The notes under the pieces are model-generated. The model was not told where the DNA came from. It was given only the letters and a program-made list of their open reading frames with translations, and ran no database searches. From NCBI GenBank assembly GCA_029907255.1, contig JARYMF010000001.1:248001-312000 (forward strand): a DNA stretch of 64,000 nucleotides, in the 5' to 3' direction. Shown one piece after another: positions 1-64,000 of the stretch; position 1 is the stretch's first letter, and each line of letters starts with the position of its first letter. The position numbers and the translations under genes were made by a program. This stretch comes from Armatimonadota bacterium. GTDB lineage: Bacteria > Armatimonadota > UBA5829 > DTJY01.

Positions 1-414
1 GATTGGCCATTTTTTATCATTCTCTCTCAATTTGGAAAAATTGGCTACATCAATCAGACTATGGGTGCTTATCGCAGACGAACTGAGGCGGCCACAGCAG
101 GTGGCGCGGCAAAGTTCGGTCCCAAGGGTGAGCTATTTCTTCAAGGTGAGCTGAAAATCTATAGGTTACTGGATAACTATTTTCACGGCAGATATAGGTC
201 CATAATTCGGCCCGCAGTTTCAAGAAGATACTATTTGTTATCAACCCATTTTGAGAAGATTGGCAACCTATCCAAAGCCAAGAAGTATGCTCTTTATAGA
301 TTGGCAACTAGATCATTCAACGATGGTGAAGAGAATATATTGAAGCATCTTTTTCGCCTTTACATGCCAGGAGTATATGGCTTTATAAAGGCTCTGCGGA
401 GTGCAATGTCATGA
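1..414 (+). CDS. Glycosyltransferase family 2, C-terminal part (truncated by window edge)
   Basis: The reading frame is open from the first base, so the gene begins before the window and only its last 137 residues are seen; the ATG at 61 is internal. The opening residues DWPFFIILSQFGKIGYIN followed by QTMGAYRRR match the end of the catalytic domain of GT2 enzymes, where a D-[WY]-P-F-x-L block is followed by an acceptor-side block ending in a YR motif. The rest is a helical tail without a known motif. The stop overlaps the ATG of the next glycosyltransferase (ATGA at 411-414), which indicates co-transcription. The likely role is sugar transfer onto a lipid-linked or growing surface glycan in the cytoplasm. 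Donor and acceptor cannot be told. Confidence 0.7.
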   Translation, partial: DWPFFIILSQFGKIGYINQTMGAYRRRTEAATAGGAAKFGPKGELFLQGELKIYRLLDNYFHGRYRSIIRPAVSRRYYLLSTHFEKIGNLSKAKKYALYRLATRSFNDGEENILKHLFRLYMPGVYGFIKALRSAMS

Positions 415-1595
415 GAATCTTGTATTTAAGCCATATTCTGCCTGTTTCGGAGACAACTGGAGACCTAAGGCACTACCGCTTTCTAAAGGGATTAGCCAGA
501 AAAAATTTGGTGCGGCTATTAGTGTGTACGAGCCAAATTACTTGGACAAGCGAGGATATTCGGCGACTTGAGGATTTCGTTAACGGAATCGAGGTCATCC
601 AGTTGAAGCCGCCATGTGCTTCAAAAGTAACTAGGTTTACGAATCGAATGCTTTGGTCTTTGTCGTTTAATGTGGAACCTTGGTGGCTTGATTATGATTT
701 TGAAAAGGCATTAATACGTTCAATCGAAAATTTCCAGCCGGACGTTATACATGCTAATATGCCCACTGCGAGGCACTGTTTTAGAATTAAGGGAATCCCT
801 ATGGTGGTTGACATCTGCGACGCAGTGTCGCTTCAGTCGCCTTTACATGGTGGTTGGCTAAGGTCACGGTGGTGGCTGAAGGGCTATCGGGAGATGGAGG
901 TATTCATTGGTTCGTTTGCAGATAAGGTGTTGGTAATTTCTGAGCGAGATGCAGCGGCGATTAACTGCCCTCGTAGAAAAATAGCCGTTGTGCCAAATGG
1001 TGTTGACCTGGAATATTACCAACCATGTGAGAAAATGTATGACAGGCATATGGTGTGCTTTGTAGGTGCAATGGATTACCTTCCTAACGTAGATGCCGCT
1101 GTATATTTTGCAAGTAAGGTATGGCCATTAGTGCGCGAAGTGTCCCCATCTGCAAAGGCTTACATTGTTGGGAAGAATCCTTTGCCTGTGGTTCAGAAAC
1201 TTCACGGTCGGAACGGCATTGTCGTTACCGGCACTGTAGATGATGTCCGTCCTTATATCTGGCGGTGTGCTACAACGGTTGCTCCTTTGAGATTTGCTTC
1301 TGGAATGCAGAATAAAGTGCTTCAGTCTTTGGCAATGGGTGTTCCGGTGGTAATGACGCCGGCCGCGAATGGCGGAATTGGGGCTTGCGAGGAGAACGGA
1401 GTTATTGTTACGTCGGACCCTAATGGAATGGCGGAGGCAATAGTTTGCCTTATGCGTGATAGTAAGCGTCGAAAAACGCTAGGCATGCTCGGCAGGCACT
1501 ATGTGGAGAAGAACTTTACTTGGGAACGATCTATTGACTCTTTGGAGGCGGTTTACCACGAAGTGCTTGGAAACCGTGCTGCCATGGTTGCCTGA
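411..1595 (+). CDS. GT4-type glycosyltransferase (PEP-CTERM/EpsH1-associated sugar transferase-like)
   Basis: A 394-residue protein with the two-domain GT-B layout. The N-terminal acceptor domain begins MRILYLSHILPVSETTGDLR. The donor domain begins near residue 215 with FVGAMDYLPNVDAA and carries SGMQNKVLQSLAMGVPVV, the donor-binding block typical of the sugar transferases linked to exosortase/EpsH loci (TIGR03087-like). It should transfer an activated sugar to a surface polysaccharide precursor in the cytoplasm. It is translationally coupled to the GT2 gene upstream (4-base overlap) and followed by another GT2. Its paralogues at 2580 and 11442 (minus) share the architecture. No exosortase gene is present in this window, so the link to PEP-CTERM biology is only by similarity. 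Confidence 0.8.
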   Translation: MRILYLSHILPVSETTGDLRHYRFLKGLARKNLVRLLVCTSQITWTSEDIRRLEDFVNGIEVIQLKPPCASKVTRFTNRMLWSLSFNVEPWWLDYDFEKALIRSIENFQPDVIHANMPTARHCFRIKGIPMVVDICDAVSLQSPLHGGWLRSRWWLKGYREMEVFIGSFADKVLVISERDAAAINCPRRKIAVVPNGVDLEYYQPCEKMYDRHMVCFVGAMDYLPNVDAAVYFASKVWPLVREVSPSAKAYIVGKNPLPVVQKLHGRNGIVVTGTVDDVRPYIWRCATTVAPLRFASGMQNKVLQSLAMGVPVVMTPAANGGIGACEENGVIVTSDPNGMAEAIVCLMRDSKRRKTLGMLGRHYVEKNFTWERSIDSLEAVYHEVLGNRAAMVA

Positions 1596-1608
1596 ACTTG
1601 GGTTTATT

Positions 1609-2583
1609 ATGATTACTATTGCAATTTGTACATACAACCGGGGTGATATGTTGAAGGATGCTCTTGACAGCTTTTTTAAACAGGAGCATCTAGAAAGCAT
1701 ACCATACGAATTGCTACTGGTTGATAATGGCTCCACCGATGACACGCCGGAAGTAGCTAAATTTTTTTCAAGTCGCCCAGGTGTTCGATATGTTTTTGAA
1801 GAGCGTCAGGGGCTTTCCAATGCCAGAAATCGGGCTATTTTGGAAGCCAAGGGGGAAATCATAGCATATGCAGATGATGATGTATTGTTTTCCCCCTACT
1901 GGTTGAAAGAATTGTGGGAAGGGGCAAATCGTTGGGCGAATGCGTCAATTTTTGGGGGCAAAGCAGTGGCGCATTGGGATTTTCCGAAACCTCGGTGGTT
2001 TGTTGATCATGGGCCCTACACAATGCGTGGAATGATTTCACATTTTGAACCAGACCTCCCCGAAGGGCCAATGTCGCTATGTCCATTTGGATGCAACATG
2101 GCTTTTCGCACAGAAGTCCTGAGCAAAACCCCGGGTTTTCCAACTGAGATGGGCCGAAATGGGGATTCAATCGTTTGCGGCGAAGAAACGGTTTTAGTTC
2201 AAAGGCTTCAAAAAGAAGGCCACATAGTTGTATATCTTCCGAAAGCTTTGTTGTACCACAGGGTCCACGGCAACCGTGCGAGCAAGAAGTATTATGTAAA
2301 TTGGGCAAAAATATACCGCTCAAGTATTCGCCTTTGGAATCCTCAGGAATATTCTCGTAATTCCGAGCCATTCTGGAGATTGTTGAGACGTAATTGCTGG
2401 GTAGGAAAGAATATTATTAAGCACTTTGCAGAATGGCTTTGGTTAGGTTTGACTTTTCGCTGGTCAGCAATGTTTTCGAGGTGGTTGGCAATAGTTGGAT
2501 TGATGGAGCATCTCAGGCTGGAGTTTGCATCCGGTGAGAGCCTACTTGCAAGTTTAACAAAGGACGTGGATGCACGGCAATGA
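1609..2583 (+). CDS. Glycosyltransferase family 2
   Basis: A GT-A fold glycosyltransferase of 324 residues. I chose the ATG at 1609 because the protein then starts MITIAICTYNRGDMLKDALD, the normal GT2 N-terminus; an earlier ATG at 1501 in the same frame would add 36 residues inside the upstream gene and is unlikely. Seen motifs are the nucleotide-binding VDNGSTDDTPEV, ARNRAILEAKGEI and the metal-binding ADDDV. A later FGCNMAFRTEVL lies in the acceptor region. It lies 13 bases after the upstream GT and overlaps the next GT by 4 bases (ATGA), so these genes form one operon. Donor and acceptor sugars are unknown. Confidence 0.82.
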   Translation: MITIAICTYNRGDMLKDALDSFFKQEHLESIPYELLLVDNGSTDDTPEVAKFFSSRPGVRYVFEERQGLSNARNRAILEAKGEIIAYADDDVLFSPYWLKELWEGANRWANASIFGGKAVAHWDFPKPRWFVDHGPYTMRGMISHFEPDLPEGPMSLCPFGCNMAFRTEVLSKTPGFPTEMGRNGDSIVCGEETVLVQRLQKEGHIVVYLPKALLYHRVHGNRASKKYYVNWAKIYRSSIRLWNPQEYSRNSEPFWRLLRRNCWVGKNIIKHFAEWLWLGLTFRWSAMFSRWLAIVGLMEHLRLEFASGESLLASLTKDVDARQ

Positions 2584-3746
2584 AAATAATGTACGTCGCA
2601 ACTCAGCGTCCATGGCCTCTAACTGTCGGTTCGAGAATAAGAAGCTACCACGTAATCAAAGGTCTTGCACGTAACCACGATGTAACCATTGCCCTTGTAA
2701 CGGATAACCCAGCCGAAGGCGAAGAGCCTGAGTCTGACCAATGGCCTAAATGTCGCTTGCGAATGCTTAATCGCAAAGCGACAACCTTCAGTCGGTCCTT
2801 ATTGAGCAGACTGTGGACAAGATATCGAATGGTGATGCATCCTGCACATAAGGATGTTTTCAGGGAATCGCTGCTCAAGCTTATAGACAAAGTTCAGCCT
2901 GATGTTACCTGGTATTATCAAGCGACGCCGCTGTGGATGGCCGGTTGTGTTAATGATATTCCGCGCGTCTATGATATGGATGACTTCGAGTCCCGCAAGT
3001 ATTCTCAGTTAGCTCGGCATAGCCAGCTTTGGATGCGATTTGTGATAACCTTGGACACTATACCTTTTGCAAGAGATGAATGGGCGATGCTCAGGCGCGC
3101 AAATGTTGTGTTGGTGTCTAACCCTAATGATTTGTCTGTTCTCGATGGGAAGGCAAAGTCCTCGGTTATTGTCTTGCCAAATGGATTCGATTTTAAAGCT
3201 CCAAATATTCGCTACCGCCAAGAGAAGCGTATACTCTTCTTTGGGTGTATGACCTACGGTCCTTGTGCCGATGGTATTGCTTGGTTTTGCGACTCCGTCT
3301 GGCCTAAGATTATAAAAATGGATGCCGATACTCGATTGGATATTGTTGGGAGCTATCCAGATGAGCTGGCTAGACTTAGCAAAGTGCAAGGCGTTACAAT
3401 GCATGGTTTTGTAGAGAATCTAGAGCCATTTATCCAAAAGTCAGCGTTTCTCGTTGTTCCTTTGCGGATTGCTGGCGGCACTAGAATCAAGATACTTGAA
3501 GCATGGGCAAAGGGGCTGCCGGTTGTCTCAACTTCAATTGGTTGTGAAGGTCTTGGCGCTAAAGACGGCGTCCATCTTCTCATTGGAGACACACCTGAAA
3601 TGCTTGCTGAAAGATGCGTGGAGTTACTCCGGTCGCCTGAGTTGGGGCAAAAGCTTGCACAGGAGTCTTTCGATTACGGGAAACAGACCTTTGATTGGGA
3701 ACAACTATATCCGATACTTGAAAGAGCCTTATCACTTGCAAATTAG
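2580..3746 (+). CDS. GT4-type glycosyltransferase
   Basis: A 388-residue GT-B glycosyltransferase starting MKIMYVATQRPWPLTVGSRI. The glycine-rich N-terminal loop and the C-terminal donor domain (ILFFGCMTYGPCADGIAWF, then GGTRIKILEAWAKGLPVV) mark a GT4-family enzyme. It is close in architecture to the proteins at 411-1595 and 11442-12659. The ATG overlaps the upstream stop (ATGA), so it is the last gene of the + strand glycosyltransferase operon. It converges on the export gene that ends at 3792. The role is inferred to be addition of one sugar in the repeat unit of the surface polysaccharide. Confidence 0.82.
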   Translation: MKIMYVATQRPWPLTVGSRIRSYHVIKGLARNHDVTIALVTDNPAEGEEPESDQWPKCRLRMLNRKATTFSRSLLSRLWTRYRMVMHPAHKDVFRESLLKLIDKVQPDVTWYYQATPLWMAGCVNDIPRVYDMDDFESRKYSQLARHSQLWMRFVITLDTIPFARDEWAMLRRANVVLVSNPNDLSVLDGKAKSSVIVLPNGFDFKAPNIRYRQEKRILFFGCMTYGPCADGIAWFCDSVWPKIIKMDADTRLDIVGSYPDELARLSKVQGVTMHGFVENLEPFIQKSAFLVVPLRIAGGTRIKILEAWAKGLPVVSTSIGCEGLGAKDGVHLLIGDTPEMLAERCVELLRSPELGQKLAQESFDYGKQTFDWEQLYPILERALSLAN

Positions 3747-3791
3747 CACTGCGCTTAGTGTTTGCCTCTTGGTGATGTGGCGCTTATGTTT

Positions 3792-4913
3792 TTAGCGCAC
3801 CAGAATCCAGCCTAGACTTCCCAGAACACTTAAAATCTGCAGGAAATCAGGGGAGGTTCGCCTAGTTGGAATAATGATGCTGTCACCGGGTTGGATGACA
3901 ACAACTGGGCTTTGGCCCTTTCTTATTTTGTCAAGGTTAACCTTTTCTGACCTGACGATGCCGCCCGACGTATGTACAACTTCAATTTGATCAATTTTGG
4001 CGTCTTTAGTCAGTCCTCCGGCTTCTGCTGTTGCCTCTTCAATCGTCATTCTACCTTTTAGCGAATAACGCCCGGGATTTTTGACGCCGCCCTGTATGAC
4101 AAAATATGCGTCATCAAGTTTTGGAACAAAGATCGTATCGCCTGCACTGACAGTTAAGTCAGCGGTTGGATCTCCAGCCATTGCTCGTTCATAATCTATG
4201 GGGATTGCTTCCTGGCTTGCGTCGTGCTTAAGAGTTATCTTTGAGGTATCTGCATCCGGAGTGACGCCCCCAGCTGCAGCAATCGCTTCTCGAATTGTCA
4301 TCCCAGGCTTCAGGGCCGTTGTGCCTGCTTTGTTCACCGCACCCAGGACAAGTACTGCGTCGGCTAAGTTCTGACGTGGCACAATTATCGTGTCTCCATC
4401 TTCAAGAAGTATGTTTGGTGTAAGGTCTTTGCCAGAAAGGAAGAGCGTAAGATCGGTGTTTATTATCTGTGATTTTCTTTGGATGGTTATATTTGAAAGG
4501 TCTGCGGTATTTAGATATTCAGCTCCTGCCAGAGCTTCCATAAGTCTTGCATTTGGCTCAAGCATTAGCACACCGCGCTTTTGTACCTCGCCAGCGACAA
4601 ATACGCGTTTCTTTCCAACAGCGATTAGCTCCACCGAAACTTCCGGTTGGACGATGTACTCTTTAAGAGCATTTCGAATTGCTTCGGCTGCTTCGGCGCA
4701 GGTCATCCCCTCGAGTTTAATTCTATCTATAAGCGCAAGCGAGATGTATCCATCGTCGCCAATGACGGTCTCTTTCGTAACTTCTGGCTCGTCCAAGACG
4801 TTTATCCTAATATGGTCACCTCGCCCAAGCTTGTGTTCATTTTGTGTCTCTGCGGCGAATGAGCATGTACAAAGGAGAACGATGAGTGTCAGACATAAGA
4901 TATTTTTCAGCAT
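3792..4913 (-). CDS. Wza-like polysaccharide export protein with SLBB repeats
   Basis: A 373-residue secreted protein of the polysaccharide biosynthesis/export family. From the N-terminus it has a signal peptide (MLKNILCLTLIVLLCTCSFA), a Poly_export domain starting near KLGRGDHIRINVLDEPEV, then three soluble ligand-binding beta-grasp (SLBB) repeats, each of the V-x-GAV/GGV-x-x-PG-x-x-x-L type with downstream GD-x-I-x-VP. I set the start at 4913, because AGGAGG sits 6 bases upstream; an ATG six codons earlier lacks a Shine-Dalgarno site. It should form the periplasmic/outer-membrane channel through which the Wzc/Wzy products of this locus leave the cell, and so implies a diderm envelope. The short C-terminal hydrophobic segment may be membrane-associated. 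Confidence 0.87.
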   Translation of the reverse strand: MLKNILCLTLIVLLCTCSFAAETQNEHKLGRGDHIRINVLDEPEVTKETVIGDDGYISLALIDRIKLEGMTCAEAAEAIRNALKEYIVQPEVSVELIAVGKKRVFVAGEVQKRGVLMLEPNARLMEALAGAEYLNTADLSNITIQRKSQIINTDLTLFLSGKDLTPNILLEDGDTIIVPRQNLADAVLVLGAVNKAGTTALKPGMTIREAIAAAGGVTPDADTSKITLKHDASQEAIPIDYERAMAGDPTADLTVSAGDTIFVPKLDDAYFVIQGGVKNPGRYSLKGRMTIEEATAEAGGLTKDAKIDQIEVVHTSGGIVRSEKVNLDKIRKGQSPVVVIQPGDSIIIPTRRTSPDFLQILSVLGSLGWILVR

Positions 4914-4991
4914 GGCAGACCTCCTGCGCAAAGAGCTGACAAATTAGTATTCCCTTGGGAGTTGGCGGCAAAACATGCTTGGTTCGTGTTC

Positions 4992-6191
4992 TTATGGGCG
5001 TTTGTTGCTCAACCTTTTGCCAAGCCGCAGCTTTTTGGTTGATTTTATACAAAGAGATGACCAAAGCAAGTCAAGCTTTTCATGAGTGCCAGCTGCGAGC
5101 TCTTGTTTTAGAATAAAAGCACTTGCTATGGCTAGTGTAAAGCCAATAGCATGGAATATCGCAACAGGATATTTCAGTCGAAAGTAGAAATCTTCCCAAC
5201 TGATAATTTCATTTGCAATTTTTGGAAGAAAAGAAGTTGGCAGTGCTAGCGGAATGCCTGTAAGAACGAATATTAAGAGTATAAGAGCCAATCCACGACA
5301 CCGATGCCATAATCCTTCAAAATAATAAGCCCAACATAGTGCTCCAATCGGCAGCATAATGGCAAACATCCGTATGGTGTCTGTAGCTAACGTGCTTGTA
5401 AGTAAAGCACCGAGTAACAGGCAAGCAAAGGATGTACTGATGGCGGGAAAAGCGTTTCTATTGCACATGGCTAGTCCCAAGAACATTGGTATCCAGAGCA
5501 CCCCGAATGTCAAATATATCTGTACGAAGTAAGTCAAATTTGATGGGAATACAAAACTCTGATGGCTACCATCGTCAATTATAAGTAATCTTGGCGTTAT
5601 AAAAGCAGCGAAGGAAATAAAAACAATAACAATAAAAGTTCGCCATTGTTTGGTAATGAGAAACGCGGGTACGAGAAAAAGCGTGGTTTCTCGCGCTAGG
5701 ACTCCTATTCCGGTTGTGATTGCGAAAAGTGTGGAATTTCCAACAAAGAGGGCATAAAGCATAATGGAAAGGCTCATTAGCCCAAAAGCATCTGTCAGGT
5801 ATGGATTCGAGTACATATAAAGATGCCCAGTTGAGGCGAAAAGACAAAGAATGCTAGCTAGTTTAATTGGAAAAGCAAACCCAAGCCGAGTAAGGCTAAA
5901 TAAACTCGAAAAATATAATGTGCCAAGACATAAGTAAGTAATTAATCTAAGCGCTAGGTCTGGAGGCATCGGCAGAAGTGAGGCTAGATATGGCACGAGA
6001 ACTCTGTACGAAAACGGAGGCGAAGACATTGACCCACTTGCCATAGATATATATTGAAGCGCATCAGGCGTCAAGCGTGTCCAGGGAGATAATCCATCAG
6101 GTTTCCGCTGGATGACAATAGAATGACCAATGGCGATGAGTACTACGCTGAGGGTTATAATTAAAAGTAATTTACGTGGGAATCTGTTCAA
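4992..6191 (-). CDS. Polytopic membrane protein of the polysaccharide locus
   Basis: A 399-residue protein with about ten predicted hydrophobic segments spread over its whole length and no soluble domain. A loop after the first segment reads TPDALQYISMASG and leads into PFSYRVLVPYLASLLP. This acidic first loop followed by a PFxxRxLxP block is seen in uncharacterised GT-C-like membrane proteins. The start codon is TTG at 6191 with GGTGAG upstream. It lies between the export gene and the giant secreted protein, so a role in lipid-linked sugar transfer or polysaccharide handling is a fair guess. I do not recognise a named family, and a transporter or polymerase remains possible. Confidence 0.6.
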   Translation of the reverse strand: MNRFPRKLLLIITLSVVLIAIGHSIVIQRKPDGLSPWTRLTPDALQYISMASGSMSSPPFSYRVLVPYLASLLPMPPDLALRLITYLCLGTLYFSSLFSLTRLGFAFPIKLASILCLFASTGHLYMYSNPYLTDAFGLMSLSIMLYALFVGNSTLFAITTGIGVLARETTLFLVPAFLITKQWRTFIVIVFISFAAFITPRLLIIDDGSHQSFVFPSNLTYFVQIYLTFGVLWIPMFLGLAMCNRNAFPAISTSFACLLLGALLTSTLATDTIRMFAIMLPIGALCWAYYFEGLWHRCRGLALILLIFVLTGIPLALPTSFLPKIANEIISWEDFYFRLKYPVAIFHAIGFTLAIASAFILKQELAAGTHEKLDLLWSSLCIKSTKKLRLGKRLSNKRP

Positions 6192-6344
6192 AATTGCTCA
6201 CCGCAACAGGTTTTTTTCGATAGACTCTGCTAGCTTTCTTAATGACTTTATAACCTAATTTACGTTGCTTTAACCCTTTTATGGAGCGCATGCTGTGGAA
6301 AGTTAATTTTGGCGGATGTTGGTTCCAGTGGGAAATTTAAAATT

Positions 6345-6393
6345 AGGGGTGCCATGAGAATTAACGATTATTGAAATTCCCTATGGCACCCCT
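6345..6393 (-). terminator. Inverted repeat, likely terminator of the giant secreted protein gene
   Basis: Two 11-base arms (6345-6355 and 6383-6393, AGGGGTGCCAT and its reverse complement) are perfect inverted repeats with a 27-base loop, 39 bases past the stop at 6432. On the minus strand the stem is followed by AATTTTAAATTT. The loop is long for an intrinsic terminator, so efficiency is uncertain. Confidence 0.5.
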
Positions 6394-6431
6394 TTATTAA
6401 CGTATCAACTTAGCTGGACTCAACCTGCATG

Positions 6432-9400
6432 TTAGTATACAGTGTAGGTTGCAGTGTTATTAACTGCTCCCACCGATGGTATTTTGTTGCCAGCAAGGTC
6501 AGATACGTTGATGACCTTCAAGGTGTAAGTTCCTCGGAGGTGACGAGTTGTTTTCAATAGAACACTCATGCCATCTGCTTGAAGTTTAGCACTTTGGAAC
6601 TTCACCTTAGCAGTAGTACTGTAGTTTGCGATAACATTCGCAGTCTCGGCTGTAACTGGCTCGTCAAAGTATACAATTATTGTATAGCGGTCTATTGCCT
6701 TAGCGGAGACTACCCTTGGCGGAATCGTGTCTTTTGCAAGGGGATTATCCAATTGATAGACAAGGCCTGGCACTTCATTGCCGGCTGTGTCGCAGATTCG
6801 AGCTGCGAATCCCCAGCCAGCTGTGAGGTTGTCGACCTTAATTAAAAGTCTGTTCCAGCCTTGTTTTAGCGTAATAGGAACTTTATCTTGGTCTTTGATA
6901 ACGGGTCTCCAGGCGGCGTTCTCGTGGATAAGCGTGCCATTCAACCATACTTTCACGCCATCATCGGATCCAAGGCGAAGTTCGCACGCTTGCTTGGAAG
7001 GTGAATTGATGTATAGATGGGCATACGCCACGGAATAATCAGTTGGATACAGTATGGCGCTCAAATCAATGACATCAATAGGCGATTTGTACGCCCACCA
7101 CGTCAAACCGTTGGAGATGTTGTTTGCTGATGGCGTAATTGTAGCCTCGCCAATATAGTCGGTTGATAATCCAGCACGATTTGTATTGTTAAACGGGCCA
7201 ATTACCAGCCATTCTCGAATGTAGGGTGCCGGCCCGGTGGTAGTCATTGGCAGGGTAGCAAACGTGTAGTCTTGGCTTACTGCCTCATTACCCGATGCAT
7301 CAGTTGAGCAGACACGGTAATGGTATAGTGTGTCTGGCGAGAGCGATGTTAGCCTCACAGTATGCTGTGTTACCAGCGTTGGGTCGGTTGTTTCATAACC
7401 ATATGATGTTGACGTGCCGTATTCAACCGTTGAAGTTGCTGCTTCATTGGTCTGCCAGCTGATTACTGCATCAGTTGCCCCCGATTGAGCTGAGATTCCC
7501 GAAATTGTTGGCGGAGTAGTATCGGGTGGCGTTGGCGTGATAAACACTAGGTCTGCGCTAATCGCAAGGTTGCCCGATGCATCTGCAGATTTCACTCTGT
7601 AGTGGTATGTGGTGCCCGGCAATAATCCGGTTAATATAATTGAGTGTTGGGTTGCCAATGTTGTATCTGATACATTACTGCCATATGCGGCTGTTGGGCC
7701 ATACTCAACCACAGAAGTACTTGGCTCATCAGTCTCCCAGGTAATCGCAGCCTGGTTGAAAGATGTTATGGTTGCAGACACGGCAGATATTACTGGTGGC
7801 GTTGTATCTGGTGGAGGGCTCTGCGGATTGTCAAGCGCATACTCTAGTCCGGGTATTTCTTTTCCACTCGAATCACATATGCGTGCATAAAAGCCCCAGC
7901 CTCCCGCAACTTGGTCTACCTTTATTAGCATCTTGTTCCAACCAGCTTGAAGGCTAATTGAAACCTTGTCTTGGTCTTTTACTGCAGGGCGGTACGCGAA
8001 GTTATCATGTACCAGGGTGCCGTTTATCCACACCTTGATGCCGTCATCCGAGCCTAGCCACAGCTGGCAGTTCTGAGCCGATGGAGATTTCACGTAAATG
8101 TGTGCGTAAGCAACGGTGTCGACGTTCGGATTGAAGATGGATGCAAAGTCAATGAGATCGCTTGTAGATTGATGTGGAGTCCATGTCAACCCGCCGGCTA
8201 CGTCTCCGGATGTTGGTGAAACATCCGTTTCACCAATTAAATTTAGATTATACCCATCTCTATTCGTATTATTAAACGGCCCCAATACTAGCCATGATCT
8301 AATAAATGGCGCAGTCGCTGTTACATCTGCTGAAGTAGTAAACGTATAATCGGCACTGACTGCGTTGTTTCCTGCTGAGTCTCTGGATTGTACACGGTAA
8401 TGATAGGTTGTCGAAGGCTGAAGACCTGTTAGCGTAATGCTATGAGAAGTAGATAGGACTGTTTCGTTGGAAACAGTGGTGCCGTAAGAAGTTGTCGTAC
8501 CATATTCCACCACTGAGGTGGCGTTTTCATTGGTTGTCCAAGTTACGGTTGCGCTGTTTGGACCTATGTTAGTGACTGATACACCTGAAATGACAGGTGG
8601 CGTAGTATCAGTTTGAGGTTGACTAGCTGTATCTGCAGGGAAAAGTATGGCACTCTCCACGTTTCGAAGACCTATTGATGTGATTGCTTCTGAGAGAGTT
8701 CCATCGGCTCGCAGGCTGTAGTAGCGATTTGATGTTCCTCCATCAGAGGTAGTATATGATGGAAGCGTAAATGTCACTCTTGATGCGTCGCCGAAATTGC
8801 TTTGCCCTGCAGGGTTCATTGGGCGACAAAGAATGAGAGCCTTTGTATATTGTCTCTTGTAAATGACGTAGGATTGGCCGACTGGGTCTGTGCCGCTCTT
8901 CCAGACTGAGTAAGGTTCAGTTGGAGTGCCTACATCCTTTTCCATTGCTGCAAACCACTGAACCGGTGTATATCCAAAGCCGTATATTCCAAAGTAGATA
9001 TAAGGTTCCTGCGCGATATAATGATGAGCCAAGAAGTGAATTTGCTCGCGCGCTCGGTCAGAGTAGCTAAAGAAGTAGCCGGTGAAGCAGTAGACACCTT
9101 TTGCATTTCGTGTGCGCCACTGTTCCCACTTTGATGGGCCTTGAGCTCCAGTGAAGCTGATGGTATTTTCCTCGTACACCGCGCCGCCAGCGTCTCCGGC
9201 TTCAGGGAATAAACCGCATGTATTTGGGCATATTAATTTGTTGCCAATTCCAGCCTTAACGTAAGCTATCAAGTTGATGGTGTGTTGCTTGTATATTGCA
9301 GGGTCTCTATTTGGATATTCGAGAACGCGGTCCTGACCATCAACAACGGTTGGCCAATCATAGTAGGGCAGGGTAGAATCCACGAAGATGCCGTCCCAAC

Positions 9401-10250
9401 GGGTATCGGCGCCTGGGTCCCAGCTTGTGTTGCCCTCGACTATCAGTTGTTGTACATCATATCTTCGATATGCCCAATAGTCTTGAGATGAGTAGTTTTG
9501 CACCCACGCATCGGGGTATGAAGCATCTCCCCATGCATGGACCCTGACGCGCGCCTCGGCTCGTGTCCTGGCGGTCGCTTTGTGGTCTGCCGAGTTTACA
9601 TGTGATAGACCATATCGCCCAGATGCCGGAGTTCCTGAAACATTAATCTGAGTGGCAGTGTTGCTTATTATAGTGAACTGGTTTCCTAAGCGGTCAACGA
9701 GAATATGGCCTGCCCATTCATTGGGAGTCCAGTTTTTTGTTGTATCTTGTAGATAGCCATTTCCTACTGCAGTGGCTGTCCCATAATCACTCTTGTAGTC
9801 TCGAATGTCATCGCGGTTGGCGTCATTGGCTGGATTCCAGCCAGGAATTACCTTTTTGCCAGTTGATAAAGAAACAGTGACGTCATTTGCATAATGGCAC
9901 CAAAAGTCTTCCGCATTCTTACCATTATTCCGTGCCCAAGTTTCTTGCTTTTGGCGCTCAAATGCAGCCCATTCATTGACATATGTATCGCGCCAAATTT
10001 GGTACTTCAAGCATAGTTTCCCTGGGCGCTCGGTTTTTACCTTATTAAATCGTTCTGGACTAAGTGCCGAGTCAAAGTGTTGAGCATCCAGCACAGCAAC
10101 CGCATCTGTTGGCTGGAGGTATTCAATTGCATTTGTATTAATCCAAGGATAATCTGATGTTTTGACAGGTGCAGTCACGCATTCTACAGCGCAAGCGATG
10201 AGAATGATAACAAACGCCAATTTTAATACGTGTACCTTACTGTGCCCCAA
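6432..10250 (-). CDS. Giant secreted glycoside-hydrolase-like protein with FN3 and lectin-like repeats
   Basis: A 1272-residue exported protein. Residues 1-27 are a signal peptide. Residues about 60-540 look like a TIM-barrel glycoside hydrolase of the GHL15 type, with a beta-strand ending in DGIFVDS near residue 287. Then follow FN3-like domains (about 545, 811 and 907), each opening with DTTPPVIS or DTTPPTIS and resembling the N-terminal domain of purple acid phosphatases. Two copies of a roughly 160-residue lectin-like module start near 645 and 1007 ([FY]IR[SE]WLV[LI]GPFNNTNR ... GSDDG[IV]KVW[IL]NGTL). A C-terminal SbsA/Big-type Ig domain begins near 1172. The codon at 10250 is TTG; a better-placed ATG at 10257 opens a different 6-codon frame. 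It probably trims or remodels the exopolysaccharide outside the cytoplasm. The substrate is unknown. Confidence 0.72.
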   Translation of the reverse strand: MGHSKVHVLKLAFVIILIACAVECVTAPVKTSDYPWINTNAIEYLQPTDAVAVLDAQHFDSALSPERFNKVKTERPGKLCLKYQIWRDTYVNEWAAFERQKQETWARNNGKNAEDFWCHYANDVTVSLSTGKKVIPGWNPANDANRDDIRDYKSDYGTATAVGNGYLQDTTKNWTPNEWAGHILVDRLGNQFTIISNTATQINVSGTPASGRYGLSHVNSADHKATARTRAEARVRVHAWGDASYPDAWVQNYSSQDYWAYRRYDVQQLIVEGNTSWDPGADTRWDGIFVDSTLPYYDWPTVVDGQDRVLEYPNRDPAIYKQHTINLIAYVKAGIGNKLICPNTCGLFPEAGDAGGAVYEENTISFTGAQGPSKWEQWRTRNAKGVYCFTGYFFSYSDRAREQIHFLAHHYIAQEPYIYFGIYGFGYTPVQWFAAMEKDVGTPTEPYSVWKSGTDPVGQSYVIYKRQYTKALILCRPMNPAGQSNFGDASRVTFTLPSYTTSDGGTSNRYYSLRADGTLSEAITSIGLRNVESAILFPADTASQPQTDTTPPVISGVSVTNIGPNSATVTWTTNENATSVVEYGTTTSYGTTVSNETVLSTSHSITLTGLQPSTTYHYRVQSRDSAGNNAVSADYTFTTSADVTATAPFIRSWLVLGPFNNTNRDGYNLNLIGETDVSPTSGDVAGGLTWTPHQSTSDLIDFASIFNPNVDTVAYAHIYVKSPSAQNCQLWLGSDDGIKVWINGTLVHDNFAYRPAVKDQDKVSISLQAGWNKMLIKVDQVAGGWGFYARICDSSGKEIPGLEYALDNPQSPPPDTTPPVISAVSATITSFNQAAITWETDEPSTSVVEYGPTAAYGSNVSDTTLATQHSIILTGLLPGTTYHYRVKSADASGNLAISADLVFITPTPPDTTPPTISGISAQSGATDAVISWQTNEAATSTVEYGTSTSYGYETTDPTLVTQHTVRLTSLSPDTLYHYRVCSTDASGNEAVSQDYTFATLPMTTTGPAPYIREWLVIGPFNNTNRAGLSTDYIGEATITPSANNISNGLTWWAYKSPIDVIDLSAILYPTDYSVAYAHLYINSPSKQACELRLGSDDGVKVWLNGTLIHENAAWRPVIKDQDKVPITLKQGWNRLLIKVDNLTAGWGFAARICDTAGNEVPGLVYQLDNPLAKDTIPPRVVSAKAIDRYTIIVYFDEPVTAETANVIANYSTTAKVKFQSAKLQADGMSVLLKTTRHLRGTYTLKVINVSDLAGNKIPSVGAVNNTATYTVY

Positions 10251-10354
10251 AGTTCATAAAACCCCTTTCTTTTCGTTGGCCTATTGGCCGATTGTTAATT
10301 TTTTGAATGTTTTTCGAATAGAAATGAATTTTTGTTTCTGATTTGCAAACGTCT

Positions 10355-11452
10355 TTATAGCATTGCTTCTACCTCCTCCACTATATGTTTAGCAGTTTGT
10401 TCCCATGTAAAAAGCTTACTGACCCTTTCTCTACCGCGCTCACCCATCGTGGTGAGAAGCTCACGTGAGCCAAGTAGTTTCAGGATTGCCTCCGCAAGGG
10501 CCTTCTGATCTCCAGGCGGTACAACAAATCCTGTTCGTCCGTTTTCTATAATCTCGGGCATCGCATCGCAGGTAGTGCCAATACATGGGAGCTTGGAAGC
10601 CATGGCTTCCAAGAAGACAAAACCGAACGGTTCACAAATGCTAGGCATTACAAACAGAGAGGCTTTATGGTAAAGATCTATTAATTGCTTTCTGTCAGTA
10701 ATCTGGCCCAAGCATTTTACCCCAGGTTGTTCGTTAATTTGTGGGCCGACTATGATGAGTTGGGCATCTGGACGCTCTTCTCGCACAAGCGTAAAGGCAT
10801 CAAGCAACGTCGGACCACCCTTTCGCACAAAGTCATAACCGACAAACAAGATTGTTCTGCAGTCATAGCCATCAGTGCGCTCTTGGATAGACGAGAAGTT
10901 AATGCCTGCTCTCACAGTTCTTGTTTTCGATTCAGACACCCCATAATCGACGATGATGGACTTTCGAGTATAGTCACTTAGGGTAAGAACCCTTCCAGCT
11001 TGCTGATAGAGTTTTGTCTCAAGTTCATACCAACGATTAGCAGATTTTATGTTCTTGAAATCCGCCCATGGGGGATACTCCCTCGAAGCAAGTGCTGTAG
11101 TGAAGTCATTGTATGTTGCATAAGGGATATCAGTGCGGCCTGGCGAGAAAAGCCCGCCGATTTGCAGTATTGCATCAGGCTTTTTTGGAAGTTTCGAAAT
11201 TCCCTGAGCTGCTAGTCGGCTGCGGGCTTTGAAAACTTGATAGCTTTTGAATGCTTGGTTCAAAGCCCGCGAATAACGACGCTTCCACACGGCTAGTCGT
11301 GGATGGAATGTTTTCAGCTTGAGCGTTAAGTCAGTAAGCTTAGGAAACGGTACATCCACAACATCCAAATCAACGCGACGCGATAGTTCGCGTATGAGAT
11401 GCGGATTTGCTCCCGAATATGCAATATTTAATAAGCAAAGTCTAAGCCGCAT
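10355..11452 (-). CDS. GT4-type glycosyltransferase
   Basis: A 365-residue GT-B enzyme. The donor-binding half is well conserved: TILFVGYDFVRKGGPTLLDA near residue 195, then PSICEPFGFVFLEAMASKLP and the EIIENGRTGFVVPPGD loop. The E-x7-E motif of retaining GT4 enzymes is visible as EPFGFVFLE. The N-terminal domain (MRLRLCLLNIAYSGANPHLI) is less typical, which suggests a particular acceptor. The ATG lies inside the end of the gene upstream in transcription order (11-base overlap with the gene ending at 11442). It is the last glycosyltransferase before the secreted glycoside hydrolase. It should add a sugar to the exopolysaccharide precursor. Confidence 0.85.
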   Translation of the reverse strand: MRLRLCLLNIAYSGANPHLIRELSRRVDLDVVDVPFPKLTDLTLKLKTFHPRLAVWKRRYSRALNQAFKSYQVFKARSRLAAQGISKLPKKPDAILQIGGLFSPGRTDIPYATYNDFTTALASREYPPWADFKNIKSANRWYELETKLYQQAGRVLTLSDYTRKSIIVDYGVSESKTRTVRAGINFSSIQERTDGYDCRTILFVGYDFVRKGGPTLLDAFTLVREERPDAQLIIVGPQINEQPGVKCLGQITDRKQLIDLYHKASLFVMPSICEPFGFVFLEAMASKLPCIGTTCDAMPEIIENGRTGFVVPPGDQKALAEAILKLLGSRELLTTMGERGRERVSKLFTWEQTAKHIVEEVEAML

Positions 11453-12659
11453 GTTGAAACAACTCCGGGCGCGAAGTTTTTAGCAAATCATTCCAAACAC
11501 TTTCAATGCGTTCTGCCGACGCCTTCCAACTGTACTGTTCAGCGACAAACTTTCTTGCTTCTTGCATTTTTTCTTTTGGAGTTGGCGATTTCAACAAATG
11601 AATTACTCGTTCGGCGAATGCCCTAGGGTTATCTTCTATTGCCACCCAAGGCTCGATGCCTTTTAGTCCTTCAGCACCCACGGTTGTAGAGACTACAGGT
11701 GTGCACGTGGCAAGCGCCTCTAAGATTTTTAACCTGCTACCTCCTCCGATTCGAAGAGGGACAACGCATACGGAGGCGCGGCATAGATTGGGCCGCACAT
11801 CTTTGACGGTGCCGGTTACTTCGATACTTTTATCCAGCGCGGCTACTTTAAGAATGCTCTTTGGTGGCTTCCGGCCAACAATTGAGAATGTCACTTTGGG
11901 TACTTTGGCTTTCACGATTGGCCAGATTTCGTGCAAGAAATAAAGTACGGCATCTTGGTTTGGCCGCCAGTCCATTGCTCCAACGTAAGCGATGTTTGAA
12001 GGGTCTCGCTCGGAGAGTCCTGGTTGGAAATATTCGGTGTCTACTCCATTAGGCACCACCACCGAGCCGAGTCTATACCAATCTACCATTAATCGCCGGT
12101 CATCATTGGAAACAACCAAAACCCTGGCAAAATATCGGTATGTCTCCGATTCGTACTTAAACATCTTTCGATATTGGTTAAACATAAAAAACCGTTTTAA
12201 CGGATTAACCGATGTTTCAGCGTATCTCAGCCAGATTTGAGCTTCGACGTTTTGCGTGCCAACGCAATCAGGACTGCCTGCTGCTTGTAGAGCTGTTCGT
12301 GCTAATGGCGTTGACTCACAGTGGATTATGTCATACGTTTCGCGGCTTAGATGGTCGCGAATTGCTTTTGCTAAAAGATCAGATGTGTATTTCCTTACTG
12401 TTAATGGGTCGCTACAGAACGGTGCGGATAGGAGATTGAAACAAAAAGAAGCCATTGTATTGTTATTAGGTTCTGGGACTGTTATCAATTTTCGACAAAT
12501 CGACTGTATGAACGCTTGCGGAGGAGTTTCCTCCGGCTCGAAAGTTACTAATGTAATCCAGTGCTTCTCCGAAAGCCGTCGAAGCAGGTTATATGTTCGC
12601 AGTTTTCCGCCGTTATCGAGTGGAAACGGCATTCGTGTTGTTATCACTAAGATTTTCAT
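11442..12659 (-). CDS. GT4-type glycosyltransferase (EpsH1-associated type)
   Basis: A 405-residue glycosyltransferase starting MKILVITTRMPFPLDNGGKL, the usual N-terminus of PEP-CTERM/EpsH1-associated sugar transferases. A TTG eight codons upstream (12683) is an alternative start but has no better ribosome binding site. The donor domain reads NIAYVGAMDWRPNQDAVLYF and GGGSRLKILEALATCTPVVS, followed by GAEGL. It is paralogous to the proteins at 411-1595 and 2580-3746 on the other strand. It starts 13 bases after the preceding stop and overlaps the next gene. It probably acts in the same polysaccharide assembly line. Confidence 0.83.
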   Translation of the reverse strand: MKILVITTRMPFPLDNGGKLRTYNLLRRLSEKHWITLVTFEPEETPPQAFIQSICRKLITVPEPNNNTMASFCFNLLSAPFCSDPLTVRKYTSDLLAKAIRDHLSRETYDIIHCESTPLARTALQAAGSPDCVGTQNVEAQIWLRYAETSVNPLKRFFMFNQYRKMFKYESETYRYFARVLVVSNDDRRLMVDWYRLGSVVVPNGVDTEYFQPGLSERDPSNIAYVGAMDWRPNQDAVLYFLHEIWPIVKAKVPKVTFSIVGRKPPKSILKVAALDKSIEVTGTVKDVRPNLCRASVCVVPLRIGGGSRLKILEALATCTPVVSTTVGAEGLKGIEPWVAIEDNPRAFAERVIHLLKSPTPKEKMQEARKFVAEQYSWKASAERIESVWNDLLKTSRPELFQHAA

Positions 12660-12672
12660 TTTAGTAAATAAA

Positions 12673-13806
12673 TCACGCAGCAAGCAGTTCTTCTGTTACT
12701 GAATCTCCAATGCAAGAAAGATAAACTTCCTCTAGTAGAGGCACGTTTCTTTTAAATGAAAATTTTTCCTCGATGAGTTGCCTTCCATGTGCGCCCATTG
12801 CCACTGCGACTTCAGCATGTGTGAGAATGTCTATAATGGCGCTGGCTATTTCCATGGGTTGCTTGGAGCGAACAAGCAACCCATTGTATCCTGGAATCAC
12901 TACCTCGCCGACGCCTCCAACGTTGGATGCGATGACTGGCTTGCCAATCGCGCACGCTTCCAAGAGTGCAATGGGTAGGCCTTCGGTAAGTGAGGGAAGA
13001 ACAAAAACATCGCATTCCCTTAGGTAGTCAAGCGGTCTGCTAGTATGACCTATGAACCTGACTGACGATTCAATACCCAAGGCCTGTGCTTGCCTCAACA
13101 ACTTAGGCATTTCTGGGCCGTCGCCTACTAATACAAGCTGGGCATTTTTCAAGTGCTCCACGACATAACGCCAAGCATTCAAAAGAAAGCGATGTCCTTT
13201 CTCGACGCTTAGCCTTCCAACGCTACAAACTATATGACTCTTCGACTTCCCACCGCCGTTTGAAGCTACAGGTAATATCTCTTCGGGATCGATGGAATTG
13301 TATACTCGGTTGAGCTTTCTATCGGATAATCCATATCGACGCAGTCGAGTTCTGAGTGCATCCGAGACGCAAACAATTTTGTGCATTGCTCTTAGGACAA
13401 TCCGGTCAAGAAACTCGTATAAACGCACCTTATTAGTATTGCCAGCATATCCATGCACGGTTGCCCCTAGCGGAATGTTGAGGCCTCTAGTAGCAAGGAA
13501 AGCATAAACGTTTGCCCTATAGTCTTGCGGGCAAAGCATATCTATCTTGTGTTCTTCTATTATTTGCTTCAGCGCGTACACGCCTTTTTTGTCAAAAGCT
13601 CGTTCAGTCGGAATCAAGCAAGTTTTAAGCCCAAAGCTCGCGGCAACTTCAAGTAAGGGGTTTTTCCAGCCCAACATATCGCTAAATGTACAGATTATTG
13701 GACAAAACAGCTTAGGGTTAAGCCGTCGAGCAAATCCAACAATCTGGCGCTCTGGGCCTCCATAAGATTTCGTACTTCGAATCATCAGAAGCCGCACGGC
13801 GCTCAT
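12673..13806 (-). CDS. GT4-type glycosyltransferase
   Basis: A 377-residue GT-B glycosyltransferase. It begins MSAVRLLMIRSTKSYGGPER with the GG-x-E loop of GT4 acceptor domains. The C-terminal half carries VGRLSVEKGHRFLLNA, LVGDGPEMPKLLRQA, PSLTEGLPIALLEACAIGKP and SNVGGVGEVV, all standard for this family (E-x7-E as EGLPIALLE). The ATG overlaps the stop of the GT2 upstream (ATGA), so the two are translationally coupled. Its place in the middle of the cluster supports a role in building the repeat unit. Linkage and sugar cannot be inferred. Confidence 0.87.
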   Translation of the reverse strand: MSAVRLLMIRSTKSYGGPERQIVGFARRLNPKLFCPIICTFSDMLGWKNPLLEVAASFGLKTCLIPTERAFDKKGVYALKQIIEEHKIDMLCPQDYRANVYAFLATRGLNIPLGATVHGYAGNTNKVRLYEFLDRIVLRAMHKIVCVSDALRTRLRRYGLSDRKLNRVYNSIDPEEILPVASNGGGKSKSHIVCSVGRLSVEKGHRFLLNAWRYVVEHLKNAQLVLVGDGPEMPKLLRQAQALGIESSVRFIGHTSRPLDYLRECDVFVLPSLTEGLPIALLEACAIGKPVIASNVGGVGEVVIPGYNGLLVRSKQPMEIASAIIDILTHAEVAVAMGAHGRQLIEEKFSFKRNVPLLEEVYLSCIGDSVTEELLAA

Positions 13807-14954
13807 GTTGATATTCCTTCAAGCGGGCGCTTTGATGGCTGCCAAACTGATATGCGCTCACCACGGGCATATTTCCAACATGCTACAAGAGCGGAGAAAT
13901 GCGTGTGTATCAAGAAGTATGGGATGCGAACAATTGCTAATTTGGCAGCGAGTCCCTCAGATATGGCGCCAAGAAATGCCAAAGTGTAAAAAATGAGTTG
14001 AATCCCTAATGCAACCTTGTACAAATCAGATATTCCATAAATGAACGCATTCGCGCTCAGCAAAGATACCAGAAATACTGCGCCACTCCAGCGCAGAATT
14101 TTGTGACTCAAAAGCTCGAGAGAAAAAAGTCCAGAGCGAATTGGGTTCAGCAGGGGAAGCATGTAGGGCAGGCAAGCGACTCCAAGCAAAACAGTACGGA
14201 ATTTTCTTTGAAATTCCTCACGCTGGGTGCGAACTGCGCCTATGTTGGCATGGGCAAGGGGGTCGCTTATTGTCCTGTACCCCCGCTTGACCGTCTCAAG
14301 AACAGAGAGTAGGTCTGTTGCAGCATGAGGTATGAATATTGGGCAAAGTTCCCTGCGAATTGCATAAAATGAACCGCACACACACGTGCAAGAGCCAATC
14401 CTGCTTTCTAGCCGTCTTAGCCACATCAAATACTTCATGTATGTACCTTCGCTCGCACCGCTTCCTTGTGCGAGAACGTGATTCTCAGCAGAGACACATC
14501 CAACCGTTGGGTCTGCAAAATTTGATACAAGCTCTTCTAGACAATTTGGCTCAGCTAGTGCGCCAATATCCGTAAATACTAGTATCTCACCCTTTGCAAA
14601 CCGAACTGCATGATTTAGGGCTATTGATTTACCCACCCATTCGTTTATCACTAGACATCGCACGCCAGCTGCTTCAAACTCTGAAGCAATCTCTGCAGTG
14701 CGATCCGTAGAGCCGTCTGATACTAGGATGATCTCTAACCGGTCTTTAGGATAATGCAATGATAGGGTATTTGCAAGTTTCAATCTAACGCCTGCTTGCT
14801 CATTATGAGCAGCTATTATGATGCTTAATTTTGGATGTATTCGCTTGCGATATACAGGTTTTCTGCGAAAACAGCCTATAATCATCAGCGAAAATGGGTA
14901 GCCGACGTAGGTGTAGAAAAGCAATGCAAAACTGATCCAGAAAATCGCTTCCAT
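13803..14954 (-). CDS. Membrane-anchored GT2 glycosyltransferase (cellulose-synthase-like)
   Basis: A 383-residue processive-type GT2. An N-terminal transmembrane segment (IFWISFALLFYTYVGYPFSL) precedes the GT-A domain: LSIIIAAHNEQAGV, VSDGSTDRTAEI, and FTDIGALAEPN in the position of the second acidic motif. The C-terminal third has three or four hydrophobic segments. A Q-x-x-RW motif is not evident, so it is more like EpsO/exopolysaccharide GT2 proteins than true cellulose synthases. AGAGGTAGG upstream of the ATG at 14954 is a fair ribosome binding site. It may act at the inner face of the cytoplasmic membrane on a lipid-linked acceptor. Confidence 0.84.
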   Translation of the reverse strand: MEAIFWISFALLFYTYVGYPFSLMIIGCFRRKPVYRKRIHPKLSIIIAAHNEQAGVRLKLANTLSLHYPKDRLEIILVSDGSTDRTAEIASEFEAAGVRCLVINEWVGKSIALNHAVRFAKGEILVFTDIGALAEPNCLEELVSNFADPTVGCVSAENHVLAQGSGASEGTYMKYLMWLRRLESRIGSCTCVCGSFYAIRRELCPIFIPHAATDLLSVLETVKRGYRTISDPLAHANIGAVRTQREEFQRKFRTVLLGVACLPYMLPLLNPIRSGLFSLELLSHKILRWSGAVFLVSLLSANAFIYGISDLYKVALGIQLIFYTLAFLGAISEGLAAKLAIVRIPYFLIHTHFSALVACWKYARGERISVWQPSKRPLEGIST

Positions 14955-15025
14955 ATTTTCCTACCTCTTTTGTCTGGAACGTTAAAAATACCACCCGTCG
15001 AGCCCCCAGCTTCATTTGATATGCT

Positions 15026-16129
15026 TTATTGTTGTACCCTGCCAAACTTTAAATAAAGGCTGTAATATGCATTTTTCATTGCTTCAAGGCTGAAGTTGTT
15101 TAAAATTTTTTTTCTGCCCTCGATTCCCATACTTTTAGCCAAGGTTGGGTTTTGGAGAATAACTTCAATTTTTTCTGCAAGGCGATTATAATCGCCTGGC
15201 GGAACGAGAAACCCCGTGATGCCCTCTTCGATCAGTTCTGCAATTCCTCCCACATTGCTTGCGACGACTGGCAATCCTGCCGCCATAGCTTCAATAACGC
15301 TTACCGGGAGACCTTCAACTTTGCTTGCCAGCACGAATAAATCGAGAGATTTAAGTACGTTTGGAATATCTTCTCTGAATCCAAGAAAATGCACATTTCT
15401 GCTTACGCCTAAGTATTCTCTTAGCCTCATGAGTGCTTGTGCGGTTTTATCTACACCATCGCCAACCATCATAAAATGGGTCTTGGGAACTTTTTTTATC
15501 ACCATTGCTGCTGCTCTAATTGCCACCTCATGGTCTTTTGCCGGCCGGAGGTTTGCCACCATACCCATTAGACGCGAGTCATCCGGAATGCAAAGTTCTT
15601 GTCGAAACTTATTCTTGGAATCTCCCATAAATTGTGAGACATCCACTCCGTTGTATATGCATATAATCTTGTTTGCTGGCACACCTGCGCTATTAAGCTT
15701 AAGTGCGACTGCTTTTGATACAGCCACAATTTGAGAGACGCATCGACTTAAAAGTGCATTGATGAGTTTTCGCTTCCATGTTTCCAACTCATACACTGTT
15801 GAATGAATGGTGAGAATTATTGGCGTGTGTGAAATTAAACTTGCCAATGTGGATGGTAAGTTTGCATCAAACATATGGCTGTGGATGATGTCCGGGCGGA
15901 AAGTTTTGATTACTTTTGCGATTTCGAATATCTGCCATTTTCTATCTTGTGTAGCCAACGGAAAAGCCTTAATATCTGATTCTTTGAGCTTTTGGAATAG
16001 GTAGGGGTCGCTGCCTGGACTCGCCACGGCAATATCTGAACCGTTTTCTTTAAGCGATTTAGCAAGCGAGAGTACTATTTGTTCTGCTCCGCCTGCGCCG
16101 GAGGTGGGGACGACTTGAAGTATTCTCAT
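15026..16129 (-). CDS. GT4-type glycosyltransferase
   Basis: A 367-residue GT-B enzyme beginning MRILQVVPTSGAGGAEQIVL with the classic GGAE loop. Downstream motifs are DIIHSHMFDANLP, MGMVANLRPAKDHEVAIRAA, MMVGDGVDKTAQA, SKVEGLPVSVIEAMAAGLPV and SNVGGIAELIEEGITGFLVP, so all parts of a GT4 donor site are present. GGAGGTGA precedes the ATG, which overlaps the stop of the ligase-like gene by 4 bases. It is the first glycosyltransferase of the minus-strand operon after the chain-length and polymerase genes. The specific sugar is unknown. Confidence 0.88.
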   Translation of the reverse strand: MRILQVVPTSGAGGAEQIVLSLAKSLKENGSDIAVASPGSDPYLFQKLKESDIKAFPLATQDRKWQIFEIAKVIKTFRPDIIHSHMFDANLPSTLASLISHTPIILTIHSTVYELETWKRKLINALLSRCVSQIVAVSKAVALKLNSAGVPANKIICIYNGVDVSQFMGDSKNKFRQELCIPDDSRLMGMVANLRPAKDHEVAIRAAAMVIKKVPKTHFMMVGDGVDKTAQALMRLREYLGVSRNVHFLGFREDIPNVLKSLDLFVLASKVEGLPVSVIEAMAAGLPVVASNVGGIAELIEEGITGFLVPPGDYNRLAEKIEVILQNPTLAKSMGIEGRKKILNNFSLEAMKNAYYSLYLKFGRVQQ

Positions 16130-17517
16130 ACTGATTCACCTCCGGTTTTTGGTTGCCTTGAGTTTATTATGTTTGCCATGCTTACGGTAAGCGCGGCGAG
16201 ATAATATGGATGAGAGTAAAGTAATGCAGATAGAAATGTAGCACTAGCCAGATACCCAGTCATGCCTAGCATAAATCCTGCAGCCATTCGGCGTTCCCAA
16301 TTGGTAGGTGGCGCAACTGTGCGAGATAAGTATATTTTTAGGCAATCAAGGTACGTCAGACTTACTAGCAAGCCAAAGAATATACATCCTACGATTCCTA
16401 ATTCCGCGATGCATTCAAAGTATATACTGTGGGGTGCACGCCAAATCCCGGGTGCGCCTGGAGGGCGATATATCCTTCCGTATGCTGTTTCGAAATTCCC
16501 TGGTCCAACGCCAAAGAACGGACGATCGTGAAACATTGCCCGTGCTGCTTTCCAAGCATAAAGGCGGTTTTGAGCCGATTCGTCCTGTTGGTAGTGAGAA
16601 ATTGAGATAATACGTTCTTTGTAGGAATCAGGTGATACATACCAAGCTATAACTAAAAGCGCCGAAAGTGTTAAAAACGCGATTGTCCGTCGCTTCGCAA
16701 GCAAGCTCATTCCTAAGAGGACGCATAAGAGTCCTACAAATCCACCGCGCGAAAATGTTGAGATGATTCCTGCTATAAGAGCAACAAATGTAGCTCCAGC
16801 TATTGTCTTTTCAAGTGTTTTCTCGGAGGCTTGAAACAAAGAGCCTGCTATTGGGAGTATGACAAGCATTGCCATTGCAAGGTCGTTGCGGTCCCCCAGG
16901 AAGCCTTCTCCCGGCCCCGTTGCGAAGTCACCCGTCCGTTGATACATAAATACAGACCGGCTTGCAAGATAGAAGCCTAGCAAGACCATAACCCAAATGA
17001 ACTGCTTTAAGCGGTGAGTAGTGGTTATCAAATTTGTCATAATTAGGAAGACTATCCAAATCTTCGCTGCGTCGATAGTTACTTGAAGCGCTTGGGATTT
17101 CCAAATCGCTGTGATTATTGATACCAGCATGGTTGATATAAAGCCCGCTAGCATCCAGCTTTGCTTGCTCCATACTATCTCTTGCGAGCGGTCTTTTGAC
17201 TTTGCGATAACCAATCCAATCATTGTTAGTGCCGCTACAATAAGTGCAGGCCGCCAGCTAGCAATGCTTGGCATTACATCACCAGGGCGCATATATTCAA
17301 CGAGTAGATAAAGTATCAATCCTGCGAAGGGAAAAGTTAGGGTAATCCATGCGCATGCAATTGCTGCCGATATTCGCATTAATGCTCCTGGGCGGGCAAA
17401 TACAAGAAGAAGCCCCGCTAATGCCGAAACTAAACTGAGATTCACCAGGCTGCGAGAAGTTTTCAAAGGTTGTGTTTTTAATTCAGATATTGCTGGCGAA
17501 CCGACAATGCTTTTCAT
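16126..17517 (-). CDS. O-antigen ligase/Wzy-type polymerase family membrane protein
   Basis: A 463-residue protein with about twelve hydrophobic segments. The large periplasmic loop carries FGVGPGNFETAYGRIY followed by APHSIYFECIAELGIVG, which is the H-S/N-x-[YF]-E-x-x-x-E-x-G-[IL] signature of the O-antigen ligase (PF04932) family. An SRGGFVG motif precedes the loop. The protein resembles the putative O-glycosylation ligases of EpsH/exosortase loci. It sits between the Wzc-like gene (35 bases away) and a glycosyltransferase (4-base overlap), so polymerisation or ligation of the repeat unit at the periplasmic face of the inner membrane is likely. Polymerase and ligase cannot be separated by sequence alone. 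Confidence 0.84.
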   Translation of the reverse strand: MKSIVGSPAISELKTQPLKTSRSLVNLSLVSALAGLLLVFARPGALMRISAAIACAWITLTFPFAGLILYLLVEYMRPGDVMPSIASWRPALIVAALTMIGLVIAKSKDRSQEIVWSKQSWMLAGFISTMLVSIITAIWKSQALQVTIDAAKIWIVFLIMTNLITTTHRLKQFIWVMVLLGFYLASRSVFMYQRTGDFATGPGEGFLGDRNDLAMAMLVILPIAGSLFQASEKTLEKTIAGATFVALIAGIISTFSRGGFVGLLCVLLGMSLLAKRRTIAFLTLSALLVIAWYVSPDSYKERIISISHYQQDESAQNRLYAWKAARAMFHDRPFFGVGPGNFETAYGRIYRPPGAPGIWRAPHSIYFECIAELGIVGCIFFGLLVSLTYLDCLKIYLSRTVAPPTNWERRMAAGFMLGMTGYLASATFLSALLYSHPYYLAALTVSMANIINSRQPKTGGESV

Positions 17518-17552
17518 CCTGCTACCTTTTAAGTAATGTCCTTGGTGCTATA

Positions 17553-19736
17553 TCAAGCCTGTTTGTCTTCATCTTTTGGTATGATTGCCGTAGTATTTTT
17601 TGTGCCTTGACTGCCGCTAATGGCGAGCCTTGATTTTCCTTGGCTAGGAGACGAGTAATAATAATCATGAAAGCAAATACTATCTGTTAAATGTGGGGAA
17701 ACTGCGTTTAGCACCACTCCGATGATATTAGCATTTGCTTTATTTAGTAAGTGTTTAAGTTGAAGCTCGTTGCCCCTCGGAGGTTGATTAGCACGAATTA
17801 CAACTATTACTCCATCAACTAGTGAGGAAATGGTAATTGCGTCTGCGAAGACCATTGCGCTTGGAGAATCAAACAGTACAAAATCGCTCATAGCCTTAAG
17901 CTCGTCCATGATTTCGACAAATCTCTGTGACCTAAGTAATTTCCAAGGGTTATCTGGATTTGTTCCCGATGGAATAAGTTTCAAATTTGGAATGTGGGTT
18001 TGGTGCAGAGCTTCTGAAATTGGCATGCCATTAGACAATGCGTCACTCAGGCCAGGTTTGTTGGCGACCGTAAATACACGATGAAGCTGGGGCCGGCGGA
18101 AGTCTGCATCGACAAGTATCACTTGCTTGCCTGCTTGCGCAAGAGTAATCGCAAGATTGCAAATTGTTACAGTCCCGCCTTGATGAGGTTTTGCAGTGGC
18201 AATCATTATGCTTTTGATTCCATCTTGCTCTGCCGAAAGGAGTAAATCTGTTCCTAAGAACCGATAAGACTCCGCGTAAGGTGAAACGGGGTTTAAATCC
18301 GTAAGCCTAGGCGCATCAGTCGCCGAAACTGCGGGTTCAAGTGTTGGAATAACTCCTACAACTGGCAGGTCAATTAGCGAGCGTGCGTCTTCTACGGTAC
18401 GGATGGATACATCCAGCTTTTCTGTTAATAGAGAGTAACCTGCGCCAATGGCGATGCCGAACAAAATCGAAGCGATAATAAGTTGAATTCGGTCAGGTCC
18501 CTTTCGAATTGGTCCGCTTGCCTTTTCAGCATGGTCAATTATTTGGATTGCACCGGTTTCAGTTGTAAGACTTTCGTCAATCCTTGCTTGATTCCAGCGG
18601 GCAAGAATCGAGCTGTAAGCTTCCTGTGCTGTCTTGCTTTCCAGTGCTCGTCTACTAAGTTCAACGTCAGTGCTAGGGTATTTTGAGAGTTGTTTTTCTC
18701 GCTCGCGAATAGCACGGTCTAAAGCGGCGACCCTAGCTTGTCCTGCTGCCTGCTTAGCCTCGAGATCTCTTTTCTGTGATTGGAGTGCTTCATATTCAGG
18801 ATTTGCGGTGACTACAATTCTTTGCGTCATTTGGTTCGATGTGCGATTTAGTTCATCGCGCGCACGTGCTAAAGTTGTCTCAAGCTGAATAATCTTTGGA
18901 TGTTTAGGAGTATAACGGCTTCTAAGAAGTGCTAGGTCTTTCTCCATTTGAGCGATTCGTGCTTTCAGGTCTGCAGTTGCGCTACCCTCAGAGGTCATTT
19001 CAACTGTGGTCTTAGAACTACTCATCTGAGCAATTTGTCTAGATACGGCCGCTAGGTTCCCAGTAACTTCCGACAGCTGTGCCATTGCAGAGTCTCGTTG
19101 TGATTTAAGATCTGCTAAGACTTTCAAATCAGCCTCAATTTGAGTGTTTAGATTCGCAATGCGAGCGTGCCCTCGAAAACTTCGCAGGCGTTCGTCTGCG
19201 AGATCAAGCTTGCGGCGTGCTTCCTGCAGTTGTTCTTCAAGGAACTTACGGTTTTCTGTGGCTTCTTTATGGCTGACTTTGTCGTAGAAATCACAGAAGC
19301 TTTCCGCCAGCGTATTGGCGACTATGACAGCCTTTTCGGGCTCATCCATTAGGACTTTTAGTTTAAGCAAATTTGTCTGTCGGCCATCTTGGTTATCAAT
19401 AACTCGATTTACTGTAAGTTTGCTTTGAAGCTCAGATGGAGAAATTTTTAGGTTCAGCTTTTTGCAGGCAATGGCGCATATTGTGCGGCTTTGAGCCATT
19501 GCTGCCAAGGTTGATACACGTTCATCGCGTTGTTCATCACTTAAGGGGGCAATGGCGGTGCCAATTGTAGTAGGGTGCATCAATACTCTATCAGATGGCA
19601 TCATGGTGGCGGTTGCTTCATAGTAAATAGGTAAAAGGGAGTATGCGAATAGAGCTACTCCAACCGTGATAGCGGTAGATAAAATGATAGCCCATTTGTG
19701 CTTCATTAGTATGCGGTAAACTGTCCAGATATCCAT
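17553..19736 (-). CDS. Wzc-like polysaccharide co-polymerase with BY-kinase-like domain lacking the Walker A lysine
   Basis: A 727-residue fused protein. It has a Wzz domain with two membrane segments (about 16-36 and 430-450), a long periplasmic coiled coil between them, and a C-terminal CapB/BY-kinase-like domain. The Walker A loop, expected as P-x-x-GK[ST]T, reads ATAKPHQGGTVTICNLA (from residue 513); the nucleotide-binding lysine is Gly521. Walker A' (VILVDADFRRP, 539-549) and Walker B (FVLFDSPSAM) remain. The tail holds a Tyr cluster at 692-694. GGAGG precedes the ATG. It should control chain length with the ligase-like and Wza-like proteins; whether it phosphorylates itself is doubtful. 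It is the first gene of the minus-strand locus. Confidence 0.87.
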   Translation of the reverse strand: MDIWTVYRILMKHKWAIILSTAITVGVALFAYSLLPIYYEATATMMPSDRVLMHPTTIGTAIAPLSDEQRDERVSTLAAMAQSRTICAIACKKLNLKISPSELQSKLTVNRVIDNQDGRQTNLLKLKVLMDEPEKAVIVANTLAESFCDFYDKVSHKEATENRKFLEEQLQEARRKLDLADERLRSFRGHARIANLNTQIEADLKVLADLKSQRDSAMAQLSEVTGNLAAVSRQIAQMSSSKTTVEMTSEGSATADLKARIAQMEKDLALLRSRYTPKHPKIIQLETTLARARDELNRTSNQMTQRIVVTANPEYEALQSQKRDLEAKQAAGQARVAALDRAIREREKQLSKYPSTDVELSRRALESKTAQEAYSSILARWNQARIDESLTTETGAIQIIDHAEKASGPIRKGPDRIQLIIASILFGIAIGAGYSLLTEKLDVSIRTVEDARSLIDLPVVGVIPTLEPAVSATDAPRLTDLNPVSPYAESYRFLGTDLLLSAEQDGIKSIMIATAKPHQGGTVTICNLAITLAQAGKQVILVDADFRRPQLHRVFTVANKPGLSDALSNGMPISEALHQTHIPNLKLIPSGTNPDNPWKLLRSQRFVEIMDELKAMSDFVLFDSPSAMVFADAITISSLVDGVIVVIRANQPPRGNELQLKHLLNKANANIIGVVLNAVSPHLTDSICFHDYYYSSPSQGKSRLAISGSQGTKNTTAIIPKDEDKQA

Positions 19737-19763
19737 TGATTATTCCTCCACTGCTGGAAAGAA

Positions 19764-19793
19764 ACCATAATGAGGGAAACGATCGCTTGGCAA
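19764..19793 (-). promoter_or_regulatory. Candidate sigma70-type promoter of the polysaccharide operon
   Basis: On the minus strand TTGCCA (19793-19788) and TATGGT (19769-19764) are 18 bases apart, about 27 bases upstream of the ATG at 19736. The -10 box is only 4 of 6, so the call is tentative. It is back to back with the + strand promoter at 19807. Confidence 0.4.
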
Positions 19794-19806
19794 GCGCACA
19801 TTAGTG

Positions 19807-19835
19807 CTGACTGCTTCAGTCGTATGTGGTATAAT
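19807..19835 (+). promoter_or_regulatory. Candidate extended -10 promoter
   Basis: CTGACT (19807-19812), a 17-base spacer and a perfect TATAAT (19830-19835) preceded by TGG, an extended -10 element. The expected start of transcription is near 19842, exactly where the stem-loop structure described at 19841-19915 begins. Confidence 0.6.
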
Positions 19836-19840
19836 TGAAA

Positions 19841-19915
19841 TTGCTGGCGACCGATGACCGTACTCATGGGCATTTGTCGTTAGCAGGGCTGATGAGTGGG
19901 CGGACTCGTCAGCCC
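19841..19915 (+). ncRNA. Candidate structured leader RNA upstream of the phosphorylase gene
   Basis: Two adjacent stems are read on the + strand. Stem 1 pairs 19843-19851 with 19876-19884 (9 bp, two G-U pairs) and encloses a small inner hairpin (19854-19857 with 19864-19867). Stem 2 pairs 19886-19897 with 19904-19915 (12 bp, one U-G pair) and closes a GGGCGG loop. Only base 19885 separates them. All three wobble pairs are allowed on this strand but would be A-C mismatches on the other, which argues for a + strand RNA. No poly-U tract follows directly; a 12-base palindrome (19917-19928) does. It begins where the promoter at 19807 predicts. I could not match it to a named riboswitch, so its class is open. 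Confidence 0.45.
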
Positions 19916-20156
19916 ATTAAACGTTTAAATTAGTTTCTTTGCTCGTGTGTATTTAGAGTGTTTTTACCCATTGGGATATGCTATAAACTACTTTTTTAAT
20001 TTGCAGATAATTCATTTTAACTATTGTTGCTGGAGCGCTGTCTATGTAGCTCGTTTATTATTGCTTGATGTGCTTATGATCGCTTGGGGCTGTTCAAAGC
20101 GTTGTGATGGTCTTTTGTCGTTGTTTTTCTAAAACACTCGGTGGGAGAGGGGTTGC
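19916..20156 (+). other. Remainder of the leader between structured RNA and phosphorylase gene
   Basis: Together with the two promoters and the stem-loops, this completes a 420-base gene-free stretch (19737-20156) between divergent genes. It holds the palindrome TTAAACGTTTAA at 19917, then AT-rich sequence with no convincing gene, and ends with GGTGGGAGAGGGG before the ATG. A 61-codon open frame inside it has no ribosome binding site or recognisable product and I do not call it. Confidence 0.4.
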
Positions 20157-21032
20157 ATGGAGGAAATACTTGCTGTTATAGGTGGAAGCCAGGCATATAC
20201 TTTAATTAAAACTGGCCGCATCTTTGGTGAGAAGCTTGGCCCTGTTCGAACGCCTTTTGGAGATTCTCAACCAATATATAAAATCTTGGCTGGAGACGCC
20301 TATTACCTGTTTCTATCAAGACATGGTGAGGAGGGCTATCGCATCTCGGCGTCGTTTGTTAATTATTGTGCGAACATATGGGCTTTGAAGGAGTTGGGAG
20401 CCACTAGGGTTATAGCATGGTCGGGCCCTGGGGCAATAAATACGAACTTGAGATTGGGGCAGTTTGTACTCCCCGATGATGTTATTGATGAAACAAAGCG
20501 GCGCACCTATACATTTTTTGAGGGAATGGGAGTAGGTTTTGTGCGGCAGAATCCTGTATTTTGTCCAAATTTGCAAAACATAGCTCTCAAAGCAATGGTT
20601 AAACTAGGGCTTGATGTTCGCCTTGGCGGTACGTATGTCTGCACAGAGGGACCTCGATTGGAGACTCCAGCTGAAATCAAGAAGTTCAAGGTTTTTGGCG
20701 CTGATATGGTGGGAATGACCCTTGTGCCCGAAGTCTTTTTAGCCAAAGAACTCGAGATGTGCTACGCACCCATTTGCTATATAACAAACTACGCAGAAGG
20801 GGTTAGAGAAGCAAAGTTTTCGCCTGGTGAACTGTTTGAAGGATTGATCTCGGAGGAGGAGAAAAGCTTAGTTGAAAGTGCAGTTGACAAGTTTCCTGAG
20901 ATCATTTCTGCAATAGCCGGCATATTGGCAGGGGAAGAACGCAGTTGCGGCTGTGCGCACCTTATGGATCGCTATAAGCAACGTGGTGATTTAGGTCCTG
21001 ATTGGCATACGTGGGTTAAGCAGCCGAAGTAA
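20157..21032 (+). CDS. MTAP/PNP-family nucleoside phosphorylase
   Basis: A 291-residue purine nucleoside/methylthioadenosine phosphorylase. The phosphate-binding RHG (LFLSRHGEEGYRI), NYCANIWALKELG, GGTYVCTEGPRLETPAE and GADMVGMTLVPEVFLAKE all match the trimeric MTAP/PNP family. In adenine-specific MTAPs the base-binding loop carries Asp (TDYD). Here it reads ITNYAEG, with Asn, as in 6-oxopurine-using enzymes (PNP, methylthioinosine phosphorylase). The substrate may therefore be a 6-oxopurine nucleoside or methylthioinosine rather than MTA. The C-terminus adds a CGCAHLMDRY tail. It likely works in purine or methylthionucleoside salvage in the cytoplasm. A candidate structured leader precedes it. 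Confidence 0.83.
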   Translation: MEEILAVIGGSQAYTLIKTGRIFGEKLGPVRTPFGDSQPIYKILAGDAYYLFLSRHGEEGYRISASFVNYCANIWALKELGATRVIAWSGPGAINTNLRLGQFVLPDDVIDETKRRTYTFFEGMGVGFVRQNPVFCPNLQNIALKAMVKLGLDVRLGGTYVCTEGPRLETPAEIKKFKVFGADMVGMTLVPEVFLAKELEMCYAPICYITNYAEGVREAKFSPGELFEGLISEEEKSLVESAVDKFPEIISAIAGILAGEERSCGCAHLMDRYKQRGDLGPDWHTWVKQPK

Positions 21033-21129
21033 CACTCATTTGGTATATTAGTGTATTTGTAGAATTGCGGCTTGCAAACTCGTGATAGAGCATCATGGAT
21101 GCTATCTGGCTTTGTTTCCGCTTTGCTAC

Positions 21130-21158
21130 TTGCATTTCAGGGCCGAATCTCCTATACT
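21130..21158 (+). promoter_or_regulatory. Candidate sigma70-type promoter of the LeuB-like gene
   Basis: TTGCAT (21130-21135), a 17-base spacer and TATACT (21153-21158), 44 bases before the TTG start at 21202. The -35 box is 4 of 6 and the -10 box 5 of 6. Confidence 0.55.
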
Positions 21159-21201
21159 CTAGTTTGTTTCGGATAACCGTTGTAAGGAGGATGACGCACT
21201 G

Positions 21202-22266
21202 TTGAAGACCTACAAAATAGCAGTTATCCCTGGCGATGGCACAGGGCCCGAAGTCGTCCGCGAGGGATTAAAAGTTTTAAAGTCTGTATCGGAAGTTGCA
21301 GGGTTCCAATACGAAACGACGGAATATGACTGGGGCGGCGATAGGTATCTCAGGACTGGTGAGGTGCTCCCTGAGAACGCAATCGAGGAAATGAAGAAGT
21401 ATGACGCGATTTACCTGGGTGCAATAGGCCATCCTGATGTTAAGCCTGGAATTCTAGAGAAAGGCATCTTACTGGCACTAAGATTTGGCCTTGACCAATA
21501 TATTAACCTTAGGCCAGTCAAACTTTACCCAGGGGTGGATACACCGCTAAAGGACAAGAAGCCGGAGGACATTGACTATGTTGTAGTTCGCGAAAACACA
21601 GAGGGTCTTTATGCTGGGGCAGGTGGCGTTTTGAAAAAGGGCACCCCAGACGAAGTTGCTATTCAGGAATCAATTAATACAAGGAAGGGCGTTGAGCGGT
21701 GCATCCGGTATGCCTTCGAATACTGTCGGAAGCGCAATAAAGCGAAGCGGCTAACGTTAGTTGGAAAAACAAATGTGTTGACATATGCATTTGACCTCTG
21801 GGAGAGAACTTTCTACGAAGTAGGGGAAGAGTACCCAGATATAACCACGGATTATGCGCACGTGGATGCAACCACTATGTGGATGATTAAGAATCCAGAG
21901 TGGTTCGACGTAATTGTTACTGACAATATGTTCGGCGACATAATCACCGACCTTGGCGCAATGACGCAGGGCGGAATGGGAATTGCCGCCGGGGGAAATA
22001 TTAACCCAGAAGGCGTTTCAATGTTCGAGCCGATTGGGGGCTCAGCTCCAAAATACACAGGAAAGAATGTAATCAATCCACTTGCGGCAATAGGTGCGCT
22101 CCAGATGATGTTGGAGAACCTTGGTGAACAGAAGGCTGCCGAGTTAGTAGACAAAGCCATTGCAAAAGTTACCGGTGAAAAACTCAAATCATTGGCGGCG
22201 GGAAAGATGGGTTACACGACAAGTGAAGTTGGTGATATGGTGGCGCAATTTGTTAAGGAGGTGTAA
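21202..22266 (+). CDS. leuB: 3-isopropylmalate dehydrogenase (LeuB-like)
   Basis: A 354-residue beta-decarboxylating dehydrogenase that would oxidise 3-isopropylmalate with NAD+ in leucine synthesis. Seen motifs are the N-terminal IAVIPGDGTGPEV, the substrate loop RFGLDQYINLRPVKLYPG, VVRENTEGLYAG, the metal-binding VTDNMFGDIITDLGA and the adenine-site GGSAPKYTGKNVINP. The RFxLDQY-x-NLRPVKLYPG form is that of actinobacterial-type LeuB proteins, and D-malate or tartrate dehydrogenase is a possible alternative. Translation starts at TTG with AAGGAGG upstream. No other leucine gene lies beside it. It has its own promoter and terminator, so it appears monocistronic. Confidence 0.78.
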   Translation: MKTYKIAVIPGDGTGPEVVREGLKVLKSVSEVAGFQYETTEYDWGGDRYLRTGEVLPENAIEEMKKYDAIYLGAIGHPDVKPGILEKGILLALRFGLDQYINLRPVKLYPGVDTPLKDKKPEDIDYVVVRENTEGLYAGAGGVLKKGTPDEVAIQESINTRKGVERCIRYAFEYCRKRNKAKRLTLVGKTNVLTYAFDLWERTFYEVGEEYPDITTDYAHVDATTMWMIKNPEWFDVIVTDNMFGDIITDLGAMTQGGMGIAAGGNINPEGVSMFEPIGGSAPKYTGKNVINPLAAIGALQMMLENLGEQKAAELVDKAIAKVTGEKLKSLAAGKMGYTTSEVGDMVAQFVKEV

Positions 22267-22343
22267 CCTCCTTTGTGCGAAAATGAACTAAAGCAAGTTT
22301 GGAATATGCGGGCTTGCTAAATAAAGCCCTCTCTGCAAAAGTG

Positions 22344-22380
22344 AAGCCGGAGTGTACAACTTCGGCTTTATTTTTATTTA
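22344..22380 (+). terminator. Intrinsic terminator of the LeuB-like gene
   Basis: A 10-bp stem (22344-22353 with 22359-22368, one G-U pair) with a 5-base loop is followed by TATTTTTATTTA. A second arm, AAATAAAGCC at 22319-22328, is a perfect complement of the 3' half plus tail (22364-22373), so an alternative fold exists. Confidence 0.75.
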
Positions 22381-22515
22381 GTATTGCCGCTCATTTCTCC
22401 AATACAACAGCGCCATTAAGCCAAAAGCTTTATTGCAAAATAGAGGAATTATCTTATATGAGATAGTATTTTATTGTGATGCATTAGGTTAAAAGTAGAT
22501 GGGAGTGAAATCATA

Positions 22516-23292
22516 ATGGGCTTTCATATTGGTTGTCAGACAATCACATGGGGAGAAAATCAGCGTGAGCGGTTCTCACAGGTCTTTGACGATGTCGTAG
22601 CAGCAGGATATGAAGGGGTAGAAATAGGCTTTCGTCACGTGCGGGGAAAAGCGGCGAATGAACTGAGGAAAATGCTTGATAATCGAGGGCTTCGTTTGGC
22701 TGCCATACACATTGGTGGCAGTCTTCTAGACCCGGCTCAGGCAGATTCAGAACGTCGCATTATAGATGAGGTACTCGATTACCTTAATGCTGTAGGATGC
22801 TCGTTAATTATTTATTCAGGTCTTCGATATGTATCTGACGGTCAATTCGACCGTGATTTTGATATCCTAAATCGGACCGCTGAAAAGTGTCAGTCCCAAG
22901 GTGTTCGATTCCTTTATCATAATCACAACTGGGAGTTTGCGGATGACGGTCGTGTGATTCAAGCCCTTCTAAGCAAAAGTAGTGATGCACTGGGATTCTG
23001 TCCGGACATTGGATGGGTGATGAAAGGTGGATGGAATATCCTCGAATTCCTTAATCGGACTAAGGGAAGGATTGGTGCGGTTCATTTCAAAGACTTTGCC
23101 ACTAGAAGCTCAGAATGCGACACAGTAATATTGGGTACGGGCATTGCTCCTCTAGCAGAAGCCGCAGATTGGATTAAAAAGAACACACAAGATATATGGA
23201 TTATAGCTGAGCAAGACCGTGCAGATATCCCTCCTAGTGAGGCAGCTAAAAGCAATGCAGCATATTTAAAGGGCATTTTCGGTAAGGAGTGA
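22516..23292 (+). CDS. Sugar phosphate isomerase/epimerase family TIM-barrel protein
   Basis: A 258-residue protein of the xylose isomerase-like TIM barrel family (AP endonuclease 2 fold; IolE/IolI/Hyi relatives). It starts with GFHIGCQTITWG. Metal-site residues are visible in AAGYEGVEIGF (strand 2 Glu), FLYHNHNWEF (His pair), FCPDIGWVMKGG (Asp/His region), GAVHFKDF and IIAEQDR (last Glu). It should isomerise or dehydrate a sugar or inositol derivative. It is 3 bases upstream of a Gfo/Idh/MocA dehydrogenase, a common pairing in inositol or unusual-sugar catabolism. The exact substrate is unknown. Confidence 0.8.
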   Translation: MGFHIGCQTITWGENQRERFSQVFDDVVAAGYEGVEIGFRHVRGKAANELRKMLDNRGLRLAAIHIGGSLLDPAQADSERRIIDEVLDYLNAVGCSLIIYSGLRYVSDGQFDRDFDILNRTAEKCQSQGVRFLYHNHNWEFADDGRVIQALLSKSSDALGFCPDIGWVMKGGWNILEFLNRTKGRIGAVHFKDFATRSSECDTVILGTGIAPLAEAADWIKKNTQDIWIIAEQDRADIPPSEAAKSNAAYLKGIFGKE

Positions 23293-23295
23293 GTT

Positions 23296-24297
23296 ATGGA
23301 AATAAAGGTATGCATCGTAGGATGTGGGCAAATGGGGAATCAACATGCGGCTGGGTGGGTGAGCCGCGGCGATGTGAGAGTTGTTTCCGTCTGCGACCCA
23401 ATCGAGGAGAGGAGAAATTCGCTTGCTCAAAAGACTGGCGCTGTTGCCTATGAAAATTATCAAGATGCAATTCTTCATGAAGGCGTGAATATTGTTTCAA
23501 TCTGCACGCCAGTATGCTTTCACTCGGAAATTGCATGCTTTGCTGCAAAATTCGGTAGACACATTCTTTGCGAGAAGCCACTTGCTTTGACGCTTGAGCA
23601 GGCGGATGAAATGATTCGCATTGCAAAAAAGAACAATGTATTTTTATCCACCTCGTTCCAATATCGTGGATTAGCAAAAAATATTCGATACAAAGAAATT
23701 TTCCAGCAGGGTGCATTTGGTGGGCCTATTTTTGCTCGATTTGAAGATATTCGCGAAGTACGACCTAAGATTGCAATGCATAGGTGCTCAATGAACGGCG
23801 GACCAATAATAGATATGGCTGGACATTTTTTCGATTTGATGCGGTGGATTACAAGAGAGGAACCAGTTAGTGTTTTTGCACGCGGACATATCTTTGGTAA
23901 AGGTAAAGAGCGCTTGTTGGGGATTGATGACCTAGCAATAGACACGGCTGACATTATTGTAGAGATGAGCGGTGGTCATGTATTGAATGTCCTTGTAAAC
24001 TGGGGAATGCCAGAAGGATTTACTAGCTTGGGAAGTGAGCTTTTGGTTGGTCCAAATCTTGCCGTGCGCCCGCTGGGCAGTAAGCTAGAGATAATCTCGG
24101 GCTCAGAAAAGAATACCTGCGATCTGCCGCCAAATCCCCCAGGTTCAACTGTGCGCATAAATGACATGGTAGATGCAGTACGTGAGGGCAGAGAGCCTGA
24201 AGTCACCGGTAAGGATGGCCGGATTGCTCTTGCCGTGAGCATTGCGGCTCTTCGTTCTATCGAAACCGGCGAAGTGGTTAGACTATCTAGCCTTTAG
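23296..24297 (+). CDS. Gfo/Idh/MocA family oxidoreductase
   Basis: A 333-residue NAD(P)-dependent sugar or inositol dehydrogenase. The Rossmann motif is VCIVGCGQMGNQHAAG. The catalytic-domain lysine block CEKPLALTLEQADEMI and the later GGPIIDMAGHFFDLMRW fit the family. AAGGAGTGAG lies just upstream of the ATG, overlapping the end of the isomerase gene, so the two form an operon. They probably act in sequence on one sugar or cyclitol. The gene converges on the large amidase gene with only 37 bases between stops; no clear terminator is visible there. Confidence 0.86.
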   Translation: MEIKVCIVGCGQMGNQHAAGWVSRGDVRVVSVCDPIEERRNSLAQKTGAVAYENYQDAILHEGVNIVSICTPVCFHSEIACFAAKFGRHILCEKPLALTLEQADEMIRIAKKNNVFLSTSFQYRGLAKNIRYKEIFQQGAFGGPIFARFEDIREVRPKIAMHRCSMNGGPIIDMAGHFFDLMRWITREEPVSVFARGHIFGKGKERLLGIDDLAIDTADIIVEMSGGHVLNVLVNWGMPEGFTSLGSELLVGPNLAVRPLGSKLEIISGSEKNTCDLPPNPPGSTVRINDMVDAVREGREPEVTGKDGRIALAVSIAALRSIETGEVVRLSSL

Positions 24298-24334
24298 GTT
24301 CTTGTCAATTTATCGTACTGCTTGGTATTTACGT

Positions 24335-27300
24335 TTAATTTTTCTTTTCTATATCCTCCGCAGTCCGAACGCGAAGCAGCGGCTTGAAGACGCCGTCATC
24401 GAGTTCGAGAGATGAGATTCCAGTGACAACAACGAAATCATCTTCAGCGATTAGGCTGCCTACATTAATCCCTGACGCTATTGCCTTTATTGGAGACGCA
24501 GTGGAGCCGTCATTTATTAGGAACTCTTGTTCGCCAATGGATTCAACCCTGCCGCAGATAGTCACTAGCAGCCCAATGTTATTGAGGGCGATTGACCCTG
24601 TTACGCCGGGCGTTTCGGCGTTGAACCAATCGCCGCCAAGAGCATTGCCAATCATAAAGAGTGGTTTGGGAATGCGGTTTGGATCGGGCTCGGCTTCCAC
24701 TATTGTCGCTGCGTCCACTATTGCCCGCTCGCCTGACGCATTTGTCCCAAGCGTTCCGCCCACTGTCACAAGAGCTCCTGGATTCGGACCGGGGCCGAGA
24801 ACAAGAATGCCAGATGATCGGTCAGCTTCTTCGATATAGAAGCCGTTTGCAAATGTTGCGGTCACTATCTTGTTTGTTAGCGCTACAGGTGTAGCATTGG
24901 CTAATCCTTTAGCATATGCAATTGTGGGAGATTCAGCAACAACTTGAATTCCATCAGATGATCCTATGTTACTCCAGTTGCCTGCTGAATCTTTCGCTTT
25001 GACAGAAATATAATATGTGGTGCCGATACTCAGACCAGGGCTGGGAATGGTGATGATGGCTTCATCGCTTGCACCAGCCGAAGTCCAATTAACGATGCTG
25101 GTATCGCCTGGCGAAGTACCAACAGCATACATATATTCAGCTATGCCGGAGTGAGCATCAGTGGACCTCCAGGTTGCATGGAGCTTCGTTCTTGATCCAC
25201 TATATTGTCCATCATCTTCAACGATAGGTGTGTTTGGAGGATTGGAGTCATATTTAAATATGAAAAGCGTTTTCCATTCATCCGCAGTATTTCCAGCGAA
25301 GTCCTTAGCGCGAATCCTGAGATAATATGTTCCGGTATCAACGGCAGGTGGATCGAAAGATGCTTCACTGACTATGGTGTCGGATGTTCCAAGTTCGGAA
25401 GTGCCGAAGTAGACGAAATAGCCAGCTATGCCAGAATCGCTATCCTCTGCACCGGTCCATGTGAACGCTGGGTCAGCAATCGTTGATTGCCATGTTCCAT
25501 TTTGTGCGCCGTGTGTTTCCGAAGCTGATATTGGATTAGACGGCGGATTATCGTCAAACATGAACGGTCCAAGGTCGAGTGTACCATTTGCCACTCCCTC
25601 GCCGTTGAAGCCTTTTATGTGCAAGTAGTAACTGCCAGGTGTTGACGCTGTGAGAATTAGGTTGCCGGAATTCCATACTGGTTCAGAGCCGGTCCACGTA
25701 TGAGTGGGACTAGTGTCCCAGGCATATCTATATTCGCTTACAGTTCCTTGACCAAACCCTCCAACAGCTGTGAAGCTAAATGTTGGCGTATTGTACCATG
25801 TTCCAATTGTACGGTTGCACACGACATTGGCAGGTGTTGGTGGGTTGGAAAGGGTCCATCGTGTCGCTGGCGCTGAAGAAACGCTGTTTAGCGTGCCGTT
25901 GTATGCCTTGGCGTATCGTGTGTATGGAGTATTTGGAGATAGGCCACCTTCTGTGATATTGACTGTTCCGCCAGTGCCATTTTGAACAGGTGCTGATGCT
26001 TTAACTGTCTGTGCTGAATCGACTATCAGGAATCCTGTTTCATTATTAGAATTATCAGTCAATACCCATCTTATTGAATTGGTGGAAAGGGCGACAGGAG
26101 TGCCCATAGTTGGAGCATATGGAGCTGACGCATACATAGCGCAGTCGTCAAACCAGCCTTCTTGGTTTACACGGTAGTGGTATCCATATGCGACCATTGT
26201 CAAGCCATATGTTTGAGTGTCTAATGTACGGTCCGTGGTGCAGACCAAAGTGTCGTCGATATAATATTTAACATCGCCGCTGCCCGTATACGGCAGGAAT
26301 TCAATTGTGAACTTATGCCAGCCGACCGATCGTGGTTTGCAGGCGGCTCCTGGCCAATACCAACCTGTGCATCCCGTTCCGCACACCTTGTAGTATCCAG
26401 CGCTGTATGTGCTGAACGAGCCCGGCGAAGCAGAGTATGTCCCTAGGTAATAAATCGCTTTGATTCCGCCGGAGTTATCGTGGCATCGTATTTCAAGGCC
26501 TTGACGGCTGTTGTTGTTTGCCGAGGTATCATAAAACCAGCTTTCAAATTTTGCTGCTTGGAAAGGCGGGTTGAAAGTGTGCCCTAGCAGACAGCCTTGA
26601 TTAGGGTCGCTAGAGCTTAGCGTTTTTATCGAACCGCTGCCAGGGAATGTACCGTGGTTAACACTTCCATCCCAAACAGGAGGGTATGGTCCGGGCATTG
26701 GGCTTTGGACGATAGCTGTCCAAAGATTTGGATCTATTGTTGCAAAACCATCTTGGAAAATAGCAACCGTGCCAGGTTGAGTTGATGCGACAGCGGTGTT
26801 TGATGGACCAGAAACATTGTTGGCGTTGTCGTATGCCTTGACATAATAGCTGTAGGTTGTATTCTGCGTTAAGCCATTGTCTTGGTAAGTGGTGGCTGAT
26901 GTTCTGCCAACCTCTGCATTGTTGCGGAAGATTATATATCCTGCTAGCCCAGCGCCGCCAGAGTCTGTTGAAGCATTCCATGATAGGTTGATTTGGGACG
27001 GAGATATACTGGTTGCTGTCAGCCCTGTTGGCGCGGAGGGCGGAGTGGTATCCGTTGAGACTAAGTTGAAGTCTTTTGTGGTTGTTTGACCAGCAGTCAC
27101 AATGGCTGTATCGCTGGCGGGGTTGAAGCCGGCCTTTGAAACATTTAATGTGTATGTTGCAGGGTCAAGATCATTAAAGGTATATACACCCGAACTGTTG
27201 GTGGTAGTTGATGGTCCTCCGGATATGGCAACAGTTGCACCTGAAATTGGCTGTCCATTTGCGGCGTTGCGGACTGTGCCTGTTAGGTTACCTTTTGCTG

Positions 27301-28864
27301 GGGTTACAGTAATTGTCCATGTAATCTCCGGGCCAAACCAGGTTATGCCTTCTCGAACTAGCTGGAATTTTTCAACATATGTGCCTGGGGTTGTTGGTGC
27401 TTTTAATATAAATGTGAAACGTCCGATATTACCTTGAGTTACCTCCCATTGGTCTACGTCGGTCGGACGATTGCAAGAAGGCCAGTTGCTTGGGTTGCAG
27501 AAGGGGCTAATTCGGTCTCGGGGACTCGATGTTCCTAAATAGGTTTCGCTGTGATGCCATGCACCCGTGCCGGTGTTTACAAACTCGACCCAAGCAATTG
27601 CGGTGCTGCCTGCAGTCATAGTAGATGGGTAAGATTGCGCGTGGAAACTAGCAGCCCAGGTTGGTACGCCTTGCACTACGCTAATGTAGTAATTCCAGTC
27701 CCAGCCGTTGCCTGGGTCGGTATGCGTGCCGCAACAACATCGAGTGACGTCAATGTGGCCAAGAATTCCTGGTCCAACTGTTCGTTTTTCTTTAGGAATG
27801 CCCCAATCATTGCAAATATCGCGGGCAAGCAATCCTGATGCGTCATAGAGACTTTTTGGATGGCTTGGTGATGCTGCATAGCCTTCGTGTTCGATTCCAA
27901 TAGAGCGCGAATTGTAGCAGCTTACGTGCCATGCTACGTAGTCTTCGTCGACGCATTGCCAAACTGTGCCAGCTTCTGAGACCACATAGTGAGCGGAAAC
28001 TTGGGCGTTGCAATTCCTAAACCATGAAAGACAACCTGCTGCAGTTCCTTCGATGGTATGGACAACGATAGTGTCTTTTGCGGTATAGTATGCGGAGTAA
28101 TTGCAACTTGCGGCTGGGTACCATATGGCCGGCGGATAATCGCTCGAACCAACAATTGGGGGGATATCGCCGCCTAATTCTGCTGCTGGTGTAGCATCAC
28201 TTATGTTCGTTATCCGAACCGCTTCTCTAGGTATGAGTGAATTTAGGTCAACTGCACCGATGTCCTGAGGAGGGAAGTAGAATCGCTCTCCAGACGAGTT
28301 GGTCCAATCCAGCCCACTTTGAAGCTTCTGGAATATTTCCATCGCAAACAGGCGGCTGAATTCTTCTTCCAAGCCTGCGTATTCAATTACTGGTCCGAGC
28401 CAGGCTTCCAGACCTTTGCTTTTATCAATCCCTTGTTTTTTTGCGTAGTGGGCTAATACTGCCGCTGCTGCGTTAATATTTTCTTTGGGGTCTACTTTTA
28501 GCTTTTCCTTTGGAGTCTTGGTGAGTTCTTCTCCCTCGGCAAGTGATTTTCCGCCTGTTTTGTTTTCGCGGAGTGCCATTACTCCGTAACCTCCCTCGAT
28601 AGTCGGAGCATCTCCGCGGTTTTCGAATGCACTGCCGAAGTATCCTAGGGTCAGCAACAAAGGCAAGGGGACATCATGGCGTGCAGCTGCTTCTTCGAAT
28701 AGCGGCATCAGTGGCCGCTGCCAACGACCGCCTCTTTGCGTTGCCATTCTATCGAAATCAGGATGGCCCTTGGTGTCATCGTCAAATTTTGGCGAGCCAA
28801 CGCACGCTAGGGGAACGGCTATTGCGAGTAGGATAGTGAGTGCATGCAGTCCTAGGCGTTTCAT
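24335..28864 (-). CDS. Giant secreted N-acetylmuramoyl-L-alanine amidase-like multidomain protein
   Basis: A 1509-residue exported protein. In order it has a signal peptide (1-23), a lysozyme/transglycosylase-like helical domain (about 45-180), a T7-lysozyme-type amidase_2 domain (about 258-390) and an NBR1-like Ig domain. Then come a carboxypeptidase regulatory-like domain (GNLTGTVRNAANGQPISGA), an FN3 domain, a concanavalin-like domain (about 690-910), several FN3/Ig modules and two C-terminal OB-like repeats ending near 1505. The amidase has IVVHTIEG, a GHIDVTRCC histidine and THTDPG, consistent with the zinc site. It may cleave peptidoglycan or peptide crosslinks, or act as a surface adhesin. 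It is unusually long; most family members are under 700 residues. Confidence 0.8.
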   Translation of the reverse strand: MKRLGLHALTILLAIAVPLACVGSPKFDDDTKGHPDFDRMATQRGGRWQRPLMPLFEEAAARHDVPLPLLLTLGYFGSAFENRGDAPTIEGGYGVMALRENKTGGKSLAEGEELTKTPKEKLKVDPKENINAAAAVLAHYAKKQGIDKSKGLEAWLGPVIEYAGLEEEFSRLFAMEIFQKLQSGLDWTNSSGERFYFPPQDIGAVDLNSLIPREAVRITNISDATPAAELGGDIPPIVGSSDYPPAIWYPAASCNYSAYYTAKDTIVVHTIEGTAAGCLSWFRNCNAQVSAHYVVSEAGTVWQCVDEDYVAWHVSCYNSRSIGIEHEGYAASPSHPKSLYDASGLLARDICNDWGIPKEKRTVGPGILGHIDVTRCCCGTHTDPGNGWDWNYYISVVQGVPTWAASFHAQSYPSTMTAGSTAIAWVEFVNTGTGAWHHSETYLGTSSPRDRISPFCNPSNWPSCNRPTDVDQWEVTQGNIGRFTFILKAPTTPGTYVEKFQLVREGITWFGPEITWTITVTPAKGNLTGTVRNAANGQPISGATVAISGGPSTTTNSSGVYTFNDLDPATYTLNVSKAGFNPASDTAIVTAGQTTTKDFNLVSTDTTPPSAPTGLTATSISPSQINLSWNASTDSGGAGLAGYIIFRNNAEVGRTSATTYQDNGLTQNTTYSYYVKAYDNANNVSGPSNTAVASTQPGTVAIFQDGFATIDPNLWTAIVQSPMPGPYPPVWDGSVNHGTFPGSGSIKTLSSSDPNQGCLLGHTFNPPFQAAKFESWFYDTSANNNSRQGLEIRCHDNSGGIKAIYYLGTYSASPGSFSTYSAGYYKVCGTGCTGWYWPGAACKPRSVGWHKFTIEFLPYTGSGDVKYYIDDTLVCTTDRTLDTQTYGLTMVAYGYHYRVNQEGWFDDCAMYASAPYAPTMGTPVALSTNSIRWVLTDNSNNETGFLIVDSAQTVKASAPVQNGTGGTVNITEGGLSPNTPYTRYAKAYNGTLNSVSSAPATRWTLSNPPTPANVVCNRTIGTWYNTPTFSFTAVGGFGQGTVSEYRYAWDTSPTHTWTGSEPVWNSGNLILTASTPGSYYLHIKGFNGEGVANGTLDLGPFMFDDNPPSNPISASETHGAQNGTWQSTIADPAFTWTGAEDSDSGIAGYFVYFGTSELGTSDTIVSEASFDPPAVDTGTYYLRIRAKDFAGNTADEWKTLFIFKYDSNPPNTPIVEDDGQYSGSRTKLHATWRSTDAHSGIAEYMYAVGTSPGDTSIVNWTSAGASDEAIITIPSPGLSIGTTYYISVKAKDSAGNWSNIGSSDGIQVVAESPTIAYAKGLANATPVALTNKIVTATFANGFYIEEADRSSGILVLGPGPNPGALVTVGGTLGTNASGERAIVDAATIVEAEPDPNRIPKPLFMIGNALGGDWFNAETPGVTGSIALNNIGLLVTICGRVESIGEQEFLINDGSTASPIKAIASGINVGSLIAEDDFVVVTGISSLELDDGVFKPLLRVRTAEDIEKKN

Positions 28865-29024
28865 GTATAAGCACCCCCCATAAGATTAATTGCAGGAGTT
28901 CTGCCAATTTTGGGTTGCTGTGGGGTACATAGGTATCGAGCTGGCAAGGACTCTATTTATATTTTATCTATTATACTTCCGACTTATCAGTTTGTGAATA
29001 ATTTTTTGCTCAAATCAGGTATTA

Positions 29025-30230
29025 TTACTGGTTACGGATGTCTTTTGCCTGTAGGTATTCTTGCATTGCTGGGTCAAGCGATTCAAACGGCGGCAGAGGT
29101 GGAGCTTTGAACTTCTTACCTTGAAAAGCGGAGATAATTTTTAGATATAAGTACGGGTCTGCCCATGTGAGCGCTGGCTCCACAACCGTGGACTCAGGCC
29201 ATTCATTCCATGACGTAATCTCTATAAAGTCAGCGCCTGCCTCCAAAGCTGCTCTCCAGAAATCTTTGAGCGTCTGTCCATTTCTCCTTGGCATTACGTA
29301 GGATTTTTCAGCTATTTTTCGGTTATCATGGCCTGGATGAACTGGAAGCATGACTTTTTTGCCGGCATTATGAATCGTTTCAGCATATTTCTTGTAAACT
29401 GGTGCAATTTCTTTATATTCGTGCATGCGCCAGGTTGAGAACATTGCATATCCCATGATGCAGTCGATTTGTGGAATTGCCAGCCAGTCGTTTGGTGTAA
29501 AAAGTTCGAAGCCATTCTCTCCCATGCGACCGCGCATTTTGTCCACTATCCAGTAAACTGGGCCAACTTCTTTCTCCACGTGCTCTATTAGTTCTTTTCC
29601 TTGCGCTGCAGTGAGCTTCCCTTCCCAAAGCTGATAAACTGCCCAAACTGGCTTGTTGTCAATATGAAACCAGGCAGGGCTGTTTTTGAATTGTTTGAGA
29701 TATTGTGCTGTCCACTTTTTGATAGTTTCAAAATCATCGACGAATTGAGGCGTTTCATCAAAAAGGAAAACCTTGAAATTTTCTTCCTCTGCAATCGGTA
29801 AAATTGTTTTAACGAAAACGTCATGTGTCCATCCGGATGGTTTTTGCCAGGTTGCTGGTCCCCACCAATCCACCATGAATGCGTCGATTCCTGCGGCTTT
29901 GGCAAGACGAATGTGCCAGCGAACGATATCCTTGTTCATGCTATCATAAGGACCGACAAGCGGGTAAACAGCAGAGCATATCTCACGGATTGCCGGCGGA
30001 AATAAAAGTATATTCGGATCGCTAGCTCTGGGGAGTATCTCACTTGGCTTGTTGCATGCCCAATGACCCCATTGGCCACCTGCGCCCCATGGGGTTGTGT
30101 ACCAGGTGTAGTAGTTCGCTACAACTATTGGTCGCCTAGGCTTCGCTTTGGTGGTCGCAGAAACTTGCGCATGGCTCGGAGTAAGGGCTAAGTAAAGAAT
30201 CATTGCTAGTATCACGAATAGATTCCTCAT
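29025..30230 (-). CDS. Secreted GH99/WbsX-like glycoside hydrolase
   Basis: A 401-residue exported protein. I set the start at 30230, where MRNLFVILAMILYLALTPSH forms a signal peptide and AAGGGAG stands upstream; an earlier in-frame ATG at 30347 would bury the signal. The barrel begins VVANYYTWYTTPWG. It has HIRLAKAAGIDAFMVDWWGP and ends with ITSWNEWPESTVVEP, the SWNEW-x-E-x-x-x-x-EP signature of GH99-like and WbsX proteins. GH99 enzymes cut alpha-mannosides, while WbsX-like proteins occur in polysaccharide loci, so the substrate is uncertain. It lies between the giant amidase and the helicase on the same strand. Confidence 0.78.
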   Translation of the reverse strand: MRNLFVILAMILYLALTPSHAQVSATTKAKPRRPIVVANYYTWYTTPWGAGGQWGHWACNKPSEILPRASDPNILLFPPAIREICSAVYPLVGPYDSMNKDIVRWHIRLAKAAGIDAFMVDWWGPATWQKPSGWTHDVFVKTILPIAEEENFKVFLFDETPQFVDDFETIKKWTAQYLKQFKNSPAWFHIDNKPVWAVYQLWEGKLTAAQGKELIEHVEKEVGPVYWIVDKMRGRMGENGFELFTPNDWLAIPQIDCIMGYAMFSTWRMHEYKEIAPVYKKYAETIHNAGKKVMLPVHPGHDNRKIAEKSYVMPRRNGQTLKDFWRAALEAGADFIEITSWNEWPESTVVEPALTWADPYLYLKIISAFQGKKFKAPPLPPFESLDPAMQEYLQAKDIRNQ

Positions 30231-30334
30231 AGTTATTGCTCCCTTTTCGCTAAAGCAGAACTCTTTTCCTGCTTTTATCCTAGACGGCGTCCTCGAAATG
30301 AATTCAGTTTTCATAATTGATTTTAGTTTTGCTT

Positions 30335-32752
30335 TCAAGAATTGCACAGGTTCTCTAAAATCACCTTCGCAGCTTCTTTATTAGGAATTGGCGAGGCGCC
30401 AAATATATCTGGGTCAGTATGAATTGGTGGGCGGAGAATTGGAATGCCAACGCACGAAGGACAACCTTCCTCACATTCGCACCCATTAATTACTTCCAGG
30501 CAGGAATACATTAAATCTTCTATTGTTTTGTATCCTTTCTCGGCGAATCCAAGCCCTCCAGGATATCGGTCGTAGATGAAAATTGTCGGTAATCCGGTAT
30601 TCGAACTGTCCACTATACCACCGATGTCTTGCTTGTCACACATGGCAAAAAGAGGTAGGACATGCACAGCAAGATTTCGTATTCCAACAAGGCCCTCAAC
30701 TGGTTTAAGTCCCCTGGTTTGAATTTCATCAAGCAAATCTTTAGGCGGTATTATCCAAAGTGCCATTGTCTCCAAGTGCTGGGGAGGCAGGTTTACTTTA
30801 CCGTATCCAATGCTGTCAAGACTGTAGAACTTAATCTTCTTGAAGCCGGTCGTTGCCCAAGTAACAATTGCTGGGCCATAATATACCAGGCATTTGGACC
30901 ATTCCTTTTTAAGAGGAAAGGAATCAAGTGATTCACTTGTCGTATTATTTATTCTAATGCTGGAATCGAGAATAGCTTGAGTATAGTAGTCAACTTCAGC
31001 GCGGCGCACATAGGCGACCTTGCCCTGCAAATCTAGCTCATCCACCAAGTACGTTTCGCCTTCATGCATATATACTGCTTCAGGGTAAAGGATTTCTGGA
31101 GCGCTAATCGAGTCTACTTCGCCAATAACGCGAGGCTGTTCGGGGGTTTGGGATGAACTAGGATATATGCCGGATGTTGTGAACTCTACATCGTCCAATC
31201 TCTTACTTTGAATTGCAGTGGGTAGCTCTACAATGGTGAAGGTGTTTTCAGATATTGTGCGGAGATTTACATCTTTTGCAGGAAATTCGGTACTGGCGTA
31301 ATACCAAGCACCATCAATCTTCTTTAGATTTCCTTCTTCTTCGATGGCTTCAGCAATCGCATGCATTTGGGTGCCAAAATAGAGCGAATCATTTTGCTTG
31401 AGCGGTAGTTCGAAAGCGGCACATCGCAGATGATTGGCAAGAATATAAGGATTTTGCGGGTCAATTATGGCACTTTCGGGCGATTGACCAAAGAAGTAAT
31501 CTGGGTGTTTTACAAGGTATTGGTCTATTGGGTCGTTGTAAGCTATAAATACAGCAAGCGATTCTTCTGAACCGCGACCTGCTCGTCCTGCTTGTTGCCA
31601 TGTGCTGGCAATCGTTCCTGGAAAGCCGACAATTATTGAAGCATCTAGGCTACCGATATCTATGCCAAGCTCCAGAGCATTTGTGCTCGTTACCCCCAAT
31701 AGTTCGCCGGAAAATAATTGCTGCTCAATCTTGCGGCGTTCTTCAGGCAGGTAACCGCCTCGGTATGGCCTAACCTTGTCTGCGAGTTCGGGCTTTTTTC
31801 GCTTCAAAGAATCTCGCACATATCTGTACATTAATTCGGCGACAATGCGTGCTCTGCCAAATGTAATTGTTTGAATGCCGCTTTTAATAAGCTCTGTCAT
31901 TAAAAGTTGTGCTTCAATGTTGGAACTTCGTCGTTCCATTGCCCCCACGTCAATTACTGGTGGGTTCCAAAATACAAATAGCTTTTCTCCCCGTGGCGAG
32001 CCATCATTGTCAATAAGCTTCATTGAGACGCCCGTTAGTTTCTGCGCAAGTTCTGTCGGATTGGCGATTGTCGCCGAACAGCATATAAATTGGGGTTTTG
32101 AGCCGTAAAAATCGCAAACTCGATTTAGCCGCCTGATAACGTTGGCGACATTCGAACCAAATACACCGCGATATGCGTGAATTTCGTCGATGATTATGTA
32201 GCGTAAGTCGGCAAAGAAACGGTTCCATCTTGTGTGATATGGAAGGATTCCTTGGTGAAGCATATCGGGGTTAGTGAGGATGATGCTTGCCTCGTCTCGA
32301 AGTTTTCGACGAGTTGTCGGCGGCGTATCACCATCATAAGTGCCAGTCTTCATAATTTGAGCAAGAGTCGGTTCGAGCTCTGCCCATCTTCTTAGTCCAC
32401 GAAGCTGGTCTTGGGCGAGAGCTTTGGTAGGAAAAATATAAAACGCCTTTGCGGTAGGCTCGTTAAGTAATGTCTCGAGCACCGGAATGTTATAACAAAG
32501 TGTCTTTCCACTTGCAGTGCCTGTTACGACAACTATGCTTTTTCCATTACGGACATTCTCAATCGCATTGACTTGGTGAGAGTAAAGCTTTGAGATTCCT
32601 ATTTTCCTCAATGCGGAGGCAAGTTCATCAGGCAGAGGATTGGAAAGCTCACAGTAGACAGCTTCTCGTTTTGGAACGCGGTGAATATGTACTATCTGGC
32701 CTTGATAGCTGTGGGATTTGCGAAAGTTATCAAGAAATGCAGCCAAATCCAT
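30335..32752 (-). CDS. mrfA: MrfA-like superfamily 2 DNA helicase with DUF1998/Zn-binding C-terminus
   Basis: An 805-residue DExH helicase. Walker A is GTASGKT (78-84), motif II is DEIH (near 190), motif III is CCSATIANP, and motif VI is QAGRAGRG. The C-terminal domain ends with a cysteine cluster, INGCECEEGCPSCVG, the DUF1998-type metal site found in the YprA/MrfA group. B. subtilis MrfA acts in an excision repair route for mitomycin-type damage together with an exonuclease. No exonuclease partner is adjacent here, but a family B DNA polymerase is divergently encoded 0.9 kb away. The start at 32752 puts the Q motif (LYSHQVNAIE) at residue 57. Confidence 0.86.
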   Translation of the reverse strand: MDLAAFLDNFRKSHSYQGQIVHIHRVPKREAVYCELSNPLPDELASALRKIGISKLYSHQVNAIENVRNGKSIVVVTGTASGKTLCYNIPVLETLLNEPTAKAFYIFPTKALAQDQLRGLRRWAELEPTLAQIMKTGTYDGDTPPTTRRKLRDEASIILTNPDMLHQGILPYHTRWNRFFADLRYIIIDEIHAYRGVFGSNVANVIRRLNRVCDFYGSKPQFICCSATIANPTELAQKLTGVSMKLIDNDGSPRGEKLFVFWNPPVIDVGAMERRSSNIEAQLLMTELIKSGIQTITFGRARIVAELMYRYVRDSLKRKKPELADKVRPYRGGYLPEERRKIEQQLFSGELLGVTSTNALELGIDIGSLDASIIVGFPGTIASTWQQAGRAGRGSEESLAVFIAYNDPIDQYLVKHPDYFFGQSPESAIIDPQNPYILANHLRCAAFELPLKQNDSLYFGTQMHAIAEAIEEEGNLKKIDGAWYYASTEFPAKDVNLRTISENTFTIVELPTAIQSKRLDDVEFTTSGIYPSSSQTPEQPRVIGEVDSISAPEILYPEAVYMHEGETYLVDELDLQGKVAYVRRAEVDYYTQAILDSSIRINNTTSESLDSFPLKKEWSKCLVYYGPAIVTWATTGFKKIKFYSLDSIGYGKVNLPPQHLETMALWIIPPKDLLDEIQTRGLKPVEGLVGIRNLAVHVLPLFAMCDKQDIGGIVDSSNTGLPTIFIYDRYPGGLGFAEKGYKTIEDLMYSCLEVINGCECEEGCPSCVGIPILRPPIHTDPDIFGASPIPNKEAAKVILENLCNS

Positions 32753-32780
32753 AGTTTTTAAAAATCAACTTTGCTTTTGC

Positions 32781-33275
32781 TTAACTGCTCAACGGCCTCG
32801 AGGTTTCCCAAATTAGAAGAATAATGGTCATTATGGCGAATAGCGCAGGTAGTAGAGAGAGTACGAAATCACGCCTAAAATCAGGTTTTCCAGATGCCAA
32901 ATCTGAAACTGCATAAGTTACTTCACCGGGGTTATCGATTCCAAATCTTGCAAAAGCTATTGGTACATAAAGCATTTCTTTGCCGCCGCCACGTTGTAGC
33001 CATATGCTAAAAAGAATTGCACCACCTATACTGAGTCCGACAGTTATGAGGAAGGCTTTTAACACCAGCGGTCCTTGGGCGCATTTAAAGTAGAGACAAG
33101 CACCACATATAGCTCCAACAATCAGTAGTGGAATGTATGCCCAACGTAATATGCGGCGGCGAACCTCGCATTCACCAATAAGAGTAGAGAGTATCCAGCT
33201 GGCGATATAGTATGTAAGAAAAAGAAATATTAGCCCATATCGTAGAATTGGAGAAAGCGCTTCTGTGGTTTCCAC
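32781..33275 (-). CDS. Hypothetical membrane protein
   Basis: A 164-residue protein with about five hydrophobic segments: two near the N-terminus, two around residues 45-90, and one at the C-terminus (LLPALFAIMTIILLI). A soluble loop near 95-135 contains IAFARFGIDNPGEVTYAVSDLASG. It starts at GTG with AAGGAAG upstream and ends 28 bases before the helicase gene, so it may be the first gene of a two-gene unit. I do not recognise a family. Nothing in the sequence ties it to DNA repair. Confidence 0.55.
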   Translation of the reverse strand: METTEALSPILRYGLIFLFLTYYIASWILSTLIGECEVRRRILRWAYIPLLIVGAICGACLYFKCAQGPLVLKAFLITVGLSIGGAILFSIWLQRGGGKEMLYVPIAFARFGIDNPGEVTYAVSDLASGKPDFRRDFVLSLLPALFAIMTIILLIWETSRPLSS

Positions 33276-33644
33276 AGTTAGCTTCCTTTCTAATGTTTCT
33301 TATATGGTCATTCAACATGAAACTAAAAATTCCTCCTAGCTCAAAGTTATCGCTTCCACAAATGGTCTAGAGCTAGAGCATTCTTTAACACCCTAGATAT
33401 GGGGGAAAATAAACTTGCTTTGGCTGGGTTTATTATCAATAATAAACTTAGCCATTTAACCCTAATCTTATTTTTCAAAAATGGGTTGAAGCAAATTCCA
33501 GCCTTAGTTCCTTGGTTACTAAGTGTTTTGAAGTTGTGTTAAAATGTGATTAGAACATTGTCTTTGCAAGTGCTTAAATCGATTTGCGCTGCGCACTTGA
33601 GGAAAGTTTGATAAATTTCGAGAAAAGCGCTGAAAGTTTTAAAG
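33276..33644. other. Divergent intergenic region with a long hairpin
   Basis: This 369-base region separates the membrane protein (minus) from the DNA polymerase (plus). It contains a 14-bp stem with two G-U pairs on the + strand (33422-33435 with 33440-33453, four-base loop), with no U tract after it. A 7-bp inverted repeat lies at 33567-33573 and 33593-33599, close to the polymerase start. A weak promoter-like pair TTGAAG/TAGAAC (33528-33556, 17-base spacer) may serve the polymerase. I see no gene here. Confidence 0.4.
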
Positions 33645-35801
33645 ATGGTAGATACGCAAACAATTTTGTTTGGCTCTGATTCTACAGAAGGCATTGTTGC
33701 AGTCGAAGCAGGCGAAACAGAAGTTGAGCTTTATATTCGGCGGCATGGCGTTGTCGAAAAGTATACCGAACCATTTTCACCATGGCTTATTGTGTGCAAC
33801 AAAGAGGATATTCCCAATGGGGGTGAAGTTGTAGAGTTATCGGGAGAGGGATACAGATTCCTCGTAAAATTTCCAAGCTGGGAGCAGTTCAATAATGCAC
33901 GTAACTTGCTTCGCATGCAGGGTGTGGACCATCTTGCATATCCTTCAGCAGAGAAACAGTTCCTTGTTTTAAGCGGCAAAACGCTGTTCAAGGGTATGAC
34001 TTTCAATGATGTCCATCGAATGCAGGTGGATATAGAGACTGCCGGTCTTTCTTCCGAGCCTGAAGCGAGTAGGATTCTCATTGTCGCTGTATCCGACAAC
34101 CGTGGTTTTGAGGAAATCATAGAGGGTGAAGAACCCGAAATCTTGAGGGAACTTGTTCGGCTGATTTATGAAATTGATCCAGATGTAATAGAGGGGCATA
34201 ATATTTTTGGTTTTGATCTCCCATTTATATCGGCGAGGTGCAGGAGGTACGGTATATCACTTGCAATTGGCAGAGATGGGACAGAATTGACATTTGGCCC
34301 CGAGAGAAATTGTAGCATTGGTGGACATACTCGTCCTTTCACCCCGGCGTTTATCAAGGGGCGCCACATCATAGATACAATGTTCTCTGTACAGCGGTAT
34401 GACATCTCGCGAGGTATCCTCGAGCGCCATGGGCTGAAAGATTGTGCCATCACATTGGGTCTTTCTGAGCCAAATAGGGTCTATCTCCCTGGCGATGGTA
34501 TTGCTGATTTATGGACCACCGACCCAGAAACAGTAAAGCTTTATGCACGTCATGACGTGCGCGAAACTCAAAGATTGGCAGCACTTGTTTGTCCGCCTGA
34601 ATTTTACCTAACACAAATGACTCCAGATACTTACCAGTCAGTTGCCACTACTGGTACGGGGGAGAAGATAAACTCGATTTTGATTAGGGAGTACCTCCGC
34701 TGTGGGTGCGCAATTCCTAAACCCAAGCCGCCTAAGGATATTCCCGGTGGGTATACCGAGCTTCGGAGAGCAGGGCTTATTCGCAATGTTGTTAAATGTG
34801 ACGTCGAGAGTCTTTATCCTAGCATAATGCTGAGTCAAGGAATCAAACCAGCGTCCGATGTGCTTGACGTATTCCTTCCGGCGCTTGCAGAGCTTACCAA
34901 ACGTCGCATTGAAGCAAAGTCGAAGGCAAAATCATCCTCAGAAAGTGAGAGAGCATATTGGGATGGTTTGCAAGCTTCATTCAAGGTACTGATAAATTCA
35001 TTTTATGGCTACCTAGGGGCACCTTTTAATTTCAATGACTATGATGCTGCAGAAAAAATCACCACATCCGGCCAGGCGATTGTAAAGCAAATAGCTGAGT
35101 CAATTGAGAAAGCAGGAGGAAGCGTCATTGAAATAGACACCGATGGCGTTTATTTCCAGGTGCCTCCATCAATTACCAACGAGGATATGGAGAAGGAGCT
35201 TGTTGAAGAAATAGGACGCAGTCTTCCGCCAGGTATTAATCTTGTACATGACGGCCGCTATGCGGCAATGTTATCTCTTAAGGTGAAAAATTACATCCTA
35301 GTGGACTACGAAGGAAAGAAAATTTTTCGAGGGGCGTCAGTTCGTTCTAGAGCTGACGAATTGTTTGGGCGGGAGTTTATTTCTAAAGCCGTAGATCTCC
35401 TTTTGCGCGATGACAAGCGTGGGGTGAGCCTTATCTATAAAGAATTAATTCATAGAATAGAGAATGGCTTGCTTTCGGTAGAGCAATTTGCACGACGAGA
35501 GCGCGTGACTGAGAAGACTTTCAATAGTGCGCAGAGGAAGCGAATGGCCGCTGTTGCGCAGGGAATTCAAATTGGCGATTATGTAACAGTATATGAAAGG
35601 AACGATGGCTCCCTTGGCCTTATTGAAGAGTATCAGGGGGATGAGGATCGCCAACGCCTTCTTGAAAAACTTTACAAATTTGCTTGCCGCCTTCGTGAAG
35701 CGTTCGGGGATGATTTCGACTTGTTGTTTCCCAAGCCTAGTATAAGAAGCCGGATAAAGAAAGCAGAAGCGGCAGGGCAGGGAGTATTGGACCTATTTTA
35801 G
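33645..35801 (+). CDS. Family B DNA polymerase
   Basis: A 718-residue B-family polymerase with both active sites intact. The 3'-5' exonuclease has Exo I (DIETAG, near 130), Exo II (EGHNIFGFDLPF) and Exo III (YARHDVRET). The polymerase has motif A (CDVESLYPSIM, near 386), motif B (KVLINSFYGYLG, near 447) and motif C (EIDTDG, near 499). Motif C ends in Gly where most archaeal and phage enzymes have Ser (YxDTDS). It is short compared with PolB/Pol II of E. coli (783) and looks archaeal-like. It probably works in repair or damage tolerance. It is divergent from the MrfA-like helicase unit. Confidence 0.88.
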   Translation: MVDTQTILFGSDSTEGIVAVEAGETEVELYIRRHGVVEKYTEPFSPWLIVCNKEDIPNGGEVVELSGEGYRFLVKFPSWEQFNNARNLLRMQGVDHLAYPSAEKQFLVLSGKTLFKGMTFNDVHRMQVDIETAGLSSEPEASRILIVAVSDNRGFEEIIEGEEPEILRELVRLIYEIDPDVIEGHNIFGFDLPFISARCRRYGISLAIGRDGTELTFGPERNCSIGGHTRPFTPAFIKGRHIIDTMFSVQRYDISRGILERHGLKDCAITLGLSEPNRVYLPGDGIADLWTTDPETVKLYARHDVRETQRLAALVCPPEFYLTQMTPDTYQSVATTGTGEKINSILIREYLRCGCAIPKPKPPKDIPGGYTELRRAGLIRNVVKCDVESLYPSIMLSQGIKPASDVLDVFLPALAELTKRRIEAKSKAKSSSESERAYWDGLQASFKVLINSFYGYLGAPFNFNDYDAAEKITTSGQAIVKQIAESIEKAGGSVIEIDTDGVYFQVPPSITNEDMEKELVEEIGRSLPPGINLVHDGRYAAMLSLKVKNYILVDYEGKKIFRGASVRSRADELFGREFISKAVDLLLRDDKRGVSLIYKELIHRIENGLLSVEQFARRERVTEKTFNSAQRKRMAAVAQGIQIGDYVTVYERNDGSLGLIEEYQGDEDRQRLLEKLYKFACRLREAFGDDFDLLFPKPSIRSRIKKAEAAGQGVLDLF

Positions 35802-35841
35802 CTAATGTACCTCGCACCAAATTGTTAGGTCATTGAAAATA

Positions 35842-35894
35842 AAAGCAGGCTAAAGCATTGTTAATTTAGACTTCTGCTTGCTTTAGCCTGCTTT
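35842..35894. terminator. Bidirectional terminator between convergent genes
   Basis: A perfect 15-bp inverted repeat (35842-35856 and 35880-35894) with a 23-base loop lies between the DNA polymerase stop (35801) and the LTXXQ protein stop (35909). A-rich sequence precedes it and T-rich sequence follows, as expected for a shared terminator. Confidence 0.7.
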
Positions 35895-35908
35895 GTTGAT
35901 AACGAATC

Positions 35909-36646
35909 CTATGCTTTCGATCTCTTTGAAAGCCTATGCTTTAGAAGTTTGTTTTTTGCATTTTGCTTTAACTTTGCCAACTTTTCTTGTTGCTCAGGAG
36001 TGAGAATCTTATTTATCTCAGCTTTTGACTCTTCCCGTATGGAACGAATTTTGGCTTTCTTTTGTTCCGCAGGGAGATTCTGGTCTTGCATTATTGCTTT
36101 TATTTTCTCGCGATTTTTTTGCATTATCGCACGAATCTGCTCTTTTTGTTTTTCTGTTAATTTCAAAGCATCTGCTATTCTGGTCGTTGCATGGCGAGCT
36201 TTGTTGTGGAAAAGCAAAGCTCTTTTCTTCAAAGCATCTGATTTTCTGGGGTCAAAAGCGCGCCCCATCAATTGCTTTGATCTTGCGTCCAAGAGAAGAA
36301 AATTGGCTTTTAATCTTTGCTCTTGTTCCGGTGTAAGCAGACTTTTAATCCGGGCACGGCTCTCTTCCAAGACTTGGCGAATCTTCTCCCTTTTTTGCTC
36401 TTTTGAGAGATTTTTGTCGCTTAGGATTGCCTTTATTTTGGAGCGACGATCTTCTTGGATAGATTTAAGGGCGGTTTTTTGAGCCTCGGTGAGGTTTAAA
36501 CGCTGAGCAAGCTTTTCGAATCCGCAGACCCGATCTATTTTTGTTGCTTCTTTTGTGTTTTCCGCCGATGCCGCGAACGCAAGTATCAGCAAAATAAAAA
36601 CGCTTATGAAGGTTATAAGTGATATCAGTATTCTTTTTCTCGGCAT
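35909..36646 (-). CDS. LTXXQ-repeat (Spy/CpxP-like) periplasmic protein
   Basis: A 245-residue secreted, Lys- and Glu-rich helical protein. The chosen ATG at 36646 gives the signal peptide MPRKRILISLITFISVFILL, with GGGAG upstream; an earlier ATG at 36676 has no ribosome binding site. Two similar halves follow, each with LTEAQK or LTEKQK and LTPEQE or LTPEQQ motifs, and between them stretches such as KIKAILSDKNLSKEQKREKI and KIKAIMQDQNLPAEQKKAKI. This is the LTXXQ pattern of Spy and CpxP, which chaperone or sense misfolded periplasmic proteins. It stands alone without a CpxAR-like system nearby. A general envelope stress role is inferred. Confidence 0.75.
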   Translation of the reverse strand: MPRKRILISLITFISVFILLILAFAASAENTKEATKIDRVCGFEKLAQRLNLTEAQKTALKSIQEDRRSKIKAILSDKNLSKEQKREKIRQVLEESRARIKSLLTPEQEQRLKANFLLLDARSKQLMGRAFDPRKSDALKKRALLFHNKARHATTRIADALKLTEKQKEQIRAIMQKNREKIKAIMQDQNLPAEQKKAKIRSIREESKAEINKILTPEQQEKLAKLKQNAKNKLLKHRLSKRSKA

Positions 36647-36788
36647 TCCTTTCTCCCTTCTTTCTGGAATTTGCATGATTGTATTTTTTTTCGCTGCATT
36701 CCAAATAGACGAAAGAGGTTATTGATTTGTTCAACTGTACGCGAATAAAAGTACAACAAAACTTGAAAGTGAATTTGGTGTTGAAAGT

Positions 36789-38282
36789 TCAAGCCTGTTT
36801 AAATAAGTTTCCAGGATTGAACACGCAATTAGGATCGAAAACAGCTTTGAGGCTGCGCATTTCGGCAATTCCTTTGGCTCCGTACATAAGCTCAAGAAAA
36901 GGCACCTTGAGTTTGCCAATCCCATGCTCAGCGGAGACTGAACCACCCCATTTGACCACTTGCTTTGCCCAGGAGAGATAAAGTAATTTGCCTCTTTCGT
37001 AATCTTCCTTATTATGTGGAAGAATGTTCACGTGAATGTGGTTATTGCCGATGTGCCCGAACATTACTGATTCAAGCTCATGCTCTAAAACTCCAGCTTG
37101 ATACATCGCTATTGCTTCTTCAAGGCGTTCATCAGGAACTGACATGTCAGTGCCAAGCTTGGTCAGCTCTGGGCATTCTTTCTTTCTTTTATCTATAAGG
37201 AGATTCACTGCCTCGGGCGTGGCGTGACGAAATGCCTTAAGGTGTTCTAGTTCACGTTCGTTTGTTGCATACCAAGTATCCTCATCGGTTCCGCCAAGTT
37301 CGATGATTGCCTCCATTGCCTGCATTACGGCTTCGTCAATAATATCCTGGTTGTCTGCGTGAAATTCGAGATATATCGCTGAATGATAGTGTGGTTTGAG
37401 AGCAGGGATTTTCTCAAAAGCAGATGATTCAGATTTTATGCTTCTCAATAGATTTAGCGAATTAGCATCAAAAAACTCGATGGCTACTGGACGTATTGAG
37501 CTATTCCTAAGTACATTGACTAATTTTATGGCAGACTCTTCATTCGGCAAAAAGATTGTGAGGCCATTAATAGCTTTGGGTTTGGGAATCAATCTCAGTT
37601 CAATTTCAGTGATTACACCCAAAGTGCCTTCCATTCCAATAAAAAGGTCAAGCATATCCATATTATCATTAACATAGTAGCCTGCTGCTGACTTTACATT
37701 AGGCAGAGAGTATGAGGGTAGTTGTCCTTTGATTACTCGACCGCTCTCTGTTGTTAGTGAAAACAAGCGCCCCTGAGCTTTGCATTCTCCTCTACGCAGC
37801 CAAATTGTGTCGCCGTCGCTCATGACCACTCGAATTGCCTCGACCCATTTGCGGGTTGGTCCATAATGAAAAGTGAGGGCTCCGGATGCATTGCATGAAA
37901 CCATCCCACCAATTGAACATGTTGTCTCGGTGGGGTCAGGTGGGAAGAAGAGGCTTTCTTTTTCGACTACCTTTCGGATTTCTTCGAGGATTGCGCCAGG
38001 CTGAACAGTTAGAGTTCCACCATCCTTAGTGCGTTTGACTGAGCCGATTTCATTCATGCGGCTTAGATTCAAGATGTGGCCGCCTTGAGGCACAGCTCCT
38101 GCAACTATGCCCGTACGAGCACCTTGTATTGTGATGAACCCTTTTTGCGAGAAAATTGCACGAACAATTTCAATGACCTCGGCCTCAGTTTTGGGAAATG
38201 AAATTGAATCGGCGACTCCTATAAGTCTGGATTCGTCGTGGAGGAAATCTTCATATTGCTTATCCCATTGGAGAATACTCAA
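36789..38282 (-). CDS. FAD-binding oxidase (GlcD/D-lactate dehydrogenase family)
   Basis: A 497-residue flavoprotein of the PCMH-type FAD-linked oxidases. FAD-binding blocks are TIQGARTGIVAGAVPQGG, FFPPDPTETTCSIGGMVSCN and GMEGTLGVITEIELRL. The C-terminal domain has GHIGNNHIHVNILP and SAEHGIGKLK, the His motifs of the GlcD/DLD group. It would oxidise a 2-hydroxy acid such as D-lactate or glycolate, passing electrons to quinone or an electron-transfer protein. Translation starts at TTG with AGGAG upstream. There is no GlcE or GlcF (iron-sulfur) partner adjacent, so it may act with Etf or another acceptor. Confidence 0.85.
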   Translation of the reverse strand: MSILQWDKQYEDFLHDESRLIGVADSISFPKTEAEVIEIVRAIFSQKGFITIQGARTGIVAGAVPQGGHILNLSRMNEIGSVKRTKDGGTLTVQPGAILEEIRKVVEKESLFFPPDPTETTCSIGGMVSCNASGALTFHYGPTRKWVEAIRVVMSDGDTIWLRRGECKAQGRLFSLTTESGRVIKGQLPSYSLPNVKSAAGYYVNDNMDMLDLFIGMEGTLGVITEIELRLIPKPKAINGLTIFLPNEESAIKLVNVLRNSSIRPVAIEFFDANSLNLLRSIKSESSAFEKIPALKPHYHSAIYLEFHADNQDIIDEAVMQAMEAIIELGGTDEDTWYATNERELEHLKAFRHATPEAVNLLIDKRKKECPELTKLGTDMSVPDERLEEAIAMYQAGVLEHELESVMFGHIGNNHIHVNILPHNKEDYERGKLLYLSWAKQVVKWGGSVSAEHGIGKLKVPFLELMYGAKGIAEMRSLKAVFDPNCVFNPGNLFKQA

Positions 38283-38416
38283 CTTCGCACTCCTGTTGGA
38301 AGTATTTACATGGAAAACAATTTTATGTTTTGCAGATTTATTGTAACTATGTGCAGAAGCAGGGTCAACTAAGCGTTATGTTCTCGAATCAAGAGAAAGT
38401 GATAATTAGTGTTTCC

Positions 38417-39088
38417 CTATAGTTCGAGCACATTAAGTATTGCTTGCTCGATTGGCTTTAAATCTGAGCCATCGGGTGGAAGTTCGAGGGTAATTACAGG
38501 CAGTTCGCGTTCCCAACCATAGTAAGTTCCCATGGACCCTGGGCATGGGTAGCCAATGTCACCTTTAACTTCAAGCCCGCAGATTTCCGACATCTGGTTA
38601 GCGATTTCAATTGCCGAGTCGCCGTTATAATTAATGCAATTAAGTGAACTGTGGAGCGTAATAATAAGGCTTGGCTTGAAGCGAGATACAACGTCAATTA
38701 TTGCCTTGGTTTCGGGTTCAGATGCAGGTTTTGTTCCACCAGGGGCACCTTCTCCGCCGCTAAAGTCGCTAGTAGGAAAGTTGCGGTTGATGTCTATTCC
38801 TCTTGCATTTCTGCGGGTCCCTACTTTATAGCCATCGGGATTAACTAGCGGCATTACGACGATGCGATTGGTCAGAGAACATGGGTCACGTTTCTTGATT
38901 TTTCTGATTATTTGTCTAACCAATCGGACGCCGGACTTCTCGTCACCGTGTACCCCTGCCATTAGCAGAATGGTATTTGGACCAGCGCCGAAAATAAGTA
39001 CTTCTATTGGGCGACCTTCGACTGAGCTGTAAGTTGGTGAATCGGTGCAATAGATAGTATTCGCGATTTCTTTCCTGTTTTTCCCCAT
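38417..39088 (-). CDS. M14-family zinc peptidase (MpaA/succinylglutamate desuccinylase-like)
   Basis: A 223-residue carboxypeptidase-fold protein. The zinc ligands are seen as MAGVHGDEKSGV (H-x-x-E) and IITLHSSLNCIN (third His). NPDGYKVGTRRNARGIDINR is the substrate-binding NPDG/R-N-x-R-G-x-D-x-N-R block, and VITLELPP supplies the catalytic Glu. The short size and lack of a signal peptide suggest a cytoplasmic murein peptide amidase (MpaA-like), which trims gamma-D-Glu-diaminopimelate from recycled peptides, rather than an exported carboxypeptidase. Its neighbour is the FAD oxidase downstream, which has no obvious functional link. Confidence 0.82.
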   Translation of the reverse strand: MGKNRKEIANTIYCTDSPTYSSVEGRPIEVLIFGAGPNTILLMAGVHGDEKSGVRLVRQIIRKIKKRDPCSLTNRIVVMPLVNPDGYKVGTRRNARGIDINRNFPTSDFSGGEGAPGGTKPASEPETKAIIDVVSRFKPSLIITLHSSLNCINYNGDSAIEIANQMSEICGLEVKGDIGYPCPGSMGTYYGWERELPVITLELPPDGSDLKPIEQAILNVLEL

Positions 39089-39362
39089 AGTATACTGCTG
39101 AAATTGTTTGGCGGAGCTCTAACTTAGCGTGCATTATACCGCCAAGGCTTTGAGGTCAGCAAGATTTTGTAAAGTTTTAATAAAATGTAAGCAATGCGCA
39201 TCAGGGGCAGGTATTGTTAATCAATTAAGAACACTACTATCGCTTTGAGATTGAATTAAAAGCAATCAAAGTTCGCAGGCTTGGCGATGGATGTATTATA
39301 ATGTGCTCAAATTTACCTGATAAACCTAATTTTGCCGATATGTTAAGGTTGGTGTTCTTGAG

Positions 39363-40112
39363 ATGACAAAGGTCCAAGTTGAGGGACGGAATGCTGTACT
39401 TGAGCTTTTAAAGCAAGGAGGCCTTGTCAGGGAAATCCTGGTGGATGAAAATGCCCGTATTGATAAGAGGCTGGGGCGCATATTTGAACTTGCCGAACAA
39501 CAAGGAGTTCGAGTAATAAAGAAACCTCGGCGTGCTCTTGATGAGCTGTCATTTACAGGTGAGCACATGGGCATAATTGCCTCTGCAAATGCTCCACAGC
39601 TTCCCACAAGGCTAATTGACGTCATAGAGGAATGCGATAGGAAAAAAGTAGACCCATTCCTTGTTTTAATACCGGAAATCCAGCATAGGCAAAATCTTGG
39701 TGCTATTATACGAACCGCAAATGCTGCTGGTGTCCATGCGATTGTGTTATCTAGGGGAACAGAATCTGTTTTTTCTCCGGAAGTTACTAGGATTTCTATG
39801 GCAGCAAACTTCTTTACTCCAGTTATAAGAATGAGCACATACTCTGCCATAAAGATGCTTAAGACCCATGGAATTTCAATTATTGGGGCCGATGCATCGG
39901 GGAAAATTCCATACTTTGAGGTTAATATGAAAGGGGCAGTTACATTATGCCTTGGAAGCGAAGGTAAGGGGTTGTCCGAAGAATTTATGAGACGGTGTGA
40001 TTATGTTGTAAATATCCCTATGGTTGGAATGGTGTCTTCATTGAACGTCAGTGTTTCTTTTGGAATCCTAGTTTATGAAAAAGTGCGACAAGAGCGTATT
40101 TTGGGCTCTTAG
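39363..40112 (+). CDS. rlmB: 23S rRNA 2'-O-methyltransferase, RlmB/TrmH (SpoU) family
   Basis: A 249-residue SPOUT methyltransferase. The N-terminal substrate-binding domain begins VQVEGRNAVLELLKQGG. The three SpoU motifs are present: QNLGAIIRTANAAGV (motif 1), VTLCLGSEGKGLS (motif 2) and IPMVGMVSSLNVSVSFGIL (motif 3), which form the knotted SAM site. RlmB methylates G2251 of 23S rRNA, and that reading fits the N-terminal GRNAV motif and the length. The related 23S U-methylase and antibiotic-resistance methyltransferases share the fold, so the target base is inferred. A perfect TATAAT lies at 39297 but I see no good -35 box. Confidence 0.85.
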   Translation: MTKVQVEGRNAVLELLKQGGLVREILVDENARIDKRLGRIFELAEQQGVRVIKKPRRALDELSFTGEHMGIIASANAPQLPTRLIDVIEECDRKKVDPFLVLIPEIQHRQNLGAIIRTANAAGVHAIVLSRGTESVFSPEVTRISMAANFFTPVIRMSTYSAIKMLKTHGISIIGADASGKIPYFEVNMKGAVTLCLGSEGKGLSEEFMRRCDYVVNIPMVGMVSSLNVSVSFGILVYEKVRQERILGS

Positions 40113-40194
40113 CGAATAATGCTAATTGGTTTAATCTTCGATTAACAAGATGTTTAGCAGCTGGGCGGTCGCCGTGTAGAGGCATTTAGCAACC

Positions 40195-40223
40195 TTGACA
40201 AGCAAGAACCCTTAAAATACAAT
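40195..40223 (+). promoter_or_regulatory. Strong sigma70-type promoter P1 of the metF operon
   Basis: TTGACA (40195-40200), a 17-base spacer and TACAAT (40218-40223). The -35 box is perfect and the -10 box 5 of 6. It would give a 5' leader of about 115 bases before the metF ATG at 40347. Confidence 0.75.
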
Positions 40224-40270
40224 ATCAACGCTATTTAATGCTGAGCTAGTTTCTGGTGTTTTTCGCGGTT

Positions 40271-40298
40271 GGCCGAAAAGTCTTCTGCGTTACAATAT
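40271..40298 (+). promoter_or_regulatory. Second candidate promoter P2 of the metF operon
   Basis: TTGGCC (40271-40276), a 16-base spacer and TACAAT (40293-40298). The -10 region TACAATATC is identical to that of P1, 75 bases upstream. Confidence 0.45.
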
Positions 40299-40346
40299 CG
40301 CCTCAGCAGTTAGTTAAGGAATAATCCAGTAACATGGTAGGCGTAC

Positions 40347-41294
40347 ATGGGAGAACTTGTATCTGGCAGCAATCTTGAGCGTCTCCTTAGAGAAGGTCAT
40401 TTTGTTGTATGTGGAGAAATGAGTCCTCCTCAGGGCGCAGATAAAGAAACTATCCTGAGGAAGTGCGAGTATTTTAGAAACGTTGTGGATGCCGTTAATC
40501 TTACGGATAATCAGACTGCCATTGTTCGGATGAGCTCGGTGATGTCTAGTGTATTTGCGCTTGCAGGTGGCTGTGAGCCTGTCATGCAAATAACATGTCG
40601 TGATAGAAATCGTCTTGCTCAGCAGTCTGATATACTGGGTGCTTATGCGGCAGGCGTTAGGAATGTATTGTGTCTTACGGGCGACCACATGAAATTCGGT
40701 AATCATCCTGATGCAAAAGGTGTGTTCGATTTAGATTCGGTTCAATTAATAAATGCGGTTGCTGAGATGAACGCTGGGCGGTTCATGTCTGGTGATGAAA
40801 TGAAATCGCCGCCTAGAATGTTTATAGGCGGAGCGGCGAACCCATTTGCTGAGCCGCTTGAAATGCGCATCATAAGGTTAGGCAAGAAAATTCGAGCTGG
40901 TGTACACTTTATTCAAACCCAGCCGGTTTTCGATATACCTAGGTTCGAAAAATGGATGTCTGCTGTTAGGGATGAAGGTTATGACAAGCAAGTTTTTATT
41001 TTGGCTGGTGTGATGCCTGTTCGCTCGGCAAAAGCCCTGCTTTACATGAGGGATGAGGTACCCGGCATGCGAATAGCTGATGAATACATTAAACGTATGG
41101 AATCTGCAAGCGACCCCAAGGAAGAAGGCATTGCAATGTGCGTTGAAATTATGAAATACCTAATGCAAGTGCCTGGTGTTCGGGGCATTCACATCATGCC
41201 GGTAATGTGGGAATCAGTAACCCCAAGGCTTGTAGAAGAGGCAGGTTTGTTACCTCGACCAAAGCCAAATATTGAAACAAGTTCTTTAAATTGA
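40347..41294 (+). CDS. metF: Methylenetetrahydrofolate reductase, MetF-like subunit
   Basis: A 315-residue TIM-barrel flavoprotein that would reduce 5,10-methylene-THF to 5-methyl-THF, the last step of the methyl branch of the Wood-Ljungdahl pathway. The MTHFR signature is visible: VCGEMSPPQGADKE (catalytic Glu of the strand-1 block), the folate-site VNLTDNQTAIVRMSS, MQITCRDRNRLA, GVRNVLCLTGDH and GVHFIQTQPVFD. It is followed after 13 bases by metV, whose product forms the MetVF type of reductase with it. The start is ATG at 40347; the ribosome binding site (GGTAGGCG) is weak, and an out-of-frame ATG at 40334 opens a 14-codon frame overlapping the start. Confidence 0.9.
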   Translation: MGELVSGSNLERLLREGHFVVCGEMSPPQGADKETILRKCEYFRNVVDAVNLTDNQTAIVRMSSVMSSVFALAGGCEPVMQITCRDRNRLAQQSDILGAYAAGVRNVLCLTGDHMKFGNHPDAKGVFDLDSVQLINAVAEMNAGRFMSGDEMKSPPRMFIGGAANPFAEPLEMRIIRLGKKIRAGVHFIQTQPVFDIPRFEKWMSAVRDEGYDKQVFILAGVMPVRSAKALLYMRDEVPGMRIADEYIKRMESASDPKEEGIAMCVEIMKYLMQVPGVRGIHIMPVMWESVTPRLVEEAGLLPRPKPNIETSSLN

Positions 41295-41307
41295 AACGGG
41301 ATAAATA

Positions 41308-41763
41308 ATGAGCCGATTGTCCGAGAAAATAGCTAGCTTCTGTGAAAAGCACCCGGTGTTACAAAAAAGCGTTTGGATAGCTGAAAACCTCATAAAGAAA
41401 CCTATATTCAAATGTCAGGACTGCGGTCAATGTGTTCTGAGCTATAATGCGTTTACCTGCTGTATGAGGTGTCCGAAACAAATGCGCAACGGACCTTGTG
41501 GAGGTACACGCGATGATGGACACTGCGAGGTATATCCAGAGCGCTTGTGCATCTGGTGGCTGATATATCAGCGCGCAAAGAAACTACGCAGGGTGGACAA
41601 GTTAAGAAAATACCATATTCCTGTTGACCGACGTTTCGAGCATACTAGTGCATGGTTGAATATGTTCGCAGGAAAAATTGAGCCCTTGAGCCTTGGTTCC
41701 AAGCTTAAGCCTGGTGAGGAATATCCTCCAAAGCGTAAAGCTTTGCAGAAATCAGAGGAATAA
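41308..41763 (+). CDS. metV: MetV, cysteine-rich partner of methylenetetrahydrofolate reductase
   Basis: A 151-residue protein of the MTHFR_C (MetV) family. Cysteines are clustered in FKCQDCGQCVLSYNAFTCC, MRCPKQMRNGPCGGTRDDG and EVYPERLCIWW, which supply zinc or iron-sulfur ligands. In acetogens MetV binds MetF and lets it accept electrons from a source other than NADH. It is one operon with metF, and fhs follows after 90 bases, so methyl-branch enzymes are grouped here. The helical C-terminus (YQRAKKLRRVDKL) is typical. No RnfC2 or HdrA-like partner is next to it. Confidence 0.88.
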   Translation: MSRLSEKIASFCEKHPVLQKSVWIAENLIKKPIFKCQDCGQCVLSYNAFTCCMRCPKQMRNGPCGGTRDDGHCEVYPERLCIWWLIYQRAKKLRRVDKLRKYHIPVDRRFEHTSAWLNMFAGKIEPLSLGSKLKPGEEYPPKRKALQKSEE

Positions 41764-41853
41764 AATTCCGCAATTTTGCCAATAAACACTCCTTTTTTGC
41801 TTGAGGATTTACTTGCTGATGATTTAAGTAGTTGTTGCGAGGAGAATCAGAAA

Positions 41854-43521
41854 ATGTTATCAGACGTCGAAATAGCCCAAAAAGCCAAAATAAAGCATAT
41901 CAAAGATGTCGCTGCTGAGTTAGGCCTTACCGAAGAAGACCTGATATTTTATGGCAGGGATAAGGCAAAAGTTAAACTGGATGTGCTTGAAAGTCACACA
42001 TCTAAGCCGGATGGGAAACTAATCTTGGTGACGGCAATAACGCCTACACCGGCGGGAGAGGGCAAGACGACAACCGCCATTGGCCTTGCTGACGCAATCC
42101 GACGATTGGGGAAGTCCACATGCCTTGCGCTTAGAGAACCTTCACTCGGCCCTTGTTTTGGAATTAAGGGCGGCGCTACCGGTGGTGGCTATGCGCAGGT
42201 TGTGCCAATGGCTGATATCAACCTTCATTTCACTGGCGACTTGCATGCAGTTACAACGGCTCACAACCTCCTCGCGGCAATGCTTGATAATCATATTTAT
42301 CAAGGAAACGAATTGGGCATTGACATTGGTTCAATCACTTGGAAGCGCGTCATGGACATGAATGAACGCGCTCTCAGGTTTATAATGATAGGACTTGGAG
42401 GCAAGGGGAATGGAGTGCCTCGAGAATCTGGCTTTGATATAACCACGGCTTCCGAAGTCATGGCTTTGCTGTGTCTTTCTAATGGCCGGGCAGACCTCCA
42501 GGCTCGCCTTTCTCGAATAATTGTCGGTTTTAATAAAGATGGTAAGCCGGTAACTGCAGAAGACCTCCAGGCAAGCAATGCAATGGCTGTGGTGTTGAAG
42601 GATGCGATAATGCCAAATCTTGTGCAGACGCTTGAAGGCACACCGGCATTTGTTCATGGGGGACCGTTTGCAAATATAGCACATGGATGCAATTCTGTTC
42701 TCGCTACTCGCATGGGGCTAAAGTTGGCGGATTATCTCGTTACCGAAGCTGGTTTCGGAAGCGATTTAGGTGCAGAGAAGTTCTACAACATAAAATGTCG
42801 GGTTGCTAATTTGAAGCCTGCGACTACCGTCATTGTCGCGTCTATTCGTGCCTTAAAGATGCACGGGGGTGTTGCACTCGATGACCTTAAAACTAGCAAT
42901 CCTAAAGCGGTTGCAAAAGGTGTTGAGAATTTGGACAAGCATTGTGAAAATGTGCTTAATGTTGGTATCCAGCCAATCATTGCAATTAACAAGTTCCCTA
43001 CAGATACCGACGAGGAGATTAAAGTACTATCGGATTACTGTGAAAGCACAGATTTAAAATGGGCTTTGTCCGACGTTTGGGCAAAAGGAAGCGAAGGTGG
43101 AATTGAGCTGGCTGAGCATGTTCTTGCAGCTTGTGAAAATGAGCAAAATTTCCAATTTACATATCCCCTTGAATTGCCAATCAAAGATAAGGTAAACATT
43201 ATTGCACAGAAGTTTTATGGAGCAGATGGGGCAGACTTTCTTCCCACAGCAGAGTCCCAAATTGAAAAGATTGAGTCGCTTGGGTTTGGCAACCTGCCGA
43301 TTTGCGTAGCCAAAACGCAGAACTCCTTGTCAGATAACCCAAAGGTATGGGGACGCCCCAGGAACTTCAAGATTACAGTTCGAGAGGCAAAGGTAAGCGC
43401 AGGGGCGGGGTTTGTCGTAATCTATGCTGGAAATATTATGACAATGCCCGGTCTGCCTAAGATTCCCGCCGCAGTTAAAATTGGGATAAAGCCCGATGGC
43501 GAAATATATGGGCTTTTCTAG
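41854..43521 (+). CDS. fhs: Formate-tetrahydrofolate ligase
   Basis: A 555-residue enzyme that joins formate to THF with ATP, the entry step of the methyl branch. I set the start at ATG 41854, with GAGGAG upstream, giving the usual length (about 556) and the N-terminus MLSDVEIAQKAKIKHIKDVA. An in-frame TTG at 41776 would add 26 residues with no family counterpart. The P-loop is TPTPAGEGKTTTAIGLADA, followed by REPSLGPCFGIKGGATGGGY and the FTGDLHAVTTAHNLLAA block, all highly conserved in Fhs. It is 90 bases after metV and 470 bases before cooS, with no obvious terminator. Confidence 0.95.
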   Translation: MLSDVEIAQKAKIKHIKDVAAELGLTEEDLIFYGRDKAKVKLDVLESHTSKPDGKLILVTAITPTPAGEGKTTTAIGLADAIRRLGKSTCLALREPSLGPCFGIKGGATGGGYAQVVPMADINLHFTGDLHAVTTAHNLLAAMLDNHIYQGNELGIDIGSITWKRVMDMNERALRFIMIGLGGKGNGVPRESGFDITTASEVMALLCLSNGRADLQARLSRIIVGFNKDGKPVTAEDLQASNAMAVVLKDAIMPNLVQTLEGTPAFVHGGPFANIAHGCNSVLATRMGLKLADYLVTEAGFGSDLGAEKFYNIKCRVANLKPATTVIVASIRALKMHGGVALDDLKTSNPKAVAKGVENLDKHCENVLNVGIQPIIAINKFPTDTDEEIKVLSDYCESTDLKWALSDVWAKGSEGGIELAEHVLAACENEQNFQFTYPLELPIKDKVNIIAQKFYGADGADFLPTAESQIEKIESLGFGNLPICVAKTQNSLSDNPKVWGRPRNFKITVREAKVSAGAGFVVIYAGNIMTMPGLPKIPAAVKIGIKPDGEIYGLF

Positions 43522-43991
43522 CAGGCTTCAGGCAGTCTTCAAAGGCTTGCCATTATCGATTAGCTATTTCTAGAGTTTTCCCAACACCAAATAGTATTCC
43601 AGGGCACTATTGAGTATTCATATTCAGATAGCTAATGTTAGATAGCAAAATATGTCTACCTTTAGTAGCTTCTCTTTGCCCGGGTTTCTGTGTTTAACAG
43701 ACTTTGCTTAAAAGTTTGAAATACGGCGGCGCATTTTAGCAGCGACTTACGTAATTAAAGAATGTAAGTCAATTTTCTGACGAAGTGGAGGATAGCAAAA
43801 CTTTTTATACTTTAGGATGAGCAATGGCCTTTTAATAAGCAAAATCTTATCAAGAGTATGTTGCTAACCGATTATAATGTTGTAGTTATTTGTGCTCACT
43901 AAGTTGGTTTTTAAGGAAGTCAGCCCAGGCCATTTGACTACCCCATAACGTAGTAATCAGCTTTAGCAAAAAAAACGAGGAGACTATAAGG
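43522..43991. other. Intergenic gap inside the Wood-Ljungdahl locus
   Basis: These 470 AT-rich bases separate fhs from cooS. I see no gene and no clear terminator. There is a 7-bp inverted repeat GACTTAC/GTAAGTC (43744-43750 and 43764-43770). A perfect TATAAT lies at 43873-43878 with a weak -35. The ribosome binding site AACGAGGAG is just before cooS. Confidence 0.45.
43850..43878 (+). promoter_or_regulatory. Possible promoter of the cooS-acs operon
   Basis: TCAAGA (43850-43855, 3 of 6), a 17-base spacer and a perfect TATAAT (43873-43878). It would give a leader of about 110 bases to the cooS ATG. The -35 box is poor, so an activator may be needed if it is real. Confidence 0.35.
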
Positions 43992-45872
43992 ATGGCTGAA
44001 CGGAAAGAGCGAACGGATGACAAGTTTGACGAGCAGATGCTTGACACGGAATCAGGAGTGAATAAATATCGGGACCGATATGAAGCAATGAGATCTCAAT
44101 GTAGCCTTGGCATGCAAGAAACTTGCTGTCAGATTTGCAATATGGGACCTTGTAAAATCAACCCTCAAGAAAATGGCCCGGATATAGGAGTCTGTGGTGC
44201 CAATGCTGATACGATTGGTGCTTGGAACTTGGCACGCATGATTGCAGCTGGCGCTGCTGTTCGCTCTGAGTATTGTCGCGACATGGCAAATCTTTTATTA
44301 AAATCAGCTAACAACCAAGCGGGTGGTTTCAAAATTAAGGATGCTCAGGAACTTTTTGAACTAGCTAGCGAATTAGGAATTTCAACCAACGGACGTGATG
44401 TCAACCAAGTAGCAGCAGATGTTGCGGAAGTTATTTTATCGGAAATAGGTCGTCAGGATGGATATCTTAGGCTGTCGAAACGTGTGCCTCAAAAGCGGCA
44501 GGAGATATGGGAGGGACTTAATGTAATTCCTAGCGGCATAAACAGTGAAATTGTGCAGCTGATAAATGTTATAAGCTTGGGTGCTGGCAACGATTTTAGG
44601 AACGTAATCTGCCGTGGGATTAGGACTGCCCTTGCTGATGGTTGGGGTAGCTCAATGATTGCAGCCAAATTAAGCGATATCTTGTTTGGTCCGCCCAAGC
44701 CAATTCGATCTCAAGTGAACATTGGTGCACTTTGCGAGGACTCTGTGAATATCGTTTTTTGTGGAGATGCGCTTGCGCTTGCTGAGATGATTGCCACGGC
44801 TGCAGATGACCCAGAACTTACCCAATTGGCAATGGAAAAGGGTGCAAAAAATATAAGAATTGCTGGCATGTGTTCCGCTGGGAATGAGATTCTAATGCAG
44901 CACGGCTTTCCTGTCATAGGCGATTTCCTAGCACAGGAATCAGCCATTTTAACTGGCTTGGTGGACGCGATAGTTGTTGATACCCATTGTGCAATGCCTG
45001 CCTTGGATGAGCTAGTACGACGTTATCATACAAAGCTTATCACAACTTCTTCCAAGTGCCGGTTTCAAGGTGGAATGCATATTCCGTTTGACCTAGGCTC
45101 TCCATTAGAAACAGCAAAGCAGATTATTCGAGAGGCGGTTGAGAGCTATGCAAACAGAAATAAATCCCAAATGAAGCTTCCCGACTCGGCGGTTGGATAT
45201 AGATTCATTGCTGGATTCACTCCCGAGAACTTGTATCGAGTTCTTGGCGGTACCTATCGTGGGACTTGTGGTCCATTGAACAATGCTATCATAGAAGGCC
45301 GTATCCGAGGGATTGCGGCAGTAATTGGCTGCAGTAATCCAAAAATCGGCGAAAGGAATAACTGCGTCGAAATAACAAAAGAGCTTATCAAAAATGACAT
45401 ACTGGTAATCCAAGGCGGTTGTGCAGCAATTGAATGTGCGAGAGCTGGGTTGTTAGCCCCAGAAGGCGCACAATATGCTGGATTGGGTTTGCGTGAGTTC
45501 TGTGAGGTGGTGGGAATTCCTCCGGTTCTGCATTTCGGGTCGTGTATGGATTGCAGTCGGGCGCTGGTGTTTTTCTGCAACATGCTTTCGGAGGGTAACG
45601 TTGGTGAGGACTTGAGCGATATTCCTATTGCGCTCGCGATACCTGAGTGGACAAGTGGAAGTTTAATCACGGTCAGCTTTTACATGGTTGCTTCTGGGAT
45701 ATTATCGGTTTTTGGGATGCCGTTTCAAACTTCGGATAGTCAAAACCTGAATAGCTATTTATGCAGTGGCATTGAAGAAGATTTTGGCGGCAGATTTGCT
45801 TTTGAGGTTGATCCAATTAAAACAGCTCACTTGATGATTGACCATATTAACATGAAGAGGAAGAGTCTTTAG
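43992..45872 (+). CDS. cooS: Anaerobic carbon monoxide dehydrogenase catalytic subunit
   Basis: A 626-residue Ni-Fe-S carbon monoxide dehydrogenase (CooS/AcsA). It would reduce CO2 to CO for acetyl-CoA synthase or oxidise CO. The N-terminal cysteines C37 and C45 fit the interfacial D-cluster, and C46, C49, C54 and C68 the B-cluster (CCQICNMGPCKI and GVCGANADT). C-cluster ligand motifs appear as NEILMQHG (His), VDTHCAMPAL, VIGCSNPK, QGGCAAIE and FGSCMDCSR. Together with acsB downstream (71 bases away) it should form the CODH/ACS complex of the carbonyl branch. GAGGAG precedes the ATG at a longer distance than usual, with AAGG closer. Confidence 0.95.
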   Translation: MAERKERTDDKFDEQMLDTESGVNKYRDRYEAMRSQCSLGMQETCCQICNMGPCKINPQENGPDIGVCGANADTIGAWNLARMIAAGAAVRSEYCRDMANLLLKSANNQAGGFKIKDAQELFELASELGISTNGRDVNQVAADVAEVILSEIGRQDGYLRLSKRVPQKRQEIWEGLNVIPSGINSEIVQLINVISLGAGNDFRNVICRGIRTALADGWGSSMIAAKLSDILFGPPKPIRSQVNIGALCEDSVNIVFCGDALALAEMIATAADDPELTQLAMEKGAKNIRIAGMCSAGNEILMQHGFPVIGDFLAQESAILTGLVDAIVVDTHCAMPALDELVRRYHTKLITTSSKCRFQGGMHIPFDLGSPLETAKQIIREAVESYANRNKSQMKLPDSAVGYRFIAGFTPENLYRVLGGTYRGTCGPLNNAIIEGRIRGIAAVIGCSNPKIGERNNCVEITKELIKNDILVIQGGCAAIECARAGLLAPEGAQYAGLGLREFCEVVGIPPVLHFGSCMDCSRALVFFCNMLSEGNVGEDLSDIPIALAIPEWTSGSLITVSFYMVASGILSVFGMPFQTSDSQNLNSYLCSGIEEDFGGRFAFEVDPIKTAHLMIDHINMKRKSL

Positions 45873-45943
45873 TTGCAGCCTGTTTTGTATGAAGCCAAAG
45901 CTTAAAGCCGGAACCAAAAGTTTAGGTAAACGAGAGGTGAAAA

Positions 45944-48121
45944 GTGTCCAAAATAATTGCAAGCATTGCCATAAATGGAGCAAATAAAATTGTTTCGGAA
46001 GCCGAGAAACGTTGGGAAGAGTTGCGTGAGTCTAGAGGTGAGAGCGCAAAGGTTGAGTTTCCCGAAACGGCGTTCTACCTCCCAATGGCAAATGCACTGC
46101 TTGGCGTAGAAGTCAAGACGGTTGGCGAAATGAAGCCAGTGTTAAATCATGCAAGGCAACTGATATCTAGCGTGCCTGCCGAGGAATGCTGGCTACCATA
46201 CTTAGGAGACATGCTGGATGCCGGTGTTGCATCATTACTAGCTGAGGAAGTTATTGTTGCACTACGCTATTTGGAAGGCGAAGAACCCCAGCCTGATTGC
46301 AATGGGTTCTTTTCGGATACAATGATTAGAACGCTGGGGTTGCAACTTGTAGACGGCAGAATGCCCGGCTTTGCTGCAATCATTGGTGCGGCTCCAGACG
46401 TAGATACCGCGGTTATGATTGTTCGCGAACTCCAGAAAAGAAGCATCTTGACTTTCGTGGGCTCCAACGTCAATGGTGTTAGCATTATTGACCAATTAAA
46501 AGAGGGCAACGTGGAGATGGGATGGGACACATATGTGGTTCCCTATGGCCGTGACACAATAACTGCTATCTATCCCCTACATTGGGCAATTCGCAGTGCA
46601 TTAACATATGGTGGGGTTAAGCCTGGAGAGGCTAAAAAGGCATTAGATTATTGTAAAAATCATGTATTTGCCTTTGGATTAGTGCTAGGTGAAGTGGACG
46701 AGATTAAGTGCGCGACTGGCGCCGGGGCAATTAGCATGGGTTTTCCAATAATAGCTGACACGGTTGTTCCTCAAATTTTGCAAAGCGGAATATGCACCTA
46801 TGAGGCATTGGTAAGCGAGCCGGACCACGGGAAGATTGTGCAAAAGTGCGTCGAGGTACGCGGCGTAAAAGTTACAATCTCTGAGATTGACATACCAGTG
46901 TCATATTCGCCAGCTTTTGAAGGTGAGAGAGTAAGACGCGAGGACATGCATGTTGAATTTGGAAGCAAATACTCAACCGCCTTCGAATATCTAAGGGCAA
47001 GAGATCCTAGTGATATTGACGATGGCAAGATTGAGTTAGTTGGCGCAGATATTGATTCAGTCGAACCTGGTTCGGCTATGCCCCTTGGAATAGTAGTTGA
47101 TGTTGGCGGACGAAAGATGCAGAAAGACTTCGAGCCGATTATGGAACGCCAAATTCATATGTTTCTTAACGAAGCGATGGGCATCTTCCACATGGGGCAG
47201 CGAAACATTATTTGGGTGCGAATTAGTAAAGAGGCATATGAGAAGGGATTTCGGCTCAAGCATTTCGGCACTATTTTGTACGCACAGATGCACAAAAACT
47301 ATGGCAAAATCATTGATAAGGTAGCGGTAACCATCTATACCGATGAGCAAGAAATCCAGAGGATACTTCCTGAAGCGATAGCGGCATACAATGAGCGCGA
47401 CGAGCGTGTTGCCGGCATGACAGACGAAAGTGTAGACACATTCTACTCTTGCACATTGTGTCAGTCGTACGCGCCGAATCATGTTTGCATCATCACTCCT
47501 GAGAGGTTGGGTCTCTGTGGCGCATATAACTGGCTGGACGCAAAGGCTGCATACGAAATGAACCCTGCAGGTTGTAACCAGCCAATTAGTAAAAGCCGTT
47601 GTATTGACCCTATTCTTGGACAGTGGGAAGAAATAAATCAGTTTGTCTACGAACACAGCAAGCAGGCTGTTTCTGCTGTGAGCCTATATTCTGTAATGGT
47701 TGATCCAATGACTTCGTGCGGCTGCTTTGAATGCATTTTGGCAATCGTGCCAGAGGCAAATGGTTTTATGATTGTGAATCGCGAATACTCAGGGATGACT
47801 CCCTCAGGTATGTCGTTCTCAACCCTGGCGGGTTCGGTTGGCGGAGGTAATGTAACGCCCGGCTTTTTAGGAGTAGGACGTCTTTATGTTGTCAGTCGCA
47901 AATTTGTCTCCGCTGATGGTGGACTAAAGCGGCTTGTATGGATGCCAAAAGAGCTCAAGGATTTTCTGCATGATAGGCTAATCGAGCGTGGTAAAGAGAT
48001 TGGTATTCCAGATATGATTGATAAGATTGCAGATGAGACGGTAGCTACTACTGCTGAGGAGCTTTTGTCATTCATGCAAGAGGTGGGTCATCCAGCTTTG
48101 GAAATGCCTCCGCTGTTCTAA
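45944..48121 (+). CDS. acsB: Acetyl-CoA synthase, CODH/ACS alpha subunit
   Basis: A 725-residue acetyl-CoA synthase that joins CO, a methyl group from the corrinoid protein and CoA. The A-cluster cubane ligands show the exact spacing C-x2-C-x8-C-x9-C in SCTLCQSYAPNHVC and LGLCGAYNW. The distal nickel site is the Cys-Gly-Cys of SCGCFECI. The length is close to the Moorella enzyme. Translation starts at GTG with GAGAGGTG upstream. It lies between cooS and acsC, as expected for a CODH/ACS operon. It is the diagnostic gene for a working Wood-Ljungdahl pathway in a bacterium. Confidence 0.96.
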   Translation: MSKIIASIAINGANKIVSEAEKRWEELRESRGESAKVEFPETAFYLPMANALLGVEVKTVGEMKPVLNHARQLISSVPAEECWLPYLGDMLDAGVASLLAEEVIVALRYLEGEEPQPDCNGFFSDTMIRTLGLQLVDGRMPGFAAIIGAAPDVDTAVMIVRELQKRSILTFVGSNVNGVSIIDQLKEGNVEMGWDTYVVPYGRDTITAIYPLHWAIRSALTYGGVKPGEAKKALDYCKNHVFAFGLVLGEVDEIKCATGAGAISMGFPIIADTVVPQILQSGICTYEALVSEPDHGKIVQKCVEVRGVKVTISEIDIPVSYSPAFEGERVRREDMHVEFGSKYSTAFEYLRARDPSDIDDGKIELVGADIDSVEPGSAMPLGIVVDVGGRKMQKDFEPIMERQIHMFLNEAMGIFHMGQRNIIWVRISKEAYEKGFRLKHFGTILYAQMHKNYGKIIDKVAVTIYTDEQEIQRILPEAIAAYNERDERVAGMTDESVDTFYSCTLCQSYAPNHVCIITPERLGLCGAYNWLDAKAAYEMNPAGCNQPISKSRCIDPILGQWEEINQFVYEHSKQAVSAVSLYSVMVDPMTSCGCFECILAIVPEANGFMIVNREYSGMTPSGMSFSTLAGSVGGGNVTPGFLGVGRLYVVSRKFVSADGGLKRLVWMPKELKDFLHDRLIERGKEIGIPDMIDKIADETVATTAEELLSFMQEVGHPALEMPPLF

Positions 48122-48146
48122 TTCGTTCAATTTAGGAGAAATAAAA

Positions 48147-49487
48147 ATGGCTTTGAAGGCTCTTGATATCTATAAATATTTACCAAAAACAAACTGTGGT
48201 AAGTGTGGCTATCCTACATGCCTTGCATTTTCTATGCAAATGGCGGCAAAAAAAGCGAACCTCGCAGACTGCCCGGAAGTTACCGAGGAAGCACGCGCCG
48301 CTCTTGAGGGTGCTTCGTCTCCCCCAATTCGCCTTGTAACTATCGGTGTAGGTGATAAAGCAATCCAAATTGGCAATGAAACTGTCCTGTTTCGTCATGA
48401 CGAAACGTTTTATCATCCAACCGGAATTGCTGTAAGGATTTCTGACGACGAGAAAGACGGAAAACTTGAAGCTGAGATTAAGGCAGTAAAAGCTCTTTCG
48501 TTCGAAAGGGTAGGACAGAGAATTGCCGTAGACATGGTTGCTGTGCATAACACTTCGGGTAGCAAGGCGAACTTTGTGGAAGTAGTTGAGGCAGTTGGGG
48601 AAACCGGTCTTGCACTAATTTTGATGTCTAAAGATATTGACACTCTGGCAGCGGCTCTGGACGTTTGTGGAGCAAGGCGACCATTGCTATACAAGGCTGA
48701 TGCTGGAAATTGGGAACAGATGGCAGAGCTTGCGCTGAAATACGGGGTTCCTATTGTTTTGGATGCGTCAAACCTTGCTGAAGCGGCTGATTTGACGCCA
48801 AAGCTGAACAAGGTTGGGGTGCACGACATTGTGCTTGACGTTACAGCGAATGGATTAGCTGAGACGTTGTCAGCTCTAACAAAAGTTCGCCGTCTAGCAC
48901 TACGAAAAGGTTTCCGTCCGCTTGGTTACCCTTGCATGGCAATTCCAAGCAGTTTAGATCCCGACCTAGCGGCACTCGAGGCTGCTACCTATGTAACTAA
49001 GTATGCAGCTATCACGATTGTTGATTCGAAAGAGCCGTGGAGAATCTTACCGATACTAACCGTGCGGCAAAATATCTTCACAGACCCAAGGAAGCCTGTG
49101 CAGGTCGAGCCAAAGGTATATGAAGTTGGGGCAGTTAATGATAAGTCCCCGCTATTGGTTACAACCAACTTCTCGCTAACATACTACACTGTCGAGAGCG
49201 ACGTGGAGGCAAGTCGTGTCCCGGCATATATAGCAGTAGTGGATACCGAGGGTACATCGGTGCTAACTGCTTGGGCATCCGAGAAGTTGACAGTCGACAA
49301 AGTAGCTAGACTCTTAAATTCCCAAGAAGTTCAGAGTAAGGTTTCACATAGAAAAGTAATAATCCCAGGTTATGTATCAGTTATGAGCGGCAAGCTTGAG
49401 GACGAATCAGGATGGAAGGTATTGGTTGGCCCGCGGGAGTCTTCAGGCATTCCGAAATACCTCAAAACGATGTGGAAAGCAGATTAG
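48147..49487 (+). CDS. acsC: Corrinoid iron-sulfur protein large subunit
   Basis: A 446-residue CFeSP gamma subunit. The N-terminal [4Fe-4S] domain has TNCGKCGYPTCLAF with a fourth Cys in ADCPEV (C-x2-C-x4-C-x16-C). The rest is the TIM barrel and cobalamin-binding domain, ending in MSGKLEDESGWKVLVGP. It carries the methyl group on cobalt from AcsE to AcsB. Its length equals that of the Moorella subunit. The gene begins 25 bases after acsB with AGGAG upstream. The small subunit (acsD) is separated from it by acsV and cooC. Confidence 0.95.
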   Translation: MALKALDIYKYLPKTNCGKCGYPTCLAFSMQMAAKKANLADCPEVTEEARAALEGASSPPIRLVTIGVGDKAIQIGNETVLFRHDETFYHPTGIAVRISDDEKDGKLEAEIKAVKALSFERVGQRIAVDMVAVHNTSGSKANFVEVVEAVGETGLALILMSKDIDTLAAALDVCGARRPLLYKADAGNWEQMAELALKYGVPIVLDASNLAEAADLTPKLNKVGVHDIVLDVTANGLAETLSALTKVRRLALRKGFRPLGYPCMAIPSSLDPDLAALEAATYVTKYAAITIVDSKEPWRILPILTVRQNIFTDPRKPVQVEPKVYEVGAVNDKSPLLVTTNFSLTYYTVESDVEASRVPAYIAVVDTEGTSVLTAWASEKLTVDKVARLLNSQEVQSKVSHRKVIIPGYVSVMSGKLEDESGWKVLVGPRESSGIPKYLKTMWKAD

Positions 49488-49546
49488 GATAATCTTTCGG
49501 CTATTGAGTTTTCCTGCCAGTTTCTTTTTACTCAAAGGCAACACCA

Positions 49547-51502
49547 ATGGATAAGCCTGCATCGAAAAACAAGTTAACAGTTACGTTTTTGCCAGACGAA
49601 AAAACGGTCTTGGTTGACTGCGGGAAGAGCATTTTAGAAGCCAGCATACTAGCAGGTATCCCAATCAACGCGAACTGTGGTGGCAAAGGAGTGTGCGGGC
49701 AATGCAAGGTCATTGTCAAGTCTGGAGAAGTAGATGCTGAGCCAACGTTTAATCTAACGAGCGAGGAAATCAAGCAAGGATATGTTCTTGCATGCAAGTG
49801 CCATGTGGTTGGAGATATGGTTGTTGAGGTGCCAGCCAAGGCGCGATTTGATGATATGCTTTACCCAAGAGGGAGTGATGATTTCGAGTCCGATTCTAGG
49901 CCAGCGCTGGTAGGAGTAGGCAAGCTTTACCCTCATGATCCGCTGGTAAAAAAAGTTTATATTAAAATGCCACCGCCAACATTGCAAGATAGCCTCAGCG
50001 ACATGGAGCGTTTGTTTAGGGAACTTAGGAAAGAATGCGGTTTAACGCAATTTCAGATTGATTTAGAGCAGTTGAGGCAATTGCCAAAGCTATTGCGGGA
50101 ACAAGACTGGAAAGTAACAGCTATGTTGAGTCAGTGCGGCAGTGCGGCTGACATAGTTCAAATACAGAGTGGCGATACGTCTGGCAGCAATTACGGTGTG
50201 GCGGTGGATGTTGGCACTACTACTATTGTAGCTTACCTCGTAGAATTGAATACATGCAAGACTATTGCAGGCGATTCGAAATATAACTCTCAGATACAAT
50301 ATGGCGAGGACGTAATTTCTCGAATAATGTTCGCAAATACAGAAGAAAAGCGCAATCAATTGTCTGCTTGTGTTGTAGCCGACATAAACAACCTGATTCA
50401 GAGGTTGGCTAAAACCGCTGGCATTGCTCCACATGATGTGAACTTTGTAATGTGCGCTGGTAATACGACAATGATTCACTTTTTGTTGGGTCTCGAACCA
50501 AGCAATATTCGTGTAGACCCGTATGTCCCGGTAGCAGTTGCACCTCCGGTGTTTTTAGCGGCTGAAGTAGGAATAAATATTAATCCATGCGGATTGCTGG
50601 GTTGTCTGCCGTCAGTTGCCTCTTATGTTGGAGGTGATATTGTCGCCGCCGTTTTGGTGTCCGGAATGCTCCAGTCTGAGTCACCTTCAATGTTAATTGA
50701 TTTAGGTACTAATGGAGAGATTGTTGTTGGCAACAAGGAATGGTTGGCTTGTTGCTCGGCTTCGGCAGGGCCGGCTTTTGAAGGTGGTGGTATCTCTTGT
50801 GGAATGCGGGCAACCATCGGGGCGATTGATAGAATTTCAATGGAAAATCGCGAAACAGTTTCTTATAACGTGATTGGTGGTGGAAGGCCACTGGGAATTT
50901 GCGGTTCTGGAATGATAGACGCAATTGCCGAAATGCTTCGCTGTGGTTGCCTTGACCGTAGTGGTGCTTTTGTTGCCAACAAAAATTCAAAGCGAATACG
51001 TGAGGGCGAGGAAGGTTTGGAATTTGTTCTCGTAGATGGCGATGAAACTGCCACTGGTAGAGACATAGTCATAACCCAAGCTGATGTGGAAAACTTTATT
51101 CGCTCGAAGGGTGCTATTTATCATGCGGCAGAGTGCTTGCTCGAGCGAGTCGGTATGTCTTTCCAAGATATTGAGTGTTTCTACATTTCAGGGGGTTTTG
51201 GGAACTACTTAAATGTGAGGGAGGCAATAACGATAGGGTTGCTACCCGACATCCAGGAGAATCGGTTCTGCTTCATCGGAAATGGATCAGTTCAGGGAGC
51301 GAAAACCGTTCTATTGTCAAGGCAGGCGTTTGAAGAAGCCAAGGCTGTTGCATCTAGGATGACATATATAGAGCTGAGTACCGACGCTAGGTTCATGAAT
51401 GATTACACGGCAGCGCTTTTTCTGCCACATACTGACATAGAAAAATTTCCGTCCGTGGTTGCAGAGATTGGACAAAACAACCAAAAGTTCAGATTAGGTT
51501 AG
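49547..51502 (+). CDS. acsV: Reductive activator of the corrinoid iron-sulfur protein (RACo)
   Basis: A 651-residue RACo-type protein (DUF4445/ASKHA ATPase). The N-terminal [2Fe-2S] domain has ANCGGKGVCGQCKV and a fourth Cys in LACKC. A linker then leads to the actin-like domain with DVGTTTIVAYLVEL (phosphate 1), LIDLGTNGEIVVG and ISGGFGNYLNVREA. RACo reduces inactive Co(II) CFeSP to Co(I) using ATP and a low-potential donor. It lies between acsC and cooC. The length is near that of known RACo proteins. Confidence 0.92.
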   Translation: MDKPASKNKLTVTFLPDEKTVLVDCGKSILEASILAGIPINANCGGKGVCGQCKVIVKSGEVDAEPTFNLTSEEIKQGYVLACKCHVVGDMVVEVPAKARFDDMLYPRGSDDFESDSRPALVGVGKLYPHDPLVKKVYIKMPPPTLQDSLSDMERLFRELRKECGLTQFQIDLEQLRQLPKLLREQDWKVTAMLSQCGSAADIVQIQSGDTSGSNYGVAVDVGTTTIVAYLVELNTCKTIAGDSKYNSQIQYGEDVISRIMFANTEEKRNQLSACVVADINNLIQRLAKTAGIAPHDVNFVMCAGNTTMIHFLLGLEPSNIRVDPYVPVAVAPPVFLAAEVGININPCGLLGCLPSVASYVGGDIVAAVLVSGMLQSESPSMLIDLGTNGEIVVGNKEWLACCSASAGPAFEGGGISCGMRATIGAIDRISMENRETVSYNVIGGGRPLGICGSGMIDAIAEMLRCGCLDRSGAFVANKNSKRIREGEEGLEFVLVDGDETATGRDIVITQADVENFIRSKGAIYHAAECLLERVGMSFQDIECFYISGGFGNYLNVREAITIGLLPDIQENRFCFIGNGSVQGAKTVLLSRQAFEEAKAVASRMTYIELSTDARFMNDYTAALFLPHTDIEKFPSVVAEIGQNNQKFRLG

Positions 51503-51511
51503 AGGTAAATC

Positions 51512-52258
51512 GTGGTTATTGCTGTATCAGGAAAAGGTGGAGCTGGCAAGTCAACGCTGGCGGCACTTATTGTTAGGCATCTGTTAGGGAAAAATGAAAA
51601 GCCTATTCTTGCGGTCGATGCTGACCCAAACAGCAACTTCGGCGATAAGCTAGGACTCATGGCTGATATAACAATAGGCAGTTTGAGGGAAGATGTACTC
51701 AAATCTAAATATGCTGGTCCTGCGGGGATACCAAAGCAAAACTTAATCGAGTATGGTGTTCAAGACGCTGTTGCTGAGGGAAAAGGTTTTGACCTGATGG
51801 TTATGGGGCGTGGAGAAGGCCCTGGGTGCTATTGCTCGGTGAACAACATGCTTCGAACCTTCCTACAAGGATTGTCTTCAAGATATAAACATGTTGTAAT
51901 TGACAATGAGGCTGGGATGGAGCACCTCAGCCGGCGCACGAATGACAAGGTTGATCTCATGCTCATTGTAAGCGACCAAACTCCTACGTGCATGCGGTCC
52001 GCAAAGCGAATTGCAGAGCTTGCTTGTGAACTGGAGGTAGTTCGTGGGCAAATGTGGCTGTTGCTCAATCGTGTTACCAATTGTGGGGAAGTCGAACGTT
52101 CTGCGAGGGAATACGTGGGGCTAGAACTACTTGGTTGCATTCCTGAAGATTCCCTAATTCAGAAATATGAGCTTGAGTGCAAGTCAATTCTGGACCTGCC
52201 GAATGATTCAAAGGCGGTGACAGCATTGGCTCAAGCATTCGAGCGCATTGGAATGTGA
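51512..52258 (+). CDS. cooC: CooC-type nickel insertion ATPase
   Basis: A 248-residue MinD/ParA-like ATPase. The deviant P-loop VSGKGGAGKSTLAALI opens the protein. A Cys-x-Cys motif lies in PGCYCSVN, the metal-binding pair of CooC/AcsF proteins that place nickel into CODH or ACS. IDNEAGMEHLSRR is the switch region. Translation starts at GTG with AGAGGTAA upstream, 9 bases after acsV. One CooC serves both nickel enzymes of this operon as far as the window shows. The gene could be called acsF instead; sequence alone does not separate them. Confidence 0.9.
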   Translation: MVIAVSGKGGAGKSTLAALIVRHLLGKNEKPILAVDADPNSNFGDKLGLMADITIGSLREDVLKSKYAGPAGIPKQNLIEYGVQDAVAEGKGFDLMVMGRGEGPGCYCSVNNMLRTFLQGLSSRYKHVVIDNEAGMEHLSRRTNDKVDLMLIVSDQTPTCMRSAKRIAELACELEVVRGQMWLLLNRVTNCGEVERSAREYVGLELLGCIPEDSLIQKYELECKSILDLPNDSKAVTALAQAFERIGM

Positions 52259-52302
52259 TTCTTCATTGATAATTTGGAGATACCAAAAGGAGAACAAAAA
52301 GT

Positions 52303-53286
52303 ATGACTTTTGAGGATCCTATAGAAAAGTGGTCATCTGGAGTTGCTACGGTTACCATAGGCGCCACAGCTTCAGAGGGTGGAACTCGCTGTAGAAAAAT
52401 AGACATTGGTGGTGCTACAACTCTTCCATTTTTAACGTTTGAGGGTATAACGCCAAATAAACCCGTAATTGCGATGGAAGTGCTTGATTGCATGCCTTCC
52501 GATTGGCCCGAAACTTTGATCAAGCCGTTTGCTGACGTTATAGGTAAACCAGGTGAGTGGGCAGCGAAGTGCGTAAGCCAATATGGCGCTGAGATGATAT
52601 GCCTCAAGCTTGAAGGCATTCATCCTGATTCAGAAGACAAGAGCCCAGATGAAGCGGTAAAGGTTGTTGAGGAAGTGTTAAAAGCGGTAGATGTTCCATT
52701 GGTGATTTGGGGTTGTGATGTTGATGAAAAAGACAACGTTGTTCTCCCTGCGTGCAGTCAGGCGGCGGCAGGTGAGAGATGCTTGATTGGCACAGCTAAG
52801 GAAGACAACTACAAGACACTTGTCGCGTCATGTATGGCAGATGGACATGCACTAATCGCGGAGTCTCCGCTTGACATTAATATCGCCAAACAGCTTAATG
52901 TGTTGATTTCCGAAATGGGCTTCCCCCTCAATCGAGTTGTAATGTATCCAACTACGGGCGGGCTTGGCTATGGCATCGAATATGCTTACTCAATCCAAGA
53001 ACGGGGACGGCTTGCGGCACTAATGGGTGATAAGATGATGTCACCTCCCGTCGTTTGCCAGATAGGGCAGGAAGCGTGGAATGCAAAAGAGGCAAAGGCA
53101 ACCACTGAGGAGGCACCTCATTGGGGACCAGCCGAAGATAGAGGCATAATGTGGGAAGCTATGACAGCTGTTATGCTGTTGCAGGCTGGTAGTGACCTGC
53201 TTATCATGCGCCATCCAAAAGCTGTAGCGATGGTCAAGCAGATTATTGATATGCTTATGGGTAAACAACAAGCTACTGAAAAATAA
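52303..53286 (+). CDS. acsD: Corrinoid iron-sulfur protein small subunit
   Basis: A 327-residue TIM-barrel protein of the CFeSP delta family. Visible family blocks are KIDIGGATTLPFLTFEG, PVIAMEVLDCMPSDWPETL, CLKLEGIHPDSEDKSPDEA and VVMYPTTGGLGYGIEYAYS. It pairs with AcsC and cradles the corrinoid; it has no iron-sulfur cysteines of its own. AAAGGAG precedes the ATG. It is placed after cooC and before acsE, so both CFeSP subunits are in the same transcript although not adjacent. Confidence 0.94.
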   Translation: MTFEDPIEKWSSGVATVTIGATASEGGTRCRKIDIGGATTLPFLTFEGITPNKPVIAMEVLDCMPSDWPETLIKPFADVIGKPGEWAAKCVSQYGAEMICLKLEGIHPDSEDKSPDEAVKVVEEVLKAVDVPLVIWGCDVDEKDNVVLPACSQAAAGERCLIGTAKEDNYKTLVASCMADGHALIAESPLDINIAKQLNVLISEMGFPLNRVVMYPTTGGLGYGIEYAYSIQERGRLAALMGDKMMSPPVVCQIGQEAWNAKEAKATTEEAPHWGPAEDRGIMWEAMTAVMLLQAGSDLLIMRHPKAVAMVKQIIDMLMGKQQATEK

Positions 53287-53309
53287 TTTATTGAAAGGAG
53301 ATTTTTCAC

Positions 53310-54098
53310 GTGATTATAATCGGCGAGCGCATCAATGGAATGTTTAAGGCTGTAAATGCGGCAATTCAAGAAAGAGATAAAGCTACAATCCAGGATCTTG
53401 CATTAAAGCAGGTGGCAGAAGGGGCAGACATGCTTGACATAAATGTGGGAACGGCCACGGAGGACCCAGTTGGAACCATGCGGTGGCTTGTTCAGACGGT
53501 TCGTGAAGTAACTGAAGTTCCTCTTTCGATTGACAGTCCCAATCTAGCAACAGTAAAAGCTGGATTGGAGGCTTGCTCAGGGCCAAAAATGATTAACTCG
53601 ACTACGGGCCAGGATGAGGTGCTCAATAATTTCCTTAGCCTCGCCAAAGAGTACGATGCATCCATTGTGGCTTTGTGCATGGATGAGAAGGGTGTGCCGG
53701 TTGACGTTGACGGGCGCGTGGAAATTGCCATGCGCGTGATAGCAAAGGCTATGGAGTTTGACGTTCCTATTGATAAGCTTTACATAGATCCTATTGTTCT
53801 ACCTGTAAAGGCCGACCAGACAGGTCCTGGGAAGGTGCTTGAGTCTATCAAGCAGTTCACAATGCTTTCGGAGCCAGCGCCGCACATTGTTATTGGATTA
53901 AGTAACCTTTCCCAAGGTGCTGTTGAGCGGAAGTTGATTAATCGAGTATTTTTAGCAATGGCTATTGGAATGGGGCTCGACACAGCAATTTTGGATCCCC
54001 TAGACACTGAACTAATGGATACTCTAATTACCGCAGAGATGTTAATGAATCGAACAATATACAGCGATTCCTTCCTAAAAGCGTATCGGCAGAGGTAA
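53310..54098 (+). CDS. acsE: Methyltetrahydrofolate:corrinoid iron-sulfur protein methyltransferase
   Basis: A 262-residue MeTr that moves the methyl group from 5-methyl-THF (the product of MetF/MetV) to the CFeSP. The pterin-binding barrel has GERINGMFKAVNAA, MLDINVGTATEDP, SIDSPNLATVKAG and GLSNLSQGAVERK with the conserved Asn, and DTAILDPLD near the end. The length equals that of the Moorella protein. It starts at GTG with AAAGGAG. It links the two branches of the pathway and is 3 bases ahead of the DUF3786 gene. Confidence 0.94.
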   Translation: MIIIGERINGMFKAVNAAIQERDKATIQDLALKQVAEGADMLDINVGTATEDPVGTMRWLVQTVREVTEVPLSIDSPNLATVKAGLEACSGPKMINSTTGQDEVLNNFLSLAKEYDASIVALCMDEKGVPVDVDGRVEIAMRVIAKAMEFDVPIDKLYIDPIVLPVKADQTGPGKVLESIKQFTMLSEPAPHIVIGLSNLSQGAVERKLINRVFLAMAIGMGLDTAILDPLDTELMDTLITAEMLMNRTIYSDSFLKAYRQR

Positions 54099-54101
54099 AG
54101 G

Positions 54102-54725
54102 ATGTTGCCTCCTGGTCAAAAACCATACGACTTGGCATTGCAGATAGGACTGGATGCGTTAGTCGAAAGCCCACCGTCAAAGGCAACACTTGAGGCACTT
54201 GGCGCGCGTAGAAAAGATAACGTAATCTTTGTCCCGGCGCTGAATAGGGTATTGCTTGTTGATTTACTGCGCCGAGATGTATTTGTAGAGGGCAATGGGA
54301 AGGCAAAACGCAAATGGGCTGTCCTGTGTGTTCATTACCTTGCCTCAAAGGATGTATCTGTCGACTCAAGGGAAATGACATTCAATAGATTTTTAGATGC
54401 TCAAAGCTATGGGATTGTTTACCAAAAGCGAATTATTGGGCGTTTTTTAGCGACTTCGGGAAGAACGGCTGAACAGTTTATCAAGTTGAGCGAGGAGCTA
54501 GGTGGGGAGCGCCTTCCTGAGCCAGGGGTTCGTTATAGATTTTTTATTTTACCCCGTGTGCCGGTTATCCTAGTTAGATATGAGGGCGATGAGGAAATTG
54601 GCCCAGGTGCAAATGTTATTTACCAAGCAGATGTCGAGCATCTTTTGCCAGCTGAAGATAGGGTAGTAAGTGCAGAACTCTTATTAGATGCACTTTCGGG
54701 TGTAGATATGATGGAGCCAAGCTAA
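54102..54725 (+). CDS. DUF3786 protein of the Wood-Ljungdahl operon
   Basis: A 207-residue soluble protein that I assign to DUF3786 from its C-terminal pattern: FILPRVPVILVRYEGDEEIG followed by ANVIYQADVEHLLPAEDRVV. The N-terminus starts LPPGQKPYDLALQ and shows ALGARRKDNVIFVPALN. There are no cysteine clusters, membrane segments or nucleotide-binding motifs. It begins 3 bases after acsE and ends the operon, so its product is made together with the CFeSP and MeTr. Such proteins are found in many anaerobes near corrinoid or CODH/ACS genes, but their job is not established. A role in corrinoid or CFeSP handling is only an inference. Confidence 0.75.
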   Translation: MLPPGQKPYDLALQIGLDALVESPPSKATLEALGARRKDNVIFVPALNRVLLVDLLRRDVFVEGNGKAKRKWAVLCVHYLASKDVSVDSREMTFNRFLDAQSYGIVYQKRIIGRFLATSGRTAEQFIKLSEELGGERLPEPGVRYRFFILPRVPVILVRYEGDEEIGPGANVIYQADVEHLLPAEDRVVSAELLLDALSGVDMMEPS

Positions 54726-54839
54726 AATAACCTTCATGGAACAAAAGTGCCGACACAGCTCAGTCCAAAATGTTGTTATGTTTCTTTGTGGCGTCGCTAT
54801 AGATATTACACAATTGTCTGAATGAAAGCTGTTAAGTTT

Positions 54840-55634
54840 TTATAGGATTCCGAGATTTGCTCTTGCTCCTGTGCATGGTCGGCATGTGGGATTTGTACAG
54901 AGCAAAATATCTGGCTTTTCTGAGATCATCTCTTGCACACGTTTTACCACATCTCTCCCAAACATCAGCTTAATGCGGGACGGGCCTATACGATAATCGC
55001 GTATTTCTCCATACCGTCTAAGCATATATTCCACCGCATCAAAGGCATTACTGCATGACGTTGAGGTATCAATTTGGTGTTCGTATATCGAACCGTCTGG
55101 CATAAGTACTTTGGCATAGGGTAGGTTTTCAGTCCAACCCACCTTTGGGACACCGGCGTATTCCTCACCTAGGTGAACTGTTGTATTGCTTGTGTTTGAA
55201 ACGCCAAGAAGTAGCACCTTCCCACCCATTTTGGCAAGCCGATCTATTGGGCTGCCTATTCCAACAGCACGGTAAGATAAATGATCTTTGGTTAATTCAA
55301 CTGCATCGGGTCCAATTACTGCAACAGAATGAGTTGGGTGAAGACTCCGAATAGCGTTTGGCCTTTTTCGTCCTAACTCGGGAATTATGCCGGTCAAACA
55401 CGGAGTCTCCGCTGGGTTGAAATATGGTTGAGCAATGTTTCCGGTATAGTTGAACGTAGGAAGCATCAGATTTCCACCGGGACTTATAGCTTCAATCAAC
55501 GCATCAATAACAGTTTCCGGTCCTCCTTCAACAGGACCTAAGCTTCGAAACGAGCTGTGTACAATCAGACTATCGCCTGGTGATAGTCCAGCTTCCCTGA
55601 GAGATTCGACGATTTCTTTCTTTGTTAGAGCCAT
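54840..55634 (-). CDS. AAC(3)-family N-acetyltransferase-like protein
   Basis: A 264-residue protein of the aminoglycoside 3-N-acetyltransferase fold (PF02522). Family motifs are DSLIVHSSFRSLGPVEGG, LMLPTFNYTG, RSLHPTHSVAVIGPDA and TVHLGEEYAG. The C-terminus has a small cysteine group, CTNPTCRPCTGAR, not part of the family core. Chromosomal homologues in non-producers usually act on other amines or have unknown targets, so resistance should not be assumed. It converges on the DUF3786 gene and has a good promoter of its own. It lies between the two anaerobic energy loci but shows no link to either. Confidence 0.82.
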   Translation of the reverse strand: MALTKKEIVESLREAGLSPGDSLIVHSSFRSLGPVEGGPETVIDALIEAISPGGNLMLPTFNYTGNIAQPYFNPAETPCLTGIIPELGRKRPNAIRSLHPTHSVAVIGPDAVELTKDHLSYRAVGIGSPIDRLAKMGGKVLLLGVSNTSNTTVHLGEEYAGVPKVGWTENLPYAKVLMPDGSIYEHQIDTSTSCSNAFDAVEYMLRRYGEIRDYRIGPSRIKLMFGRDVVKRVQEMISEKPDILLCTNPTCRPCTGARANLGIL

Positions 55635-56211
55635 GGGATCTCCGCATCCTAATTTGTTTAAATGCTGTATTCATAATTTTAATACTCAAGGTGTTTTCTG
55701 GCAAGCCAAAATCCTGCAAATATATATCCGAAATTAAGTGCCATCGCGTGCTGAGAAATTGCCAATATGGTATGTAAGTTAACATTCTATAATCGCTTAA
55801 TATTAACATAACAAAGGTTAACAATGATTGCGCCGTGAATTAGGTGATTTGAATTAGTGTTTGATTTATAATGCTTTGTTTTCCTTGAAACTGTTGCTTT
55901 TTAAAGCCTTCCTTACGTCTTGTTTAAAAATAATTGAAAAGTTCAAGAAAAGTTAAGGCAAAATTAACAGCCATTTAACCACTATTTAGCCTGCTCTTAA
56001 ACTGCTTTCATTAGACTATGCCTGGTAACGTTTCTAGGTGAAGTGAATTATTGACTGAATAGCACATTTTGCTCTAGAAGAGCGTAGGAATTTCGCCAAC
56101 TAAGAGGTATTTTTGGTTCTTGGAAATATTTAAGCAATCTTAATGTTATGTTAAGTGTTTTCTTGAGAACGGTGTTTGGGTTGCAGAAATGAGGATTAAG
56201 GAGGTCGCCTC
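55635..56211. other. Long AT-rich region before the hydrogenase operon, with TTAAC repeats
   Basis: These 577 bases between divergent genes hold no gene. TTAAC occurs five times on the + strand (55779, 55803, 55818, 55964, 55975); the first and third are full GTTAAC palindromes 39 bases apart. Perfect TATAAT boxes lie at 55788 and 55867, without clear -35 boxes at normal spacing. AAGGAGG stands just before the ATG at 56212. Confidence 0.45.
55676..55704 (-). promoter_or_regulatory. Sigma70-type promoter of the AAC(3)-like gene
   Basis: On the minus strand TTGCCA (55704-55699), a 17-base spacer and TAAAAT (55681-55676), both 5 of 6, end 42 bases before the ATG at 55634. Confidence 0.65.
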
Positions 56212-58164
56212 ATGAGCTATGTTCTCACAACATGCGGGTTTTGCAGTTGCGGCTGTGCGATGTATGTGCAACAAGAAAATGGAAAAGTTACCGGACTTTT
56301 TCCTAGCGAGAATCACCCTGTTAGCAATGGCAGGCTTTGCATAAAAGGGTGGAATGCAACTCCCGCAATCCTAGGGGCTGATCGCCTAAGAAAACCCTTG
56401 GTTCGCCGCGGTGAACATCTTGAGGCTACTTCATGGGACGATGCTATTAATTACGCCGCTTCAGCGTTAAAGAAAATTATCTTTGAGTCCGGACCTAAAA
56501 GCATTGGGATTATAGGCTCAGCGAAGACCACAAATGAGGAATGCTATTCGCTGGTTAAGTTTGCCCGAAGTGTAATAGGAACCCCTAATATTGATGGTGC
56601 ATGTCGTTTTTATGATGCCTCCTTAATACCAGCACTCCTTGAAACGACTGGAACGCCTGGTTCACAAGTAGAGTTAAGTGCCATTCCAAAGGCTGGCTCC
56701 ATTCTAATCGTCGGGTCAAACGTTATGGAACAACTTGCACATGTCGGTTCGCGGATTGAGGATGCAGCCGACAACGGGTGCAAGGTAGTGGCAATAGACC
56801 CAAGGGAAACCAGACTTGCCCCACACACTAGTTTATGGCTCCATCCAAAGCCAGGGTCTGATCTTGCTTGGATTAGAGCATTTTTAAAGATTATTATTGC
56901 CGAAAGGCTTTATACGAAGAATGCTCCAGAGATGCCGGGCTTTGAAGAGCTCCGTGCTTCTCTTGAAGGCATAGAAATAAGCCAGCTTAAATATTCGTGC
57001 TGGCTTGAGCCGGCAGAGGTACACAAGGCCGTTGAACTTATCGCAAGCAATCCTCCCACTATCGTAATGTTTGGACTTGGTGCATTACAGCAACCTCACT
57101 CTACGGAAATTGTGAAAGGGCTTGCAAATATAGCCATACTCTTGGGAGGGTCAGTTATGACTCTCCGAGGCCAAAACAACGCCCAAGGGGCATGTGATGT
57201 TGGCTTAACGAATGATTTACTTCCGGGCTATCTGAAGCTAGCTGATCCTGTTGCAAGAAAAGTATGGGAACTAGTGTGGAATTGCCAGCTACCTGCAGAA
57301 CCTGGGATGACGGCCGTGGAGATGCTAAAAGCGTGCGAGTCAGGTACACTGAAGGCATTGTTGATCTTTGGCGAAAACGTTGCACTCTCGGCGCCGAACA
57401 CGCAGGCGACACTCTCAGCGTTAGATAAGGTAGGGTTTCTTGCTGTTTCCGATCTTTACTTAACAGAAACGGCGAAAATTGCTGATGTGGTATTCCCTGC
57501 ATGCTCGTTCTTGGAGAAAGATGGCACGTTTACAAACATTGAGCGCCGCCTCCAACGTGTTCGTAAGGTTCTTGAGCCAATAGGAGAATCAAAGTCTGAC
57601 CTTGAAATAATCGCCATGTTGGGTGCCGCGTTTGGTGCAAAAATGTCAGCGGACCCAGAGAAAGTAATGACCGAAATTTCTTCATCTGCTCCTATCTACA
57701 AAGGGCAATCATTCCGCCAGCTAGATGAAGAATGGGGACAGCCGTGGGTTCCTGTGGGAAGCGAAGCAAAGTTGGCGCCAATAGAAGCTGTTACTAAGGA
57801 TTCGGAGGGAGAATATCCATTCTATTTAATTGCCAGCCGAATCAACTTCCATCAGCAGACCGGCACAATGACAGCAAAGAGTAGTGTTCTGGCGCGTGAA
57901 TACCCTGAGACATTTGCCGAAATGAACGAGGCTGATGCAGAACGGCTTGGAATCAGACCTGGAAGTTCGATTAGAATCATTTCCGAAACGAACAGCCTAA
58001 CAAGGGTATTGTCGGTAAGTGAATCGGTGCCCAAGGGTTGTGTCCATGTGCCTCACTTTTTTGGAGGCAATTCGCCGAATGCGTTGGCTTCTTATGAAAC
58101 CGATCCAGTTTCGGGCGTTCCGATATACAAAGCTTATGCCGTGAAGATTGAGGCGGTGAGATGA
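56212..58164 (+). CDS. Formate-dehydrogenase-like molybdopterin subunit lacking catalytic Cys/Sec and His
   Basis: A 650-residue molybdopterin oxidoreductase. The N-terminal [4Fe-4S] ligands are C8, C11, C15 and C43, with Lys45 in LCIKGW. Formate-dehydrogenase landmarks follow: LRGQNNAQGACDVG (near 319), FLEKDGTFTNIERRLQRV and HQQTGTMTAKS near the C-terminus. At the molybdenum ligand, expected as NIDHCARxCH, the protein reads NIDGACRFYDAS: Tyr134 replaces Cys/Sec and Asp135 replaces His. The DNA (TTT TAT GAT) is unambiguous. It cannot use the standard formate dehydrogenase mechanism, and may bind a different metal form, oxidise another substrate or only carry electrons. It overlaps the next gene by 4 bases (ATGA), so they are translated together. 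Confidence 0.85.
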   Translation: MSYVLTTCGFCSCGCAMYVQQENGKVTGLFPSENHPVSNGRLCIKGWNATPAILGADRLRKPLVRRGEHLEATSWDDAINYAASALKKIIFESGPKSIGIIGSAKTTNEECYSLVKFARSVIGTPNIDGACRFYDASLIPALLETTGTPGSQVELSAIPKAGSILIVGSNVMEQLAHVGSRIEDAADNGCKVVAIDPRETRLAPHTSLWLHPKPGSDLAWIRAFLKIIIAERLYTKNAPEMPGFEELRASLEGIEISQLKYSCWLEPAEVHKAVELIASNPPTIVMFGLGALQQPHSTEIVKGLANIAILLGGSVMTLRGQNNAQGACDVGLTNDLLPGYLKLADPVARKVWELVWNCQLPAEPGMTAVEMLKACESGTLKALLIFGENVALSAPNTQATLSALDKVGFLAVSDLYLTETAKIADVVFPACSFLEKDGTFTNIERRLQRVRKVLEPIGESKSDLEIIAMLGAAFGAKMSADPEKVMTEISSSAPIYKGQSFRQLDEEWGQPWVPVGSEAKLAPIEAVTKDSEGEYPFYLIASRINFHQQTGTMTAKSSVLAREYPETFAEMNEADAERLGIRPGSSIRIISETNSLTRVLSVSESVPKGCVHVPHFFGGNSPNALASYETDPVSGVPIYKAYAVKIEAVR

Positions 58165-59240
58165 AAAAGGATTACTCGATTTTAAAAAAATCTGACGTGC
58201 CAGCTTTTTTTGCAAGCTTGGCTAATGAAATGCAGCTCATTGGTCCCAAGCAGTTATTTTCAGGTGATGTAACTTTCGACGTCATCCAATCACATAAGGA
58301 CATTTATTGGGACTATGGCCATGTAGTTTATCCTCCAAAGCGCTTTTTACTGCCACACTTTGAGGACATGTTCCGCTATACTTGTGACCAGGAGATTAAA
58401 ATTGAGCCTACATGTAATCCACAGCCCCAGGCAATCGTAGGAATCAGGTCATGCGATGTAGCCGCAATTAGGTTTCAAGAGAACTTTTTTTCCTATCCGA
58501 TAGTGGACCCATACTATAAGGAACATCTGAATAACACAGTCCTCTTCAATCTTGTGTGCAATACGCCGCCTAAAAAGGAATGCTTCTGTATATGTTGTGA
58601 TTCCGGTCCATGGCTCGAATCAGGTTTTGATGTCCAATTGACTGACCTTGGTGATCGTTTTCTTTATGAGGTAGGATCCGACAAAGGAGAAAAGGCAACG
58701 GAGCCAAGGGCATATATGCTTTTGCCGGCAACGCCCGCTGATATCGAAGCACGGCGTCAAATTGAACTTCAAGCCGACTCTCGCTTCCAAACAGTGTCTT
58801 ATGTTGCAAAGGCAATAAACTTCATTTCTGCTGATGAGGTGCCGGCAAAAATCTGGGAGGATTTGGGTTCAACTTGTTTTAGGTGTGGTGCTTGTACGAA
58901 CCTTTGTCCCGTGTGTACTTGCTTTACAGTGGATGACCGCGAAGAATCCGACGGGACCTTTACTAGGTGTCGGTCTTGGGATTCCTGCCAGTACGCTGGT
59001 TTTACTAGAGAAGCAAGTGGACACAATCCCAGGCCAACATTTGGAAGTCGAGTGGCTCGAAGGTTTTACCATAAGACGTCATACCAATATATAATTCGCG
59101 ATGGACGGCATGGTTGTGTTGGTTGCGGCCGTTGTATAACCGCATGCTTGACGAAGCTTGGATTGCCGGATGTAGTGAAGCGCATCAGGCGAGAAATGCA
59201 TGAATTCTTGCCGCCCAAAGAAAAGGCTGCCGAGGTGTAA
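58161..59240 (+). CDS. HydB/AsrA-like iron-sulfur electron-transfer subunit
   Basis: A 359-residue protein of the sulfhydrogenase beta/anaerobic sulfite reductase A family, matching the usual length of HydB. The N-terminal part has PQAIVGIRSCDVAAIRF and a cysteine group in KECFCICCDSGP. Two [4Fe-4S] motifs lie near the C-terminus: CFRCGACTNLCPVCTCF and CVGCGRCITACL. It should pass electrons between the flavoprotein encoded next and other subunits of the complex. The ATG overlaps the stop of the molybdopterin gene and the following gene starts 2 bases after its stop. HydB and AsrA cannot be separated by motif, but the hydrogenase context favours HydB. Confidence 0.85.
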   Translation: MKKDYSILKKSDVPAFFASLANEMQLIGPKQLFSGDVTFDVIQSHKDIYWDYGHVVYPPKRFLLPHFEDMFRYTCDQEIKIEPTCNPQPQAIVGIRSCDVAAIRFQENFFSYPIVDPYYKEHLNNTVLFNLVCNTPPKKECFCICCDSGPWLESGFDVQLTDLGDRFLYEVGSDKGEKATEPRAYMLLPATPADIEARRQIELQADSRFQTVSYVAKAINFISADEVPAKIWEDLGSTCFRCGACTNLCPVCTCFTVDDREESDGTFTRCRSWDSCQYAGFTREASGHNPRPTFGSRVARRFYHKTSYQYIIRDGRHGCVGCGRCITACLTKLGLPDVVKRIRREMHEFLPPKEKAAEV

Positions 59241-59242
59241 AA

Positions 59243-60127
59243 ATGGTTCTAACTCCAGCAAGGCCTAGGAGAATGTGGGGCGTAACAGATCAACCAAGCG
59301 CCAATCTATATGTGCCAATGATTGCAATAGTACAAGAAATCATTGATGAGACGCCCGACACAAAAACTTTTCGCCTAGCTTTTGAAGATAAAGAATATGC
59401 CAAATCTTTTGAGTGGGAGCCAGGCCAATTTGTCGAAGTAACTGTTTTTGGTGCAGGCGAAGCCCCAATTGGATTTGCTTCCGACCCTAACGAGAGGTCA
59501 TTTTTCGAAATTACAGTGGTCGAGCGCGGAAAAGTCACTAGGGCAATGCATGCTCTTAAGAAAGGCGACAAAGTTGGAATTCGTGGGCCATTTGGCAATT
59601 GCTGGCCACTTGAGGATATGAAAGGAAAGAATGTCCTGATTGTTAGTGGTGGCTGTGGTCTTGCACCACTTCGACCTGCAATTTTGCAAATACTAGCTAA
59701 TAGGAAAGAATACGGCAATTTCTTGTTGCTATACGGCGCTCGGACCCCGGCAGATAGAAATTATAAATATGACCTGGATGCATGGGCGAAAAGGGATGAT
59801 ATGCAAGTCCTTGAGACGGTGGACGTAGGAGATGAAAGCTGGAAGGGCAATGTGGGCGTTGTTACAACCCTTTTTGATAAAGTGAAAGTTGATGGCGAAA
59901 ATACCGTTGCCTTGACCTGCGGCCCACCTATAATGATTAAGTTTGTGACTTTAGAGCTTCTAAAAATGGGATTCTCGGCAGACAGAATTGTTACCAGTCA
60001 AGAGCGCTATATGAAGTGCGGAGTTGGGAAGTGCGGTCACTGTTGTATAAACCATGTTTATCTCTGCACCGAGGGCCCTGTTTTTACTTATGCTCAGATG
60101 AAAGAACTATTTGAGCTCAAATTATAA
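59243..60127 (+). CDS. HydG/AsrB-like FAD/NAD(P)-binding subunit
   Basis: A 294-residue ferredoxin-NADP reductase family protein, the gamma (diaphorase) subunit type of sulfhydrogenases. The FAD domain has WEPGQFVEVTVFGAGEAPIG, the NAD(P) domain has VLIVSGGCGLAPLRPAI and TCGPPIMIKFV. A C-terminal [2Fe-2S] site is seen in YMKCGVGKCGHC with a further Cys in VYLCTEGP. It should exchange electrons with NAD(P)H and hand them to the HydB-like subunit. With it the complex can couple pyridine nucleotides to the membrane hydrogenase. Whether NAD or NADP is used is not clear from the sequence. Confidence 0.88.
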   Translation: MVLTPARPRRMWGVTDQPSANLYVPMIAIVQEIIDETPDTKTFRLAFEDKEYAKSFEWEPGQFVEVTVFGAGEAPIGFASDPNERSFFEITVVERGKVTRAMHALKKGDKVGIRGPFGNCWPLEDMKGKNVLIVSGGCGLAPLRPAILQILANRKEYGNFLLLYGARTPADRNYKYDLDAWAKRDDMQVLETVDVGDESWKGNVGVVTTLFDKVKVDGENTVALTCGPPIMIKFVTLELLKMGFSADRIVTSQERYMKCGVGKCGHCCINHVYLCTEGPVFTYAQMKELFELKL

Positions 60128-60133
60128 GCAAAA

Positions 60134-60604
60134 ATGATTGAAGAGCTGGCGGCGGGATTATCTGGAAAAGCTGTTGTAGTAGGCGTTGGACAATTAGGTC
60201 ATGGTGATGACGGCGCAGGCATATTAGTTGCAAGAATGCTTGCTGAAAGCGGCATTGTGCAAGTTATAGAAAGTGGCAATGCGCCGGAACTCGATACGTG
60301 GCGTATCCGCGAGATGGCGCCTGATTATGTGCTATTTATTGACGCGGTTGATTTCAACGGTTCTCCTGGTGAGATTGCGCTTTTGCAATCTTCTGAGCTG
60401 AATGCTTCAGGATTAGATACTCATCGGGCGCCGTTGAAACTCACAATGGAATATTTAGAAAGTGAGCTGGGTTGTAAATGCCGTCTGCTCGCAATCCAAC
60501 CCCTTAGCGTTCGATATGGAGCACCAATGAGCGAAGATGTGAAACGCTCTGCAATTAATATTTTCAATATGCTTTCTCAGTGCATATTGGCATGCAAGTG
60601 CTGA
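60134..60604 (+). CDS. HycI-type hydrogenase maturation protease
   Basis: A 156-residue endopeptidase of family A31. The start reads VVGVGQLGHGDDGAGILVA, matching the G-x-G-N-x-x-x-x-DDG core with its metal-binding Asp, though the Asn of the GN pair is Gln here. ESGNAPELDTWRI and FIDAVDFNGSPGE carry the second acidic site. It cleaves the C-terminal extension from the [NiFe] large subunit after nickel insertion. The large-subunit gene starts 12 bases later and does have such an extension, so enzyme and substrate sit side by side. This supports assembly of an active [NiFe] centre. Confidence 0.87.
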   Translation: MIEELAAGLSGKAVVVGVGQLGHGDDGAGILVARMLAESGIVQVIESGNAPELDTWRIREMAPDYVLFIDAVDFNGSPGEIALLQSSELNASGLDTHRAPLKLTMEYLESELGCKCRLLAIQPLSVRYGAPMSEDVKRSAINIFNMLSQCILACKC

Positions 60605-60616
60605 CGGGAGAGAACG

Positions 60617-62299
60617 ATGGTAAAAGAGCAAGAATTTCTAATGGAACTATGGACACATTTTCCTGACATGCTTCAAGATCTTCAAGAGCATGTCAGGAAT
60701 CAATATGTGGCAACGATTCCTCGCGAAGTTTTGCCAGCGGTAGTGAAACATGCTGTCAAGCAACTTGGCGCTAGGTTTGTTATTACTGTTGCGACTGATA
60801 TGCGGCAAAAGACCGGAGATTACCGGATATCCTACATTCTTGCTTTTGATAAGCAAAAGAAATTTCTTGTGCTCCAGTCGGCTGTTCCTCCCGATGACAT
60901 GAAGATAACTTCCGTAACCCCTGATATTCCTGCAGCAGGCTGGGCTGAACGCGAAGCATTTGATGTAATGGGCATAGTGCCTGTTGGGCATCCCGATCCG
61001 CGAAGGCTTATTCTACCTGACGACTTCCCACAGGGAGTTCATCCATTAAGGCGAGAATTTGCATATAATGAGATTTTCCCTCAAGAGCCAAATATGCCGC
61101 CAAGGAAGCCGGCACCTGAAGGAACAACCGTTGTGCCCCTTGGCCCGTTCTACCCAACATTGGAAGAGCCAGCATACTTCAGGCTATTTCTTGATGGCGA
61201 GCGTGTAGTTGGGTCTGATTATCGTGGTTTCTACAACCACCGGGCGGTAGAGAAGCTAGGTGATAGTGAGCTCAATTACAATCAAATCCCATTTGTTGCG
61301 CAGCAAATATGCGGTATCTGTGGGCAAGTCCATTCGTGTGCATATGCCCAGGCGGTTGAGGATGCATGCGGGATTGAAACTCCGATAAGGGCGAAATATA
61401 TACGCTCGCTTCTTCTAGAACTAGAGCGCATACATAGTCATTTGCTGTGGGTTGGGCTTGCTGGTCATATTATTGGCTTCGATACGATATTAATGCAGGC
61501 TTGGCGAATCCGTGAGCCTGTTATGTGGCTGATGGAGCGCGTAACTGGTAATCGCAAGCATTACTCATCTAATTTGATTGGCGGTGTGCGCTTTGACATT
61601 GATGAGACAGCGGCTGAGGACATCAGACGAGTTATGGATAAAGTTGAGCAAGAATTAAAAGCCGTTGTTGACGCAATTTCAATCGATACAACCCTGATGG
61701 CTCGTCTCAAAGGCGTTGGGATACTCACCGAAGAAGATGCTCGTGCCATTGGGGTAGTAGGCCCAGTAGCTAGGGGATCAAACGTTCCTATAGATTGTAG
61801 GGTCGACCATCCTTATGCGGCATATGAGTACTTAGACGTGCAGATACAAGTTCAGGATGGATGCGATTCGTGGGCAAGAACCATGGTAAGGGTCCTTGAG
61901 CTCTTCGAATCAATCCGCCTGGTGCGCAAGATTTTAGACGATATGCCAGGCGGTCCGGTGATGGCAAAAGTTGACCATGAGCTTCCGTCTGGACGAATAG
62001 GGCTTTGCTCGGTTGAGGCTGCAAGAGGCGAATCTCATCACTATGTTCTTACAGGTGATGAAAACAGACCCTATAGGTGGCGAGTGAGGGCGCCTACATA
62101 TCCGAATCTACAGGCAGTTGGTGTTATGATCATGGGCTTAGAGTTGGCGGATGTGCCAATAAGCATTGGAAGCTATGACCCTTGTTTCTCGTGCACTGAG
62201 CGCGTAGAGACCCTTGATGTAAATACAAAAGAAATTCGCATTTACACCAGGGAAGAGCTTGAGGAAATGTGCAAGCGAAAGACCTGGGAAAAGGAGTAA
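60617..62299 (+). CDS. Group 4 [NiFe] hydrogenase large subunit, NuoC/NuoD fusion
   Basis: A 560-residue protein: a NuoC-like domain (about 1-150; WAEREAFDVMGI is its signature) joined to a NuoD/HycE-like catalytic domain. The nickel ligands are complete: ICGICGQVHSCAYA (C232, C235) and DPCFSCTER (C523, C526). This rules out complex I proper, which has lost them. After Arg529 a 31-residue tail remains, as expected for removal by the HycI-type protease encoded just upstream. LLELERIHSHLLWVGLAGH and LIGGVRFDI match HycE/Hyf/Mbh proteins. It should interconvert protons and H2 at the inner face of the membrane. The exact group 4 subtype needs a tree. Confidence 0.92.
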   Translation: MVKEQEFLMELWTHFPDMLQDLQEHVRNQYVATIPREVLPAVVKHAVKQLGARFVITVATDMRQKTGDYRISYILAFDKQKKFLVLQSAVPPDDMKITSVTPDIPAAGWAEREAFDVMGIVPVGHPDPRRLILPDDFPQGVHPLRREFAYNEIFPQEPNMPPRKPAPEGTTVVPLGPFYPTLEEPAYFRLFLDGERVVGSDYRGFYNHRAVEKLGDSELNYNQIPFVAQQICGICGQVHSCAYAQAVEDACGIETPIRAKYIRSLLLELERIHSHLLWVGLAGHIIGFDTILMQAWRIREPVMWLMERVTGNRKHYSSNLIGGVRFDIDETAAEDIRRVMDKVEQELKAVVDAISIDTTLMARLKGVGILTEEDARAIGVVGPVARGSNVPIDCRVDHPYAAYEYLDVQIQVQDGCDSWARTMVRVLELFESIRLVRKILDDMPGGPVMAKVDHELPSGRIGLCSVEAARGESHHYVLTGDENRPYRWRVRAPTYPNLQAVGVMIMGLELADVPISIGSYDPCFSCTERVETLDVNTKEIRIYTREELEEMCKRKTWEKE

Positions 62300-62305
62300 C
62301 GGCAA

Positions 62306-62836
62306 ATGTTCAAAGCCAAACTAAAGGAAGCTGTGATATGCTTTGGGGCAGGCCGGGTCACGCTTAAATATCCTTTTGAGCCGGTAAAAGTACCGCCAAA
62401 GTTCCGCGGGAAGATCGAATTTGATGCGCGAAAATGCATTGGATGTGGCGGATGTGCAAATGTTTGTCCGCCAAGATGCATTGTTATAGAGGATATAGGA
62501 GAGATTGCAAAGATTACGTTCTATCTCGACAGGTGCATTCAATGCGCAAGATGTTATGAGGTTTGTCCCGAAAAAGCAATTTGGCCAACTGGCGAATTTG
62601 AAACAGCTACACCGGATAAAAGCGACCTGAGGTCTGATATGACAATATGGATGTCAACCTGTCAGCGGTGTGGGCGGTGCTTTGAGACCGAGAACGCAAT
62701 TGATAAGTTTCCAAGCAAGCGATGGCGAGGAAGAGGCCCCGGTGAGGAAAACAAGCACGGCATCTTTCCTGTCAAACCGCCGATTGAGTTCGTCCAGCGG
62801 ATGTCGCTTGTGCGTGAAAGCGAGGAAAAAATATGA
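62306..62836 (+). CDS. NuoI/HycF-like 8Fe-8S ferredoxin subunit of the hydrogenase
   Basis: A 176-residue polyferredoxin. Two classic [4Fe-4S] motifs are present: CIGCGGCANVCPPRC and CIQCARCYEVCP. A third, incomplete group reads STCQRCGRCFETENA with only three cysteines, which is not part of NuoI. The protein links external donors to the proximal cluster of the NuoB-like subunit. It starts 6 bases after the large subunit gene and overlaps the next gene by 4 bases (ATGA). Its highly basic C-terminus (KRWRGRGPGEENKHG) lacks known function. Confidence 0.88.
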   Translation: MFKAKLKEAVICFGAGRVTLKYPFEPVKVPPKFRGKIEFDARKCIGCGGCANVCPPRCIVIEDIGEIAKITFYLDRCIQCARCYEVCPEKAIWPTGEFETATPDKSDLRSDMTIWMSTCQRCGRCFETENAIDKFPSKRWRGRGPGEENKHGIFPVKPPIEFVQRMSLVRESEEKI

Positions 62837-63354
62837 TCGCAGGACTTTGCAAGAAGATGTTTCCCAAATCACTCTGGTTGTTCCATACCAACTGTGGTGC
62901 ATGCAACGGCTGCGATATTGAGGTCATTGATGTCCTAACGCCATACTATGACGTTGAACGTTTTGGTATGAAGTTAGTTGGAAGCCCTCGTCATGCAGAT
63001 GCTTTGGTGATTTCGGGTTCGGTTAGCAGGCAAGTAGCACCTGCACTGCGCCGCCTCTATGACGCAACACCAGATCCAAAGGTCATAATAGCCGTTGGCT
63101 CATGCGCTGTGGGAGGAAACATTTGGTTTGATACATATAACGTTCTCGGTGGGGCGGACAAGGTTGTGCCAGTGCACATGTACATCCCAGGATGTCCTCC
63201 AAGGCCAGAAGCAATAGTTTATGGCGCAGCGTTGGCTTTGGGTCTTGTGCCCAAGAAAGTGAGTGCACAGCATGAGAGCCATCTTCCGCCAGGATTTAAC
63301 CTAGACGAGTATCTTGAAGCTTGGAAGGATACACCTGTCATAACCCGCAAGTAG
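62833..63354 (+). CDS. NuoB-like small subunit of the group 4 hydrogenase
   Basis: A 173-residue small subunit holding the proximal [4Fe-4S] cluster. The cysteines are in TNCGACNGCDIEV (C21 and C24, with C27 nearby), IAVGSCAVGGNIW and IPGCPPRPEAIVYG. The NCG-x-CNGCDIE form is that of Ech/Hyc/Mbh hydrogenases rather than complex I. It transfers electrons from the ferredoxin subunit to the [NiFe] site. Its start overlaps the preceding stop, and the membrane subunit gene begins 18 bases after its own stop. Confidence 0.9.
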   Translation: MIAGLCKKMFPKSLWLFHTNCGACNGCDIEVIDVLTPYYDVERFGMKLVGSPRHADALVISGSVSRQVAPALRRLYDATPDPKVIIAVGSCAVGGNIWFDTYNVLGGADKVVPVHMYIPGCPPRPEAIVYGAALALGLVPKKVSAQHESHLPPGFNLDEYLEAWKDTPVITRK

Positions 63355-63372
63355 AGGAAGTGAGGACTGGAG

Positions 63373-64000
63373 ATGCAACCCTTGGCAGTTGCGGTAGTCG
63401 CAATTCCATTTTTAGGCGCGGTAGCATGTCTTGCTGTAAGGGACCGGGCATCCAAACCAACTGCAATCTTAGCGACCGCGCTCACGGCTATTGCTGCGGT
63501 TTTGGTAGCGGTATATATGCCGAATGAAACATATCAATTTGGTAGCATGCCCTGGCTTGGAGAGTCGGCAAAGGGGCTTTTTGGCTACCAGTTTGACCCG
63601 CTGGCATTAATTATGTTGTTAGCCTCGACGATAATTGGGGCAATTATAGCAATTTATTCTGCGGGATATTTGTCACCAGTAAATGCAGATCATCCCTTAG
63701 GTGGCGGGTATGCTAGGTATTATTTTTGGCTACTGGTATTCGTTGGCTCAATGGTAGGGATTGCCGTTTCGCCTACGCTACTTCAATTACTAATTTTTTG
63801 GGAAATGACGACTCTTACCTCATGGGCTTTGATATCATTTTATGACAATACTGAAAGCTTAAAAGCAGGAATGAAGGCGCTGGTAATGACATCAATCGGC
63901 GGCCTCTTTTTTATTACAGGGTTGGTTTGGGTCTTCAGCGCAACAGGGTCAATGAAATTCTCTGCCTTAGGAGAAATGCCTATAGGTGTGCGTGCCGGAG
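63373..64000 (+). CDS. NuoL/HyfB/MrpA-like membrane ion-pumping subunit, N-terminal part (cut by window edge)
   Basis: The frame opened by the ATG at 63373 (MQPLAVAVVAIPFLGAVACL) stays open to the last base, so about 209 residues are visible. It has several hydrophobic segments and WEMTTLTSWALISFYDNTES, matching the WE-x-x-x-L-x-S-x-x-LI-x-F block with the key Glu of proton-transporting subunits. The next segment carries KALVMTSIGGLFFITG, with the conserved Lys. It should couple the hydrogenase to proton or sodium movement across the membrane. It follows the NuoB-like gene with GAGGACTGGAG upstream. Further membrane subunits are expected beyond the edge. Confidence 0.87.
   Translation, partial: MQPLAVAVVAIPFLGAVACLAVRDRASKPTAILATALTAIAAVLVAVYMPNETYQFGSMPWLGESAKGLFGYQFDPLALIMLLASTIIGAIIAIYSAGYLSPVNADHPLGGGYARYYFWLLVFVGSMVGIAVSPTLLQLLIFWEMTTLTSWALISFYDNTESLKAGMKALVMTSIGGLFFITGLVWVFSATGSMKFSALGEMPIGVRAG

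Follow-up and report, generated by a model that had tools for sequence, protein, structure and literature searches.

Why would a [NiFe] hydrogenase operon carry a formate dehydrogenase (FDH) homolog without the catalytic residues of an FDH, next to an NAD(P)H-reactive diaphorase? Such an operon begins near the end of the window, the whole 64,000-nucleotide stretch of Armatimonadota DNA analyzed here. The question touches complex I, in which the original role of the FDH-derived subunit is debated. An FHL-type ancestor has been raised with the structure of formate hydrogenlyase (FHL), yet FdhF docks differently from NuoG (PMC9474812).

A 14-gene operon at the window end

The operon comprises 14 genes on one strand in a single run, eight beginning inside the window (Table 1) and six past its end. 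The sequence-only reading had described eight genes with overlaps or gaps under 20 bases, and this description holds: all are on the + strand with unchanged coordinates, successive gaps (+) and overlaps (-) are -4, +2, +6, +12, +6, -4 and +18 bases, and family searches back all eight assignments. Gene order beyond position 64,000, which that reading had named as a point to check, adds HyfB, HyfC, HyfE, HyfF, HypA and HypB, with the operon ending at about 71140 (L002:1898-8141). HyfD was assigned by family search, and HyfB, HyfC, HyfE and HyfF by sequence and conserved order. Together the genes specify a complete group 4 [NiFe] hydrogenase of HycE/Hyf type, three of whose subunits are antiporter-like, along with a HycI protease, an FdhA-like protein and a diaphorase resembling HydB/HydG. 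Scans for promoters and terminators found fewer matches in the sequence than in shuffled versions.

Table 1. Operon genes that begin inside the window
Gene product	Length (aa)	Position	Strand	Features
FdhA-like subunit	650	56212..58164	+	FDH fold; Fe4S4 ligands C8, C11, C15, C43; Y134-D135; R319
HydB/AsrA-like Fe-S subunit	359	58161..59240	+	Best solved relative sulfhydrogenase 1 beta, 9nez
HydG/AsrB-like FAD, NAD(P), [2Fe-2S] subunit	294	59243..60127	+	Intact NAD(P)-binding and iron-sulfur motifs
HycI-type maturation protease (substrate: large subunit)	156	60134..60604	+	Family search
HycE/HyfG-like large subunit, NuoC-NuoD fusion	560	60617..62299	+	CGIC, DPCFSCTER, C-terminal extension
HycF/HyfH (NuoI-like)	176	62306..62836	+	Two 4Fe-4S motifs; C-terminal Cys 119/122/125
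HycG/HyfI (NuoB-like) small subunit	173	62833..63354	+	Proximal-cluster motif CGACNGC
HyfD (NuoL/M-like), antiporter-type	501	63373..64000	+	Cut by window end; continues to window-equivalent 64878

Conservation across Armatimonadota

Across 291 Armatimonadota genomes, 39 loci were examined, and in 38 of them (25 genera, 12 families) the triplet of FdhA-like, HydB and HydG genes adjoins Hyf-type genes. The same gene set is likewise found in 38 loci (a contig end truncates the 39th), and a genome of the same genus has the identical 14 genes in identical order, so that the same order, proposed as something to look for in other genomes, does recur. These two observations exclude chance or an assembly fault, and an assembly artefact or pseudogene is also ruled out by the open frame, by retention in the 25 genera and by a dN/dS of 0.11 for the FdhA-like gene, which indicates purifying selection.

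This linkage bears on whether the triplet makes up a soluble NAD(P)H enzyme of its own, with nothing but the transcript in common with the hydrogenase. HydB and HydG do work in soluble sulfhydrogenases such as Pyrococcus sulfhydrogenase I (HydBGDA), which shares the HydB/HydG diaphorase with this operon but is cytoplasmic and uses group 3b HydA/HydD. Moreover, FdhA-HydB-HydG triplets with intact FDHs and without a hydrogenase occur in other phyla, and Fdh3 of Thermococcus onnurineus, also built of FdhA, NAD(P)-binding and Fe-S proteins, is a soluble, cytoplasmic NADP-dependent FDH that differs in its active Cys-His-Arg and in having no hydrogenase (PMC8965080). However, HydB of the operons studied here forms a single clade (SH-aLRT 98) separate from FDH-linked HydBs, and the triplet of this clade stays with Hyf-type genes although the surveyed loci show two distinct gene orders; HycI usually follows it immediately. 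Such a soluble enzyme would also require a different catalytic site, but no such site is encoded. This operon holds the sole [NiFe] hydrogenase detected in the genome, and no other [NiFe] large subunit was found, so the group 3b HydA/HydD partner is missing. Given the linkage in 38 of the 39 loci and the distinct HydB clade, a separate soluble enzyme seems improbable.

The FdhA-like subunit has lost the catalytic residues

The label "pseudo-formate-dehydrogenase", given to the first gene product from sequence alone, is correct: Tyr134-Asp135 stands where the catalytic Cys/Sec-His is expected. This pair is present in every true FDH compared and in none of about 40 relatives in the Armatimonadota survey. 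A TGA-encoded Sec at the catalytic position was ruled out, as the frame contains no stop and the aligned residue is Tyr; true FDHs from the same search do carry TGA there. The predicted model matches FDHs with TM 0.92-0.95, and the Fe4S4 cysteines are retained in all full-length relatives except one. The window's own class of FdhA-like proteins keeps R319, the RGQNN motif and a large part of the FDH pocket, and the subunit may bind a pterin, which would be compatible with the conserved R319 and pocket; outside this class the equivalent Arg is lost. We regard it as almost certain that the FdhA-like protein does not act as a formate dehydrogenase.

In the genome studied, which is 99.7% complete, the FdhA-like subunit is the sole PF00384 (molybdopterin-type oxidoreductase) protein found. 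MoaC, MoeA and FdhD were searched for in this genome and four operon-carrying relatives (together G000, G001, G003, G012 and G019), and none was found; the same search detects MoaC and MoeA in G017, G034, G036 and G048. Judging from gene content, the host genome appears unable to make molybdenum cofactor. MoaE is a poor marker, since it is missing also from relatives with other cofactor genes.

Could the complex still be a formate hydrogenlyase, or a reversible FDH-hydrogenase hub with an odd active site, one whose FdhA-like subunit oxidises formate and sends the electrons to H2 and NAD(P)+? The absence of Cys/Sec and His from every survey member, the loss of Arg outside the window's class, the cofactor genes not found in five genomes and the lack of a second PF00384 protein argue against it, even though the TIGR01591 Fdh-alpha score is strong (495 bits, below the cut-off of 666), R319 and RGQNN persist, in two related loci (L053 and L064) the FDH accompanying HydB/HydG and a hydrogenase is intact, and a 2023 study of Armatimonadota tied group 4b hydrogenases to FDH (PMC10290634). 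With its active-site residues replaced and cofactor genes not found, a plain formate hydrogenlyase is rejected, and any formate-oxidising version of the complex is very unlikely.

Hydrogenase core and diaphorase module

The large subunit is nearest to E. coli HycE (423 bits, versus 260 for Mbh), and its [NiFe] ligand motifs CGIC and CFSC are intact here and in every full-length relative. The features of a group 4 HycE/Hyf enzyme are present, namely the NuoC-NuoD fusion, the C-terminal extension, a HycI-type protease and NuoH-like and antiporter-like membrane subunits, with conserved Glu/Lys in HyfB and HyfF. For a HydDB subgroup (4a or 4b), the large-subunit tree places these proteins in a polytomy with HycE, and Mbh falls outside; its references are Pfu Mbh, E. 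coli HycE and others without names. The diaphorase, a trait of cytoplasmic (group 3b) sulfhydrogenases, has NAD(P) and Fe-S motifs in HydG that are conserved among relatives. Among the 14 operon genes, a HycB-type four-cluster ferredoxin bridge is absent.

A proposed NAD(P)H/H2 oxidoreductase

We propose that the operon probably encodes one ion-translocating NAD(P)H/H2 oxidoreductase, in which the inactivated FDH serves as a NuoG-like relay or structural subunit; membership of the subunits in one complex is drawn from the conserved operon structure. The hydrogenase would exchange electrons with the NAD(P)H-reactive HydG-HydB module rather than with formate, along a path from NAD(P)H through FAD (HydG), [2Fe-2S], the HydB clusters, perhaps the FdhA-like cluster or scaffold, HycF and HycG to the NiFe site. 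The inactivated FDH would thereby take the role that NuoG has in complex I. HycI and HypAB, encoded alongside, are the hydrogenase's own. Electron transfer may be reversible and coupled to H+ or Na+ movement. By textbook potentials, the NAD(P)H/H2 reaction lies near equilibrium. At high H2, the oxidation of H2 with NAD(P)+ could therefore pump; in the other direction, H2 formation from NAD(P)H would be able to pump only if H2 is low or NADPH is the donor, and would otherwise be driven by the ion gradient.

A related reading is a mainly ferredoxin-fed, Mbh/Ech-like complex that confurcates through its NAD(P)H module (Fdred + NAD(P)H -> H2). Group 4 hydrogenases often accept electrons from ferredoxin, HycF and HydB contain many Fe-S motifs, and T. 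onnurineus Fdh3 works with both NADP+ and ferredoxin. However, no recognised bifurcating-flavin module was found in the operon, and HydG has one FAD-type domain, making this reading rather doubtful.

The sequence-only reading had also suggested a single membrane complex, with a possible part for ferredoxin, serving a Wood-Ljungdahl organism. The single complex is supported, as the triplet accompanies a group 4 hydrogenase equipped with ion-pump subunits and has its own HydB clade, while the Wood-Ljungdahl link is unsupported: genes of that pathway lie directly upstream of the operon, but this adjacency is not conserved, since G003 and G012 have different flanks. The complex is a candidate for an energy-conserving, redox-balancing step in the genome studied, because a Wood-Ljungdahl cluster is present there and neither FDH nor RnfC was detected. 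If these genes are labelled as an FDH plus a hydrogenase, predictions of formate metabolism in Armatimonadota would be wrong.

Relation to known complexes and to complex I

The layout is already partly known. The "enigmatic" group 4 hydrogenase locus of Saganbacteria RX5A, described in 2019, has the same kinds of genes as far as its text description goes: hydrogenase and antiporter-like subunits, AsrA, AsrB, CooF and a molybdopterin oxidoreductase that HMMs assign to FDH but that could not be classified (PMC6349859). An Mbh-like function was proposed there, and the passages on this locus report no loss of catalytic residues, missing cofactor genes or NAD(P)H reading (PMC6349859). E. coli FHL-1 (Hyc, 7z0s/7z0t) and FHL-2 (Hyf) share the HycE-type fused large subunit, HycF, HycG, the HycI protease, NuoH-like and antiporter-like subunits and an FdhA-family partner with a [4Fe-4S] cluster, whereas here the FDH partner is dead, HycB is missing, HydB/HydG are added and the FdhA-like gene lies within the operon. 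Fdh-Ech of Moorella thermoacetica (PMC13040438) and Fdh-Mhy of T. litoralis (PMC2432063) also combine FdhA and a group 4 hydrogenase in one cluster, but are described as active FDHs and without a HydB/HydG module.

Complex I resembles the proposed complex in having an FDH-derived subunit without formate chemistry (NuoG/NDUFS1) beside an NAD(P)H-oxidising module and a NuoBCDHIL-type core. In contrast, no NuoE/NuoF-type NADH module or quinone site is found in the operon, with HydG/HydB and [NiFe] ligands instead. We tentatively suggest, as a possibility somewhat short of even, that FHL-type complexes of this phylum gave up formate chemistry and acquired an NAD(P)H module, leaving the inactivated FDH as a NuoG-like part of an ion-pumping hydrogenase, either as an independent parallel to, or a surviving analogue of, an FHL-like ancestor on the way to complex I. 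If true, a living, widespread FHL-like complex with a dead FDH and an NAD(P)H module would make the complex I transition testable. The FdhA-like tree, with midpoint root and long branches, was set aside for the choice between one loss and several. In one contig scan with narrow patterns, dead FdhA-like proteins came from Armatimonadota records and none from beyond them; one of these Armatimonadota records is titled Hebobacteria.

Operon layout and hydrogenase identity

The eight open reading frames proposed by the sequence-only reading lie where it placed them, all on the + strand and separated or overlapping by no more than 18 bases, and each of the eight gene assignments is backed by HMM searches. 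The window spans contig positions 248001-312000 (contig 358 kb; genome 3.23 Mb, 99.7% complete), and past position 64000 the operon continues with the rest of HyfD, then HyfB, HyfC, HyfE, HyfF, HypA and HypB, for a total of 14 genes.

Modules of the operon, its upstream neighbours in the window, and related gene runs elsewhere in the genome (L196, L197)
Feature	Coordinates	Content
Electron module		FdhA-like, HydB, HydG
Protease		HycI
Hydrogenase core		HycE, HycF, HycG
Membrane arm		HyfD, HyfB, HyfC, HyfE, HyfF
HypAB		HypA, HypB; last genes of operon
Wood-Ljungdahl cluster	window 40347-54098	Upstream of operon; read from sequence, not family search, as MetF, MetV, formate-THF ligase, CODH, ACS, AcsC, RACo-like, CooC-like, AcsD, AcsE
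DUF3786 gene	window 54102-54725	Closes Wood-Ljungdahl gene run
Antibiotic_NAT gene	window 54840-55634 (-)	AAC(3)-family-like; divergent, directly upstream of operon
Second HydB/HydG pair	L196:4672-11567 (contig C4)	Preceded by genes reading as HdrC, HdrB, HdrA, MvhD, FrhB/FdhB-like protein
NuoA-B-C-D cluster	L197:14099-16670 (contig C2)	Complex I-like

The large subunit is a fusion of NuoC- and NuoD-like domains and, among solved structures, is nearest to E. coli HycE (423 bits vs 260 for Mbh). Like its full-length relatives, it has the NiFe ligand motifs CGIC and CFSC and a C-terminal extension. The Glu and Lys residues expected of antiporter-like subunits are present in HyfB and HyfF, and HycF keeps its C-terminal Cys cluster (119, 122, 125). 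Apart from this subunit, the genome yielded one NuoD-type protein, in the NuoA-B-C-D cluster, and it lacks the NiFe ligands, so the operon encodes the sole [NiFe] hydrogenase found there; the genome also has one [FeFe] hydrogenase, and a search of it for RnfC found none. The NuoA-B-C-D cluster itself may lack a canonical NADH module, because the genome search turned up no NuoG with a PF00384 domain.

A formate dehydrogenase fold without its catalytic Cys/Sec-His pair

The genome has a single PF00384 match, the FdhA-like subunit, which can be aligned end to end with formate dehydrogenases (FDHs). The subunit's AlphaFold2 model (pLDDT 90) matches FDHs in Foldseek at TM 0.92-0.95. Comparison with a same-genus genome gives dN/dS 0.11, indicating purifying selection. 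Its closest counterparts in named records, from Armatimonadota MAGs, share 60-61% identity, which suggests that the host belongs to this phylum. The catalytic residues of T. onnurineus Fdh3 are Cys133-His134-Arg324 (PMC8965080). In the FdhA-like protein, Tyr134-Asp135 stands at the position of the Cys/Sec-His pair, while the Arg (R319) and four Fe4S4 cysteines are retained.

Searches for MoaC and MoeA came up empty in five genomes that carry the operon and are each at least 97% complete (G000, the genome studied here, and its relatives G001, G003, G012 and G019), whereas the same searches were positive in G017, G034, G036 and G048. FdhD was likewise not found in the five, but this is weaker evidence because G017 and G036 also lack it. 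Taken together, the Tyr-Asp site and the missing MoaC, MoeA and FdhD make it very unlikely that the protein handles formate; what remains is a role in structure or as an Fe-S relay. Moreover, G034, G036 and G048 have Moco genes, and none of the surveyed FdhA-like proteins has the Cys/Sec-His pair (see below). Loss of the formate site therefore characterises the system as a whole and cannot be put down to Moco loss alone.

Distribution and earlier descriptions

Within the phylum, 291 genomes were searched with a HydB profile (A3); 90 matched (E below 1e-60), and the stretches around the strongest matches were annotated with the window's proteins. Among the resulting 39 loci, spanning 12 families and 25 genera, 38 have Hyf-type genes together with FdhA-like, HydB and HydG, and the remaining one is truncated at a contig end. 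The hydrogenase and membrane-arm genes come in two arrangements. The window's class has HycE-F-G ahead of HyfD-B-C-E-F, and many other loci have HyfD-HyfB-HycE-HyfC-HycF-HyfE-HyfF-HycG. None of the FdhA-like proteins of the surveyed loci has Cys/Sec-His, and outside the window's class the equivalent Arg is lost as well; the Fe4S4 cysteines are retained with one exception among full-length proteins (L193). Most members group together in the HycE tree, where E. coli HycE falls into a polytomy. In three loci of one genus (L170, L173, L174) the FdhA-like protein is shortened to about 533 aa with all four Fe4S4 cysteines kept, as if only the Fe4S4 domain were still needed. Separately, L053 and L064, from a Clostridia MAG and an unclassified bacterium, encode an intact Cys-His FDH with HydB; HydB-HydG and hydrogenase genes of Hyf/Mbh-like type come next. 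Such loci may represent a version of the system in which the FDH is active.

PMC6349859 (2019) describes for Saganbacteria RX5A a group 4 hydrogenase, termed 'enigmatic', that has Mrp-like subunits and is related to those of Zixibacteria and Omnitrophica, in a locus with CooF, AsrA, AsrB and a molybdopterin oxidoreductase that is an FDH by HMMs but not by phylogeny. PMC10290634 (2023) reports Armatimonadota group 4b hydrogenases, which it links to FDH, CODH or glutamate synthase. No mention of lost catalytic residues or of an NAD(P)H-linked reading was found in the searched text of either paper. The kind of system is already known from RX5A, and the variant with lost catalytic residues and its NAD(P)H-linked reading appear new within the literature covered, which took in little subscription material.

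Diaphorase and proposed electron path

The second operon protein matches sulfhydrogenase I beta and the third HydG/AsrB, and the NAD(P)-binding and [2Fe-2S] motifs of HydG are intact in the window and conserved in relatives. In a quick tree search, HydBs from these operons grouped into a single clade apart from FDH-linked HydBs (SH-aLRT 98). The genes preceding the second HydB/HydG pair suggest, from their sequences, a Flx-Hdr-type complex.

In E. coli formate hydrogenlyase, HycB bridges FdhF and HycF; in contrast, no HycB is among the operon genes, so HydB probably takes its place. The region of E. coli HycF corresponding to the Cys cluster binds metal near the FdhF interface, and the cluster's retention would fit docking of the FdhA-like subunit at this C-terminal region. 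Electrons would then pass from NAD(P)H to FAD in HydG, its [2Fe-2S] cluster, the HydB clusters, HycF, HycG and the NiFe site. Conformational changes would couple this path to the membrane arm, in the manner of the complex I superfamily (inferred from PMC9474812). Calculated from textbook potentials, H2 formation from NADH is close to equilibrium when H2 stands at about 10 Pa and becomes unfavourable at higher pressures, that from NADPH gains about 14 kJ/mol at 10 Pa, and H2 oxidation with NAD+ gains 18-26 kJ/mol at 1 bar. Given these energies, the complex could plausibly run in either direction.

Wood-Ljungdahl neighbourhood

The sequence-only reading suggested a link between the operon and the Wood-Ljungdahl pathway, and a cluster for it does lie upstream here, but in G003 and G012 the two are not adjacent, so that a functional tie is a suggestion only. 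No FDH was detected in this genome, so a methyl branch that starts from formate would need another source of it. The Antibiotic_NAT gene scores well under all NCBIfam resistance cut-offs and adjoins the operon in a same-genus genome too (L004).
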